The notes under the pieces: model-generated
Database searches by the model: none
The model's input: the letters and a program-made list of their open reading frames with translations, nothing else
Told to the model about the DNA's origin: nothing
Program-made: the position numbers and the translations under genes
Shown: positions 1-41,639 of the stretch, in pieces
Position numbering within the stretch: position 1 is the stretch's first letter
How the letters are laid out: each line of letters opens with the position of its first letter
IMG/VR virus record: IMGVR_UViG_3300011114_000458
Span: 1-41,639 of that record
Strand: one strand, 5' to 3'
Source: a virus
Length of the DNA: 41,639 nucleotides

Positions 1-3000
1 CTTGCACAGTAGAACTTGTGTCGTCCAACAACAACGACAGCCGCCGTGCAACAGCTTTGTTAAGGGCATCCGACCCCTTGTCGTTGGCAATATCTGTCAG
101 CGCCCCCTCAAGCTCATTGTTGGCAACCAGATCAATCTGCGTAGGAGACAGGTCACGGCTGTACCCTTCGACCCCACGCGAAAAACTTCCCTCTTTTGGC
201 AAAGAACCGGCTCCTTGGTAACGTCCAAGCTCGCTTGCGGTATCGCCTTTTTCTTTTTTGACCGCCGCTAGGGTGCGGTTAATTTCAGTTATTTCTTTTT
301 TCAGACTGGTTTCTTTTGCATTAAGCCCTTTTATTGTTGCAGTAAGACGCCCCTTAACCTTGTCTTTGTTGTTTTCGCGCAAAAAAGTTTGCTGCTCTTG
401 AACTCTAGCAAGTTCGGCTCTTTTATCAATCAGCGCCTCAATAGAAGCAACCCCCGTCGAACCCATTTGAGCCGTTGCAGATGAGGCTCCGGTTTGCGTA
501 ACTTGATTGTTTTTGCCGTAGGCCACAGCTCCTTTTTGCGTAGCAGGAAGTCTTGGTGCAATTTCCCCCTCTGCGGTTTGTGCGCGTTCGGCTCTTGTTT
601 CTGCGTCTTCAAATGCCTTGTCAAAAGCAATTTCTTCTGCGGTTTTAATTTCTGTAACAAGCCGGGGCGTTTGCGTGTACACGCCAGCCAACTCTGCTTG
701 AGCAGCGTCTAATTTTTTCTGCAACTCTATTTTTTTAACAGGGTTTTTTTCTTTATCTAAGTTGGCTAAAGCAGAACCTACTTTGCTACGTAAACCGTTT
801 ATTTTGTCTCGCAACGCCGACGCATCTTCCGTAACACGCACGCCGGGAAGATTGAGCCCCTCTCGTCCAGCTTGGATGCTTGCAGCATACGCATCCTTGT
901 CTGCCTGAGTAGTGTCTTTTTTAGTTTCTGCGGCAACATCTGCAACTTTTTGACGGGCCTTTTCTAAATCTGCTTTTGCTTTTTCTGCTTCTCTGGTTGC
1001 TGCGCGTGCTTCTTGTCTGGCTATCTTTGTCAGGGTTCCTACGGATGCGTTCTCTATGAGCAGCAAGTCGTTAAATTTAGCACGCGTTTTTACCACCATC
1101 TTTTGAGCGTTTGCAATGTACCGTTCTGTTTCTGCAATCTCTTTACCAAACGGATCGAGGGAGTGCAGTTGATTCAGCGCGGCTCGCATAGAAGCCCTTT
1201 CGTTCACCGATATTCCTACGTTGTTCGTGGTGTTTTCTAATCCCATTTCTTGCAAAAGCTGTACAAAAATTTGTTTGGCTGCGGGGTCGCCGCGCAGCAC
1301 TAAGACACCCTCCCGCAAGGAACGCAACTCAGTCAGTTCCATTGGAACGCTTTGCAAAGCCGCCTCCAAAGCAGCTACTTCTCGCACTGCTGGAGCAAAC
1401 CACACAGGCTCATCGACAACTAAAGCAATTGTTTGTTTAGCGGCTTTTGCTTTTTGTAAAGCGCGATTGTGTTTTGTTATTGCCGTGCTCAATGCGTTCT
1501 GCACATCTTGCGTTTGTTTTTTTAGTGCGCCATTTGTCTTTTTAATTTTGTCTTTAAGTGCTGCAACTTTTTTTGAATCTAGTAACTCTTGAAAAGTTTC
1601 TGGTATGCTGCGTACCGTTTGAAAAGGAGTTGTGCGTGTGCCAGACGCAGTAAACATATCTTTAATTTGGCTCTTACTTGTGGTAGGTAACTTTTTATAT
1701 TCAGCTTCATCCAACCCCATGTTTTGTAAAAAACCAGAAAATTCCCGGCCAAAAGCAGGTTCTTCAAACAGTTCTAGTTGGGGCTGTGCACTGGTGCGTT
1801 GCAAGTCTGCCAGCGTGGCTCCGGGCTGCGTGCCACTAGCGCCTTCTCTTTCCTGAAACTTTATTGCGGCTTGCAATTCCAAAACTGCATTGGGGTTGGG
1901 CAAGTTGCCTTCCAAGACCTGTTGCGCTTGCTGCCGTGCCAGAGTAATTATGTCTGGATCACTTATTTTGGGCAGTGCCTCAGCCAGTTGCTCTAGCAGC
2001 GCTTGTGTTGCAGGGTCGGTGCGTGCCGACACCCCCTTGCCCTTTTCTGCGGCAAACAATTGGGCGATGTCTTGCAGACTGCCTACTCTTTCCGGGGCTA
2101 CCTTCTCGATTGTAGGTACTGCACGAGTTCTGGTTTTGACTGTGCTGAGTACTGCCTCAATCAGATTGAGCGCATCTTGTTTCTCATTGCTTGCCCGATA
2201 CGGCGTGCCTTTTAATTCCAACGTAGCTGGAGCAGCAATTCGTTTCCCGCCTGTGGGTGCAATTGTTTTTTCCTGTAACTCTGAGGTTTGTTTTGAAAGC
2301 AAACGAGCAGCGGCTTTTTGCAGATTGTTCGTTACGTTGTTCCGCATCTGCTCTTGAATAGCAAGTGCTGCCGCCTGCCGAGACTCAAACACATTCCAAC
2401 GATTTTGCAGTTCGTTGAAACCCTCCATGACCCGCGCACGGGCGTCTGCGGCTTCCCATGTTGCCATTTCTGGAATACCAAACGCTTTGCGTCTGTCGTT
2501 TATTTCTGCCGCATGCGCTGCCGCATAGGTTTCTTTGGCTTTGTCAAATTGTGTTTTGATTCCTTTTGCAGGGTCTAAAGTTAACGTGCCCGGAATTTGA
2601 TTAAACCGCAAGGTGTTTAAAAGCTTGACCGTGTTTACCAGCACGTTGTTCTGCTTGTCGGCTTGCATGTCCGCATTTGCTTCCGCAGCACGCCCTTCCG
2701 CTAACGTGCCAAACCCTAATGCAGACTGCAATCCCGTGGTAAGTGCCCCCCGCGCTGCCGTGTCTTGTTTACGAGCGTCTTGTAGGTCAGCTATTAGCGT
2801 TGCTTGGGCTTCTTTATTTCCTGTAAGTTGTGCTATTTTAAATTTAGCTTGCAGATCGTTGAGCGTGCGTTGGGGGGAAACCCCCAATCCCTGTTGTATC
2901 TGTCCGGGAGTTACGGTAGCGGCTTGGGGCAATGTTGCAATAAGCCGGTCTATGGATGTGGTGTCTTCTGTAATTTCTGGTTCTGTTTCGGGCAAGGCTT

Positions 3001-5128
3001 CTTGAGACACCCCCACGTTGCTTGCTCGTAGAATACTGGCTTCCGCCAAAGTTCCCCGTTCCGCAGAACGAAACGGTTTCTGCGCCTCTCGTTCAGCCGC
3101 AGTAGTAGCAATGTTTGCATTGGCAAGGTCTTCATTGGACTGCCGAAGCAATGCCAGCGGGTCTTTGGAGACTGTTGGTTTTTGACTTGCTAAAAGATTC
3201 GTAGCAGCGTCTGCTTCGTCTTTATCTATTGACCGCTGCTCTGCACGCAAGCCCTCTATGTAACCGGGTTCTGTAAGAGAGCGCTGAACAATCGGTGTGT
3301 TTTTAGGAACCCCGTACGATTTGATTTCTTCTTCAAGCGCGTCAATCTGTGCAACAAGCCGGTCTGCCTTAACCGGGTCAAACCCTTCCCCAGCCATCGC
3401 TTTAAGTTTTTTCTTAGCTGTATCTAGCTTCTGCTGTGTTTGTGCAGCAATATTCTCCGGGGACTGAACGCCGCCTAAATCCGCTAGTTTGTTGGTGACG
3501 TAATCCAACTCGGTCTGTAGTTTCTTGCGCTCACCGCTAAGTTGTTTGATTGCTGCCGTGTCCGCATCACTAGCCGCATCCGATGCAGCGGTCTGGTTGT
3601 ACTCCAAAAGCCGTCTGACTTCTTGTTGCTTTGTTGCAAAGTCTGTAATTAGTGCTTGGTTGTCTACATTGGGCGCGGGTGCTGGAGGTTGTTCTACGGC
3701 GTCCATCCCGGGCAGAGTTGCTTGCGGAGATTCAAAATATGGTTGCTTCTGGGCATCTTGCGCGACATCAGTTTGAGCCGCAGTTTCTACTGCTTGCATC
3801 CGATCGGTTTCCGCAGCATTTAAGATCGGCTTGACCCGGCGGTATTCTTTAGCTGTCTCTGTGAGTACTACCGCATTTTCTTTTAGTTTTACTGCAGTTT
3901 CTTTGTTTGCTTGCTTGTCTACTTCAGTCAAGGGTTTGTCTTTAGTGCCCTTGATTATTTGAGCAAGCAGATCAGCTTTATTTTTTTCGGCTGCAAAGTA
4001 TGTTTGCTCCGCCTGTTTAGCATATTCAGGATTCTGTTTATCAATTTCTAGTTGGGCAGCGGCAGCGTCCTGCTGGGCTTTCTGGGCTAGGGCGGCTTCT
4101 GCATCTGTTTTTATTTTTTGTTGAGCAGTTACATCTCGTGCATTGCTGCGTTCTTTTAAGGCAAAGCCACCTCCAAGCGGAGAGGCCAGCGCCATGTTTA
4201 GTGCTGTGTTGCGGTACTGTGTGATGGCTTCGTCGTCTGCAAGGGGCTTGCCAACAGCGGCCCGGTCTATGACATCTTGGAAAATCTCAGTGGGTAACTC
4301 ACCAATGGCAAACCGCCCCGTACCATAGCCAATGGCAGCCATAGTGCCGCGACCAGCAGTTTTAGTGGCTTCAGCCATGAGCGCTGCACGGGCAGCATCT
4401 CCAGTTTCTTCTGCAACTTTTTGACCAATGGCCTTCTTAAAAATACCCGGCATTGCAATGCGCGTACCAACTAAATTGGCGGCAGCATTGGCTGCTGCAT
4501 AGGGCGCAAGCTCTAGTGCGTTGACATCTGGTTTTTCCCCAGCTTCTATCTGGGTCTGTACCTTTTCCTGTGCTTGGCTTCCCAATGCTTGAATGGCATT
4601 GACAATCAAAGGAACCGCATACTGGCCGATTTGTGAACCCACTGCTGCTGCACCGGGTAAAGGAACCAAAGCCCCTAGTGCTCCACCGCCTAACCTGCCT
4701 GCCGCAGCCAACCCCATTTCTTGCCCGACGGACGGGAGCAGTCCAGCAATGGCAGACGGCACTTGACTGACGGCTTCACCAGCAGCGCCAAGGTACTCAC
4801 CACTGTTAAACTTGTCTACGATTTTCTGTGGCTGAAACCCGGGTGTGTATTGTTTTGCTGCCTCTTCTTGGCGTTTAGCCCCTTCCATTGCAGCGGCAGT
4901 CGTGTCCCCCGTAAGAGCACCTAGACCTGTACGCCCAATATTAAACAGGTTTTTGGCACTGGATTTAACATCGGCCAACAGCCCCGTTTCGGGTTTGGGG
5001 CCTTCTACCGGTGCAATACTTGCTAAATGCATCTGCAACGCCCGAATAACTTGCGCGTCAGAAGCCCCGTCTGGCCCCTCAATGGAATAGGTGCGCCCGT
5101 CAGGGCCGTCTACGTTGTATATACGCAT
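1..5128 (-). CDS. Giant virion/ejection-type protein, C-terminus outside window
   Basis: An open frame runs from an ATG at 5128 off the left edge: about 1,709 codons without a stop in the stretches I read, which include the first ~1.75 kb of the window and the first ~1.4 kb of the gene. The N-terminus (MRIYNVDGPDGRTYSIEG) is followed by Ala/Gly-rich hydrophobic stretches around residues 100-250 (GLLPSVGQEMGLAAAGRLGG and similar). The rest is long, highly charged and helix-forming, rich in Ala, Lys, Glu and Gln, and looks coiled-coil over many hundreds of residues. No Shine-Dalgarno is obvious before the ATG; the preceding gene ends 9 bases upstream. Very long proteins like this, last in the structural block of podoviruses, are often internal or ejected virion proteins, sometimes with polyvalent or protease domains near the C-terminus. 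No catalytic motif is visible in the part present, so a role in DNA ejection or host take-over is inference. Confidence 0.8.
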   Translation of the reverse strand, partial: MRIYNVDGPDGRTYSIEGPDGASDAQVIRALQMHLASIAPVEGPKPETGLLADVKSSAKNLFNIGRTGLGALTGDTTAAAMEGAKRQEEAAKQYTPGFQPQKIVDKFNSGEYLGAAGEAVSQVPSAIAGLLPSVGQEMGLAAAGRLGGGALGALVPLPGAAAVGSQIGQYAVPLIVNAIQALGSQAQEKVQTQIEAGEKPDVNALELAPYAAANAAANLVGTRIAMPGIFKKAIGQKVAEETGDAARAALMAEATKTAGRGTMAAIGYGTGRFAIGELPTEIFQDVIDRAAVGKPLADDEAITQYRNTALNMALASPLGGGFALKERSNARDVTAQQKIKTDAEAALAQKAQQDAAAAQLEIDKQNPEYAKQAEQTYFAAEKNKADLLAQIIKGTKDKPLTEVDKQANKETAVKLKENAVVLTETAKEYRRVKPILNAAETDRMQAVETAAQTDVAQDAQKQPYFESPQATLPGMDAVEQPPAPAPNVDNQALITDFATKQQEVRRLLEYNQTAASDAASDADTAAIKQLSGERKKLQTELDYVTNKLADLGGVQSPENIAAQTQQKLDTAKKKLKAMAGEGFDPVKADRLVAQIDALEEEIKSYGVPKNTPIVQRSLTEPGYIEGLRAEQRSIDKDEADAATNLLASQKPTVSKDPLALLRQSNEDLANANIATTAAEREAQKPFRSAERGTLAEASILRASNVGVSQEALPETEPEITEDTTSIDRLIATLPQAATVTPGQIQQGLGVSPQRTLNDLQAKFKIAQLTGNKEAQATLIADLQDARKQDTAARGALTTGLQSALGFGTLAEGRAAEANADMQADKQNNVLVNTVKLLNTLRFNQIPGTLTLDPAKGIKTQFDKAKETYAAAHAAEINDRRKAFGIPEMATWEAADARARVMEGFNELQNRWNVFESRQAAALAIQEQMRNNVTNNLQKAAARLLSKQTSELQEKTIAPTGGKRIAAPATLELKGTPYRASNEKQDALNLIEAVLSTVKTRTRAVPTIEKVAPERVGSLQDIAQLFAAEKGKGVSARTDPATQALLEQLAEALPKISDPDIITLARQQAQQVLEGNLPNPNAVLELQAAIKFQEREGASGTQPGATLADLQRTSAQPQLELFEEPAFGREFSGFLQNMGLDEAEYKKLPTTSKSQIKDMFTASGTRTTPFQTVRSIPETFQELLDSKKVAALKDKIKKTNGALKKQTQDVQNALSTAITKHNRALQKAKAAKQTIALVVDEPVWFAPAVREVAALEAALQSVPMELTELRSLREGVLVLRGDPAAKQIFVQLLQEMGLENTTNNVGISVNERASMRAALNQLHSLDPFGKEIAETERYIANAQKMVVKTRAKFNDLLLIENASVGTLTKIARQEARAATREAEKAKADLEKARQKVADVAAETKKDTTQADKDAYAASIQAGREGLNLPGVRVTEDASALRDKINGLRSKVGSALANLDKEKNPVKKIELQKKLDAAQAELAGVYTQTPRLVTEIKTAEEIAFDKAFEDAETRAERAQTAEGEIAPRLPATQKGAVAYGKNNQVTQTGASSATAQMGSTGVASIEALIDKRAELARVQEQQTFLRENNKDKVKGRLTATIKGLNAKETSLKKEITEINRTLAAVKKEKGDTASELGRYQGAGSLPKEGSFSRGVEGYSRDLSPTQIDLVANNELEGALTDIANDKGSDALNKAVARRLSLLLDDTSSTVQ

Positions 5129-5137
5129 GGTTGTTAT

Positions 5138-7093
5138 TTATTTTGTGGGGCTACTGCCCCGTACAGTAAAACCCCCATTGCCCGACATCCGGGCCATAAA
5201 CGCCGCATATGCTGCTGGATTTGAAGTTTTTAACCCTTCCAGTAGTAACGGGTCTTTAGCAAGCGCCAACGCTATAGCTTCGTCTCCTTTGCTTTCCGCA
5301 GTTGCTTCTGACCAATATTTAAACCCTTTTTTAACATCTCCATCACCTAATACAGAATACAGTTTTTCTGGCCCTCCGGGCAGCTTGGCTATTTCTAACT
5401 GCATTGCACGATTTGCAGCAGCAATCCCAGTCTGTGTTCTAGCGTTAAGGTCAGCAATGCCTGCTTGTAGGCTTCGATCTTTTCCTTTTTCTGCCGATTC
5501 CATAAACAGCTTTACGTTGTTTTCTACTTGCGCCTTGCTTTCGCCTGTTAGTTTTTCAAGCGCATTAAACATTATTGTTTTGCCTTCTAGCGCGGTTCTA
5601 CGGGTTTCCCGTTGTATGTCTCTTTCTTCTTTATCGTTTAGGTCGGAACGAATAAGCCTGAGTCCGTCAATGCGATCTCGGGTTTCATTTAATTTTTCTT
5701 TGGCTTTCTCAAGTAACGCTAAACCTTCTCGGTACGTTTTTGTTCCGGCCAAAGCACCCTTGCCAATATTCACCATTGCATATGGAGAATCTCCAGACAT
5801 CATGGCAAACCCAGCTTCCATTAAAGCTAGATACGGACTTCTTTCTGCCGACTCTGCAATGCTGGCTTCTTGTTTGTTTGCACGTTCTTCTTGTTTAGCG
5901 TAGGGGTCACCCTGCTTTGCCATTCTTTCTTTAAAACCCGTAAGTTCTGCCGCAGCGTTTGTGTTGCTCTCATCCACAAGGGCTTGGCGGTCTGCTTTCA
6001 AAGGGTCAACAACAGGCGGTTGCAGATCGGTAAACTTTTTTCGTGTAGCGGCTATAGCTTCGGGTGTTAAATCTGGTGACGTTAGCAACGTCTGTAGCCC
6101 GGAAGCCTTGGCAGAAGGGGGAGTACCAGCACCAGCACCAGCACCAGCAGCAGGGGCAGGACGAGGAGGGGCAGGACGAGGAGGGCCAGCACCATTAGGG
6201 TCTTCCGCACCACCACTGCCAGCCTGATTGGGTAAAACCCCTGTTTGGCTATAAGGGCCAAGTACGCGAGGGGGAAAACTCATTGAATCTATAGGCGCTG
6301 GTGCATTTACCACAGCCATTGCTTTGTCGCGTTGCCCTGATGGAGTTGCATCATAAACCTCTTGTTTTAGACGCGCTCTTCGCTCTTCTGTGGTTTCTCC
6401 GGGGATAGCGTTTTTAATTTTGTTGTACGCATCCACCCCAAATTTCTGTATAAACTCCAAAATGCCCATGTTTTCGTAGCCGGTTGTATTTGGAAGTAGC
6501 CCCTCGCCTTCTTGCCGAATCATGCCGGGATACATAGGTTGGGGCTTGGGTGTTCCCCCAGATTGAAATTGTTGAACGTCTCCACCATCAGCAAACCCAA
6601 CTATCCCACCATCAGCCATGTTAGACAAGCTGCGTTCGGGTAAAGCGCCTATGCCCATATCTTCGGGCAGGCGGGAGTCCATGTAGCCACCATCTGCTGC
6701 CATCTGTGGTTGGCCCTGTGGCGGTGGCATACCTTGAGGTGGGCCTTGCGGTGGCATAGCTTGTTGGGGCATACCTTGAGGGGGCATACCTTGGGGAGGT
6801 GGGCCTTGGGGTGGGCCTTGGGGTGGCATACCCTGCGGTGGCATACCCTGTGGTGGCCCTCCTTGGGGCATCTGCGGCTGCGTCATAGCCTGAATTGCTT
6901 GCGGCACTACCGGATTTTTTATTTCAGACGCGCCTTGTTTGCTTAATTTTTGTTTTTTATCTTCGTTGTTTACATATAGTGCCGTTAATACCGCAATAGG
7001 ATCATCCATATTGTCCGCAGCATACTTTTGCCTGCCTTCTACACCCATTCGGGACAGCATTTTTTCCAAATTGTCAATTCGAGTACTTAACAT
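5138..7093 (-). CDS. Virion-associated protein with Pro-Gln-Gly-Met repeats
   Basis: 651 aa, ATG start with a good ribosome site (AAGGAAT). Three parts can be seen. Residues 1-70 are a charged helical head. Residues 72-131 are a low-complexity tract of PPQGMP/PQG units. Residues 131-180 carry the A-x-GG motif three times (AADGG, MADGGIVGFADGG). A Pro/Ala/Gly linker follows (about 290-325), then a long helical C-terminal half rich in Lys, Glu and Ala. There is no signal peptide or clear membrane segment. The gene lies between two other large repetitive proteins in the same orientation with gaps of about 10 bases. Its place downstream of the tail nozzle suggests a tail or internal virion protein; function unknown. 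The antisense strand of the repeats is also open but is a shadow. Confidence 0.85.
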   Translation of the reverse strand: MLSTRIDNLEKMLSRMGVEGRQKYAADNMDDPIAVLTALYVNNEDKKQKLSKQGASEIKNPVVPQAIQAMTQPQMPQGGPPQGMPPQGMPPQGPPQGPPPQGMPPQGMPQQAMPPQGPPQGMPPPQGQPQMAADGGYMDSRLPEDMGIGALPERSLSNMADGGIVGFADGGDVQQFQSGGTPKPQPMYPGMIRQEGEGLLPNTTGYENMGILEFIQKFGVDAYNKIKNAIPGETTEERRARLKQEVYDATPSGQRDKAMAVVNAPAPIDSMSFPPRVLGPYSQTGVLPNQAGSGGAEDPNGAGPPRPAPPRPAPAAGAGAGAGTPPSAKASGLQTLLTSPDLTPEAIAATRKKFTDLQPPVVDPLKADRQALVDESNTNAAAELTGFKERMAKQGDPYAKQEERANKQEASIAESAERSPYLALMEAGFAMMSGDSPYAMVNIGKGALAGTKTYREGLALLEKAKEKLNETRDRIDGLRLIRSDLNDKEERDIQRETRRTALEGKTIMFNALEKLTGESKAQVENNVKLFMESAEKGKDRSLQAGIADLNARTQTGIAAANRAMQLEIAKLPGGPEKLYSVLGDGDVKKGFKYWSEATAESKGDEAIALALAKDPLLLEGLKTSNPAAYAAFMARMSGNGGFTVRGSSPTK

Positions 7094-7102
7094 TTTGATT
7101 CC

Positions 7103-9985
7103 TTATGCCATGCTGTGGATAGCCAACGCAACAAGACCTTGTGGGCGGGATTTTACCAAACCACCTTTAGCATAACGTCCAACCATGCCGCCGTTTGCGG
7201 ATTTAAACCCACCGGATGCACCAAACGCTCCTAACGCAGTCGCACCTAAACCGCCTATCTGGCTAAGTGTGCTGGGAGGGGCTTGGTACATGGTACTGCC
7301 TAAGTTGGCTGTGGGCGCTGCACTGGCTTGGTTCATCATAAAACCAAGGTTTTTGTACGGCATGTTTTGCTCGTTCAAGAAGTCTTGGTATTGTGTATTT
7401 AGCCTTTGCTGTTCTTGGCCCTGTTGCATGTTTCCATACCCAGACAAAAGCTGGTTGGTTTGCACACCTTGGTTGTAACCCTGCCCGGCAATATTGGATA
7501 GCCCGGTAGCACCTTGCATAGCGGCTTGCTGTGCCTGCAAGTCATAGTTAGCACCAAACTGACCTGACTGTTCGTTCAGTTGATTGGCTGCTTGTCCGTA
7601 CTGTGCGCCTGTTCCTGCTGAAGTGAGTTTTTGTCCCAACCCAAATTCACTGGCTCTGTTTCCTGCTGCTTGGTTGGCGAGTTCTACTTGCTGTTGGTTG
7701 CTAGTGTTGTACTGCGCCCTTTCGTTTTTGGCTTGTGCGCCATACATTTCTGCTTGTTGCTTATTTGCCGCTGTTTGCATAGCGGCCTGCTGATCCATAG
7801 TGCCTTGCTGCATTCCATATTGGCCTGCCAAGGCTTGGTCTGCCATCCCAGTTTGCTGGCGATATCCTGCATTGGTCATCTCCGTTTGCTGTCTGTTGGC
7901 AAGATTGGCAAGTCCGTATTGACTGTTAGCGGCTTGATTCTGCCTTTGCGCTTCTTGCCGATTTGCAAGATTTGCCATTCCTGTTTGCTGTGCATAACCA
8001 GCGTCTGCCATGTTGGTTTGCTGCCGATTACTTGTGTCAGACAAGCCGTACTGCCCCGCCATTGCCTGATTTTGCCTCTCCGCTTCTTGTGCTTGTGCAG
8101 AGGTCTGCATGTTGGCAGCTTGGTTAAACTGCCCTTGCTGCATTCCGTATTGGCCTTTTTGCCCTTGATTGGCTAACTCAGTCTGCTGACGCAACTGTGC
8201 GTTCTGTGCGTTGGTGTTGTACTCCATGCCTTGGTTGGCTTGTTGGGCGGCAAGATTAGTTTGCTGATTAGCCAACTTTCCCTGCATGTTGTACTGCTGA
8301 TTGGACTGCTGCGCTTGCAACCCAGTTTGAGCACCTAGACCTTGCGTTTGCAGCCCCGCACTGAGATTCTGCACATTGGCCTGTTGCTGAACACCTTGGT
8401 TAGCTAGTGCGGCCTGCATGGCTTGGCCTGCTGTTAGCCCTTGCGCTTGCAGCCTGTTAGATTCGTTTTGAACAGCCGCTTGTTGTTCATTGTTTAAATT
8501 GGCTAGTTTGGTTTGAAGATTAATCTGACCTTCGCCTAGTTGTTGAACTCCTAAATTAGCAGCCAGATTTTGTTGGCCTACGGTCAACCCAGCTTGTTGA
8601 TTGGCGGTCTGGGCCTGTAAGCCTTGGCCTTGTTCCGTATTGAACTGCTGCTGTGCTTGTTTATACGCTTCCTGCAAGCCTTGTGCTTGGATATCACCCT
8701 GTTGAGTGGCGAGGTTACGGGCCGCTTCAGCGTCCATAATGGCTGCTCTGGAGCCACCAAAAGCCCCTGCCCGAGTCTGTTCACCCTTGCGTCCAGTTGA
8801 GGCCACATCTGCGGCTCGTTGCGCTTCCCGTTGCTGAATACCAACCACACTCTGCATGTAGGGCGACATGTACGCATCTGCTGAACCGGGTTGAGCAAAA
8901 CTCTTTGTTTCTACTCGTTCTGCTGGCCCCATCTGGTAGTTTTTAAGACTTGCCAAACCAGTGTCTTTAGCAGCTTTTATGTCTCTGGATTCAATTGCTG
9001 AACCTTTAATATCTTTTGCCGCAGTCATACTCAGATCGCGCAAGTTGGGTGCGTTTATGCGTTCTTCCCCTACTCGTTCTGCGTTTATGTCTTTTGGCCC
9101 TGCAAACTGTTGTTGCTTGGCTTCCGGTGCTGCGCTTAGTGTGGCGGCATTGGCTGCCTGCGCTTTCATCTCAGGTGTGGCTTTGTTAAGGGCCGCAATC
9201 CCAGTCGCCGCTGTCCCGGTTTGCGCCGTCATCTGCGGGGCGTTTAAATCTTGTTGTGCTGTTCCAATTGCCGCTATGCCTGTTGGGGCTTTGCCCATTG
9301 AGGCTGCGGTGGCAGCTTGGGCTGTAGGCAAAGAGGCAAGCCCTGCTTCTTTAGCCGATGCTTCTTTTGCGGTGTAGTCTAGTTTGTCGGGGGCAGTGTA
9401 CTGATTAGCAAATGTGCTTGGATCATACGTAGATCCCGCAGCAGTATTTGCCGCAGTTTTCATAATGTCTTGAGCACTCTTATTAGCAACTGCGGCGTCA
9501 CCGCCCACCATGTCCTTAGCACCCTGCATGGCTTGTTTTTGCAAGTCTGAAAACTCAGCTTGTCTTTCGTACCCTTTAAACTCTGTTACCGGTTTACCCG
9601 CTTCATCCAGTTTTGGAACCATGACGGGCGTGCCATCTTCATTCTTTTTTGCATACTTTGGATCGCTTGGGTTTTTATTTGCTGCTACAGCATCCGCATT
9701 TGTGTAGTTATTTGGGTTTGGTCTTTTACCCGTGACCATCTCTGTAATTTCTTTTGCCGTAACAAAAGAAGGGGTCATCACCGGAACTTGACCACCATAC
9801 TTTTCTGGTGATTTAAAACTCTCAATCTCGGGCAGCTCATTTGCGCCGATGATGGGCTTCCCGTCTGGCCCCATCTTGTAGTTGTAGGTCAGCGCTCGTG
9901 CTTGACCTATGTTCTCCTTCAGGTACGGAGCAATTGCTGGGTTATACCCAATTTGATTTACAACGGTTTGTGTTGCGTCTGCCAT
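7103..9985 (-). CDS. Large Gln/Ala-rich repeat protein, probable virion protein
   Basis: 960 aa, ATG start. The N-terminal ~180 residues look ordinary (VNQIGYNPAIAPYLKENIGQ and on). From about residue 400 to 870 the protein is built of degenerate units of roughly 10-12 residues of the type LANRQQTEMANAGYRQQTG, very rich in Gln, Asn, Ala and Gly. These could form an extended helical or beta-solenoid rod. The C-terminus has two A-x-GG motifs (ANGG near 930 and YAKGG near 938). Composition and position next to the other large proteins suggest a structural part of the virion, possibly a fibrous or ejected component. I recognise no enzymatic motif, and the specific function is unknown. Confidence 0.85.
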   Translation of the reverse strand: MADATQTVVNQIGYNPAIAPYLKENIGQARALTYNYKMGPDGKPIIGANELPEIESFKSPEKYGGQVPVMTPSFVTAKEITEMVTGKRPNPNNYTNADAVAANKNPSDPKYAKKNEDGTPVMVPKLDEAGKPVTEFKGYERQAEFSDLQKQAMQGAKDMVGGDAAVANKSAQDIMKTAANTAAGSTYDPSTFANQYTAPDKLDYTAKEASAKEAGLASLPTAQAATAASMGKAPTGIAAIGTAQQDLNAPQMTAQTGTAATGIAALNKATPEMKAQAANAATLSAAPEAKQQQFAGPKDINAERVGEERINAPNLRDLSMTAAKDIKGSAIESRDIKAAKDTGLASLKNYQMGPAERVETKSFAQPGSADAYMSPYMQSVVGIQQREAQRAADVASTGRKGEQTRAGAFGGSRAAIMDAEAARNLATQQGDIQAQGLQEAYKQAQQQFNTEQGQGLQAQTANQQAGLTVGQQNLAANLGVQQLGEGQINLQTKLANLNNEQQAAVQNESNRLQAQGLTAGQAMQAALANQGVQQQANVQNLSAGLQTQGLGAQTGLQAQQSNQQYNMQGKLANQQTNLAAQQANQGMEYNTNAQNAQLRQQTELANQGQKGQYGMQQGQFNQAANMQTSAQAQEAERQNQAMAGQYGLSDTSNRQQTNMADAGYAQQTGMANLANRQEAQRQNQAANSQYGLANLANRQQTEMTNAGYRQQTGMADQALAGQYGMQQGTMDQQAAMQTAANKQQAEMYGAQAKNERAQYNTSNQQQVELANQAAGNRASEFGLGQKLTSAGTGAQYGQAANQLNEQSGQFGANYDLQAQQAAMQGATGLSNIAGQGYNQGVQTNQLLSGYGNMQQGQEQQRLNTQYQDFLNEQNMPYKNLGFMMNQASAAPTANLGSTMYQAPPSTLSQIGGLGATALGAFGASGGFKSANGGMVGRYAKGGLVKSRPQGLVALAIHSMA
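7480..8760 (-). repeat. Degenerate coding repeat of the Gln-rich protein
   Basis: On the + strand the region repeats words such as TTGCTG, TTGGCTTG, CATTCCATATTGGCCTG and GTTTGCTG at roughly 30-36 base intervals. These encode the ~11-residue Q/A/N units of the 960-aa protein. The boundaries are approximate because the units decay gradually. Confidence 0.6.
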
Positions 9986-9994
9986 GATTTATCC

Positions 9995-12280
9995 TTATGC
10001 GGGAAGGTATTTGTGTGATTTGCTGTTTATAGCCACACTGTTTTTGCCAGTAGTCTTACGGCGGTTGGCTTGTATACGATCCATCATTTTATATAGCGCC
10101 CGTGCGCCAGCTTCGGTGGAGCCATTACCCAGTTCTGACACAATACGGGCAGGCACAACGAACTCACCATCTGCAAGTCGAGCAGGTTGACGGTCACCCA
10201 CAGTGGCAGGGATTGAATCTGACACGCCATCACCGGGGCCACGCAGGAGCCTGCCACCGTCTGAGTAGCCACCAAGGGAGCCTAGACCACCTTGGGCGTA
10301 ATAGCCTATCATGCCGCCTTTAGCCATTTCACCACTAGTAGCTGGGCTAAATCCACCATTACTATCTGCACCCGTAAAGCCGCTGCCATCAATACTGGCG
10401 GCTGCGCCACTATGTGCCCCCTGCGCTCCACCAGAACCTAAACCTGATCCGCCACCGTATGCAGTGCCTCCACTGTATGCAGGGCCACCCTGCTGCCCAC
10501 CCTGCGGCCTACCAGCTAATTCCCCCGGTGATAGCCCCGTTTCAGGGTCCTTGCTCAGTCCTTCGATGGTTTGCCCTGTTAAACCGTTTTGGGCTTGCTG
10601 CGATAAATAGCCCCCCAAAGAAGTTAGCCCCATGTTTGACAAGGTGCGACCTATCGTTGCAGCTAAACCCCAATTAGGTGTTGTATTAGGTGGGTTCTCT
10701 CCACCAGCGGGGCCACCACTATCACGCATTAGTGTGTCAACACCGGGGTTTGTTTTTTCTTCAGCTTCTTTGATAACGTACCAATGTTTCTTTACGGGAT
10801 CATAACGATATGTTTTCCCATCTGCTGCGAGAAAATCTGGCTTGGGCACATCTGGCAGTGGGGTTACAGGTCTTACATCATCTGTTTTCTTTCTGCCATA
10901 TCCAGAGTAGTCATAGTCAGGATCAAGAGGAATACCACCGCCAACAGCAAGCGCCATCAACCCACCTTTTGCAGCGGAGTCCCGTCCACCTTCTAGCCTT
11001 GGAACAATCACCGGGTTCTCAACCACTTGTCTAGGAACCATCCCAGTTTCATCAATTCGGCGTTGAGTAGGTTGAGTGGGTTCCATAGGTGGTTGTGGCC
11101 TAGGCGGTTCCATAGGCTGTTGCGCTACAGGCCGAGTAGGCTCCATAGGTTGTTGTGTTATAGGCTGAATTGGTTGTTGTGGTGCAGGCTGAATTGGTTG
11201 TTGTACTATGGGTTTTTCTACAAACGTGTTGTTTCGTTGAGCACTACTTGCTGGGTTTTCATAACCAGAGGGGTTTACATTTAACTTACCGGGGGGTAAA
11301 TTGTTTTTATTAATTTCAAAAAGGCGCTCTGTCCGATTTACAGGTGTAAAGTTTTTAGTACCTCTGTTTCCAATATTTACTAAATCTGCGGGAGTTAAAC
11401 TTTGTCCGTTTCTAATGTATGGCATGTTTTCAATAGGGTCTCTTTTGGTGCGACCCCCCGCACCAAAATGCTCTATGCCATCATCCAAAACAAAACCGCC
11501 ATCGGCAGCATACTGAGTTACGTAAGTAGGCCCAAAATAACCCCGTTGAGCAGAACTGCCTGTGTCTCTTTGATACGGAAGTTGTTGTCTGTTAATGTTT
11601 ACATTTGCATATCTGGGGTCAAACTTTATTTGCTCAAAAGTTGGTACTGATGTTTGGTCTTGACTTGATAGGGCTGACAACAACGGAGCGCCAAGCATCG
11701 CAGCGCCTTGGAGTTTACTACCGCCACCAATTGCGCTGAACGCACCCATTGGGTTTTTAAACCCCTCTGTTACGCCTCTTGATAATCTATCAAAGTTAGA
11801 AGCTCCCTTTTGCGCTGCGTTACTTGCTTGTGCTTGAAGTAGATCGTAGTCTCCACTTACGCTACTGGCCCCAGAGGGCAGTGCAGCGGTTGCTGCTTCA
11901 GCGCCAATTGCGGATTCACCAAAATTCATCAGCCCTCCGGCAATACCTGATCCACCATAAGCACCCAGACCTGCCATGAGTCCTTTGCCTAAGTCTTTGC
12001 TGGTCAAAGCTGTTAGACCGCCGACACCTAAAGCTGCCATAAAGGGGGTGATGGCTCCTCCTGAGAAGAATGTGGCTGCACCGCCAAGGAGAGTTGGTAA
12101 CAAACTATCTAGGAAACCTGCTTCAGGCAACCCTGTTTGGGGGTTAATGGTTAGGGTTCCTCCATGTGCCATAGCCAGACTTTGCAGACCTGCTACCTCA
12201 CGGGGGGACATGTGGACAAGGGTCGAGTCTGGGCCTCTGCCTTGAGCAGACATGTGGTTGGCTAGTTGGTATAAGCTCAT
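9995..12280 (-). CDS. Virion structural protein with conserved phage C-terminal motif
   Basis: 761 aa; its ATG overlaps the stop of the upstream 105-aa gene by four bases. The N-terminal ~120 residues have Gly/Ala-rich hydrophobic helices (AALGVGGLTAL, GLGAYGGSGIAGG) that could touch a membrane. The middle is Pro/Gln-rich (QPIQPITQQPMEP). The A-x-GG motif occurs several times (YAADGG, AAKGG, MAKGGMIGYYAQGG). Near residues 680-735 lies a stretch I have seen in many phage structural proteins: GPGDG.SDSIPA, then PARLADGEFVVPA, then LGNGSTEAGA..LY.MMDRI. That motif usually lies at the end of tail or internal virion proteins of unknown mechanism. A role as virion or ejection protein is inferred. 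Confidence 0.85.
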   Translation of the reverse strand: MSLYQLANHMSAQGRGPDSTLVHMSPREVAGLQSLAMAHGGTLTINPQTGLPEAGFLDSLLPTLLGGAATFFSGGAITPFMAALGVGGLTALTSKDLGKGLMAGLGAYGGSGIAGGLMNFGESAIGAEAATAALPSGASSVSGDYDLLQAQASNAAQKGASNFDRLSRGVTEGFKNPMGAFSAIGGGSKLQGAAMLGAPLLSALSSQDQTSVPTFEQIKFDPRYANVNINRQQLPYQRDTGSSAQRGYFGPTYVTQYAADGGFVLDDGIEHFGAGGRTKRDPIENMPYIRNGQSLTPADLVNIGNRGTKNFTPVNRTERLFEINKNNLPPGKLNVNPSGYENPASSAQRNNTFVEKPIVQQPIQPAPQQPIQPITQQPMEPTRPVAQQPMEPPRPQPPMEPTQPTQRRIDETGMVPRQVVENPVIVPRLEGGRDSAAKGGLMALAVGGGIPLDPDYDYSGYGRKKTDDVRPVTPLPDVPKPDFLAADGKTYRYDPVKKHWYVIKEAEEKTNPGVDTLMRDSGGPAGGENPPNTTPNWGLAATIGRTLSNMGLTSLGGYLSQQAQNGLTGQTIEGLSKDPETGLSPGELAGRPQGGQQGGPAYSGGTAYGGGSGLGSGGAQGAHSGAAASIDGSGFTGADSNGGFSPATSGEMAKGGMIGYYAQGGLGSLGGYSDGGRLLRGPGDGVSDSIPATVGDRQPARLADGEFVVPARIVSELGNGSTEAGARALYKMMDRIQANRRKTTGKNSVAINSKSHKYLPA

Positions 12281-12594
12281 AATGCAGTCTTTATTTTAAG
12301 CGTTTGGTTGTTGCTCATCACCCCATTCTGGGTATCTCTGTAAACGTCTCCGATCCGCAAATTGGCAAAGTCAAGGTCTGTGGGCAAGCTGGGGGATGTG
12401 CCAGACGTAGGGAAGAAGCTCAAACCCGATACTACATTGGTTCCGTTGGTCTGGGTAGACCCCGCCATTGGCCCTGCGTTGTCGAGTTGGTTGAAGTACA
12501 GGCGCAACAGACTCAACAGTTGGTTCATGTAAACAGGGTCATACTCCTGTGGGGGGCTGGGTAGCCGGGGGGCTACTACGTTCTTTTGTGCCAT
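12277..12594 (-). CDS. Small conserved tail/virion protein
   Basis: 105 aa, ATG start, joined to its upstream neighbour by a TGATG junction and to its downstream neighbour by a 4-base overlap, so all three are probably translationally coupled. The sequence is soluble with Pro-rich ends (APRLPSPPQEYDPVYMNQLL) and a helical patch (LSLLRLYFNQLDN). Small proteins with this kind of N-terminus followed by LSLLRLYFNQLDN-like helices are common beside phage tail hub genes. Exact role unknown. Confidence 0.8.
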   Translation of the reverse strand: MAQKNVVAPRLPSPPQEYDPVYMNQLLSLLRLYFNQLDNAGPMAGSTQTNGTNVVSGLSFFPTSGTSPSLPTDLDFANLRIGDVYRDTQNGVMSNNQTLKIKTAL

Positions 12595-14690
12595 CAGCGT
12601 CTGCCATCAGGACGAAGGTCAATTCTAGGAGCGCCCATCTGCCACTGTGTGCCAAGGGTGGTGGATGTTATCTTCATGGACATCTGCCGCGCCCTGACCC
12701 GGATATTCAACTGCCCGTTGTAGGTGTCTAGGTCAATGGGGTATGTCTGGGTCGCCGTAACCACGCCCTCTGCGCTGCTACTATCTCCGCCGACTGACTT
12801 GGGGCTGTTGTAGCCAGAGCCAGAGTTCTGTAGCGGCAGAAGCTGCATGGTCAGGCTGGGTGTTGTCCCAGCAGTAGACCCGTTGAAAGTCAGGTCGGGC
12901 AGCATCCTCCAGACAAAAGCAAAGTTGTGCCCATCGCCAATGTCAAACTGGGATGAGGTGATGAATGCAGTAATTGGAAGAGCGGCGGCTAATGTTCCGT
13001 CATCTACGCCCAGTTCGTGGTTCACAAGGTTGCTGCTGTAGGTGGCTGCAACGGGATAGTCTTGAAGGCCACTGTCCAGCCATGCGGTACGGGCCATAGA
13101 ACCGTAGTACCAGATGTTTTCTAGGTAGTTGTAGACCACATAGCTGTCGTTGGTGGTAGAGCCATCACTAGGGTAGAACCACCAAACCTCATTAAAACCT
13201 TCATTGGTGGATGCGTAAACCTGCTCAAACTGTACTCGGTCAATGTCGTTGTAAACATACCTGAGTAGGTCACAGTTAAGGGTCTGTAGCCGCCCATCGT
13301 ACTTGTAGAACTTGTCTACGCCCATCCAGTAGATGGTTCCCGCCGCTATAGTAACTGCGTTGGGGCCAACAATAGAAATGTTGTCGCCGAGTAACTGTGA
13401 CCCCCAAACATAGGGAGGGCCAAGGTATTGAAGAGAATACATTGCAGAATCTGTAAAGATCACAATCTCTTGCTTGCTTTGAATGGCAGTGACAATGGTG
13501 GAGCCGTGGGACAGACCAATGCTGCCCGACTGATTGGTAATGGAGGGCGTCCACATGGTTGGGTCTTCTTGGTCTGACCACCGAACCAGCATGGGGTTTA
13601 CCACAGAAGAACCATAGTCATTGGTTCCAAAGCAAATCACAAACCGGCTGGCGTCAGAGATAAGGAAGAAAATTTGACTTAGCGGAACGCTACTTGCTGT
13701 TGGCAATATTGACAACAAAACACCTCTTTGGGATATTTTGTGTGTACCAGACTGACTGACTGAGGAGATGATGAGCGCCCCTGTGGGGGTCAGAGACAGA
13801 TTAAACGTGGTTGCTGATACATACCGGGTGTAGTAAATCGTGCCTACTAACAGACCTGTGGGCAATGCGTCAGAGGTTTCAAAAACAATTGGGGTCAGAT
13901 CAGGCAGATTTAGTGTGGTGGTAACAACGCAGGGGCTGGCAATCGTCATGGTCACCGTGGGTGCTACGTAGCCAATAGTGGCATCCCAGTAATACAGAGG
14001 CCCACCCCTTGGGCCATACAGCAGGTCTTCACCAAAGTTAAATTGGTTCCAAATCCTTAATGATTCCGCAGAGGCCGCACTGTTTCCCCAAGACCCAGAA
14101 CTCCATGCGCCAGAACCCCATCCAGACAAAGGCGCAGCGTAGCTTGGGCCGGGGTTGACTTGGTACACAGCATAGACCGTTCCCCCGCCAGAAGCAGTGG
14201 ATGTTGCAGCAGATGTAAACGTAATGGTGTAGCTGGAACCGGCTGAGTAGGTTAGCTGAAACTCTCCCAGTATGGTCAGGCCACCTACCGCCGTGCTGCC
14301 TGTAAACGTCACATAGCCATTGTTGATGTAGCCGCCAGTGGCGTCCGTGACTGTGACTGTGGCAGAGCCGCTAACTGTGGCAAACGGATTGGTTAGTGTG
14401 TGGACGGTCTGCGTGGGCGTGATGTCGTAGTAATAACCGCCGTTGGCTATGTAGAACTTGAGGTTTGTGCCAACCCCAATGAGGTTTTGGTAACTCAGCG
14501 TGACCCAGTTCCACAGGGAGCGGCAAACACCTAAGAATGTGCTGGCAGAGATGCGTAACCAACCGCCTATCTTTTCGGGTGTGCCTTGCCGAAACCGGAC
14601 GTTATCCGACTCATAATAGCCGCCTTCAGCGGAGTATCTGGTGTTCTCCCTGTTTACACCCGGCTTGAGTTGAATTTTCTGTAACGGCAT
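12594..14690 (-). CDS. Tail nozzle/hub protein (P22 gp10-like), with inserted beta domains
   Basis: 698 aa. The start (LKPGVNRENTRYSAEGGYYE, then DNVRFRQGTPEKIGGW) is typical of podovirus tail hub/nozzle or DNA-stabilisation proteins related to P22 gp10. The body carries beta-propeller-like strands (DEVWW-like FNEVWWFYPSDG, YVVYNYLENIWYYGSMAR). Two Thr/Ser/Gly-rich insertions stand out: about residues 104-183 (GYINNGYVTFTGSTAVGG...) and about 243-320 (LPDLTPIVFETSDALPTGLL...). They look like exchangeable Ig-like domains. The protein would close the connector and hold the packaged genome. It lies just downstream of the lysozyme gene, eight bases apart. The family call rests on motif memory, not a search. 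Confidence 0.8.
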   Translation of the reverse strand: MPLQKIQLKPGVNRENTRYSAEGGYYESDNVRFRQGTPEKIGGWLRISASTFLGVCRSLWNWVTLSYQNLIGVGTNLKFYIANGGYYYDITPTQTVHTLTNPFATVSGSATVTVTDATGGYINNGYVTFTGSTAVGGLTILGEFQLTYSAGSSYTITFTSAATSTASGGGTVYAVYQVNPGPSYAAPLSGWGSGAWSSGSWGNSAASAESLRIWNQFNFGEDLLYGPRGGPLYYWDATIGYVAPTVTMTIASPCVVTTTLNLPDLTPIVFETSDALPTGLLVGTIYYTRYVSATTFNLSLTPTGALIISSVSQSGTHKISQRGVLLSILPTASSVPLSQIFFLISDASRFVICFGTNDYGSSVVNPMLVRWSDQEDPTMWTPSITNQSGSIGLSHGSTIVTAIQSKQEIVIFTDSAMYSLQYLGPPYVWGSQLLGDNISIVGPNAVTIAAGTIYWMGVDKFYKYDGRLQTLNCDLLRYVYNDIDRVQFEQVYASTNEGFNEVWWFYPSDGSTTNDSYVVYNYLENIWYYGSMARTAWLDSGLQDYPVAATYSSNLVNHELGVDDGTLAAALPITAFITSSQFDIGDGHNFAFVWRMLPDLTFNGSTAGTTPSLTMQLLPLQNSGSGYNSPKSVGGDSSSAEGVVTATQTYPIDLDTYNGQLNIRVRARQMSMKITSTTLGTQWQMGAPRIDLRPDGRR

Positions 14691-14698
14691 TTTTCATC

Positions 14699-15175
14699 CT
14701 AAGACAGGAACAGGGCACGTTCGTCATTGCGGCGCTTGACCAACCCCGGCAGGATTTTACCCCCGCCCCTCGTAAACTTCAAGAACTCGTCGGCAGCTTC
14801 TTGCGTCTCGCCCCGAAGAACCTTTTGACGGAGGGTTGATCGTTGTACGCCCCCCAGACCCAAATTAAAAGCAAAGCTGACAAGAGCATCGTTCTGACCT
14901 GCGGTAAGCACCACAGGAAAAAGTCTGGCGACCCCAACTTCAAATCGCTGGAGATCAGCACTAAGGATTCCATCTACTTCCCCCGCTGAAAAAGTACGAT
15001 TATCATTTTGTTCCAACGGGAAAGCGTCTCTCTGATCCAACGGTAAACGTCCTTGATCCGGGTATAAAACATGGCCTACTCCTACGGTGTGAAGACGCGC
15101 ACTGCAAATATATGGCCGGTAACGGACACCCTCCCAATGCTTGATGAGTTGTATCCCTCGGGCCGATATCTTCAT
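14699..15175 (-). CDS. Endolysin, GH24 lysozyme (muramidase)
   Basis: 158 aa, ATG start. It hydrolyses the beta-1,4 bond between MurNAc and GlcNAc in peptidoglycan. The GH24 core is visible: HWEGVRYRPYICSARLHTVG gives Glu15, Cys24 and Thr30, which is the E-8aa-D/C-5aa-T spacing of T4/P22-type lysozymes, with Cys in the position where T4 has Asp. Then come VGVGH and the helical second lobe (LTAGQNDALVSFAFNLGLGG, LPGLVKRRNDERALFL). There is no signal peptide or SAR helix, so export should depend on the holin encoded upstream. The start lies at the -35 box of the opposite-strand HNH promoter and has no strong ribosome site, suggesting that the HNH insertion changed its leader. Confidence 0.92.
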   Translation of the reverse strand: MKISARGIQLIKHWEGVRYRPYICSARLHTVGVGHVLYPDQGRLPLDQRDAFPLEQNDNRTFSAGEVDGILSADLQRFEVGVARLFPVVLTAGQNDALVSFAFNLGLGGVQRSTLRQKVLRGETQEAADEFLKFTRGGGKILPGLVKRRNDERALFLS

Positions 15176-15176
15176 C

Positions 15177-15205
15177 TTGCTACCCTATCAGTGTCATGCT
15201 ACAAT
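15177..15205 (+). promoter_or_regulatory. Sigma70-like promoter for the HNH gene
   Basis: TTGCTA at 15177-15182 and TACAAT at 15200-15205 are separated by exactly 17 bases. The -10 box is preceded by TGC, giving an extended -10 (TGCTACAAT). The first codon of the HNH gene lies about 28 bases further on, after AGGAG. It points opposite to the surrounding late operon. Confidence 0.6.
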
Positions 15206-15233
15206 ATGGACTCAACAATCCATAGGAGCAGCC

Positions 15234-15794
15234 ATGAACCCGATGAAAGTTATTGAAAAAAATGCTGTTTGGTTTGTCTATGCTGACGGCAGTATTTGGA
15301 ATGAAGGCAGAAACAGGATTACCAAACGCACTAGAAATGGCAAAGAACAAACTTTTACAAGCCAGTTCCCATCGGTCAAACTTTCGCCGTTCTTGAGCCG
15401 TGCTGGTTATCTTACTGTTGCTACCTTGACAAATGGCAAACGCCCCAAGGTTTTTGTGCATCGTCTTATTGCAATGTGTTTTGTGGCCGGTTACAAACCG
15501 GGGCTTACTGTTAACCACATCAACGGTATAAAAACTGACAATAGACCTGAGAATCTGGAGTGGGTTACTTTGGCGCAAAACACCAAACACGAATGGAAAA
15601 CGGGCCTTGTTGATTTGCGGGGTGAAAAACAGCCAAATCACAAACTTACGCAAAAACAAGTGATACACATCCGCAGGGCATTGCGACTTGGCGTCCCTGC
15701 CAATTCTTTGTCCATCATTGCCAACGTAAGCCCCTCCACCGTTCACCTTATTGAAAAAGGAAAACGCTGGGCTAGTGTCTACGATACTGAATAA
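15234..15794 (+). CDS. HNH homing endonuclease
   Basis: 186 aa. I chose the ATG at 15234 because it has AGGAG seven bases upstream and the promoter ends before it; a longer in-frame reading would start within the -35 region. The HNH_3-type core is clear: VHRLIAMCF (76-84), NHINGIKTDNRPENLEW (94-110). A C-terminal helix-turn-helix-like part (KLTQKQVIHIRRAL, then NVSPSTVHLIEKGKRWA) probably binds DNA. Such enzymes cut phage DNA lacking the insertion and spread by gene conversion. The gene is the only + strand gene in the first 37 kb, lies between holin and lysozyme, ends six bases before the convergent holin stop, and has its own promoter: all signs of a mobile free-standing element. Confidence 0.9.
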   Translation: MNPMKVIEKNAVWFVYADGSIWNEGRNRITKRTRNGKEQTFTSQFPSVKLSPFLSRAGYLTVATLTNGKRPKVFVHRLIAMCFVAGYKPGLTVNHINGIKTDNRPENLEWVTLAQNTKHEWKTGLVDLRGEKQPNHKLTQKQVIHIRRALRLGVPANSLSIIANVSPSTVHLIEKGKRWASVYDTE

Positions 15795-15799
15795 GACTT

Positions 15800-16291
15800 T
15801 CAATCCTTGCCACCTTTGAACGCTCTGCCGCCAAAATGGAAGCTGATGATGCTGGCAAAGATGATCTGGGTGTCGGCGTCCCAGAGTTTTGCAATCAGCA
15901 CATCAAAGGCAATGTCCCGCTGCCATGCGTAAACAAAGCCGCCGATCTCCACGAAGGCAAACAAGGCAAAGAATCCGTAGGTCAGTATTGGGCGCACACC
16001 GGAACGCAGGTTAATCATCCACTGGCTGGCTCCCTGCCCAATGGCTATGTCGTGGGCGTACAGTGCGGCTCGTTCTGATGCCTCGGCTTCGATGGCCTGA
16101 CCTTCTACTTTGATCTCCTCCACCCGCTGCTGCGCTTCAAAGCCAGCCTTGCGTAGCTCAAGCTCACGCTCAATCTGGAGTTGGGCCATTGCCATTTCAT
16201 GCTTTTTGTCAGCACGATCTTGGAAAAAACCCAGCAGTTTAGGCAAGCCGCCAGCAAGAAAGGAGACTAGGGTGGAGAGTAAGGTCAGCAT
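15800..16291 (-). CDS. Holin, three-transmembrane type
   Basis: 163 aa. Membrane segments can be seen at about residues 2-22 (TLLSTLVSFLAGGLPKLLGF), 101-121 (LTYGFFALFAFVEIGGFVYA) and 134-152 (ending IIFASIISFHFGG). Between the first two is a charged Glu/Lys/Arg/Gln helix (about 27-90), likely cytoplasmic and coiled-coil. This layout fits the 3-TM holins found in phages and gene transfer agents. It should form the lesion that lets the cytoplasmic lysozyme reach the wall. Its ATG overlaps the preceding membrane gene by seven bases. The HNH gene separates it from the lysozyme. Confidence 0.75.
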   Translation of the reverse strand: MLTLLSTLVSFLAGGLPKLLGFFQDRADKKHEMAMAQLQIERELELRKAGFEAQQRVEEIKVEGQAIEAEASERAALYAHDIAIGQGASQWMINLRSGVRPILTYGFFALFAFVEIGGFVYAWQRDIAFDVLIAKLWDADTQIIFASIISFHFGGRAFKGGKD

Positions 16292-16512
16292 TTCTTTTCG
16301 CCCTCGTCGTGAGACAGTTTAATTCCAGCCAATAAGCCAATGAAGCCGCCGACAATGGTTTGAAATGCAGGGCCAACAAGTTCAAAAATCTTGTTGTTGT
16401 CCACCTTGTCGTCAAACAGTCCAAGCAACATGACACCAGACATTGACAGAACAACAATACACAAGGTCATGCTGACCATCAAAGTGACAAAGAAGGTGAG
16501 TTTGGCTTTCAT
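16285..16512 (-). CDS. Small two-helix membrane protein of the lysis cassette
   Basis: 75 aa. There are two hydrophobic segments: residues 5-33 (LTFFVTLMVSMTLCIVVLSM and beyond) and about 50-66 (AFQTIVGGFIGLLAGIKL). A charged C-terminus follows, ending in EGEKKC. The start overlaps the upstream gene by four bases (ATGA). It could be a holin, antiholin or pinholin partner of the three-helix holin next to it. I recognise no specific family. Confidence 0.75.
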   Translation of the reverse strand: MKAKLTFFVTLMVSMTLCIVVLSMSGVMLLGLFDDKVDNNKIFELVGPAFQTIVGGFIGLLAGIKLSHDEGEKKC

Positions 16513-16661
16513 TTGTCTTTCCGGTTGAATATCTCAAACAGACTTTTAACCTTTTCTTCCAACACGGCAATCTTGATATCCATCTTTGCCAGCACAATAA
16601 TCAGCGTAATCAGCGCCAGCAGCATGGGCCAGCCTTTTGCTAATGCATCAAAAAACTCCAC
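16509..16661 (-). CDS. Tiny single-helix membrane protein, GTG start
   Basis: 50 aa, read from a GTG at 16661 (MEFFDALAKGWPMLLALITL, then IIVLAKMDIKIAVLEEKVKS). One membrane helix covers about residues 11-27, followed by an amphipathic, coiled-coil-like tail. The stop overlaps the next ATG by four bases, and the GTG follows the upstream stop after one base, so the frame fits a tightly packed operon. An ATG two bases earlier leads to a stop after seven codons and is not used. Lysis-related (spanin- or antiholin-like) by position only. Confidence 0.65.
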   Translation of the reverse strand: MEFFDALAKGWPMLLALITLIIVLAKMDIKIAVLEEKVKSLFEIFNRKDK

Positions 16662-16662
16662 A

Positions 16663-16872
16663 TCACAACCCCAGCAATTTCTTTACAAACTCAGCCGCTA
16701 CACCGGGGCCAAACAACACACAAACAATAACACCGTACAACAAATACTCGATGCGAGTCATGCGTTTAGAGCCATCAGCAAAACTCTTCTGGATGCCAGC
16801 GTAACGCTCGGCACAAATTGCTTCATGCACGGATAGTTTGGCCTCGGTCTCGCTGATCATTTTCTCAGTCAT
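16663..16872 (-). CDS. Small protein with C-terminal membrane helix (XhlA/holin-accessory-like)
   Basis: 69 aa. A soluble helical N-terminal half (ETEAKLSVHEAICAERYAGI) is followed by a basic patch (KRMTRIEYLLY) and one hydrophobic helix to the C-terminus (GVIVCVLFGPGVAAEFVKKL). The topology recalls haemolysin XhlA-like accessory proteins of lysis cassettes. Start and stop are packed against the neighbours (4-base overlap upstream). The role is inferred from topology and location. Confidence 0.7.
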   Translation of the reverse strand: MTEKMISETEAKLSVHEAICAERYAGIQKSFADGSKRMTRIEYLLYGVIVCVLFGPGVAAEFVKKLLGL

Positions 16873-17012
16873 GCTGGCTCAGGCTTTGGCACTTGCGCCT
16901 CGGCCTGCTCTTTGATTTTTACAATTAAAGGCCACACCCCTGACTTGCTAGGCAACTCGCCCAAGGTTTGCAGGACAAAATTGATTTCGTTTACGTCGAG
17001 GTCTAAGGTCAT
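16869..17012 (-). CDS. Very small conserved-looking protein
   Basis: 47 aa (MTLDLDVNEINFVLQTLGEL, then PSKSGVWPLIVKIKEQAEAQ, then VPKPEPA). Both ends use ATGA overlaps with the flanking genes, the strongest argument that it is real. It is soluble and probably two short helices. Similar short proteins (LTVxEVNxVLxxLGxLP) follow tail-fibre genes in other phages, as I remember. Function unknown. Confidence 0.65.
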   Translation of the reverse strand: MTLDLDVNEINFVLQTLGELPSKSGVWPLIVKIKEQAEAQVPKPEPA

Positions 17013-17311
17013 GCTTGGCTCCACGGAGTTCCGCTTGCGGTTACGGGATTCTTCTGCAATGCAATTTGTTGGGCGAGTGCCGCTTCAGTCGCAGATTTAT
17101 CGACCCCGCTTGCCCAGCACCAATCAAGCACTTCTTGCATGGTCACGCTTGCATAGGGTATTGTGGGTGTACCTGCCGCCCATGAACAAGTGGAATAGAT
17201 AGAGGCGGTGTAGTCGCCATCTACTGCATTGCAAGTCCAGTGGGCTGTGGTGATGAAACCATTGGCGGTTTCGTAGTTTGTTTGGGTGATTGTCCAAGTG
17301 ATAGTAGTCAT
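17009..17311 (-). CDS. Small tail-fibre-associated protein
   Basis: 100 aa, starting MTTITWTITQTNYETANGFI. It has a beta-rich front half with two cysteines (TAHWTCNAVDGDYTAS) and a helical back half (VDKSATEAALAQQIALQKNP, then VTASGTPW). Short proteins of this pattern commonly follow phage fibre genes and are annotated as conserved phage proteins of unknown function. It starts 15 bases after the fibre gene ends. It could be a fibre chaperone or cap; that is inference. Confidence 0.75.
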   Translation of the reverse strand: MTTITWTITQTNYETANGFITTAHWTCNAVDGDYTASIYSTCSWAAGTPTIPYASVTMQEVLDWCWASGVDKSATEAALAQQIALQKNPVTASGTPWSQA

Positions 17312-17326
17312 AATTTACCTTTCAGT

Positions 17327-20119
17327 TTATGGGTGAGATGCTTTGTAGGCATCGAATTCTGCTTTGAGTTCTTGAATAGCCGCAGTTAATGTAGCCACCA
17401 AGAATGATGTGTCAATGCCCTGTGGCTTGATGTTTCCATTTTCGTCCACAGCATCTTTTTCACCACTTACGCACTCTGGCACGACTTCAGCAAGTTCGTG
17501 AGCAATAAAACCCTGACCATTAGACCCGTCAGAGTTCCACTTGTAAGTGCAAGGCTTGAGCAATGCTACTTTAGCCAAAGCGCCTGTCATTGGCGCAATG
17601 GTATTTTTCAGGCGATAGTCGGATGAGGTGTTGTACAAGACTGCGGTTGTACCAGATTGGGTGATGGAGCCAATTTGTGTAGCGTTATACAGGAATGTGA
17701 CATATCCAGTTCCAGTTGGAGTTCCATTAGCGTGTGCAAATGTTCCAAAAGCGCCTCCTTTGTTATAAAGGAAATAGTCTGCGCTACTAGCAGACGTGCT
17801 TGTAGTCCCCACCAGCAAGTTACCGCTGGAGTCGATACGGGCACGTTCTGTTGTGCCACCAGAATAAAATCTAATGACAGCCGTTGAATCTGTTGCGGCC
17901 AAAGATAAACCACCAGAGCCAGCAGATGCTAAATACCCACCGCTTGCAACATCGTAATTTACAACAGTGGAATATCCTGAAGATGTATATCCAAGGTTCA
18001 TTCCAGTTGCGGAATTTGCCATTCGTAAAATTGCTTGACCAGATGTCCCAGTGCTTTGGTTAGTTATGTATGTGTATGTTGCACTGTTTTGGTCTTTACG
18101 AACTTCTAGCAAACCAGCGGGTGAACTCGTCCCAACACCCAAATTCCCACTAGCATCTAGCGTCATTGCTTGGGTGAAGGTGATGGGGTCTCCTGCTGTG
18201 CCTGATGGGGCTATATACCAAGCGTGAGTGCCGTAAGCGGATTCTTGTTGAGAATATCGTGTTGCACCTCCTGCTGTGGCTATATATTTCCATCCAGAGT
18301 TGTAATAAGCATTAGATGAAATTTCAAGGTCTGTTCCAGTTCCAGAAAAAGAAACAGAACCAATTTGAAGTGGTTTATATGTAGCCCAAGCACTAGGAGT
18401 AACACCAAGCCCTAGATTGCCTGCGCTGTCAAGGGTGGCTCTGACTACGCTGTTTGTTGCAAGCACCAAAGATGTTGCGCCAGTTGTTCCAATGAAACCT
18501 GCGTAATTAGAACTACCGCTGTAGATGTATGAGCCTGTGCTGTTGTCAATGCCGTATTGAAGCGTACCGCCAGTATTTGCAAAGTTGCTATAAATTCCCG
18601 CTGTATTTCCAGAACCTGCCGCTAATACTTGACCATTTGTAACTGTAGAAGTAATGATTCCAGAAATACCAACTGTACCTGCAACTTGCAACTTATAAGC
18701 AGGCGAAGTTGTCCCAATACCCAAGTTACCGCTGGAGTCGAGGGTCATTGTTTGTGCATAGCCACCAGAAGCAAAAACAAGATTAGCGTTAGCCTGAATC
18801 GCCATGTCTGCCGCAGAGCCAGATGTGATGTTTCCAGAACCATTACCAATACCGCCACGCAAGGTTCCATTGTTAGCAAACTCAAACGACAAGCCATTTG
18901 ATGCACCACCAGAGTTCATTCGTGCAACTGTATCTCCAGAAGATTCAACTATTAACCTTCTACCAGATGGAATGGTGCTCGTCCCAATACCCACATTGAT
19001 GCCGCTTGCGGTGTATAGCGATGTGGGAGTAAGACGCAGACCTTCTGTGTCATTGGTAAGAAATGTTATTGGTAAATTTGCAACGGAATTGATTTCAAAA
19101 CTTGTATCATTTGATTCAAATCTTGCCCGTTGTGTAGTGTTGTCGTTAGCAAAAAATCGAAGTGCCCCTGCGTTTGCAGATGCCCGACCTCTAATGCGAA
19201 TTGCTGTTGCACCAGAATTTGCTTGAATATCAACTGGTGCGCTAGGAGTAGTTGCGCCACCAGCACCCAAATTAGTCCCATCAAACGTCAGCGCAGAACC
19301 AGTAGCCAATGCACTAGAACTTGAGGCGTAAACCACACCGCTTGAGGTGAATGGCGTAGCACCGCCTAAGTTAGTGCCGCCATTGGCAGTAGGAAGTGTG
19401 CCTGTCACGCCCGTGGTAAGAGGCAAGCCCGTTAGGTTTGTTGCTGTGCCGCTAGAAGGTGTACCCAACGCCCCGCCATTGACAACAAACGCCCCGGCAG
19501 TGCCTACATTGACGCCAAGTGCTGTGACGACACCCGTGCCTGTGGTTGTAGTGCTAGGAGCCGCACCAGCCCCGCCGCCTATGACCAAGGCGCTTGCCGC
19601 CAGTGCGCTTGACGATGCCAATGTGCCTGATGCTGTGTAGGCTAGGACACCGCCGGATGTGCCTGATGTGAGGCCTGTGCCGCCGTTGGCTACGGGGAGA
19701 ATACCCGTGGTGGAGGTCACTGACGCTGTTACAAAATCAACACCGTTCCAGACTACAAAGGCTGCTGTGCCAGCAACGATGGTGACACCTGTGGTGGGGC
19801 CAGACCCGACAATCTTGATGCTCTGGGAACTGCTGGTCTTGTTGATGACAATGTAGGATTTGCTTTGTGCCGGGACGGTGATGGTTCGGGTGGCTGTACC
19901 GCCTGCTGTCCACAGAATAATTGCCTGTCGAGCTTGGTTTGCCGCTAGGGTTGTGGTGGTAAGGGTAACGTCAGCGTCTGACGAGAGGGTGGTTGTCCCG
20001 GCAACGGCTGTATCCAGCAAGGCGGTTATGGACACATTGACTGTATCGCCCCATGTGCCAGATAGCTCTCCGGTGACCGGGAGTGCCAAACCAAGAAGGG
20101 ATGTTGCTGCTGTTGCCAT
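17327..20119 (-). CDS. Tail fibre with C-terminal S74 intramolecular chaperone/protease
   Basis: 930 aa. The N-terminal ~130 residues (SLLGLALPVTGELSGTWGDT, ALLDTAVAGTTTLSSDADVT) are of the type that attaches fibres to the tail. A long Gly/Ser/Thr-rich shaft follows with trimeric-fibre repeats such as DSSGNLGIGTTSPAYKLQV, DSAGNLGLGV, DASGNLGVGTSSPAGLLEV and DSSGNLLVGTTS. The last ~99 residues are a Peptidase_S74 domain: SSDYRLKNTI, with Ser833 and Lys838 in the Ser-x4-Lys dyad spacing, then YKW, GFIAHELAEVVPECV and a terminal helix. In this family the domain trimerises the fibre and then cuts itself off just before the serine, so the mature fibre would end near residue 832. Host recognition is the expected role. 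Confidence 0.9.
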   Translation of the reverse strand: MATAATSLLGLALPVTGELSGTWGDTVNVSITALLDTAVAGTTTLSSDADVTLTTTTLAANQARQAIILWTAGGTATRTITVPAQSKSYIVINKTSSSQSIKIVGSGPTTGVTIVAGTAAFVVWNGVDFVTASVTSTTGILPVANGGTGLTSGTSGGVLAYTASGTLASSSALAASALVIGGGAGAAPSTTTTGTGVVTALGVNVGTAGAFVVNGGALGTPSSGTATNLTGLPLTTGVTGTLPTANGGTNLGGATPFTSSGVVYASSSSALATGSALTFDGTNLGAGGATTPSAPVDIQANSGATAIRIRGRASANAGALRFFANDNTTQRARFESNDTSFEINSVANLPITFLTNDTEGLRLTPTSLYTASGINVGIGTSTIPSGRRLIVESSGDTVARMNSGGASNGLSFEFANNGTLRGGIGNGSGNITSGSAADMAIQANANLVFASGGYAQTMTLDSSGNLGIGTTSPAYKLQVAGTVGISGIITSTVTNGQVLAAGSGNTAGIYSNFANTGGTLQYGIDNSTGSYIYSGSSNYAGFIGTTGATSLVLATNSVVRATLDSAGNLGLGVTPSAWATYKPLQIGSVSFSGTGTDLEISSNAYYNSGWKYIATAGGATRYSQQESAYGTHAWYIAPSGTAGDPITFTQAMTLDASGNLGVGTSSPAGLLEVRKDQNSATYTYITNQSTGTSGQAILRMANSATGMNLGYTSSGYSTVVNYDVASGGYLASAGSGGLSLAATDSTAVIRFYSGGTTERARIDSSGNLLVGTTSTSASSADYFLYNKGGAFGTFAHANGTPTGTGYVTFLYNATQIGSITQSGTTAVLYNTSSDYRLKNTIAPMTGALAKVALLKPCTYKWNSDGSNGQGFIAHELAEVVPECVSGEKDAVDENGNIKPQGIDTSFLVATLTAAIQELKAEFDAYKASHP

Positions 20120-20128
20120 TAAATTCTC

Positions 20129-20662
20129 CTACGTTGCAATATTTTGCCAATTCGGTGTTTGCGGTACGTTTATCACGCCCCATGCGGGGGTCTGTGGGAC
20201 ATTTATCACTCCCCAAGCAGGTGTCTGTGAATCGTCAATAACACTCCAAAAAGCAATTCCAAAACTTTCTACTGCGCCTGTTGCCGCTACGCCTGTTAGA
20301 GCAAGTGAGTGGCTTGGTGCTACTGTCCCTACTGCCCCTGTAGCCGATACCCCTGTTAGGGCTGGGGAGTGCAAAACACCCAGTGTTCCAACCGCACCCG
20401 CTGCATTTACACCTGTCAGAGCCACTGCAAGGTTGGGAACCACTGTTCCAACAAACCCGCTGGCAAACGTCCCTGTCTCTACAATAATGTAAGACGGTAC
20501 TAACGTCCCTACCGCCCCGGATGCCGCTACACCAGACAGCGCTACCGATAAATTTGCCTTAACTGACCCAACGGCTCCCGTTGCTGCAACGCCCGTGATG
20601 ACAACTGTACCGCCACCCCAGACACTGCTACCCCATGTATCGTCGCCCCATCCAAGAGACAT
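20129..20662 (-). CDS. Repeat protein, probable fibre or virion surface component
   Basis: 177 aa. After a Trp/Gly-rich start (MSLGWGDDTWGSSVWGGG) there are about six imperfect ~22-residue repeats around LTGVxATGAVGTVxP. A second repeat, QTPAWGVINVP, occurs about three times at the C-terminus. The strands are short and hydrophobic, fitting a beta-structured surface protein. Its gene lies directly upstream of the fibre gene with a 9-base gap, so a role near the tail fibre is likely. No precise function recognised. Confidence 0.75.
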   Translation of the reverse strand: MSLGWGDDTWGSSVWGGGTVVITGVAATGAVGSVKANLSVALSGVAASGAVGTLVPSYIIVETGTFASGFVGTVVPNLAVALTGVNAAGAVGTLGVLHSPALTGVSATGAVGTVAPSHSLALTGVAATGAVESFGIAFWSVIDDSQTPAWGVINVPQTPAWGVINVPQTPNWQNIAT

Positions 20663-20666
20663 AACA

Positions 20667-21167
20667 TCAGGTTGTTGACAACCGCAGAAGCCCAGTTGTT
20701 GTGGAGTTGGTCGGCATAGTCAGTGTAAACACGCCAGATGTTATGGTCTGGGAACTGAATGTGTGAACGCTAACTGCTGTATTACCTTGCGTGGAGTTGT
20801 AAAGCAGCACCGCATCAAATGCAGCAAAGGTCACAGGTGTTGCACTTGCTCCGTAAACAACACTTGCCGAGGGAGTCCAGTAGGCCACACCCGCAGTGGT
20901 AGAACTGTTTGTAGCTACAGGAACAGTGGCATTGGTTACCGCTACCCCACCAGCAGTGTAGTTGGCTGAAGAGACTTCATTGCTTGCACTGTATGCAGTG
21001 GTTGATGCGTTAATTGTGGCCCCAACCAGATACAAAGCCGCTTTAAACGTGTCTTTTGTGGGTGAGGTTAAGCTAGTTCTGCTGGTGAGCGTGATAGTGC
21101 CAAATTGATGACCGCCATTCATTAGCTCGCCCATGAATGAGGTGCAGAGAGATTGTGTGTTAGCCAT
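20667..21167 (-). CDS. Small beta-rich virion protein, paralogue of the 138-aa neighbour
   Basis: 166 aa. It starts MANTQSLCTSFMGELMNGGH and keeps the pattern seen in the nearby 138-aa protein: SLxTSFxxxLxxGxHxF, then FxxALYxxxAxI, AYSAxNEV...YTAGG, FDAVLLYNS and a C-terminal FTLTMPTNSTTTGLLRL. The two are clearly related and lie either side of a 62-aa gene. This pattern is common in phage tail regions as an uncharacterised surface or tail protein. Confidence 0.8.
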   Translation of the reverse strand: MANTQSLCTSFMGELMNGGHQFGTITLTSRTSLTSPTKDTFKAALYLVGATINASTTAYSASNEVSSANYTAGGVAVTNATVPVATNSSTTAGVAYWTPSASVVYGASATPVTFAAFDAVLLYNSTQGNTAVSVHTFSSQTITSGVFTLTMPTNSTTTGLLRLSTT

Positions 21168-21170
21168 AAT

Positions 21171-21359
21171 TTATCCTAGTGATGCTGCTTCTAAACCAGC
21201 CAGCATGTGTCTTTTAAGAGCTACATGCGCTGAACGGTGTACGAGTTCGCCACCCAACCAATACTCCACCCATGTGGTGGTTTCGTTATCGTTGTCTATG
21301 GTTCCTTCCCGCTTGTCTAGCAGGGCTTCGTCCATTTCGCCTTTGGTAGTTATGATCAT
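21171..21359 (-). CDS. Small protein of unknown function between the paralogues
   Basis: 62 aa (IITTKGEMDEALLDKREGTI, then DNDNETTTWVEYWLGGELVH). It is acidic in the middle, soluble, and ends in an Ala/Leu-rich helix. The start overlaps the upstream gene by four bases. Short proteins with this WVEYW.GGELVHRS core occur beside phage tail genes. Function unknown. Confidence 0.75.
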   Translation of the reverse strand: MIITTKGEMDEALLDKREGTIDNDNETTTWVEYWLGGELVHRSAHVALKRHMLAGLEAASLG

Positions 21360-21772
21360 GGTAGTCTTATAAGCGCAGAAGTAGATGAGTTGGCTGGCAT
21401 AACAACTGTGAACGATGAGGTAGTGGTCTTGTCAGCGCCAAAGTCCAATACTGCCACCGATTTGTTGCTCTTAGATGAATTGTAAATCAGCGCACCTCGG
21501 GCTGTAAACGCACCTGTAGTCCAGACCACATTGCTAAAGTTTACAAAAGCCGTAGTGTCTGTAACACTGACCGATATGCCTGTCATTACCTGACCTGCAG
21601 CGGTGTAGCCAGTACCTGAAATCTCCCCCGTTGCTGTGTAAACGGTGGTAGCTGCCCCTATATCAGCGTTGGCTGTGTACAGCGCCATATAGAAGGTGTC
21701 TGTGGAGAAATCATGTACTCCCTGAAGCAGTTGCTGCTTAAAGGATGTGGTCAGGGTTTGAGATATGCTCAT
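21356..21772 (-). CDS. Small beta-rich virion protein, paralogue of the 166-aa neighbour
   Basis: 138 aa. It aligns by eye with the 166-aa protein two genes downstream: TLTTSFKQQLLQGVHDF, then FYMALYTANADI, YTATGEISGTGYTAAGQ, ALIYNSSKSNKSVAVLDFG and a closing FTVVMPANSSTSALIRL. The strand pattern suggests a compact beta domain used as a tail or head surface protein. It overlaps its upstream and downstream neighbours by four bases each. Confidence 0.8.
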   Translation of the reverse strand: MSISQTLTTSFKQQLLQGVHDFSTDTFYMALYTANADIGAATTVYTATGEISGTGYTAAGQVMTGISVSVTDTTAFVNFSNVVWTTGAFTARGALIYNSSKSNKSVAVLDFGADKTTTSSFTVVMPANSSTSALIRLP

Positions 21773-22431
21773 GTTACTGGAACCCTAGCCTGACCGCTGC
21801 GGTATGCGTCCTGTCTTTCAAGCCCATCGCCCAGACGTTTGAGTTGGCCCATTGCCTCTTTGTACTTGCCATCATACAGGCCAATCATGTCAGCTTCACC
21901 CTTCATGTAGGTGTAGGCTTCAACCAGTGTCCCATACAGAAGGGCGGGATCGTAGTTGTCACCAAGCCATGTGGTTGAAGCGGTAACAATAGATTCTGGG
22001 TAGTAGTAGTAATGAAGCTCCATGCTATAGGCAGCGTCTGGAGTGGGGCCAAGAAGAAACGTGAGTTCTGTTGTGATGACACTAGATGCCACCGCTGGGC
22101 CGAACAAAGCATAAAACTTGGGTGACCCGGTGGTTGTTGGCTTGGGGTACGCCTCCCGGATGAAGTTTACATCCTTGTTCAGCAAAAATGTGTACGCACC
22201 TGTGGTTGGGTCTATTGCTGCCAGAGAGTAAGAAGACAGGAAATCATCAGGACAGGCCAAATACTTGTTACTTGCGGTGGTGATGCCAGTTACATTCTTA
22301 CGCAGTGCTGGAATCTGTACGGTGTTGTATATACGTTTCTCTGCCTGTGTGATAAACAAATTCATGTCCACAGTAGGAAAAGTGTTCTCCGTGTAGGAGG
22401 AAACCGCAGAAACCAACGCAGCGTAGTTCAT
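21769..22431 (-). CDS. Head-tail adaptor (tail tubular protein A/gp7-like)
   Basis: 220 aa. The sequence has the hallmarks of podovirus adaptor or tail-tubular A proteins that sit under the portal: VSSYTENTFPTVDMNLFITQ, AEKRIYN, a KYLACPDDFLSSYSLA segment, and a helical C-terminus (LYGTLVEAYTYMKGEADMIG, LYDGKYKEAM). Such proteins form the ring that connects portal and nozzle. It lies in the neck/tail block and overlaps the 78-aa gene upstream by four bases. The assignment is by recognition of pattern; a second connector candidate is the 306-aa protein. Confidence 0.75.
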   Translation of the reverse strand: MNYAALVSAVSSYTENTFPTVDMNLFITQAEKRIYNTVQIPALRKNVTGITTASNKYLACPDDFLSSYSLAAIDPTTGAYTFLLNKDVNFIREAYPKPTTTGSPKFYALFGPAVASSVITTELTFLLGPTPDAAYSMELHYYYYPESIVTASTTWLGDNYDPALLYGTLVEAYTYMKGEADMIGLYDGKYKEAMGQLKRLGDGLERQDAYRSGQARVPVT

Positions 22432-22664
22432 GCCATCGGGCCTCTTGCAGTGATGCCTTTAGTAGCCGCGCCGTTACCACGAGTTACAAGACCTGATGTC
22501 TTTACACCGGGTTGTTCTCCGCTGGTGATGCGTCCAATCGAAGCACTGGCGTTGTTTAACATGCTCATGTCTTTGCCCTTGCCGGGGTTAGCCTCGACCG
22601 TGACGGCCTTGCCAGACATGGTGTGGGGCTTTGCGTAAGCCGCTGCTTGTTTGTTGTTAATCAT
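22428..22664 (-). CDS. Small basic protein of unknown function
   Basis: 78 aa from the ATG at 22664, chosen because GGAGGT lies four bases upstream; a GTG four codons earlier is less likely. The sequence is rich in Gly, Ala, Lys and Ser (INNKQAAAYAKPHTMSGKAV, RGNGAATKGITARGPMA) and seems disordered. It belongs to the cluster of tiny basic proteins in the neck region. Function unknown. Confidence 0.7.
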   Translation of the reverse strand: MINNKQAAAYAKPHTMSGKAVTVEANPGKGKDMSMLNNASASIGRITSGEQPGVKTSGLVTRGNGAATKGITARGPMA

Positions 22665-22665
22665 C

Positions 22666-22854
22666 TTAACCTCCACGACCAGATTTCTGGTTCATCACTT
22701 TAGCCATGCCACGACCGTACTTCATCATGTCCATGTCTGTCTTGCCGCCTTTGGCAAACTTGGTCATGGGTTTACCGGGATGTAGGGCTTTCTCATGCTT
22801 ATGCACGGCTCCTGCCATCATTTTCTTGTCCTGCTTCAAATCTGCCTTATCCAT
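22666..22854 (-). CDS. Small basic protein with the AKGG motif
   Basis: 62 aa from the ATG at 22854, which has AGGAG five bases upstream; a longer reading lacks such a site. The sequence is Lys/Met-rich (MDKADLKQDKKMMAGAVHKH, PGKPMTKFAKGG, MNQKSGRGG). It shares the FAKGG motif with several other late proteins and resembles the small basic proteins at 26-28 kb. Function unknown; it may bind DNA or structural partners. Confidence 0.75.
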   Translation of the reverse strand: MDKADLKQDKKMMAGAVHKHEKALHPGKPMTKFAKGGKTDMDMMKYGRGMAKVMNQKSGRGG

Positions 22855-22880
22855 ATAAGCTCCTAAGTAATAATTGCATG

Positions 22881-23261
22881 TCACACTGTAACTGAACCAA
22901 GTTCCAATTCTGCCACCAAATAGTTGGGTGTTAGCCCGTCATCGTTTGACCTAGACCCGCCTACCGGGTTCCAATTCCACTGAAATATTCTGCTTCCTTC
23001 GCCCGGATATCCGTCTACCAACAGGCCAGAAGCGTAATAACTCAAGTCCCTGCGTGGCTCCCGTACGGCCTGTGGGTCATCTACCGGGTACATCCCAAGC
23101 TGCAACTGAGGCTGATCCGGTGTCCAGCAGGTTGGGCACACCAGCAAGTTGTAGGTTTTGGTCTTGACAACTTCCTTTTTTAGTTCCTTCAGCTTGTAAC
23201 GAAACCCACAACGGTCACATTCCGCTATCGCATTCTTACCTGACGCAAACCGATTACCCAT
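22881..23261 (-). CDS. Zinc-ribbon protein
   Basis: 126 aa. Two CxxC pairs are visible, CDRC (about residues 15-18) and CPTC (about 42-45), separated by a Lys-rich loop (KLKELKKEVVKTKTYNLLV). This is a typical zinc ribbon. The C-terminal part is Pro/Trp/Gly-rich (GEGSRIFQWNWNPVGG). Phages often carry such proteins in the structural block; whether it binds DNA or serves in virion assembly is unknown. It sits between the connector gene and the small basic proteins. Confidence 0.8.
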   Translation of the reverse strand: MGNRFASGKNAIAECDRCGFRYKLKELKKEVVKTKTYNLLVCPTCWTPDQPQLQLGMYPVDDPQAVREPRRDLSYYASGLLVDGYPGEGSRIFQWNWNPVGGSRSNDDGLTPNYLVAELELGSVTV

Positions 23262-23263
23262 GA

Positions 23264-24184
23264 TTAACTCATAAACATCTGGCGTGGCACAAACCGAACT
23301 GCGGCCTTTTCTCGGTCTTCATCCTGCGCCAACTGCCAAGCCTCGTCATATTGAGCCTTTAACACCTGTAAACGCTCCATGCCATTGGGCAACTTGAGCG
23401 CCAAGTAGTAGGCTAACCCTGCGGCTACGCAAGGTATAAACCGAAACGGCACATCCATTGTGTCTGAGCCATCCCCGGCGTTTTGATTCCTACGCAGCCG
23501 CCAATAAACGAAGGTGTATGTTTGGGAGCCATCAGGCGTGGGCCAGACAGTCACTGCTGGAGGATTTGACACATAGACCACTGTGGCAGTTATATGCGTT
23601 GCTGCGGTGGTATTGGCTTGTCCTCTGGAGCAGGCTGTCAGGACATTGCCCACGATGTAACCGTAGTAGATGATCTCGTTGTCCACCTTAATGTACCCGG
23701 CAGCAGCGAGTCCTATGACTGAACTCAGGGTGATGGTGGTGGCGGTAGCCGTTACGGCTCCATTCAAGGTCAGCGTTGTGGCTGATGTTTGGCCTGAGTT
23801 GCGCTGCACCATCACTTGGATGGGTCTGGCTTGGGTTAGCTTGTTAGGTAGGGTAGCGTAGGTACTGACGCTGATGCGGGTGATGGTCAGGTCTGCTTGG
23901 TTGGATGTTGAGTTGGCATCGGTGCGGATGACATGCTCAAGCAAGTCTACAGTGTCTGTGGGGAGTGCGTAGGTGTTTAAACCTTGAGTTAGGGTGAATG
24001 ATCCCTGCTCAATTGTCCACATGTTGATGCCCCGGTTGGCCCAATCCGCAAACATGATGTTCAGGGATCGCCGTGCGGTACGCATGTCATAGCCGGAACG
24101 AAGCTCAGACCCCGCACGTTCAAATGCGTCTTCTATGACTTCACTCAAGTCCATGTCAAATGTAGCTACGCCTGATGTAGTCAT
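23264..24184 (-). CDS. Head-tail connector / DNA-stabilisation protein (P22 gp4-like), with inserted beta domain
   Basis: 306 aa. The N-terminus (LSEVIEDAFERAGSELRSGY, TARRSLNIMFADWANRGINM) and C-terminus (FRFIPCVAAGLAYYLALKLP, then LKAQYDEAWQLAQDEDREK) match the helical pattern of connector proteins under the portal. In between, roughly residues 133-205, sits a Thr/Ala-rich segment (TATATTITLSSVIGL, IKVDNEIIYYGYIVGNVLTA, CSRGQANTTAATH). It looks like a mobile beta domain seen in other phage neck and tail proteins; the parent fold resumes at VTVWPTPDGSQTYTFVYW. Likely role: extending the portal channel and sealing packaged DNA. Confidence 0.78.
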   Translation of the reverse strand: MTTSGVATFDMDLSEVIEDAFERAGSELRSGYDMRTARRSLNIMFADWANRGINMWTIEQGSFTLTQGLNTYALPTDTVDLLEHVIRTDANSTSNQADLTITRISVSTYATLPNKLTQARPIQVMVQRNSGQTSATTLTLNGAVTATATTITLSSVIGLAAAGYIKVDNEIIYYGYIVGNVLTACSRGQANTTAATHITATVVYVSNPPAVTVWPTPDGSQTYTFVYWRLRRNQNAGDGSDTMDVPFRFIPCVAAGLAYYLALKLPNGMERLQVLKAQYDEAWQLAQDEDREKAAVRFVPRQMFMS

Positions 24185-24189
24185 AATTT

Positions 24190-25446
24190 TTATCCCGAGT
24201 CCCTACCACCGTACTCATTACTACGACTATTCTCAGAACCTAGTTGCGCTTGTTGTGGAGTTTGTTGTAGAACTTGTTGTGGTTGTTGGCTTTGTTGTTT
24301 AGCTTGTTGAGCTTGTTGGGCATTCATTGCTGACAACATACTTTGCATATTGGATTGCTGATTTTTTGGCATACCCATTGAAACAGATTGAGGCATATCC
24401 ATTGTGTTAATCATAACTTGATCAGTTCCATATGTTCCCATTGCTTGCTTTTCCGGTCTTACTCCATATGTCCCTGTTTCTGGGTTTCCTCCGGTTGCTC
24501 CTAAATTGGCAATTGTATTTCTGCCTTGCTCTCCCTGAGTAGGAGGCTTTTCATAAATAGTGCCGGGGGGCGCTTTTAATGTTAATTCATCCCCTTGCCT
24601 TTGCTGCTGCATGTATTGCTGTTGTTGCTGTTGTTGCTGTCCAAATTGTTGAGGGCCATACGGATTCTGCATTTGATACGGGCTGTACTGTTGCTGTTGC
24701 CCATAACCCTGTTGCTGTTGCCCATAACCCTGTTGCTGTTGCCCGTAACCCTGTTGACCATAGCCTTGTTGCTGTCCGTAGCCCTGCTGTTGACCATAAC
24801 CTTGTTGCTGTCCATAGCCCTGCTGTCCATAGCCCTGCTGTTGACCATAACCTTGTTGCTGTCCGTAACCTTGCTGTCCGTAGCCGCCCATGCCACCGTA
24901 ACCCTGTTGCTGTCCGTAGCCGCCCATGCCACCGTAACCCTGTTGCTGTCCGTAGCCACCAAATCCTTGCTGTTGACCATAACCCTGTTGCTGTCCGTAG
25001 CCACCCATACCACCTTGTTGACCATAGCCTTGTTGTTGACCATAGCCACCAAATCCTTGCTGTCCATAGCCTTGCTGTTGACCATAACCTTGCTGTTGAC
25101 CATAACCTTGCTGTTGACCATAACCTTGCTGTTGACCATAACCTTGCTGTTGACCGTAGCCACCAAAACCTTGTTGTCCGTAGCCACCTTGTGGATTAAA
25201 GTTTTGTTGACCATAGCCACCAAAACCTTGTTGCTGACCAAACCCACCTTGTTGACCAAAACTTTGTTGTTGTTGTCCAAAACCACCAAACCCACCTTGT
25301 TGGCCAAACCCACCTTGTTGACCAAAGCCGCCCATGCCGCCCTGTTGTCCAAAACCAAAGTTTTGTTGTGACTGCTGCTGTTGACCAAAGCCTTGCTGTG
25401 GATTAAACTGCGACCTTGAATTTCCCATGTTCATTTGTGTTGGCAT
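24190..25446 (-). CDS. Gly/Tyr/Gln low-complexity (prion-like) protein
   Basis: 418 aa, joined to the upstream gene by a TAATG junction. Residues 19-282 consist of Phe/Tyr-Gly-Gln units: first FGQQGG, then many copies of QGYGQQ with GGYGQQ and GGMGGYG. The rest (about 285-418) is Gln/Met-rich but less regular ([38 protein letters not shown]). There is no signal peptide, membrane helix or known domain. The composition resembles eukaryotic FUS-type domains that phase-separate. In a phage neck/tail block it may be an adhesive or flexible virion component. Function unknown. Confidence 0.8.
24601..25392 (-). repeat. Tandem coding repeats of the GYGQQ protein
   Basis: On the + strand, words of 18-21 bases such as TTGCTGTTGACCATAACC and CTGTCCGTAGCC repeat many times, each encoding GYGQQ(Q). 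Third positions vary between copies (CCATAACC, CCGTAGCC, CCATAGCC). The unit is therefore conserved more strictly in protein than in DNA. Such an array can expand and contract by slippage. Confidence 0.8.
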
Positions 25447-25679
25447 TATCTAAACCCCGCTGTTTTCTTTGCTATGCTTTTAGGCTGTGCTACAAACTGT
25501 TTTCCACTGGCTTTACCTGCTCTTTTAGCTCTGGTTGTTGCTGCGTACTCAGCACTGCTTAAACTTTTAATCGCAGCTTCAGGCAAGTACCGTTCTCCCG
25601 TCTTACTCGACGGTTTGCCAGACTTGGTTCTCCATTTCTGGTCACCCCAGTTTTTTAGGGACTGCTGCGGAGCTTTCAT
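25446..25679 (-). CDS. Small basic protein, [10 protein letters not shown] family
   Basis: 77 aa. It is strongly basic, with the stretch [20 protein letters not shown], then [20 protein letters not shown] and a Lys-rich tail. I recognise this as a small family found in many phages and giant viruses (a domain of unknown function, perhaps DUF5872, from memory). The compact basic fold suggests nucleic-acid or structural binding. It overlaps its upstream neighbour by four bases (ATGA) and its downstream neighbour by one (TAATG). Confidence 0.8.
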
Positions 25680-25792
25680 TCAAAATCTTCAGCGGTCAAC
25701 TCAGCTATAAATTCATCCCTAAGTATTTCATCATAGGCTTCTTCAGCGCCACAGGTGCAAGGGCCATCTTCATGTATGGCGCAATCTTCCAT
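25676..25792 (-). CDS. Tiny acidic Cys/His protein
   Basis: 38 aa: MEDCAIHEDGPCTCGAEEAY, then [18 protein letters not shown]. It has Cys4, His7, Cys12 and Cys14, a spacing that could bind one metal ion, and an acidic helix. The stop shares ATGA with the next start, and the start lies four bases after the upstream stop, so it fits the operon. It is the only clearly acidic member of this run of basic proteins. Function unknown. Confidence 0.6.
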   Translation of the reverse strand: MEDCAIHEDGPCTCGAEEAYDEILRDEFIAELTAEDFE

Positions 25793-25796
25793 ATGT

Positions 25797-26084
25797 TTAA
25801 TCACGGTAACCACCTCCAGCATCTTTATATCGTTTAGCCATCAACTGGGCTTTTCTGGCTGACCATTCCCCAGCGCCTGTACCCTGCACAGCGGCGGCTT
25901 TTATGCTGTTAAAAATCCGTTTACGCAGATCAGGTTTGGTGTAGTTACCAGCTTCGTTCACTTTGGATTTAACTTCCCCGCCCTCTTTGTACTGCGTAAA
26001 GTCAGTGTCATCACGGCGCTTCTTGCGCTTGCCGGTAGGCATTTTGCTGGGGTCGATGGCCCCCATACCTCTGCTTGCTCTCAT
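25797..26084 (-). CDS. Small basic protein with YKEGGEVK motif
   Basis: 95 aa. The N-terminus is basic (MGAIDPSKMPTGKRKKRRDD), followed by YKEGGEVKSKVNEAGNYTKP and a conserved helix ending QGTGAGEWSARKAQLMAKRY. The end KDAGGGYRD recurs in similar phage proteins I remember. The KEGG variant of the A-x-GG motif lies near residue 33. The start overlaps the upstream stop by four bases. Possible roles are DNA binding or structural packing; neither is shown. Confidence 0.8.
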   Translation of the reverse strand: MRASRGMGAIDPSKMPTGKRKKRRDDTDFTQYKEGGEVKSKVNEAGNYTKPDLRKRIFNSIKAAAVQGTGAGEWSARKAQLMAKRYKDAGGGYRD

Positions 26085-26257
26085 TTAGCACCGCCTTTGG
26101 GTTTCTTGGCTAGAAAAAGCTTATCAACCATTTCTACCCGCTGGGGTTTGGTTGTAAGTTTGTCAATGATGCCAAGCCGCTTGGATTTACTTGCATCATA
26201 AAATCCAGCCTTTTTTAAAGACTGAACTACTCGCTTGACCCCTGCGGAAGTTGCCAT
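26081..26257 (-). CDS. Small basic helical protein
   Basis: 58 aa from the ATG at 26257 (MATSAGVKRVVQSLKKAGFY, then DASKSKRLGIIDKLTTKPQR). A GTG six codons upstream would extend it into the preceding gene and is less likely. It is basic, with two predicted helices and a Lys-rich tail (KKPKGGAK). Function unknown; part of the tiny-gene run. Confidence 0.7.
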   Translation of the reverse strand: MATSAGVKRVVQSLKKAGFYDASKSKRLGIIDKLTTKPQRVEMVDKLFLAKKPKGGAK

Positions 26258-26258
26258 A

Positions 26259-26837
26259 TCAGCACATCCGTCCACGGGTCTTACCCCGTTGGGCTATGCC
26301 ATCACCTCGGCTGGATGCTGAGACTGCGCCGCCTTTGGAAAATGTTGCAACAACACCCGGAGTTTCTGAACGTAATTTTTCTGCTGTTCTTTTCAAATTT
26401 TTACTTTTATCTAAATAGTTTTGTTTTTTTATAAAGTTACTTATTTCTGATTCCGTTTTACTTTGTGATTCTGCTTTTTTTATTGCATTATCTCTTGTGA
26501 AATCTAAAAAAGCTTTTTCTGATGCAGCCTTTTCCGCATCAGAACCAACATATGTTTCGCGACTAGGTGAGGGAGCGTTTCTACGAGTCAGCCCCTGCTG
26601 CTTGTTCATGTAGTCCCGCAAAGATAAACCAGATTTTTCCAATTCTTCTTTGGTGACTATCGGTGTTTTTTTAGTTAGCGTTCCCGCAGCTACGGGTCTT
26701 CCATCCATGCCGGGCGCAGCTACCGGTTTTACACCCGGTTTTTCATCCGGTTTTAGACTAGCAACAGAAGCCAGCGCTCTAGTGCGGGTCTCCGCATCAA
26801 TGTTTGAGTTTTCGTTTTCTTCAATATCTTGAGCCAT
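26259..26837 (-). CDS. Basic protein with SKGG and GDGIAQRGKTRGRMC tail
   Basis: 192 aa; ATG start with AGGAGAA upstream. The sequence is charged and helix-rich (KAFLDFTRDNAIKKAESQSK, FIKKQNYLDKSKNLKRTAEK), with a disordered Pro-rich N-terminal third. It ends FSKGGAVSASSRGDGIAQRG, then KTRGRMC, a tail it shares with the 120-aa protein two genes upstream. The last residue is cysteine. The tail may be an assembly tag or a DNA-binding patch; this is inference. Confidence 0.78.
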   Translation of the reverse strand: MAQDIEENENSNIDAETRTRALASVASLKPDEKPGVKPVAAPGMDGRPVAAGTLTKKTPIVTKEELEKSGLSLRDYMNKQQGLTRRNAPSPSRETYVGSDAEKAASEKAFLDFTRDNAIKKAESQSKTESEISNFIKKQNYLDKSKNLKRTAEKLRSETPGVVATFSKGGAVSASSRGDGIAQRGKTRGRMC

Positions 26838-26846
26838 GTCATTCTC

Positions 26847-27311
26847 CTAGCAGGGCATGCCGCCCTTGTTCATTTTGATCTGTGTGGCTTTGGTTTTACC
26901 TTTGGAGGCAACACCATCAGCAGCACGGACAAAACCGCCAGTTGCCATCTTGGTCATGCCGCCCTTGTTCATCATGCCTTTGCCATCACCAATAAAGGAA
27001 GGTTTGCCATCTTTCATGGGCATCCCGCCGCCAGCCATTTTTTTGGTCATGCCGCCCATGTTCATGGCAGAGTTCTTCATCATCTTGCCATCAGGCATCT
27101 TGTGCATACCTTCTTTTTTATTAGCCATCATTGCCATGAAACCGGGGTTCATTTTCGTAGCCATATCACCACCTTTTGAGAAAGATTTGCCTTTGTCGGC
27201 GTTAGAAAAATCCTTGCCCACGGACTGTGGGATACCTACCTTCTTGGCAAAGCCCGGATTGTGAGCTATTGCTTCCATAAAGTTGTGCTGTTTCTTGCTG
27301 GAGCTTGGCAT
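26847..27311 (-). CDS. Lys/Met/Gly-rich small protein (MPSxSKKQHNFM family)
   Basis: 154 aa. The N-terminus (MPSSSKKQHNFMEAIAHNPG, then FAKKVGIPQSVGKDF) belongs to a small protein family I have seen in many phages. The rest is Lys/Met/Gly-rich with repeated KGG/TGG motifs (FSKGGDM, MNKGGMTKMATGGFVRAADG, MNKGGMPC) and ends in cysteine. Its stop runs into the SD of the next gene (TGCTAGGAGAAT). Function unknown. Confidence 0.8.
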   Translation of the reverse strand: MPSSSKKQHNFMEAIAHNPGFAKKVGIPQSVGKDFSNADKGKSFSKGGDMATKMNPGFMAMMANKKEGMHKMPDGKMMKNSAMNMGGMTKKMAGGGMPMKDGKPSFIGDGKGMMNKGGMTKMATGGFVRAADGVASKGKTKATQIKMNKGGMPC

Positions 27312-27674
27312 TTAGCACATCCGACCTTTGGTCTTGCCACGCTGGGCTATGCCGTCTGCTGACTTGACGTAGCCACCTTTGGCGTATTTCTTAGCTGGTA
27401 TCAATTTTCCAGAAGGCATGGAGTTAAAAAACTGTCGTTCAGCTTCTTCAAACGCAGACGTTCCGGGGGTGAAGCCAAAGCTTTTAACTTTGTCAGTTAT
27501 TGCTTTTGGTACGATACGTTTCCCATCTCTTTCAGCATCGGCTCCTGCGGAATTAAATTTGGGAGTTAAGTACGATGGCCCCCCGTCCCTCTCAGCATTG
27601 GCGGCTTCGGAATTAAGTTTAGGAGATGTATAAACCCCATCTCTTTCAGTTTCGTATGATGCTTTTGTTGCCAC
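27312..27674 (-). CDS. Small protein with YAKGG and ADGIAQRGKTKGRMC tail, GTG start
   Basis: 120 aa, read from a GTG (27672-27674) with AGGAG about seven bases upstream. The N-terminal part repeats the pattern ERDGVYTSPKLNSEAANAER / ERDGGPSYLTPKFNSAGADA. The middle has AITDKVKSFGFTPGTSAFEE, then the C-terminus YAKGGYVKSADGIAQRGKTK plus GRMC. The gene abuts the next one directly. The shared tail links it to the 192-aa protein; both end in Met-Cys. Confidence 0.78.
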   Translation of the reverse strand: MATKASYETERDGVYTSPKLNSEAANAERDGGPSYLTPKFNSAGADAERDGKRIVPKAITDKVKSFGFTPGTSAFEEAERQFFNSMPSGKLIPAKKYAKGGYVKSADGIAQRGKTKGRMC

Positions 27675-27683
27675 AATATTCTC

Positions 27684-27941
27684 CTAGCATTTCCATCTTG
27701 CAAGAGCCGCTGCTTTGCGGGTTGGTTTGCCTTTTTCGTCTTTCATTGGCCCCGGCATACCGCTCATCCGCGCACAGAATGAATCTTTGCGGGGGCCACC
27801 TTGGGGCTGGGGAGCCTTGAGGTTGCTGCCAGTTGCTGCGTTGTACTTGGCCCTGCCCTTGGCAGTCAGACCCGCACCCTGAGAGATCGGTAGCTTTTCG
27901 CCCCGACCCACAGAGAGAACCGGGCCTTTCTTCTTAGCCAT
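27684..27941 (-). CDS. Small basic conserved phage protein ending in Cys
   Basis: 85 aa: KKKGPVLSVGRGEKLPISQG, AGLTAKGRAKYNAATGSNLK, then APQPQGGPRKDSFCARMSGM and TRKAAALARWKC. This is a widely distributed small phage family (perhaps DUF6321, from memory), basic and Gly/Lys-rich, and often near capsid genes. It overlaps its upstream neighbour by eight bases. The stop and the next SD form TGCTAGGAGAAT. Function unknown; nucleic-acid binding is plausible from charge. Confidence 0.85.
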   Translation of the reverse strand: MAKKKGPVLSVGRGEKLPISQGAGLTAKGRAKYNAATGSNLKAPQPQGGPRKDSFCARMSGMPGPMKDEKGKPTRKAAALARWKC

Positions 27942-28239
27942 AGAAAATTGTGACTGAACCGATGTTCGTCACATCTCCGTAGACATTGGTGGCACACAAC
28001 ACACCTTCACCGGGAAGTAGCAGGTAGGTGGGCTGCGTAGCAGAAGCCACGGTGTTTAGCGTTAGAACGGTTGTGCCAGATGCACCGCCATCTTTAAACA
28101 CCACACTTCCTGCCGTTGCCGCTGGAACAATGTAAACAGCCTTAATTCTTGTTCTACCAAGAGCAGTCGGTGTTTGATTGGTAAACTGCCCGTCAGCGGT
28201 TAAGGGGACACTCGCTAGTACATCAGTTTGCATCGCCAT
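27934..28239 (-). CDS. Small beta-rich head/decoration-type protein
   Basis: 101 aa (MQTDVLASVPLTADGQFTNQ, TRIKAVYIVPAATAGSVVFK, and LLLPGEGVLCATNVYGDVTN). Alternating hydrophobic strands suggest a compact beta sandwich, as in phage decoration proteins. It lies between the 139-aa protein and the basic-protein run. The family is one of several small uncharacterised virion proteins. Confidence 0.75.
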   Translation of the reverse strand: MAMQTDVLASVPLTADGQFTNQTPTALGRTRIKAVYIVPAATAGSVVFKDGGASGTTVLTLNTVASATQPTYLLLPGEGVLCATNVYGDVTNIGSVTIFYG

Positions 28240-28252
28240 GAGATGCTCCTAA

Positions 28253-28672
28253 TTAAGCTGTGCGTGTAAACACGTAGGCTGTTGCGCTAGAGAACATCAG
28301 CGTGAACCGAGCCAAGCCTGTGACACCGGAGGCCACTGTCAGGTCACCAAACGAGCCGGGGGTGTCAGCGGCAGCAGTGGACAGGATGCCGTTAACTGCT
28401 ACAACGATAGTCACAGTAGATGCGCCTGCTGTGTTGTCAATGTACAGGTCAAGGGTAGTGCCTTGCGTTGCACCCAGTGCTGCACCAAGCAGCGTACCAG
28501 TGGGTAGGGTAATGGCAGTTGCGGCTGCGGAGGTTGAGGTGATGTAGCCAGTTGCTACCTGTGCTGCGGTAGCCGTTGCTGTGGAATTAATTGCATTGGA
28601 GGCGGTAACTTGATGCCCATCAATGAAGCCATTTTGGGATGTGACGGGGCCATTAAACGTGGTACGTGCCAT
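28253..28672 (-). CDS. Small beta-rich virion protein (decoration-like)
   Basis: 139 aa (TTFNGPVTSQNGFIDGHQVT, TGYITSTSAAATAITLPTGT, LDLYIDNTAGASTVTIVVAV). Its Thr/Ala/Gly-rich strands fit head decoration or tail-surface proteins. It is the first gene after the terminator downstream of the major capsid gene, with a possible promoter in between, so it may be expressed apart from capsid. Confidence 0.75.
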   Translation of the reverse strand: MARTTFNGPVTSQNGFIDGHQVTASNAINSTATATAAQVATGYITSTSAAATAITLPTGTLLGAALGATQGTTLDLYIDNTAGASTVTIVVAVNGILSTAAADTPGSFGDLTVASGVTGLARFTLMFSSATAYVFTRTA

Positions 28673-28695
28673 GATTTTTCCTTACATACAAGTTA

Positions 28696-28740
28696 GGCGC
28701 ATTAGTCTGTATGTCGTCAGCCGGGGCTGTCTAATGCACC
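28696..28740. repeat. Inverted repeat downstream of the capsid terminator
   Basis: GCATTAG at 28699-28705 is matched by CTAATGC at 28731-28737, with a further small stem (CAGCC...GGCTG) between them. It lies in the leader of the 139-aa gene. The half site CATTAGAC also occurs in the divergent control region (37162-37169). A protein site or an RNA leader structure are both possible. Confidence 0.4.
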
Positions 28741-28760
28741 GGAAAGCCCGGATTGCCTGC

Positions 28761-28789
28761 AATATACACTAAAAAGAAAGGGAGCGCAA
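28761..28789 (-). promoter_or_regulatory. Possible leftward promoter after the capsid gene
   Basis: On the - strand TTGCGC (28789-28784) and TATATT (28766-28761) are 17 bases apart. The -35 matches only TTG well and lies inside the terminator hairpin, so the call is weak. If real, it lets the decoration genes restart after capsid termination. Confidence 0.25.
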
Positions 28790-28800
28790 GCCCCCTTTCT
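28771..28800 (-). terminator. Rho-independent terminator after the major capsid gene
   Basis: On the - strand AGAAAGGGGGC, loop TTGC, then GCTCCCTTTCT forms an 11-bp stem with one G-U pair, followed by TTTT and A. It lies 9 bases after the major capsid stop. Placement right after capsid suggests that the capsid transcript is limited or separated from the genes downstream. Confidence 0.75.
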
Positions 28801-28808
28801 TATCTACA

Positions 28809-29720
28809 TCAAGACGTTCCGGGGCTTCCAAAGATGCCAAGTGGGTCGCTCCAGCCAAAGCTGTAACGCTCACGGCTCTTGTAACGCACATTTCCGGTGT
28901 CAAAATCACCATCCATTGAGTTTGCCAACGCTGCACGTTCAAAATGCTTCAGGCCGTTAGGCACATCGGTCATCAGGAACCATGCATTGGTATCAGTCAA
29001 GAAGTGGTTAATGCAATACCCTTGTGGGATAGAGCCGTTGTTCTTCAAGGCGTTGATATCGTTGTCAGCAGTGCCAACACGTAGATTGGTTTCCAGCAAG
29101 CGGGTTGCAGTGAACTGCAATGCTGGCGGGATGACCAATTTTTTGGGCTGTGCTGCGATCAGAAGACCGCGCTCATCAGTCCAAGCAGCGATTTGAATAA
29201 CTGCGTTTTCCAACGAAGTCTCATTCAAATCAGCGGCTGTAGCAGGGCGATTGCTGTTGGTTCCACCAGACACCAGAGGGTGCGAAGTAGAAATTAAAGC
29301 AACTCCGTCACCACCCACATATGCGCTACTAAAAGCGTTGTTTAGGGTAGATGCAGCTTTGACCTGCTTGGTGTACGCCATTGCACGGGCCAGAGCCTTG
29401 GTGTAACGGGCAGACAGCGAGTCATACAGGTTGTCCTCAACAGCCTCTTCAGTGATGGAGAAGCCAAGAGCGATAGTCTCGTGGTTGTACCGAGCTGTAA
29501 ACGCTTCCTGTGCATTGTCATAAGCAATGGCAGAACCCTCGTTTTTGACTGGTGCAGCGGAGAATCCCGACAGCTTGGTCTCTTCTTCAAAAGAACGCTC
29601 TGATTTTTCAGTCTCATAAATCTCTTTATGTTCCTGTTGGTAGGTTGTGTATTCCAAACCAAACAAAGCGTTCAGACCGGGAAGGAGTTCCTTCAGTAGT
29701 TGTGCGCGTGAAATAGCCAT
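28809..29720 (-). CDS. Major capsid protein (HK97 fold, Mu gpT-like)
   Basis: 303 aa, start after a clear ribosome site. It has an N-terminal charged arm (LFGLEYTTYQQEHKEIYETE), the region HETIALGFSITEEAVEDNLY, the loop ISTSHPLVSGGTNSNRPATA, and a C-terminal A-domain ending YKSRERYSFGWSDPLGIFGS. This pattern matches Mu gpT-type major head proteins. There is no N-terminal protease domain, and a scaffold gene is encoded three genes upstream, fitting procapsid assembly. It is followed by a strong terminator, as expected for the most abundant virion protein. Confidence 0.85.
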   Translation of the reverse strand: MAISRAQLLKELLPGLNALFGLEYTTYQQEHKEIYETEKSERSFEEETKLSGFSAAPVKNEGSAIAYDNAQEAFTARYNHETIALGFSITEEAVEDNLYDSLSARYTKALARAMAYTKQVKAASTLNNAFSSAYVGGDGVALISTSHPLVSGGTNSNRPATAADLNETSLENAVIQIAAWTDERGLLIAAQPKKLVIPPALQFTATRLLETNLRVGTADNDINALKNNGSIPQGYCINHFLTDTNAWFLMTDVPNGLKHFERAALANSMDGDFDTGNVRYKSRERYSFGWSDPLGIFGSPGTS

Positions 29721-29732
29721 GATTTATGCTCC

Positions 29733-30338
29733 TTATACGCCGGTTGAGTTGTTGTACTGATGCATAGTCGCATTGATTTTCACGATTACCTCGGGAAAAT
29801 TGTCAGCAGCCGTAGCGGTGTCCCGCACCACATCAATAATACGAATAGGCAACGTGTTGGTTGTTGCAGTAGAGTCCAAAAGAGCCACGGCTGAGTTACC
29901 AGTCGTAGTTGAACCTGCGTTCTGTACCAACGTGGCGTTATTTCCGATGGAGGTAATACCCACACCAGAGATAACAGTTGTGCCAGACACGACCGCCACT
30001 TGGAACAGCGTATCGGGATCATCAGCGACCACAGCGAAGATTTTAGTCCCCGAAGCAATTGCCTGACTAGCTGGATAGAACTGTTGCTGCTGGATTTGCC
30101 CAGTTGAACTGTTGGTAAAACTCACACCCATAAACACACCGCAAGGCGTGGCAGTGGTTGTGCCCGTGTCTTTTTGGATTGTGCCGTCAGAAATGCGTTT
30201 TACCAAGTCACCAAAGAAAATGTTTGTGGCATAACCACTTGCAATTTCCATCAAGCGGGTTGCACCCGCAAATACCTGTCCACCGATTAGGTTTACAGGC
30301 TTTAGACCGTAAGGGGCCGAGACTGTAGGATAAGCCAT
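29733..30338 (-). CDS. Head-associated structural protein
   Basis: 201 aa (MAYPTVSAPYGLKPVNLIGG, QVFAGATRLMEIASGYATNI, FFGDLVKRISDG). The beginning is a highly recognisable one in marine and freshwater podophages, where the protein is encoded beside the capsid gene and annotated as structural. The rest is beta-rich and Thr/Val-rich. It lies 12 bases from the capsid gene. A decoration or stabilisation role is likely but inferred. Confidence 0.8.
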   Translation of the reverse strand: MAYPTVSAPYGLKPVNLIGGQVFAGATRLMEIASGYATNIFFGDLVKRISDGTIQKDTGTTTATPCGVFMGVSFTNSSTGQIQQQQFYPASQAIASGTKIFAVVADDPDTLFQVAVVSGTTVISGVGITSIGNNATLVQNAGSTTTGNSAVALLDSTATTNTLPIRIIDVVRDTATAADNFPEVIVKINATMHQYNNSTGV

Positions 30339-30350
30339 TTAAAACTCCTG

Positions 30351-30800
30351 TTATTTAGAACCAGAACCAAATCCTTGTCCACGAGTGCTTGTAGATTTTC
30401 GGTCTGCAAACAGAGGCATACGAGGGTCGTTGTTCCGCATAAAACTATTATCCACTGACTCCATCTGCTCAGATGCGTGTTTGTCATAGTACTGCTTTCG
30501 GGCCTCTGTGCGGTCGGATGGCTGTTTGCATAGCATCAGTCCACCGATTTCCACATTGCCGTTGGCACTACCAACAATCATCAGTTCAGGATGGTCTACT
30601 GCTTTTACTGGCTCCCAACCATCTCGCATTTGGCGAGATACATTGGTGTGGTGTGCTGTTCCGTTTACATGCGTTGCAATCCAACGGAACGAGTACCCCG
30701 GTTCAGGAGTCGGGTCTGGCAGTGAAGAGGGCGGTACATAGACCGTCCGTGCATTTTTATCGCGTGACACTAGGTCGCGGGGGGTACGAGTATCAGCCAT
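30351..30800 (-). CDS. Conserved head-module protein of unknown function
   Basis: 149 aa (ADTRTPRDLVSRDKNARTVY, WIATHVNGTAHHTNVSRQMR, DGWEPVKAVDHPEL). A conserved core around GYSFRWIAT...WEPV...VEIGGLMLCKQP and a C-terminal helix QYYDKHASEQMESVDNSFMR can be seen. Similar proteins lie between scaffold and capsid in related phages. It overlaps the scaffold gene by eight bases. Function unknown. Confidence 0.75.
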   Translation of the reverse strand: MADTRTPRDLVSRDKNARTVYVPPSSLPDPTPEPGYSFRWIATHVNGTAHHTNVSRQMRDGWEPVKAVDHPELMIVGSANGNVEIGGLMLCKQPSDRTEARKQYYDKHASEQMESVDNSFMRNNDPRMPLFADRKSTSTRGQGFGSGSK

Positions 30801-31713
30801 TTTGATTCTCCAGTTTAGCTACTTGAACAGCATATTGTTGAGGGGTTAGTCCAAACTTTTTCGCCAACGCCATCTGCGTTAGTGTAAGTTGAACTTTCTT
30901 TGGCCCTGACGAACGAGTCGCCGAGGCTACAACAGATGAAGGTCGAGTGCTTTTTGCTTCACGCCCCCCAAATGATTCTGGGAAGGTGCTCCGCATCCGG
31001 GCATCAATACGTTCAAAATACTCATCCGAGCGGGGATCTACCCCCGAATTCACTAATTTTTGATGCAGCCCTAGTGAAAAGCTGGTTAATTCTTCGTTCC
31101 CCGGAGCGCCAAACCACTGGTTTTTTGCTTGCCAGCGCAAGGTTTTATCATCAGGTTCTACCGCTACAGGTTCTGATTTCCGTATTTGTACACTATCTGA
31201 AGCCGTTTGTAAAGGGGTTGGCCTAAAATTTTGGGCTGAAATCATTTTCAGCTTTGCATCGGTCAACGCCTCCTGTGCCGCAATGATAGCATCAGTATCA
31301 AAAGCCTCCTGTGCTGCCTTGTAGTTACGCCTTGCAGTCTCAAGTTCACTGCCAACCGCCTGTTTTACGGTTTCTGCGTACTGTTGAGCACCATTATTGG
31401 CGTAATTCTTTAGCTGCCGGTTCTCATCTAGCAACTGTTGGGCAAGATTCTCAAGTTCTTGCTTTTCTCGGATCGTAGACTCTTTGGCACGGCGTTCGTC
31501 GTGTCGGGCATGGGTCAATTCCTTGATCCTACCCTTTACTTTGTCCGAATAGGAGTTAATTTCCTCATCTGTGGGGTCTTCAACGGGGCGGTCAAGGGCT
31601 TGTCGGCCTCTGTCTTGGGCTGGAGTGTCATCTACAACCTCAATTTCAACCTCAATCTCTTTTTCATCAGCTTTCGCTGCAATTTCATCAGGAAATTCAA
31701 ATTTTTCAGCCAT
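30793..31713 (-). CDS. Scaffolding protein
   Basis: 306 aa. An acidic N-terminus (FEFPDEIAAKADEKEIEVEI) is followed by a long coiled-coil (about residues 60-160: KGRIKELTHARHDERRAKES, LLDENRQLKNYANNGAQQYA). A Lys/Arg-rich helical C-terminus ends it (KKVQLTLTQMALAKKFGLTP, QQYAVQVAK), the usual capsid-binding end. Highly charged, helical and placed between portal and capsid, it matches phage scaffold proteins in composition and position. Confidence 0.82.
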   Translation of the reverse strand: MAEKFEFPDEIAAKADEKEIEVEIEVVDDTPAQDRGRQALDRPVEDPTDEEINSYSDKVKGRIKELTHARHDERRAKESTIREKQELENLAQQLLDENRQLKNYANNGAQQYAETVKQAVGSELETARRNYKAAQEAFDTDAIIAAQEALTDAKLKMISAQNFRPTPLQTASDSVQIRKSEPVAVEPDDKTLRWQAKNQWFGAPGNEELTSFSLGLHQKLVNSGVDPRSDEYFERIDARMRSTFPESFGGREAKSTRPSSVVASATRSSGPKKVQLTLTQMALAKKFGLTPQQYAVQVAKLENQNG

Positions 31714-31723
31714 TTTTTACTCC

Positions 31724-32152
31724 TTATGCACGCGATAGACCGCGCGGATCTTGAACAACAGCATCTACTTGGTCATCATTAAGCAGACGGAACTCTTTGC
31801 CGTAGATTTTGAAGCGTGTACCAGAGTATGTACGCACCAAAACAAAATCTCCAGCCTTACACCATGCACCACCGGGGAACTTGGCCTGATCTTTGTACGC
31901 ATCCGGGCCTATTTTTACAACAAAGAGCACGGTGGTGGCGTGTTCCTCTTGCCGCATGTAGGGATCAGCTTTGACAATGCTGGAATTCTCAAAGGTTTTC
32001 TCTACATCAGGCACAACACACAACAATTTCCAACCTGTGGGGTCAGGCAACTGTGTGGCTTTCTCTTCTTGGGACGCATCTTCATTAGGGTTTTCCCTAG
32101 GTTGAATGGTTTTTGGCAAACTAATGCCGGGTGGAAGAATCAGATTATTCAT
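31724..32152 (-). CDS. GroES-like co-chaperonin (Cpn10)
   Basis: 142 aa from the ATG at 32152; a TTG reading ten codons longer has no good ribosome site. The Cpn10 fold is visible from PTGWKLLCVVPD (about residue 38) to the end. The mobile loop would be VEKTFENSSIVKADPYMRQE (50-69), and the closing strands AGDFVLVRTYSGTRFKIYGK, then EFRLLNDDQVDAVV. The fold is known from bacterial GroES and T4 gp31. The phage protein would cap host GroEL and fold capsid proteins too large for the normal cage. It lies directly before the scaffold gene, which supports that role. Confidence 0.75.
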   Translation of the reverse strand: MNNLILPPGISLPKTIQPRENPNEDASQEEKATQLPDPTGWKLLCVVPDVEKTFENSSIVKADPYMRQEEHATTVLFVVKIGPDAYKDQAKFPGGAWCKAGDFVLVRTYSGTRFKIYGKEFRLLNDDQVDAVVQDPRGLSRA

Positions 32153-32339
32153 CGGCTCTTTCTGCTTTCTCAGCAAGGTCAATTAAATAACGCTCTGCAA
32201 GAGCAAGACCTTGAATAGTCCCGCAGAGTTTTTGGTACTCTTCAAAATTGCGACAAGCGCCCCCCGCTAAGTCATCGGCGTAGTTGTTCATGTCGGTACG
32301 AATCTTTTCGCGCAGTACCCGCACAAAATCTTGAATCAT
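32145..32339 (-). CDS. Small acidic helical protein next to portal
   Basis: 64 aa: MIQDFVRVLREKIRTDMNNY, ADDLAGGACRNFEEYQKLCG, then TIQGLALAERYLIDLAEKAE. It is mostly alpha-helical, acidic at both ends, with a LALAERYLIDLAE helix. It overlaps the portal stop by four bases and the co-chaperonin start by eight. Proteins of this type (IxGLALAERYLxDLxE) commonly follow phage portal genes. Function unknown. Confidence 0.75.
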   Translation of the reverse strand: MIQDFVRVLREKIRTDMNNYADDLAGGACRNFEEYQKLCGTIQGLALAERYLIDLAEKAERADE

Positions 32340-34930
32340 TTTGGTTCTTTCGGTTGTTGCATAGCCTGTGCCCTGCTCTTGGCAACATCAATACCCATCC
32401 TAACCCCAGCTTCTTGCTGCTGTGCTGCAAGTTTTGCTTTGCTGTCTTGTATCTGCGCCCCCACTTTCAATCCGGCAAGCTGGCTCTGCAACTGAGCTTT
32501 CTGTTGTTCCAGCTTGATTTTGTCGGCTTGTGTTGTGGCATCCACCAAAAGCTTCTTCTCTTGCATAGCGGCCTGTTGAGCCATCTGCTGGTTTTTAGCT
32601 TGTAGCTGCTGCATGGCAATCTGGTTTTTCATCTGCGAATCTTGCGCTTGCTGTTGGGATTGCTGCATAGCCTGTTGGTTCCGCATCTGCAAATCCTGTT
32701 GTTTGATTTGCAACTCCTGCTGTTTAATCTGCAATTCCATTTGCTGCATTTGAATTAACGGGTCTTGTTGATTCTGTTGTGCCTGCTGTTGCGCTGCCTG
32801 TGCTTGATTCTGCTGCAAGACCTGTTGAGCAGCTTGAGCCAGCATCCCAGACAGCGTTGTCTCCACTTCAGGGGGCAACTTCTCATCTTGCGGCGGCATG
32901 GGCATCCCTAGCTGCTGTTCAATCTGCTGTCGATACTGGAACCCTACATGCTCTGCAATGTGGGCCATCATGGCTCCTTGAATAAGAGGAGCCTTGGGGT
33001 TCTGACCAATTGCTTGGGTCACAGAGGGGTCTTGCATCATGGCCTGATGCACTGCAATATGCGCCTTTTGATCCTGATATGAAAACGCTTTGACCGGTTC
33101 TCCTTTGATAATCATCATGTTCTCAGTCACCGGGTCTGTTGGTTTCTGGTCATCAGGCAGGGGAACCAATTTATCTGCATTCTTGATTCCCAAGACCTCC
33201 AGCATGTTGCGGTGCAACTGAGGCAGGTCATAAATATCCGGGGCCATTTGAGCCATCTGAATCACAGCTTGGTACTGGACAACCCGCTGGCTCATGGTGG
33301 CTGCATTGGGATCACTGACCGGAATGACATCTACATCGTCGTAATCTTCCTTCTTGGCTTTCCTTTCACCCACCTCTGGCTCATATGAATAGTCAGGGTC
33401 GGTGTAATCTGCAATGATCCGAGCCAGCAGCTTCAGTTCTTGTTTAAACGCAGCATGAACTCTAGCCTGCACTGCGGTCATCACCTTGAGTTGGCGCTCC
33501 AGCAAGGCCAGAGTTGTCCCTACCGGCGACTGCCCGGACATGTCGCTGATCTTTAAATCTGCGGTGGCGGCAAACCTACGGCCTTCCTCGACAATATTCC
33601 CTAGCAGGGTATAGAGAACTTGGCTAGGTTCCTTGTATGGCAGGGGCAGGATGTTGTCCCGCATAACCCCAGAGCCAATATCTACATCTCGCCATTCACC
33701 GGGGGCAATGGGGGTGTCATCTCCCTTGATTCGGAGTCCTCGGGTCTTGAGACCACCCGGCAAGTTGGACAGTGTTCCTGCGTCCACAAGCTGTCGCATA
33801 ATGCTGGTAGCCGACTTCGCAAACCCTCCGATGAGGTGGAAAAGGCCGAAGCCGTAAGCCCCAAAACCCGGGATGTATTGGTAGTGAACAAAGTGCTGTC
33901 GTTTAAGTCGGAGGTCGTCATCTTCTTCCCAGTTGCGGCGAATTGCCAAAACATCGCCCGTACCCTTAATCAGGGTAACTACATAGGGCAGCATGATCCC
34001 TGTCTCTTCGCCGTCCTTGTCGGTGTCCTCAAAACCCTTCAAATCAAGGTCTGCATGAATTTCATACAAAATAAACCGGTCATCGTTTAAATCACTGAAC
34101 CCGGTCTCTTTGTCCTTGGCTTTCTCAATGTCGGTGGTTTCTTTTGTCGGATCACCAATGTCACATTCCCGGTAAAAACCAGCGGCCTGTAGCTTTAGAA
34201 TCTCATTCTTGGTCTTGTGCATCACATGGGTAACCCGGTAGCAAGACTGAATGTCTGATGCGCCATAGGGCAACAAGATATCTTCTGCCGGGATAAAAAT
34301 AGATGTCTGACGGCCTAGACTGGGGTCGTAGTAGATTTTCTTGAATGCAGAGCCTGTGGCAGGTAAGCTCCACAACATGCGTTCATGTTCTGCACGAAAT
34401 TCAACCATTTTTTCGGTCAACTGAAAGTTCATGTCTTCTTGAACTCTGACCGCAGATTCTTTCTTTTTAGGCGTTTCCTTGCCAATGATCTTGGTCTTAA
34501 CCGGGCCAGCAGCCGGGAATGTTTCGGTGATGGTCTCACTTTGAAACCTAACCACTGCCTCAGTGATCATCGGATGAAATACACCACATGCTCCGTTCCA
34601 AGGCTCTGTTCTCTCTTCATACTGTAGCCCCAGCAATTTCAAGCCCTCTGTGTAGGCTTTCTCCCAATCCTTGCGTCCTGCCTTGTCGTTGTCAATTTCT
34701 GAGGTCAAGTCAGAACTAAGGGTTTGCATTGCCCCTTCGTCCATCTCCTCTGCAAGGTTTGCAGAAAAATCTTCTTCACCCATAGCATCTGGATCAATCT
34801 CAATTTCCATGCCCCCCATACCAATCTTCAGTGACTCCGGGTCAACGATCTCAATTTCAATTGCCTCATCACCCATGTCATCCAAACCCATTGGGGCTTG
34901 GTACAACGCTTTATCAATGTTGGTTGCCAT
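32336..34930 (-). CDS. Portal protein
   Basis: 864 aa, ATG start. An acidic N-terminus (MDDMGDE-like GLDDMGDEAIEIEIVDPESL) leads to a helical body with GACGVFHPMITEAVVRFQSE, ETFPAAGPVKTKIIG and KISDMSGQSPVGTTLALLER, QLKVMTAVQARVH. These are signatures of podovirus (P22-type) portals. The C-terminal 200 residues are a Gln-rich coiled-coil (QQAQQNQQDPLIQMQQMELQ and so on), which fits the barrel or a long internal helix. The portal forms a 12-mer at one capsid vertex and takes DNA from the terminase encoded immediately upstream. Confidence 0.88.
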   Translation of the reverse strand: MATNIDKALYQAPMGLDDMGDEAIEIEIVDPESLKIGMGGMEIEIDPDAMGEEDFSANLAEEMDEGAMQTLSSDLTSEIDNDKAGRKDWEKAYTEGLKLLGLQYEERTEPWNGACGVFHPMITEAVVRFQSETITETFPAAGPVKTKIIGKETPKKKESAVRVQEDMNFQLTEKMVEFRAEHERMLWSLPATGSAFKKIYYDPSLGRQTSIFIPAEDILLPYGASDIQSCYRVTHVMHKTKNEILKLQAAGFYRECDIGDPTKETTDIEKAKDKETGFSDLNDDRFILYEIHADLDLKGFEDTDKDGEETGIMLPYVVTLIKGTGDVLAIRRNWEEDDDLRLKRQHFVHYQYIPGFGAYGFGLFHLIGGFAKSATSIMRQLVDAGTLSNLPGGLKTRGLRIKGDDTPIAPGEWRDVDIGSGVMRDNILPLPYKEPSQVLYTLLGNIVEEGRRFAATADLKISDMSGQSPVGTTLALLERQLKVMTAVQARVHAAFKQELKLLARIIADYTDPDYSYEPEVGERKAKKEDYDDVDVIPVSDPNAATMSQRVVQYQAVIQMAQMAPDIYDLPQLHRNMLEVLGIKNADKLVPLPDDQKPTDPVTENMMIIKGEPVKAFSYQDQKAHIAVHQAMMQDPSVTQAIGQNPKAPLIQGAMMAHIAEHVGFQYRQQIEQQLGMPMPPQDEKLPPEVETTLSGMLAQAAQQVLQQNQAQAAQQQAQQNQQDPLIQMQQMELQIKQQELQIKQQDLQMRNQQAMQQSQQQAQDSQMKNQIAMQQLQAKNQQMAQQAAMQEKKLLVDATTQADKIKLEQQKAQLQSQLAGLKVGAQIQDSKAKLAAQQQEAGVRMGIDVAKSRAQAMQQPKEPK

Positions 34931-34939
34931 TTGGTATCC

Positions 34940-36484
34940 TTAGTAATATGCGGCTTGTCTGCTGCGCCTAAATATTCTAGGCTCTTCTTTTTCGTCGGAG
35001 TCCAATGAGATAAACCCCCCTTGGCGGTAGCGCAGCAGCGCTTGTGTGGTGGTGTCCACGTAGTCGTCATGCTCTCCCACAGGAAACGCTGCCATTTCTT
35101 CTATGACTTCCCTAGCCCACCGAGTGTCTGGGGCCCATACTTTACCCGAAGTGAACAGATCGGCTACGGCGTTCATCCGCACCATTTTGTCGTTTCCCCG
35201 GCTGGGGGTGAACTCTTGCACAGGTATGCCCATTGCCCGAAGTTCCTGAATCAGGGGAGACCCGGCGGCTTTCTTTTCCACAATAATACTATCAGGTTCC
35301 CAATCCTTCCAGTGTTTTAGTGCTACTGCTTTCAATTCCGGGAAGGCCATCCGGTCTTTGAACGCATCCAGCAGTATGAGTTGGGGGGAGCCGTTTTCTT
35401 CTTCGTTGTACCAAATCCCCCATGTTGTACACGCACTGTAGTCAGCGGTTGTCTTGGTCTCAAAGGCGGTGTCCCACGACTGTATGATGTACTCACATTT
35501 GGGCGCATCGTCATGGGGCCAGACCCGCCAATCCTTACGGGAGACCACTGCCGACATGTCTGAGGTGGGCTGTTGCATGTACTGTGCGTTCCAGTACCGG
35601 GGCTCCAAGCTGGCTTTGGTCGTCTCCAGCAATTCTATGGGCCACTGTTCAGGCCACAAGGCTTTGCCAGAAGGTAGGATGGCGGGTAGCTCCACAATCT
35701 CCCACGGCGTGGAGTCCGGGTTCTTGGTCTGGTAGTCCAGCAGCCGCCCGGTTAAGTCTAGTAGTGACCAACGGGTCATTACCACAATAATGGCTCCCCC
35801 CGGCATTAGTCGTTGTAGCGGCCCGGTCTGAAACCACGACCATGCGGTATCAAACGCCAAGCGGCTGTTGACCTTTATGTCTTGCTCCGAATGCGGGTCA
35901 TCAATAACGAATAGGTCAGCGCCGCGCCCAGCAAGTGCACCGCCAACACCCGCTGCGTAGTATTGGCCCCCGGCTGTAGTTGACCATTTACCGGCGGCTT
36001 TTTGGTCACTGGCAACAAGGGTGCGGGGGAAGATTTCATGGTATTCCTCTGAGTCAATCAGGTTGCGTACTCGTCTGCCATAGTCTTCGGACAGGGACGC
36101 CGTGTGCGTCCCCATGATAATTTTCTTTTCTGGGTACTTGCCTAAAAAATAAGCAGGGAACAAGTAAGAGGCAAATTCCGATTTCCCGTGCCGGGGAGCT
36201 ATGTTGACGATCACCCTTTTCTTACTGCCCTCAATCACATCTGTAAATATCTTTGCCAGCTTGCGGTGGTGGGGGCCAATTTTAAATCCGGGGTACACAC
36301 CTTGAGCAAACCCCAAGGGGCTGTGTTTAGCGGCAGTCAATCGGGCGCGTTGCTCACGAATACTCAGGTCATCAAACAGTTCAATCTTGTCCTGCAATGA
36401 CATGGATGGCAAAGCGCGTTGGAGCGCTTCCAGTTCCACTTTACTTAAGCTGGTCAGTGTCTGTAGATTCATTAACTGGGACAT
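34940..36484 (-). CDS. terL: Terminase large subunit (ATPase and nuclease)
   Basis: 514 aa. The motor is visible: Walker A APRHGKS (96-102), Walker B LFVIDDP (191-197) and the coupling motif TRW (237-239). The RNase H-like nuclease follows with SWDTA (Asp338), IVEKKAAG (Glu403) and HDDYVD (Asp473/Asp474) as the likely metal ligands. The enzyme cuts concatemeric DNA and pumps it through the portal. The ATG at 36484 overlaps the small-subunit gene by 44 bases, which is typical. Spacing to the portal is 9 bases. Function is certain; the gene subfamily (headful or cohesive-end) cannot be told from this. Confidence 0.97.
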   Translation of the reverse strand: MSQLMNLQTLTSLSKVELEALQRALPSMSLQDKIELFDDLSIREQRARLTAAKHSPLGFAQGVYPGFKIGPHHRKLAKIFTDVIEGSKKRVIVNIAPRHGKSEFASYLFPAYFLGKYPEKKIIMGTHTASLSEDYGRRVRNLIDSEEYHEIFPRTLVASDQKAAGKWSTTAGGQYYAAGVGGALAGRGADLFVIDDPHSEQDIKVNSRLAFDTAWSWFQTGPLQRLMPGGAIIVVMTRWSLLDLTGRLLDYQTKNPDSTPWEIVELPAILPSGKALWPEQWPIELLETTKASLEPRYWNAQYMQQPTSDMSAVVSRKDWRVWPHDDAPKCEYIIQSWDTAFETKTTADYSACTTWGIWYNEEENGSPQLILLDAFKDRMAFPELKAVALKHWKDWEPDSIIVEKKAAGSPLIQELRAMGIPVQEFTPSRGNDKMVRMNAVADLFTSGKVWAPDTRWAREVIEEMAAFPVGEHDDYVDTTTQALLRYRQGGFISLDSDEKEEPRIFRRSRQAAYY

Positions 36485-37040
36485 CCACTACGTCAATCAC
36501 ATGCATAAACTTGTTCAGCTTTTCTTTAATGCGTTGCTCCAACTCGGTGTCTGACATGTCGGTTTTCTTAATCTCCACACGTTCCGTAAATAGCGCCACC
36601 TCAGTTACCTTGCCTAGCATCTCCAACGCTTTGAGCCGGAAGCGGGTGTCGGGGTTTTTGGTTTCTTCAAGTATCTGTGACACGGCGTAGCCGCGAAGCT
36701 CTTTGGCCTGCTCTACGAAAGCCCAGTCATATGCAGTCAACATCCCTACCAGATGGCGCACCGCTTGGGGAGTCTTTATGTTGGTGAGCGCCAACTTTGT
36801 GTTTTGAGGTGGGGCTCCTGCAGCCATTGTGGCAAACGCTGCACGTACCGCCTGCGAGTCCGCAGCCGTTTCAATCTCTTCGTCTGGAATAGCGCCGAGT
36901 TGTTTTAACCAATCTGCCGTTTTAACTTTGGCGTCAATGATGTCCGCAGCCGACTGATTGGCAATAGGGGTGACCACACCCCCGGCGGGGATGTTTTCTA
37001 TTTCGGGGTGGTATTCCCCGTTGATGAGGTGGTTAAACAT
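36441..37040 (-). CDS. terS: Terminase small subunit (DNA recognition)
   Basis: 199 aa. The C-terminal half (FRLKALEMLGKVTEVALFTE, RVEIKKTDMSDTELEQRIKE) has the pattern of small terminase subunits, which bind the packaging site and recruit the large subunit. The N-terminal part is less recognisable. The ATG at 37040 lacks a strong ribosome site; an AAAGGAG lies some 23 bases upstream. It is the first gene of the leftward block. The call rests on the pattern plus the overlapping terL gene. Confidence 0.8.
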   Translation of the reverse strand: MFNHLINGEYHPEIENIPAGGVVTPIANQSAADIIDAKVKTADWLKQLGAIPDEEIETAADSQAVRAAFATMAAGAPPQNTKLALTNIKTPQAVRHLVGMLTAYDWAFVEQAKELRGYAVSQILEETKNPDTRFRLKALEMLGKVTEVALFTERVEIKKTDMSDTELEQRIKEKLNKFMHVIDVVDVPVNESTDTDQLK

Positions 37041-37121
37041 AGGCAGTACGTAATAGTGTACACTCCTTTTTGAGTGGCGGTAGTTTCCGTTGCTTCTCCT
37101 TGATAGGCAATCCTATCTTTA

Positions 37122-37145
37122 CCCCCCGCACTGGGGGGTTTTTTT
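37122..37145 (+). terminator. Rightward rho-independent terminator in the divergent region
   Basis: CCCCCC, loop GCACT, GGGGGG and seven T's (37139-37145) form a compact intrinsic terminator for + strand transcription. It faces toward the early operon, so it would stop rightward transcripts coming from the antisense side of the terminase genes before they reach the early promoter. The reverse strand lacks a T run. Confidence 0.7.
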
Positions 37146-37155
37146 ATGGGTATTT

Positions 37156-37169
37156 GTCTAACATTAGAC
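37156..37169. promoter_or_regulatory. Small palindrome, possible operator
   Basis: GTCTAA-CA-TTAGAC is a perfect 6-bp inverted repeat with a 2-bp centre, about 116 bases before the leftward terS start. CATTAGAC recurs at the inverted repeat after the capsid gene. Binding partner unknown. Confidence 0.35.
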
Positions 37170-37194
37170 ATAGTATGCAATGGATTTTTATAAT

Positions 37195-37345
37195 TTTTAT
37201 GGGGCGTGGTGTTTTGTTTTGATGGGGGGTGGGTGTGGGTTTGGTGTTGCTGATTTGGGGGAAACGTGTAGTGCGGGTATGGATTAGTGTTGTTGTGTGA
37301 GCGGTGTTGCTTGGCCCAAAAGGGGGGCTGGGGGTACAGTGGGGT
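37195..37345 (+). other. G/T-rich, strand-asymmetric tract
   Basis: The + strand is unusually rich in G and T, with runs of six, three and three G's at 37224-37239, five at 37257-37261, and again six, five and four G's at 37322-37344. There is no gene. G-quadruplex formation, an origin-type structure or a packaging/terminase site are possible in this position beside terS, but nothing decides between them. Confidence 0.45.
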
Positions 37346-37384
37346 CTGAGATTACTGCATTTCCACGCTACTGAGATTACTGCA
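37346..37384. repeat. 14-bp direct repeat upstream of the early promoter
   Basis: CTGAGATTACTGCA occurs at 37346-37359 and again at 37371-37384, 25 bases apart centre to centre. The second copy ends 14 bases before the -10 box, so the pair overlaps the expected -35 region. It is a plausible activator or repressor site. Confidence 0.5.
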
Positions 37385-37395
37385 AATACCCCTCA

Positions 37396-37404
37396 TGGTA
37401 CAAT
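37396..37404 (+). promoter_or_regulatory. Extended -10 promoter of the early operon
   Basis: TGGTACAAT is an extended -10 (TGn plus TACAAT at 37399-37404), similar to the TGCTACAAT of the HNH promoter. No good -35 is visible; ATTACT lies at the right distance. It precedes the first rightward gene by about 80 bases. Confidence 0.45.
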
Positions 37405-37434
37405 AGAGGCATCGGTTGGGACTTCCTGCCGATA

Positions 37435-37455
37435 GGGGGAGAATGGTTCTCCCTC
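37435..37455 (+). repeat. Early-operon palindrome, copy 1
   Basis: Arms GGGGGAGAA and TTCTCCCTC pair with one G-U and a three-base loop. It lies 27 bases before the start of the first early gene. It is the most divergent of the long copies. Confidence 0.8.
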
Positions 37456-37482
37456 TGGTTCATCAATGCAATAGGACTTATC

Positions 37483-37884
37483 ATGAAAATCAAATCTACA
37501 GTAATCTCGCAGTTCATTCAGACCAATGCAGGGGCGTACACCGCAGCGGCTTTGGTGTTTTGTGAAATGGAAAAGACCGGACTGGCATGGGCAACAGCCC
37601 TTGCTGCTGCTGGTGTGGTTGGCACAGACGTCAAAGTCTTTGCCACTGTATGGGTGGCCAAAACCTCAGAGGTGATGCCCCATGAGTATCGGAACACATG
37701 GGTGTTCACCAAAGACTCAGCAGAGCACAGTAGGGTGAAATACCTATGCTCTTTGGCATCTGGGGCAGCAGCAAAGAAAGCCAGCGGTCGCAAGTCCGCT
37801 AAAGTTGACCCTGTGGAAGTGCTGCTCAAGGGCTACAGGGCGCTGACAGCGGCCCAGAAAAAGGCGTTCATTGCGGCCATCTAA
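37483..37884 (+). CDS. Early gene, unknown function (133 aa)
   Basis: 133 aa, ATG with AGGA upstream. The first ~60 residues (MKIKSTVISQFIQTNAGAYT, then AAALVFCEMEKTGLAWATAL) are Ala-rich and helical. A Val-rich beta part follows (VGTDVKVFATVWVAKTSEVM), then a basic C-terminus (AAKKASGRKSAKVDPVEVLL). It might bind DNA by its C-terminal charge. There is no recognisable domain. First gene of the rightward operon, directly after the promoter region and the first palindrome. Confidence 0.75.
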   Translation: MKIKSTVISQFIQTNAGAYTAAALVFCEMEKTGLAWATALAAAGVVGTDVKVFATVWVAKTSEVMPHEYRNTWVFTKDSAEHSRVKYLCSLASGAAAKKASGRKSAKVDPVEVLLKGYRALTAAQKKAFIAAI

Positions 37885-37897
37885 GCCGCTACCAATC

Positions 37898-37920
37898 AGG
37901 GGGAGAACTGTTCTCCCCCT
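37898..37920 (+). repeat. Early-operon palindrome, copy 2
   Basis: A perfect inverted repeat: arms AGGGGGAGAAC and GTTCTCCCCCT around a single T. As RNA it would form a stem of about ten pairs. It lies between the first and second early genes. No T run follows, so it is not a classic terminator. Confidence 0.85.
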
Positions 37921-37936
37921 ACTTTTAGGACTCTCT

Positions 37937-37979
37937 CACAGCGCATCCGCAAGGGTGTGCTGTGGGGGCAATCTTGCCC
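37937..37979 (+). repeat. Two further hairpins before the second early gene
   Basis: CACAGCGCA at 37937-37945 pairs with TGTGCTGTG at 37956-37964 (one mismatch). GGGCAA at 37966-37971 pairs with TTGCCC at 37974-37979. Together with the palindrome at 37898 they fill the leader of the next gene with structure. Confidence 0.55.
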
Positions 37980-37998
37980 TGCCTATAGGAAAAGCATC

Positions 37999-38388
37999 AT
38001 GCGTATCGTAAACCTGACTCAACACCCGGCAACCCCAGAGCAAATCGCTGGGGGCGTCGTAGACCTGACACCCGCACAGCGGGGTGTAGTGAGCCGATGG
38101 CTCACCTTTGACGAAACGCCGACACGTCGACAGGTGAAATGCCGAGCCGCCCTGCTGGCGCAAGCCGCAGCCAACGACAGTCAGGAAGTAGGGGAAGTCG
38201 GGCATTTTGATGCCGCCATGATTGGCGGTGCGCCTTACCTGATGAGGCCAATGGAGGAAGCCCTGCTGGCACAGAATATCAAACCCCTGTACGCCTTCTC
38301 TCGGAGGGAGTCGGTGGAAACAGTCGCTGCCGATGGCAGTGTAACCAAGACCAACGTGTTCCGACACGCTGGGTTTGTCGGAGAGTAA
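37999..38388 (+). CDS. Conserved-looking early protein, NLTQHPATPEQ family
   Basis: 129 aa from the ATG at 37999, with AGGA eight bases upstream. The start (MRIVNLTQHPATPEQIAGGV), the middle IGGAPYLMRPMEEALLAQNI and the end (KPLYAFSRRESVETVAADGS, then FRHAGFVGE) look like a well-conserved compact alpha/beta fold that I remember from phages and bacteria without a known function. The alternating beta-strand and helix pattern could be Rossmann-like. It lies in the early operon between palindromes. Function unknown. Confidence 0.75.
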   Translation: MRIVNLTQHPATPEQIAGGVVDLTPAQRGVVSRWLTFDETPTRRQVKCRAALLAQAAANDSQEVGEVGHFDAAMIGGAPYLMRPMEEALLAQNIKPLYAFSRRESVETVAADGSVTKTNVFRHAGFVGE

Positions 38389-38389
38389 C

Positions 38390-38405
38390 GGGGGGAACTC
38401 CCCCC
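38390..38405 (+). repeat. Short G/C hairpin after the second early gene
   Basis: GGGGGG-AACT-CCCCCC is a six-pair stem with a four-base loop right after the TAA stop. It keeps the GGGG...CCCC outer part and the AAC of the longer palindromes but lacks the GAGAA/TTCTC middle. It may be a reduced copy. Confidence 0.55.
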
Positions 38406-38457
38406 ATGATTGGGTTAGTTGCGTGCCCTCTCACGCAGCGTAGTTAGGAGAGAATCA

Positions 38458-38598
38458 ATGAACGTAGCTCTTGGAATTATTGGCACGGCTTGCGTGGCCG
38501 CTGCCTTGGGCCAGCTCATCCCCGAGGGGATGTGGCTGTGGCTGGCAGCGCTGGCGTACGGGTGCTGCACCCTGACGCTGGCATTTGTCTGGGACTAA
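38458..38598 (+). CDS. Tiny two-helix membrane protein
   Basis: 46 aa: MNVALGIIGTACVAAALGQL, IPEGMWLWLAALAYGCCTLT, then LAFVWD. The ATG has AGGAG about eight bases upstream. Two hydrophobic segments are separated by a short PEG turn, so it should be a hairpin in the inner membrane. Early phage membrane proteins often change host physiology or exclude other phages; here the role is unknown. Confidence 0.65.
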   Translation: MNVALGIIGTACVAAALGQLIPEGMWLWLAALAYGCCTLTLAFVWD

Positions 38599-38635
38599 GC
38601 ACTCTATAGCCCTGTGACAGGGGGCTATGTAGTGC
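38599..38635 (+). repeat. Strong hairpin after the membrane-protein gene
   Basis: GCACT and ATAGCCC pair with GGGCTAT and AGTGC, giving about 12 pairs with a small internal mismatch and a loop of about nine bases. It begins right after the stop. No T run follows; an mRNA-protecting or processing hairpin is plausible. Confidence 0.6.
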
Positions 38636-38642
38636 GCTGTTA

Positions 38643-38663
38643 GAGGGAGAACTGTTCTCCCCC
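38643..38663 (+). repeat. Early-operon palindrome, copy 3
   Basis: Arms GAGGGAGAAC and GTTCTCCCCC around T, with one A-C mismatch. It ends 23 bases before the start of the 76-aa gene. Confidence 0.8.
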
Positions 38664-38686
38664 TGAGTGTCACTGAGGAGTTAATC

Positions 38687-38917
38687 ATGAAAACCACCAT
38701 CATGGGTGTCGAGTACACCATCATCCGCAGGCAACCCCTGCGTAATGACCCATCTTACTGGGTCATCCATGCCGTGAGCATGGACGGCAGAACCACCGCG
38801 CACAGTAGCACCGAGGCTTTCCTCGGGTGGGCAGAGCGTGAAGGCATGGCCCAACGCTCCGAACGCCGCCCTATGGGTGTGATGAGGGCCGCACTTTTGC
38901 GTGCTGGTTTGCAGTAA
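38687..38917 (+). CDS. Small early protein, unknown function (76 aa)
   Basis: 76 aa (MKTTIMGVEYTIIRRQPLRN, WVIHAVSMDGRTTAHSSTEA, FLGWAEREGMAQRSERRPMG). ATG with GAGGAG about eight bases upstream. It is basic, mixed alpha/beta, with no recognised motif. It is the last gene before the long AT-rich gap. Confidence 0.72.
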   Translation: MKTTIMGVEYTIIRRQPLRNDPSYWVIHAVSMDGRTTAHSSTEAFLGWAEREGMAQRSERRPMGVMRAALLRAGLQ

Positions 38918-38929
38918 TCTCGCCCAAGG

Positions 38930-38996
38930 GGGGTGGCCCACCTTTTTCCTGCAATGTCCAAGACTAATGGGCGCTGTACAGGAAGTGGGCTACCCC
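38930..38996. repeat. Imperfect inverted repeat, left side of the AT-rich gap
   Basis: GGGGTGGCCCAC (38930-38941) pairs with GTGGGCTACCCC (38985-38996) with one mismatch, and an inner TCCTG/CAGGA adds to the stem. The same core, GGTAGCCCA / TGGGCCACC, occurs again at 39209-39217 and 39264-39272. Confidence 0.55.
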
Positions 38997-39035
38997 TAAG
39001 TTGTTGTTCTATAAGCGGTTCCAGCGGGGGGTGTC

Positions 39036-39167
39036 CTATATATATAATTAAATAGATTTACTTTATATATACAGCAATCTCCTTTTATCCATTCGTTCTT
39101 TCTTTTGCGTTTGATTTAATAGAAGATTACAAGGTCTTTGGTTTATTTATATTTGAGTGTATACTTG
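39036..39167. other. AT-rich island in the longest early gap
   Basis: The tract is much richer in A and T than its surroundings, with TATATATATA at 39037-39046 and TATATATA at 39064-39071. It lies in the 407-base stretch 38918-39324, between two copies of an inverted motif. It could be an unwinding element of a replication origin or an AT-rich promoter region. No gene is evident up to 39178. Confidence 0.5.
39138..39165 (+). promoter_or_regulatory. Possible promoter at the end of the AT-rich island
   Basis: TATACT at 39160-39165 resembles a -10 box; TTGGTT at 39138-39143 with a 16-base spacer is a weak -35. It would drive the small frame at 39179 and the 265-aa gene. Chance matches are likely in such AT-rich DNA. 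Confidence 0.3.
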
Positions 39168-39178
39168 GGACAGGAGCC

Positions 39179-39349
39179 ATGCGAACCCTTGTGCCACAGG
39201 GGTTTGATGGTAGCCCACCTCTTGTCCTAGCACCTGTAGTCTGGGACATCGTTAGACATTTACTGGGCCACCCCCCACCCAAAAAGCAGCGGGAGAACGG
39301 TTCTCCCCCTAAAAAGGAGCCGATATGGTTGAATCTTACGCAGCGCTAA
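39179..39349 (+). CDS. Possible 56-aa gene running through a palindrome
   Basis: ATG after ACAGGAG, with a short two-base spacer. The frame reads MRTLVPQGFDGSPPLVLAPV, then VWDIVRHLLGHPPPKKQREN, then GSPPKKEPIWLNLTQR. It overlaps the start of the 265-aa gene by 25 bases. It translates palindrome copy 4 as RENGSPP. It could be a real leader-type peptide or a chance frame. Confidence 0.35.
   Translation: MRTLVPQGFDGSPPLVLAPVVWDIVRHLLGHPPPKKQRENGSPPKKEPIWLNLTQR
39209..39272. repeat. Second imperfect inverted repeat of the GGTAGCCCA motif
   Basis: GGTAGCCCA (39209-39217) and TGGGCCACC (39264-39272) pair with one mismatch. It repeats the core of the inverted repeat at 38930-38996 and lies on the other side of the AT-rich island. 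Confidence 0.5.
39291..39307 (+). repeat. Early-operon palindrome, copy 4
   Basis: Perfect arms GGGAGAAC and GTTCTCCC around G; CC follows on the right. It ends 17 bases before the start of the 265-aa gene, whose ribosome site AAAGGAG lies directly after it, so a hairpin here could affect translation. Confidence 0.85.
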
Positions 39350-40122
39350 CGCCAAAAGCGTTAGTAAACCACCTTGCCAAGCGCAAGGTTCCGCTTGTTA
39401 TGGTGCAAGCCATACAAGCTCGTGCTGCCCAACAACGTGCGTTCAAGCGTTCCGATACGGGAACAAAGCGAACGCACAAGGAGTTGTGGGGCAATCTGCT
39501 GTTCCCCTTGCGTTATGAGCGCAACAATGTGAAGTCAGGCCTGAAGTACGCAGGTGATGGCGCAAGGGGTGAGGCAATGCACAGTTATCTCATTGTGTTG
39601 GAGGAGTTGCTCCATCGGCTGAACATGCACGCCACAGCCCGTATTCTGACCCCACGCCAACTGTGCAAGGAGCGCAACGAGTCTGGCCGAGGCGCACACA
39701 TACCCAATGCGGGAACCCATTGGTCTGATTGGGTTCCGCAGCACATCAAACTGAGGGTGTGTGTCCTGTTTGACGCCATACCCTATAAACAGCGTGCGAA
39801 ACGCAAGCTACCTTTCCAGCGTGCCATACCCCCGCTGTTGTACAGCAGGCTGTACGTAGCCCTTGGCTTGCGGACGCAGGGGTTCTTGGGCGCAGCACAG
39901 CGCAAGCATGCCGTTGCGCCCACTGAGGAGACAGCCGCCACTGTTGCAGCCATACAACAAGCGCTGGCTGTCTTGCAAGAGTGGCCCCGCAACACAGCCC
40001 TGCCCTACGCATGGCAGAGCCTTGTGGCAACCAATATCAAACAGGGGGAGAACCGTTCTCCCCCTGCTGGAAGCGGACGACCGCTAACAACGGGGGAAAC
40101 CCCCCATAACCTAGGAGAGTGA
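39325..40122 (+). CDS. Early protein, unknown function (265 aa)
   Basis: 265 aa, ATG with AAAGGAG upstream. The protein is basic and Arg/Ala-rich, mostly helical (ESYAALTPKALVNHLAKRKV, HSYLIVLEELLHRLNMHATA, RILTPRQLCKERNESGRGAH). A DNA- or RNA-binding role fits the charge but no known motif is visible. The last ~25 residues, QGENRSPPAGSGRPLTTGET and on, are encoded by palindrome copy 5 and its flank, so the true functional part may end near residue 240. The gene lies downstream of the AT-rich gap and could encode a replication-associated protein; this is only positional. Confidence 0.7.
   Translation: MVESYAALTPKALVNHLAKRKVPLVMVQAIQARAAQQRAFKRSDTGTKRTHKELWGNLLFPLRYERNNVKSGLKYAGDGARGEAMHSYLIVLEELLHRLNMHATARILTPRQLCKERNESGRGAHIPNAGTHWSDWVPQHIKLRVCVLFDAIPYKQRAKRKLPFQRAIPPLLYSRLYVALGLRTQGFLGAAQRKHAVAPTEETAATVAAIQQALAVLQEWPRNTALPYAWQSLVATNIKQGENRSPPAGSGRPLTTGETPHNLGE
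40043..40065 (+). repeat. Early-operon palindrome, copy 5 (inside the 265-aa gene)
   Basis: Perfect arms AGGGGGAGAAC and GTTCTCCCCCT around C. It lies inside the C-terminal coding part of the upstream gene, read as GENRSPP, and 58 bases before the next start. Confidence 0.85.
40092..40104 (+). repeat. Short GGGGG-AAA-CCCCC hairpin
   Basis: A five-pair stem with a three-base loop, 20 bases before the 114-aa gene. Like the hairpin at 38390, it keeps only the G/C outer part of the palindromes. Confidence 0.5.
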
Positions 40123-40123
40123 C

Positions 40124-40468
40124 ATGGGACTAGACATTCAGATATTGAGCGTACCTCGGGCAATGGCCTTGAGAGCCACCGATGTGCGGCTTGGCTCACG
40201 CTACGACAAGAACCCCCGATGGCAGCAAGTGGCCTACGAGCGCAACAACTGGGACTTGCATGCCTTGCTTGCTGCACTCTATGCCGAGCGAGGCGGGGCA
40301 CAGGACGAGTTCAACGACACAACTGTGCGCCTGTACAAGCGAGACCTGCAACTGTTCCTTCAGACTTTTGAAGGAACTGTGCCTCCTGCCATTAGCCCAT
40401 CCACGGCAGCGCAGGTTATCAAACACATGCAAAGAGGGCGAGTTGTGTACGCCGAAGTTAGTTTTTAA
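40124..40468 (+). CDS. Small early protein, unknown function (114 aa)
   Basis: 114 aa, ATG one base after the upstream stop, with TAGGAGAG before it. The start (MGLDIQILSVPRAMALRATD) resembles small phage proteins that begin MGLDI and carry a basic patch (RWQQVAYERNNWDLHALLAA, LYAERGG). The helical end VIKHMQRGRVVYAEVSF closes it. Exact function unknown. Confidence 0.75.
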   Translation: MGLDIQILSVPRAMALRATDVRLGSRYDKNPRWQQVAYERNNWDLHALLAALYAERGGAQDEFNDTTVRLYKRDLQLFLQTFEGTVPPAISPSTAAQVIKHMQRGRVVYAEVSF

Positions 40469-40481
40469 AAGGGGAAGTGAA

Positions 40482-40688
40482 ATGAAGACAGTATCAATTG
40501 GCAAATTCAAAGAGGACGGGACAGTTCAGGTGGTGTGCACCCTGAACAACAACGATGGGCTCGTGCCCCCTGCTGCGTTCGAAGCCATCGTTGAGAGCAC
40601 AGCGCTGGCCTTGGCTGTGCATCTGGGCGAGTGGGAAACAGTAATCATGGAGCGCCAAGACGCCCCGGACTGCGTAGACGTAGAGTAA
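40482..40688 (+). CDS. Small acidic early protein, unknown function (68 aa)
   Basis: 68 aa from the ATG at 40482, with AAAGGGGAAG upstream; a longer in-frame start inside the previous gene is unlikely. The sequence (MKTVSIGKFKEDGTVQVVCT, LNNNDGLVPPAAFEAIVEST, ALALAVHLGE) is a compact alpha/beta pattern with an acidic end. No motif recognised. Confidence 0.7.
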   Translation: MKTVSIGKFKEDGTVQVVCTLNNNDGLVPPAAFEAIVESTALALAVHLGEWETVIMERQDAPDCVDVE

Positions 40689-40698
40689 AAATCCGTTG

Positions 40699-40715
40699 CC
40701 GGTACGGTTTACCGG
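40699..40715 (+). repeat. Hairpin before the amidoligase-like gene
   Basis: CCGGTA (40699-40704), loop CGGTT, TACCGG (40710-40715) in the 53-base gap. It is unrelated in sequence to the palindrome family but has the same position between genes. Confidence 0.5.
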
Positions 40716-40741
40716 TGTGTTAGTTATATCAAGGAAACAAA

Positions 40742-41639
40742 ATGAAAATCTACTTAAGTAATTGTGGCAGCGTGCTCAAGGCACAGATCGCAGACGCCAG
40801 CACGCTGGTGCAGGTCACGGGTACGCTGGACGAGGGCTACAGGGAACGGCGGCACTACCTGCCAGAGCCCACGTTCTCCACCCCTGCGTTCACACCAGAG
40901 CAAATCGGCCTGCTGAAGGCACGCAGTGGGGATGTGTATGGGCAGTTACTCAACAACATGGAGCTGGGGCCGCTCTCAACGGTTGCATCACGGCGCATGC
41001 ACGGGCTCTGCCGCCGTTGGGCAGACAGGGGATACGGCCGTTCCCCCATGGCGCACTATCGCGGGGGCCGCTACGAATTGCACGCCCAAGGGGTCAGCCG
41101 GTTCAGGGCAATGAAGGAGATGTGTCGTGAACTCAACGTGCATGTCAAAGCGGCCATCCAAGGTGATGAGGATGCGCTAGTCGAGTTCATCGTGGAGAAC
41201 GATGGGAACGACCTGATAGAACGGGTGTTCCCCAAGATAAGCCAGTTCGTTGACGGGCAGTTGGTCCTAGCAGATTGTGGGCACATCACCCGGCTTGATG
41301 ACATGAGAGATGTGCACCGCACCTTAAGGAGCATAATCACGATGTGCGAGTGCTGCCGGAACAACGATGCGGTGTACTGCGAGGATGCAGAGGCGTACTA
41401 CTTAGAGTCTCGTGCATACCAGCACAGCGATGACAATTGGTATACATACGAAGAAGATCGGGAGGAGGAGGAGGAGACTGCACACAACGGGCACTCCATG
41501 AGCTACTCCGCAGATGTCTTGCGGCATGCCGCTGCCGATGGGAGCATCCACAGTTCCAAGTACGGGGACTTCACGATGGGCATTGAGTTGGAGATGGCCC
41601 CGGGGCGTGCGTCTAGGTACGATGCCATTGAGGATGTGC
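40742..41639 (+). CDS. Putative amidoligase with zinc-binding cluster, partial
   Basis: The frame is open for 299 codons and runs off the right edge. ATG with AAGGAAAC upstream. The first ~195 residues are a helical region of unknown fold. At about residues 202-213 there is a Cys cluster, MCECCRNNDAVYCED, likely to bind zinc. After an acidic linker (EEDREEEEE) comes YGDFTMGIELEMAPGRAS (about 274-291). The GIELEM motif is the beginning of amidoligase-family (glutamine-synthetase-like COOH-NH2 ligase) domains, where its Glu residues should bind metal/ATP. The rest of the domain lies outside the window. Phage amidoligases have been proposed to modify peptides or proteins; substrate unknown. Confidence 0.6.
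   Translation, partial: MKIYLSNCGSVLKAQIADASTLVQVTGTLDEGYRERRHYLPEPTFSTPAFTPEQIGLLKARSGDVYGQLLNNMELGPLSTVASRRMHGLCRRWADRGYGRSPMAHYRGGRYELHAQGVSRFRAMKEMCRELNVHVKAAIQGDEDALVEFIVENDGNDLIERVFPKISQFVDGQLVLADCGHITRLDDMRDVHRTLRSIITMCECCRNNDAVYCEDAEAYYLESRAYQHSDDNWYTYEEDREEEEETAHNGHSMSYSADVLRHAAADGSIHSSKYGDFTMGIELEMAPGRASRYDAIEDV

Follow-up and report, generated by a model that had tools for sequence, protein, structure and literature searches.

Small basic proteins with otherwise unrelated bodies, encoded between the capsid and adaptor genes of an uncultured virus and its relatives, carry one short C-terminal tag, conserved in its residues rather than in its codons and in which a terminal cysteine is not conserved. 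We infer, at about even probability, that this tail is a C-terminal recognition tag by which one head partner would load a changing set of small proteins into the virion. The reading of the tail as a targeting signal follows from its form and place, i.e., a short, probably disordered and position-fixed end on unrelated basic proteins beside capsid genes.

The window, by which we mean the whole stretch of DNA analyzed, is a 41.6-kb virus record (41,639 nucleotides) with its head genes on the minus strand: terminase, portal, a scaffold-like gene, a cement-position gene, a block of small genes, and an adaptor-like gene. The major capsid protein (MCP; 28809–29720, minus strand; PF25209 5.9e-13, phrog_371 2.8e-22) was identified by family, and its neighbors were named by position and likeness to annotated relatives. 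Specifically, the 139-aa protein following it (28253–28672, minus) is in cement-protein position, judged by position only against the “cement protein” of DSL-LC04, while the putative tail-adaptor-like protein at the downstream border of the tagged block (23264–24184, minus) takes the position of the DSL-LC04 “Pam1 adaptor protein”. The small-gene block between the capsid and adaptor genes contains, all on the minus strand, the four adjacent cysteine-ended genes to which an earlier note on this DNA had drawn attention, and the translations bear that observation out. The first, a DUF6321 protein of 85 aa (27684–27941; Pfam PF19846 4.3e-23), ends in ARWKC. The second is a small basic protein of 120 aa with a GTG start (27312–27674; ORF call and profile) that ends in GRMC as part of the tail ...KGGYVKSADGIAQRGKTKGRMC, its C-terminal tag DGIAQRGKTKGRMC lying at 27315–27356. 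The third, of 154 aa (26847–27311), combines an N-terminal SKKQHNFM module (27174–27311), a GG-rich middle, a diverged tag, and the end GGMPC, and matches the profiles phrog_16759 (1.7e-21) and phrog_22033 (“virion structural protein”, 1.4e-9). The fourth is a small basic protein of 192 aa (26259–26837) ending in GRMC, with the tail ...KGGAVSASSRGDGIAQRGKTRGRMC (tag profile i-E 2.7e-13), the C-terminal tag DGIAQRGKTRGRMC at 26262–26303, and a predicted helical hairpin at residues 63–80 (26598–26651; AlphaFold block pLDDT 94 and 90, alignment A2).

The 120- and 192-aa proteins do share the end DGIAQRGKTxGRMC, as the earlier note had stated: over their last 14 residues, 13 residues are identical, with only 8 identical codons. 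The diverged copy inside the 154-aa protein, GGFVRAADGVASKGKTKATQI (26889–26951, minus), was overlooked at that stage; it was detected both by tblastn with the 120-aa protein as query (E 2e-4) and by profile (i-E 0.0074). Cysteine makes up 0.41% of the residues in the 39 window genes counted (10,216 aa), and only five of these genes, the four and 16285–16512, encode cysteine-ended proteins. Since composition alone predicts ~1e-8 runs of four cysteine-ended neighbors (the four genes are not independent draws), this run is not due to chance. A string said to be shared by two of the gene junctions, TGCTAGGAGAAT, does occur exactly twice, both times on the coding strand and with the stop fused to the ribosome site, but it is nothing special: it reads as TGC for cysteine and TAG as the stop, with the ribosome site AGGAG overlapping the latter, and is ordinary because its TAGGAGAAT portion also closes 20129–20662, a gene without a cysteine end. 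We therefore ruled it out as a special junction.

A degenerate DNA pattern for DG[LIVMF]AxRGKTxG, which left the position within the gene unspecified, matched at least 120 IMG/VR stretches; these are a sample, and the number is a lower bound on the occurrence of the pattern in IMG/VR. When the copies in this sample were translated, 152 of 182 lay exactly three residues before the stop codon. The tag takes the form of a GG linker followed by [RK](A/G)DG(I/C)AxRGKT[RK]G[RK]-Phi-x-COOH, where Phi is hydrophobic and x is mostly V, C, I, or L. Across an alignment of 144 distinct tails, whose D, G, A, R, G, K, T, and G were imposed by the way the tails were chosen, conservation extended to the free positions, with R at −16 in 130 tails, Q at −10 in 112, R or K at −5 in 143, K or R at −3 in 134, and M, I, Y, F, L, or V at −2 in 143. 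The strict C-terminal form yielded 180 tags in 113 of the loci covered by the tag profile and is the safer set. The tag profile, searched over 132 loci, returned 312 tagged ORFs in 124, the eight tagless loci all being named phage records; its threshold (i-E < 0.05) admits non-tag ends such as ...GRGLAKVAAQKRG of the 22666–22884 family, so this count, the 117 profile-based body groups given below, and the “tagged ORF” counts lean high.

Applied to ten complete virus records, the pattern matched 15 times, compared to none for a reversed control. In a genome collection, 28 stretches matched the DNA pattern, and upon translation the tag flanks were found at a C-terminus in only two: a small contig binned with an uncultured gammaproteobacterium (L133), which has four tags, and a contig from a Cellvibrionales bin (L155). 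A third (L132) has a stop three residues past the motif, but no linker. A direct tblastn of the peptide against isolates gave no match, perhaps due to query length or filtering; the profile did find the copy in Planktothrix phage Pag-Yong1 described below. AlphaFold assigned no structure to the tail of the 192-aa protein (block pLDDT 43–50 across the tag, in a model of low overall confidence, pLDDT 60.6), and the tag is thus predicted to be probably disordered.

One of the 180 strict tags has C as its penultimate residue; the other 179 have M, I, F, Y, V, or L there, and a GG begins 4–21 residues ahead of DG in all 177 of 177. In their position and hydrophobic end, the tails are similar to known C-terminal degrons (ssrA and the MuA tail, for example), and cutting could take place at the GG. 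The hydrophobic C-terminal end might then serve as a degradation or processing signal that a protease of host or phage reads, timing the removal of assembly factors, a reading suggested by the sequence that we consider unlikely: such degrons can do with less than the conserved dozen residues that precede the final two here, and 12 of the 180 tags have R or K as their last residue.

The proteins that carry the tag are strikingly diverse. Among 177 strict bodies of ≥30 aa, drawn from the strict set, BLASTP single linkage yielded 101 groups including 70 singletons at E 1e-5, and 87 groups including 60 singletons at 1e-3, with one to four body groups per locus; looser profile matches gave 117 groups from 295 bodies. 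Tagged bodies are mosaics. The 192-aa protein has 24 relatives by body in the locus set, of which 19 were aligned: it shares the SGLSLRDYMNKQQGLTRR hairpin with some of them, this module occurring with the same tag in other contigs (alignment A2), while others have a KAFxxARxxGDKxFxFxGKxY-like module ahead of the same tail. For the 120-aa body, no relative was found in the locus set. The 154-aa protein has its N-terminal module in common with phiKZ165.1 and further proteins of jumbo phages, including those annotated as “structural protein” in Klebsiella phage Eowyn and “virion structural protein” in Pectobacterium phage CBB, which may be taken as a hint of packaging.

DUF6321 illustrates how a tag can come and go. 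The 85-aa protein scores 82.2 bits against this profile (gathering cut-off 28.5) and has no tag, WxC closing the domain, as it closes 85 of 96 family members; in contrast, six relatives carry the tag after a WNC end (L044, L070, L075, L113, L124, and L133). On the adaptor tree, which is a quick tree of one gene from phages that recombine, no fewer than 4 switches between the tagged and the untagged state are needed, compared to a mean of 5.9 and a minimum of 4 after shuffling. An FCxR-type cysteine is found in 94 of 96 members and WxC in 96 of 96, both cysteines being invariant in alignment A1; this pair of motifs is as seen in the relatives here rather than a published definition. The DUF6321 family (n = 96), like that of the 154-aa protein (n = 83), counts the member from the window itself and some records of named phages. 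More broadly, DUF6321 has matches in 478 phage records, most of which (430) bear the name Synechococcus, Prochlorococcus, or Cyanophage. Its AlphaFold model is of low confidence (pLDDT 59.6), searches of solved structures gave no credible match for DUF6321, the 154-aa N-terminus, the 192-aa family, or the MCP, and NCBIfam had no match among six proteins.

Tagged genes have a consistent place in the genome, within the head block of a single phage lineage. All 120 loci found by pattern encode a homolog of at least one non-tagged window gene (in L053 only DUF6321), and 117 encode at least two besides DUF6321, with a homolog of the adaptor-like gene in 101 and of gene 25797 in 103. Across the 43 loci with both MCP and adaptor genes, 108 of 114 tagged ORFs lie between the two on the same strand; the other six comprise three weak profile matches of another family and three ORFs just past the adaptor. 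We also chose loci by MCP alone, taking the best 80 of 599, of which 32 contained the whole MCP–adaptor interval. A tagged ORF was detected in 27 of these 32 intervals and a strict tag in 22. As 11 of the 32 have an identical 200-mer with a pattern-found locus, these were removed, leaving a tagged ORF in 16 of 21 and a strict tag in 11 of 21.

The window MCP is 66–72% identical to those of DSL-LC04, Pag-Yong1, and MinM2, and 77–86% identical to those of 17 sampled contigs, compared to 71% for Pag-Yong1. The bodies thus change while the shell hardly does: the capsid genes are conserved, and 70 of 101 strict body groups are singletons. Pag-Yong1, DSL-LC04, HTVC023P, and Roseobacter phage CRP-902 resemble the window in being short-tailed, in their MCP (58–72% identical), and in how head genes, small genes, and adaptor follow one another, yet Pag-Yong1 is the only one tagged among nine named phage records (UMO75986.1, ...RDGCAKRGRTKGRFI). 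The stretches read from HTVC023P, DSL-LC04, and CRP-902 showed no tag by profile at a domain E of up to 10, and the small proteins of pelagiphage HTVC023P differ in having looser RGxGAA motifs. Because no tag was detected in these stretches, and no tagged ORF in 5 of the 32 MCP-chosen intervals (among the best 80 of 599), the capsid protein alone fails to predict the tag. Pam1 was absent among the 21 records matched by MCP.

The terminal cysteines fare differently from the tag. Among the 180 strict tags, the final residue is valine in 63, cysteine in 56, isoleucine in 26, leucine in 14, arginine in 10, tyrosine in 5, methionine in 3, lysine in 2, and phenylalanine in 1; in the MCP-chosen sample (best 80 of 599), cysteine closes 10 of 32 strict tags, and the 16 from non-overlapping loci finish with valine in 7 cases, cysteine in 4, arginine in 3, and leucine and tyrosine in one each. 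Conservation of the cysteine in relatives, on which the earlier note had staked its proposal of disulfides or another cross-link in the virion, thus failed for the shared tail as a whole, and both samples rule out a conserved cysteine as the point of this tail. Cysteine occupies a mostly hydrophobic slot of the tag, and ending in it is a labile trait with lineage signal: 27 of 87 loci have mostly C-ended tags, a state that changes at least 13 times on the adaptor tree (shuffled mean 23, minimum 18). The four cysteine ends of the window have three separate causes. Cysteine is nonetheless well kept in the families of the other two proteins: in the 154-aa family it is the last residue of 65 of 83 proteins, and in DUF6321 it is a residue of the domain (WxC, 96 of 96) that becomes internal once a tag is added.

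A terminal cysteine forming disulfides or some other covalent link in the virion could draw on these two families, and on the 192-aa family, where 15 of 25 members are cysteine-ended, including 9 of the 10 rows of alignment A2 nearest the window. It could also draw on the scarcity of other cysteines, as 53 of 56 cysteine-ended tagged proteins have no further cysteine and the bodies are nearly free of it (0.13%). Against it, cysteine is last in just 56 of 180 strict tags, fewer than V, I, and L together; 81 of 124 tagged proteins without a cysteine end contain no cysteine at all; and the repeated changes on the adaptor tree, as well as the shift of the DUF6321 cysteine to an internal position, sit poorly with a cross-link. 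Since the last residue varies among V, C, I, and L while the penultimate residue is hydrophobic in 179 of 180 tags, a general disulfide role of the shared tail is not supported, and we regard this explanation as distinctly unlikely. Some of the proteins may have a linkage role; the purpose of the common tail lies elsewhere.

We hold it to be just as doubtful that the basic tail, with its GxxxxGK[ST], condenses or contacts DNA or binds phosphate with no protein partner. Every one of the 180 strictly tagged proteins carries a net positive charge (medians +11 and about 135 aa), and GIAQRGKT is spaced like a Walker A loop. However, non-basic positions are kept too (A/G at −15, Q at −10, hydrophobic at −2), and a fixed distance from the C-terminus would be unexpected for a DNA condenser. 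A Walker A motif, or P-loop, is a strict GxxxxGK[ST] in a strand-loop-helix; we rejected a P-loop NTPase since the lysine is not strict, being replaced by arginine (GRT) in the Pag-Yong1 copy, and AlphaFold predicts no structure around GIAQRGKT.

The suggestion in the earlier note of a common cassette end holds in that the tail is a module on unrelated bodies, but the DNA gives no sign of recent copying: the 120- and 192-aa genes agree at 8 of 14 codons compared to 13 of 14 residues, with nothing in common past the stop. Shuffle tests covered 177 tags, after 2 of the 113 loci were removed as near-duplicates. For 85 within-contig pairs, variable tag residues were alike at 0.581 compared to 0.499 when shuffled (reached by 0 of 2000 shuffles), while synonymous third bases were alike at 0.390 compared to 0.353 (reached by 105 of 2000), and likeness in the 30 nt past the stop was 0.254 within contigs and 0.271 between them. 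With residues kept and synonymous sites close to background, the protein sequence of the tag is under selection. That the tails are instead a selfish or neutral module, spread by gene-end recombination in a hypervariable block with no function of the tag, would suit the mosaic bodies, the repeated gain and loss on DUF6321, and the lineage-wide tag dialects, yet is very improbable given the near-background synonymous sites beside kept residues and the lack of a common border in the DNA past the stop.

The last residue is also alike within genomes (0.482 compared to 0.246, 0 of 2000 shuffles), and in the MCP-chosen sample it agrees in 7 of 11 pairs (reached by 11 of 2000 shuffles). This likeness is no greater than that to the nearest relative (0.488 within genomes and 0.459 with the nearest relative, 13 loci being higher, 16 lower, and 13 tied), and a tree-controlled test, with only 4–7 supported pairs, gave no significance. 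Within genomes, 0.53 of pairs have the same last residue; between relatives with different bodies this share is 0.75 at ≥90% identity, and 0.25–0.29 below 80%. The likeness shows lineage dialects and no more: as nearest relatives are equally concordant, the data do not show co-evolution with one partner over and above common descent, and we do not claim a genome-specific co-evolution of the last residue.

Under the targeting reading, one conserved head component, for which the MCP, scaffold, portal, and adaptor are candidates, would bind the tag, and any protein ending in it would be loaded into the virion through that component, perhaps to be delivered with the DNA. Against packaging, the basic tails could bind DNA or a protease instead. 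Literature searches found no virion proteomics of any tagged phage, and gave no match for the tag letters, DUF6321, or Pag-Yong1, subscription papers being mostly outside their scope; phrase searches found no C-terminal phage tag in the titles or abstract openings among the matches listed. The accessible part of the genome paper on HTVC023P-type phages has no description of the tag (PMC9599517).

Terminal virion-targeting tags are a known kind, to which this one would belong, and these searches found no printed description of it. More ambitiously, and only as a tentative proposal, a single head protein may read the tail as a universal “load me” signal at the C-terminus, which would serve an interchangeable arsenal of packaged and injected proteins (e.g., counters to host defenses) across a large lineage of aquatic phages. 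To our knowledge, phage proteins that enter the host with the DNA have been identified for few model phages, and a role has been assigned to only a minority of the genes of uncultured phages. If the proposal is true, injected proteins of uncultured phages could be listed from sequence data, a short searchable tag on some 90–100 body groups otherwise beyond homology search providing a candidate list of host-entering proteins. It would also represent a C-terminal targeting route independent of the N-terminal one of T4, and, as the T4 capsid-targeting sequence is used to put chosen proteins into capsids, the tag could be used likewise for capsids of this type.

The model for the proposed role is this N-terminal capsid-targeting sequence (CTS), carried by the T4 internal proteins, which change fast. 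According to the accessible text of PMC5694885, the T4 CTS is an N-terminal propeptide of 10–20 residues that is cut off by the protease gp21. The sections available from PMC3012670 describe the T-even internal proteins as a highly diverse set of defense proteins in which only the CTS is conserved, with lysines of the T4 internal proteins contacting the packaged DNA, and IPIII is required for infection of one E. coli strain, as reported in the available part of PMC9391042. The CTS idea has been widened to the propeptides of ejection proteins in the SPN3US paper, where the accessible text reads the identical N-terminal ends of two diverged head proteins, gp53 and gp54, as CTS-like (PMC5694885); as described there, these ends are long, N-terminal, and cleaved; the tag here is C-terminal. 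The N-terminal module that the 154-aa protein has in common with jumbo phages is a sequence element separate from the tag. Our comparison with the T4 CTS is one of position and kind, and sequence likeness is not claimed. The tag differs from that signal in being C-terminal (152 of 182 copies three residues before the stop) and known from sequence alone. It resembles it, as found on the host-dependent internal proteins and Alt, in being one short terminal sequence on diverse proteins of one phage, and its genes, like those of the T4 internal proteins, are variable among relatives whose capsid genes are conserved. By this analogy, the tag is most likely a C-terminal counterpart of the T4 capsid-targeting sequence.

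Sequence comparison across loci showed that relatives of the protein encoded at 22666-22884 (-) end in ...GRGxAKxxxQKRG; at several loci these relatives lie a short way downstream of the tail-adaptor-like protein, and they match weakly the profile built for the C-terminal tag. The neighboring 82-aa protein (22428-22676, -) ends in ...TRGNGAATKGITARGPMA, which is similar to a second, looser tail motif, and motifs of the RGGGAAVRGMGFKG and RGFGAAR types were found in proteins of pelagiphage HTVC023P, a phage with a related MCP (14698-15081 and 15361-15726 of locus L003). Motifs resembling the linker ahead of the tag (ADGG, AKGG, and ANGG) also occur in three large Cys-free proteins of 651, 960, and 761 aa (5138-12280, -), the 761-aa protein carrying DGVSDSIPATVGDRQPARLADGEFVVPA close to its end.

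Within the head-tail gene block, a Cys-free protein of 418 aa (24190-25446, -) consists mostly of repeats and is of low-complexity composition; a PHROG search returned no match for it, and a Pfam search none above cut-off. Outside the tagged block, a 75-aa protein ending in ...GEKKC (16285-16512, -) is the fifth in the window with a terminal cysteine: its N-terminal half is hydrophobic, and a lysozyme-like gene lies close to its own. A reading frame of at least 1709 aa (2-5128, -), probably encoding a very large virion or ejection protein, is open at the window edge, so the record is truncated within a gene.

Finally, the SKKQHNFMEAIAHNPGFAKKVGIPQSVGKDF module at the N-terminus of the 154-aa protein (26847-27311, -) matched 115 phage records. 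Among the matches listed, 36 of 40 were phages >200 kb, in which the module either stands alone, as in phiKZ and Eowyn, or forms the start of a larger protein, as in CBB.
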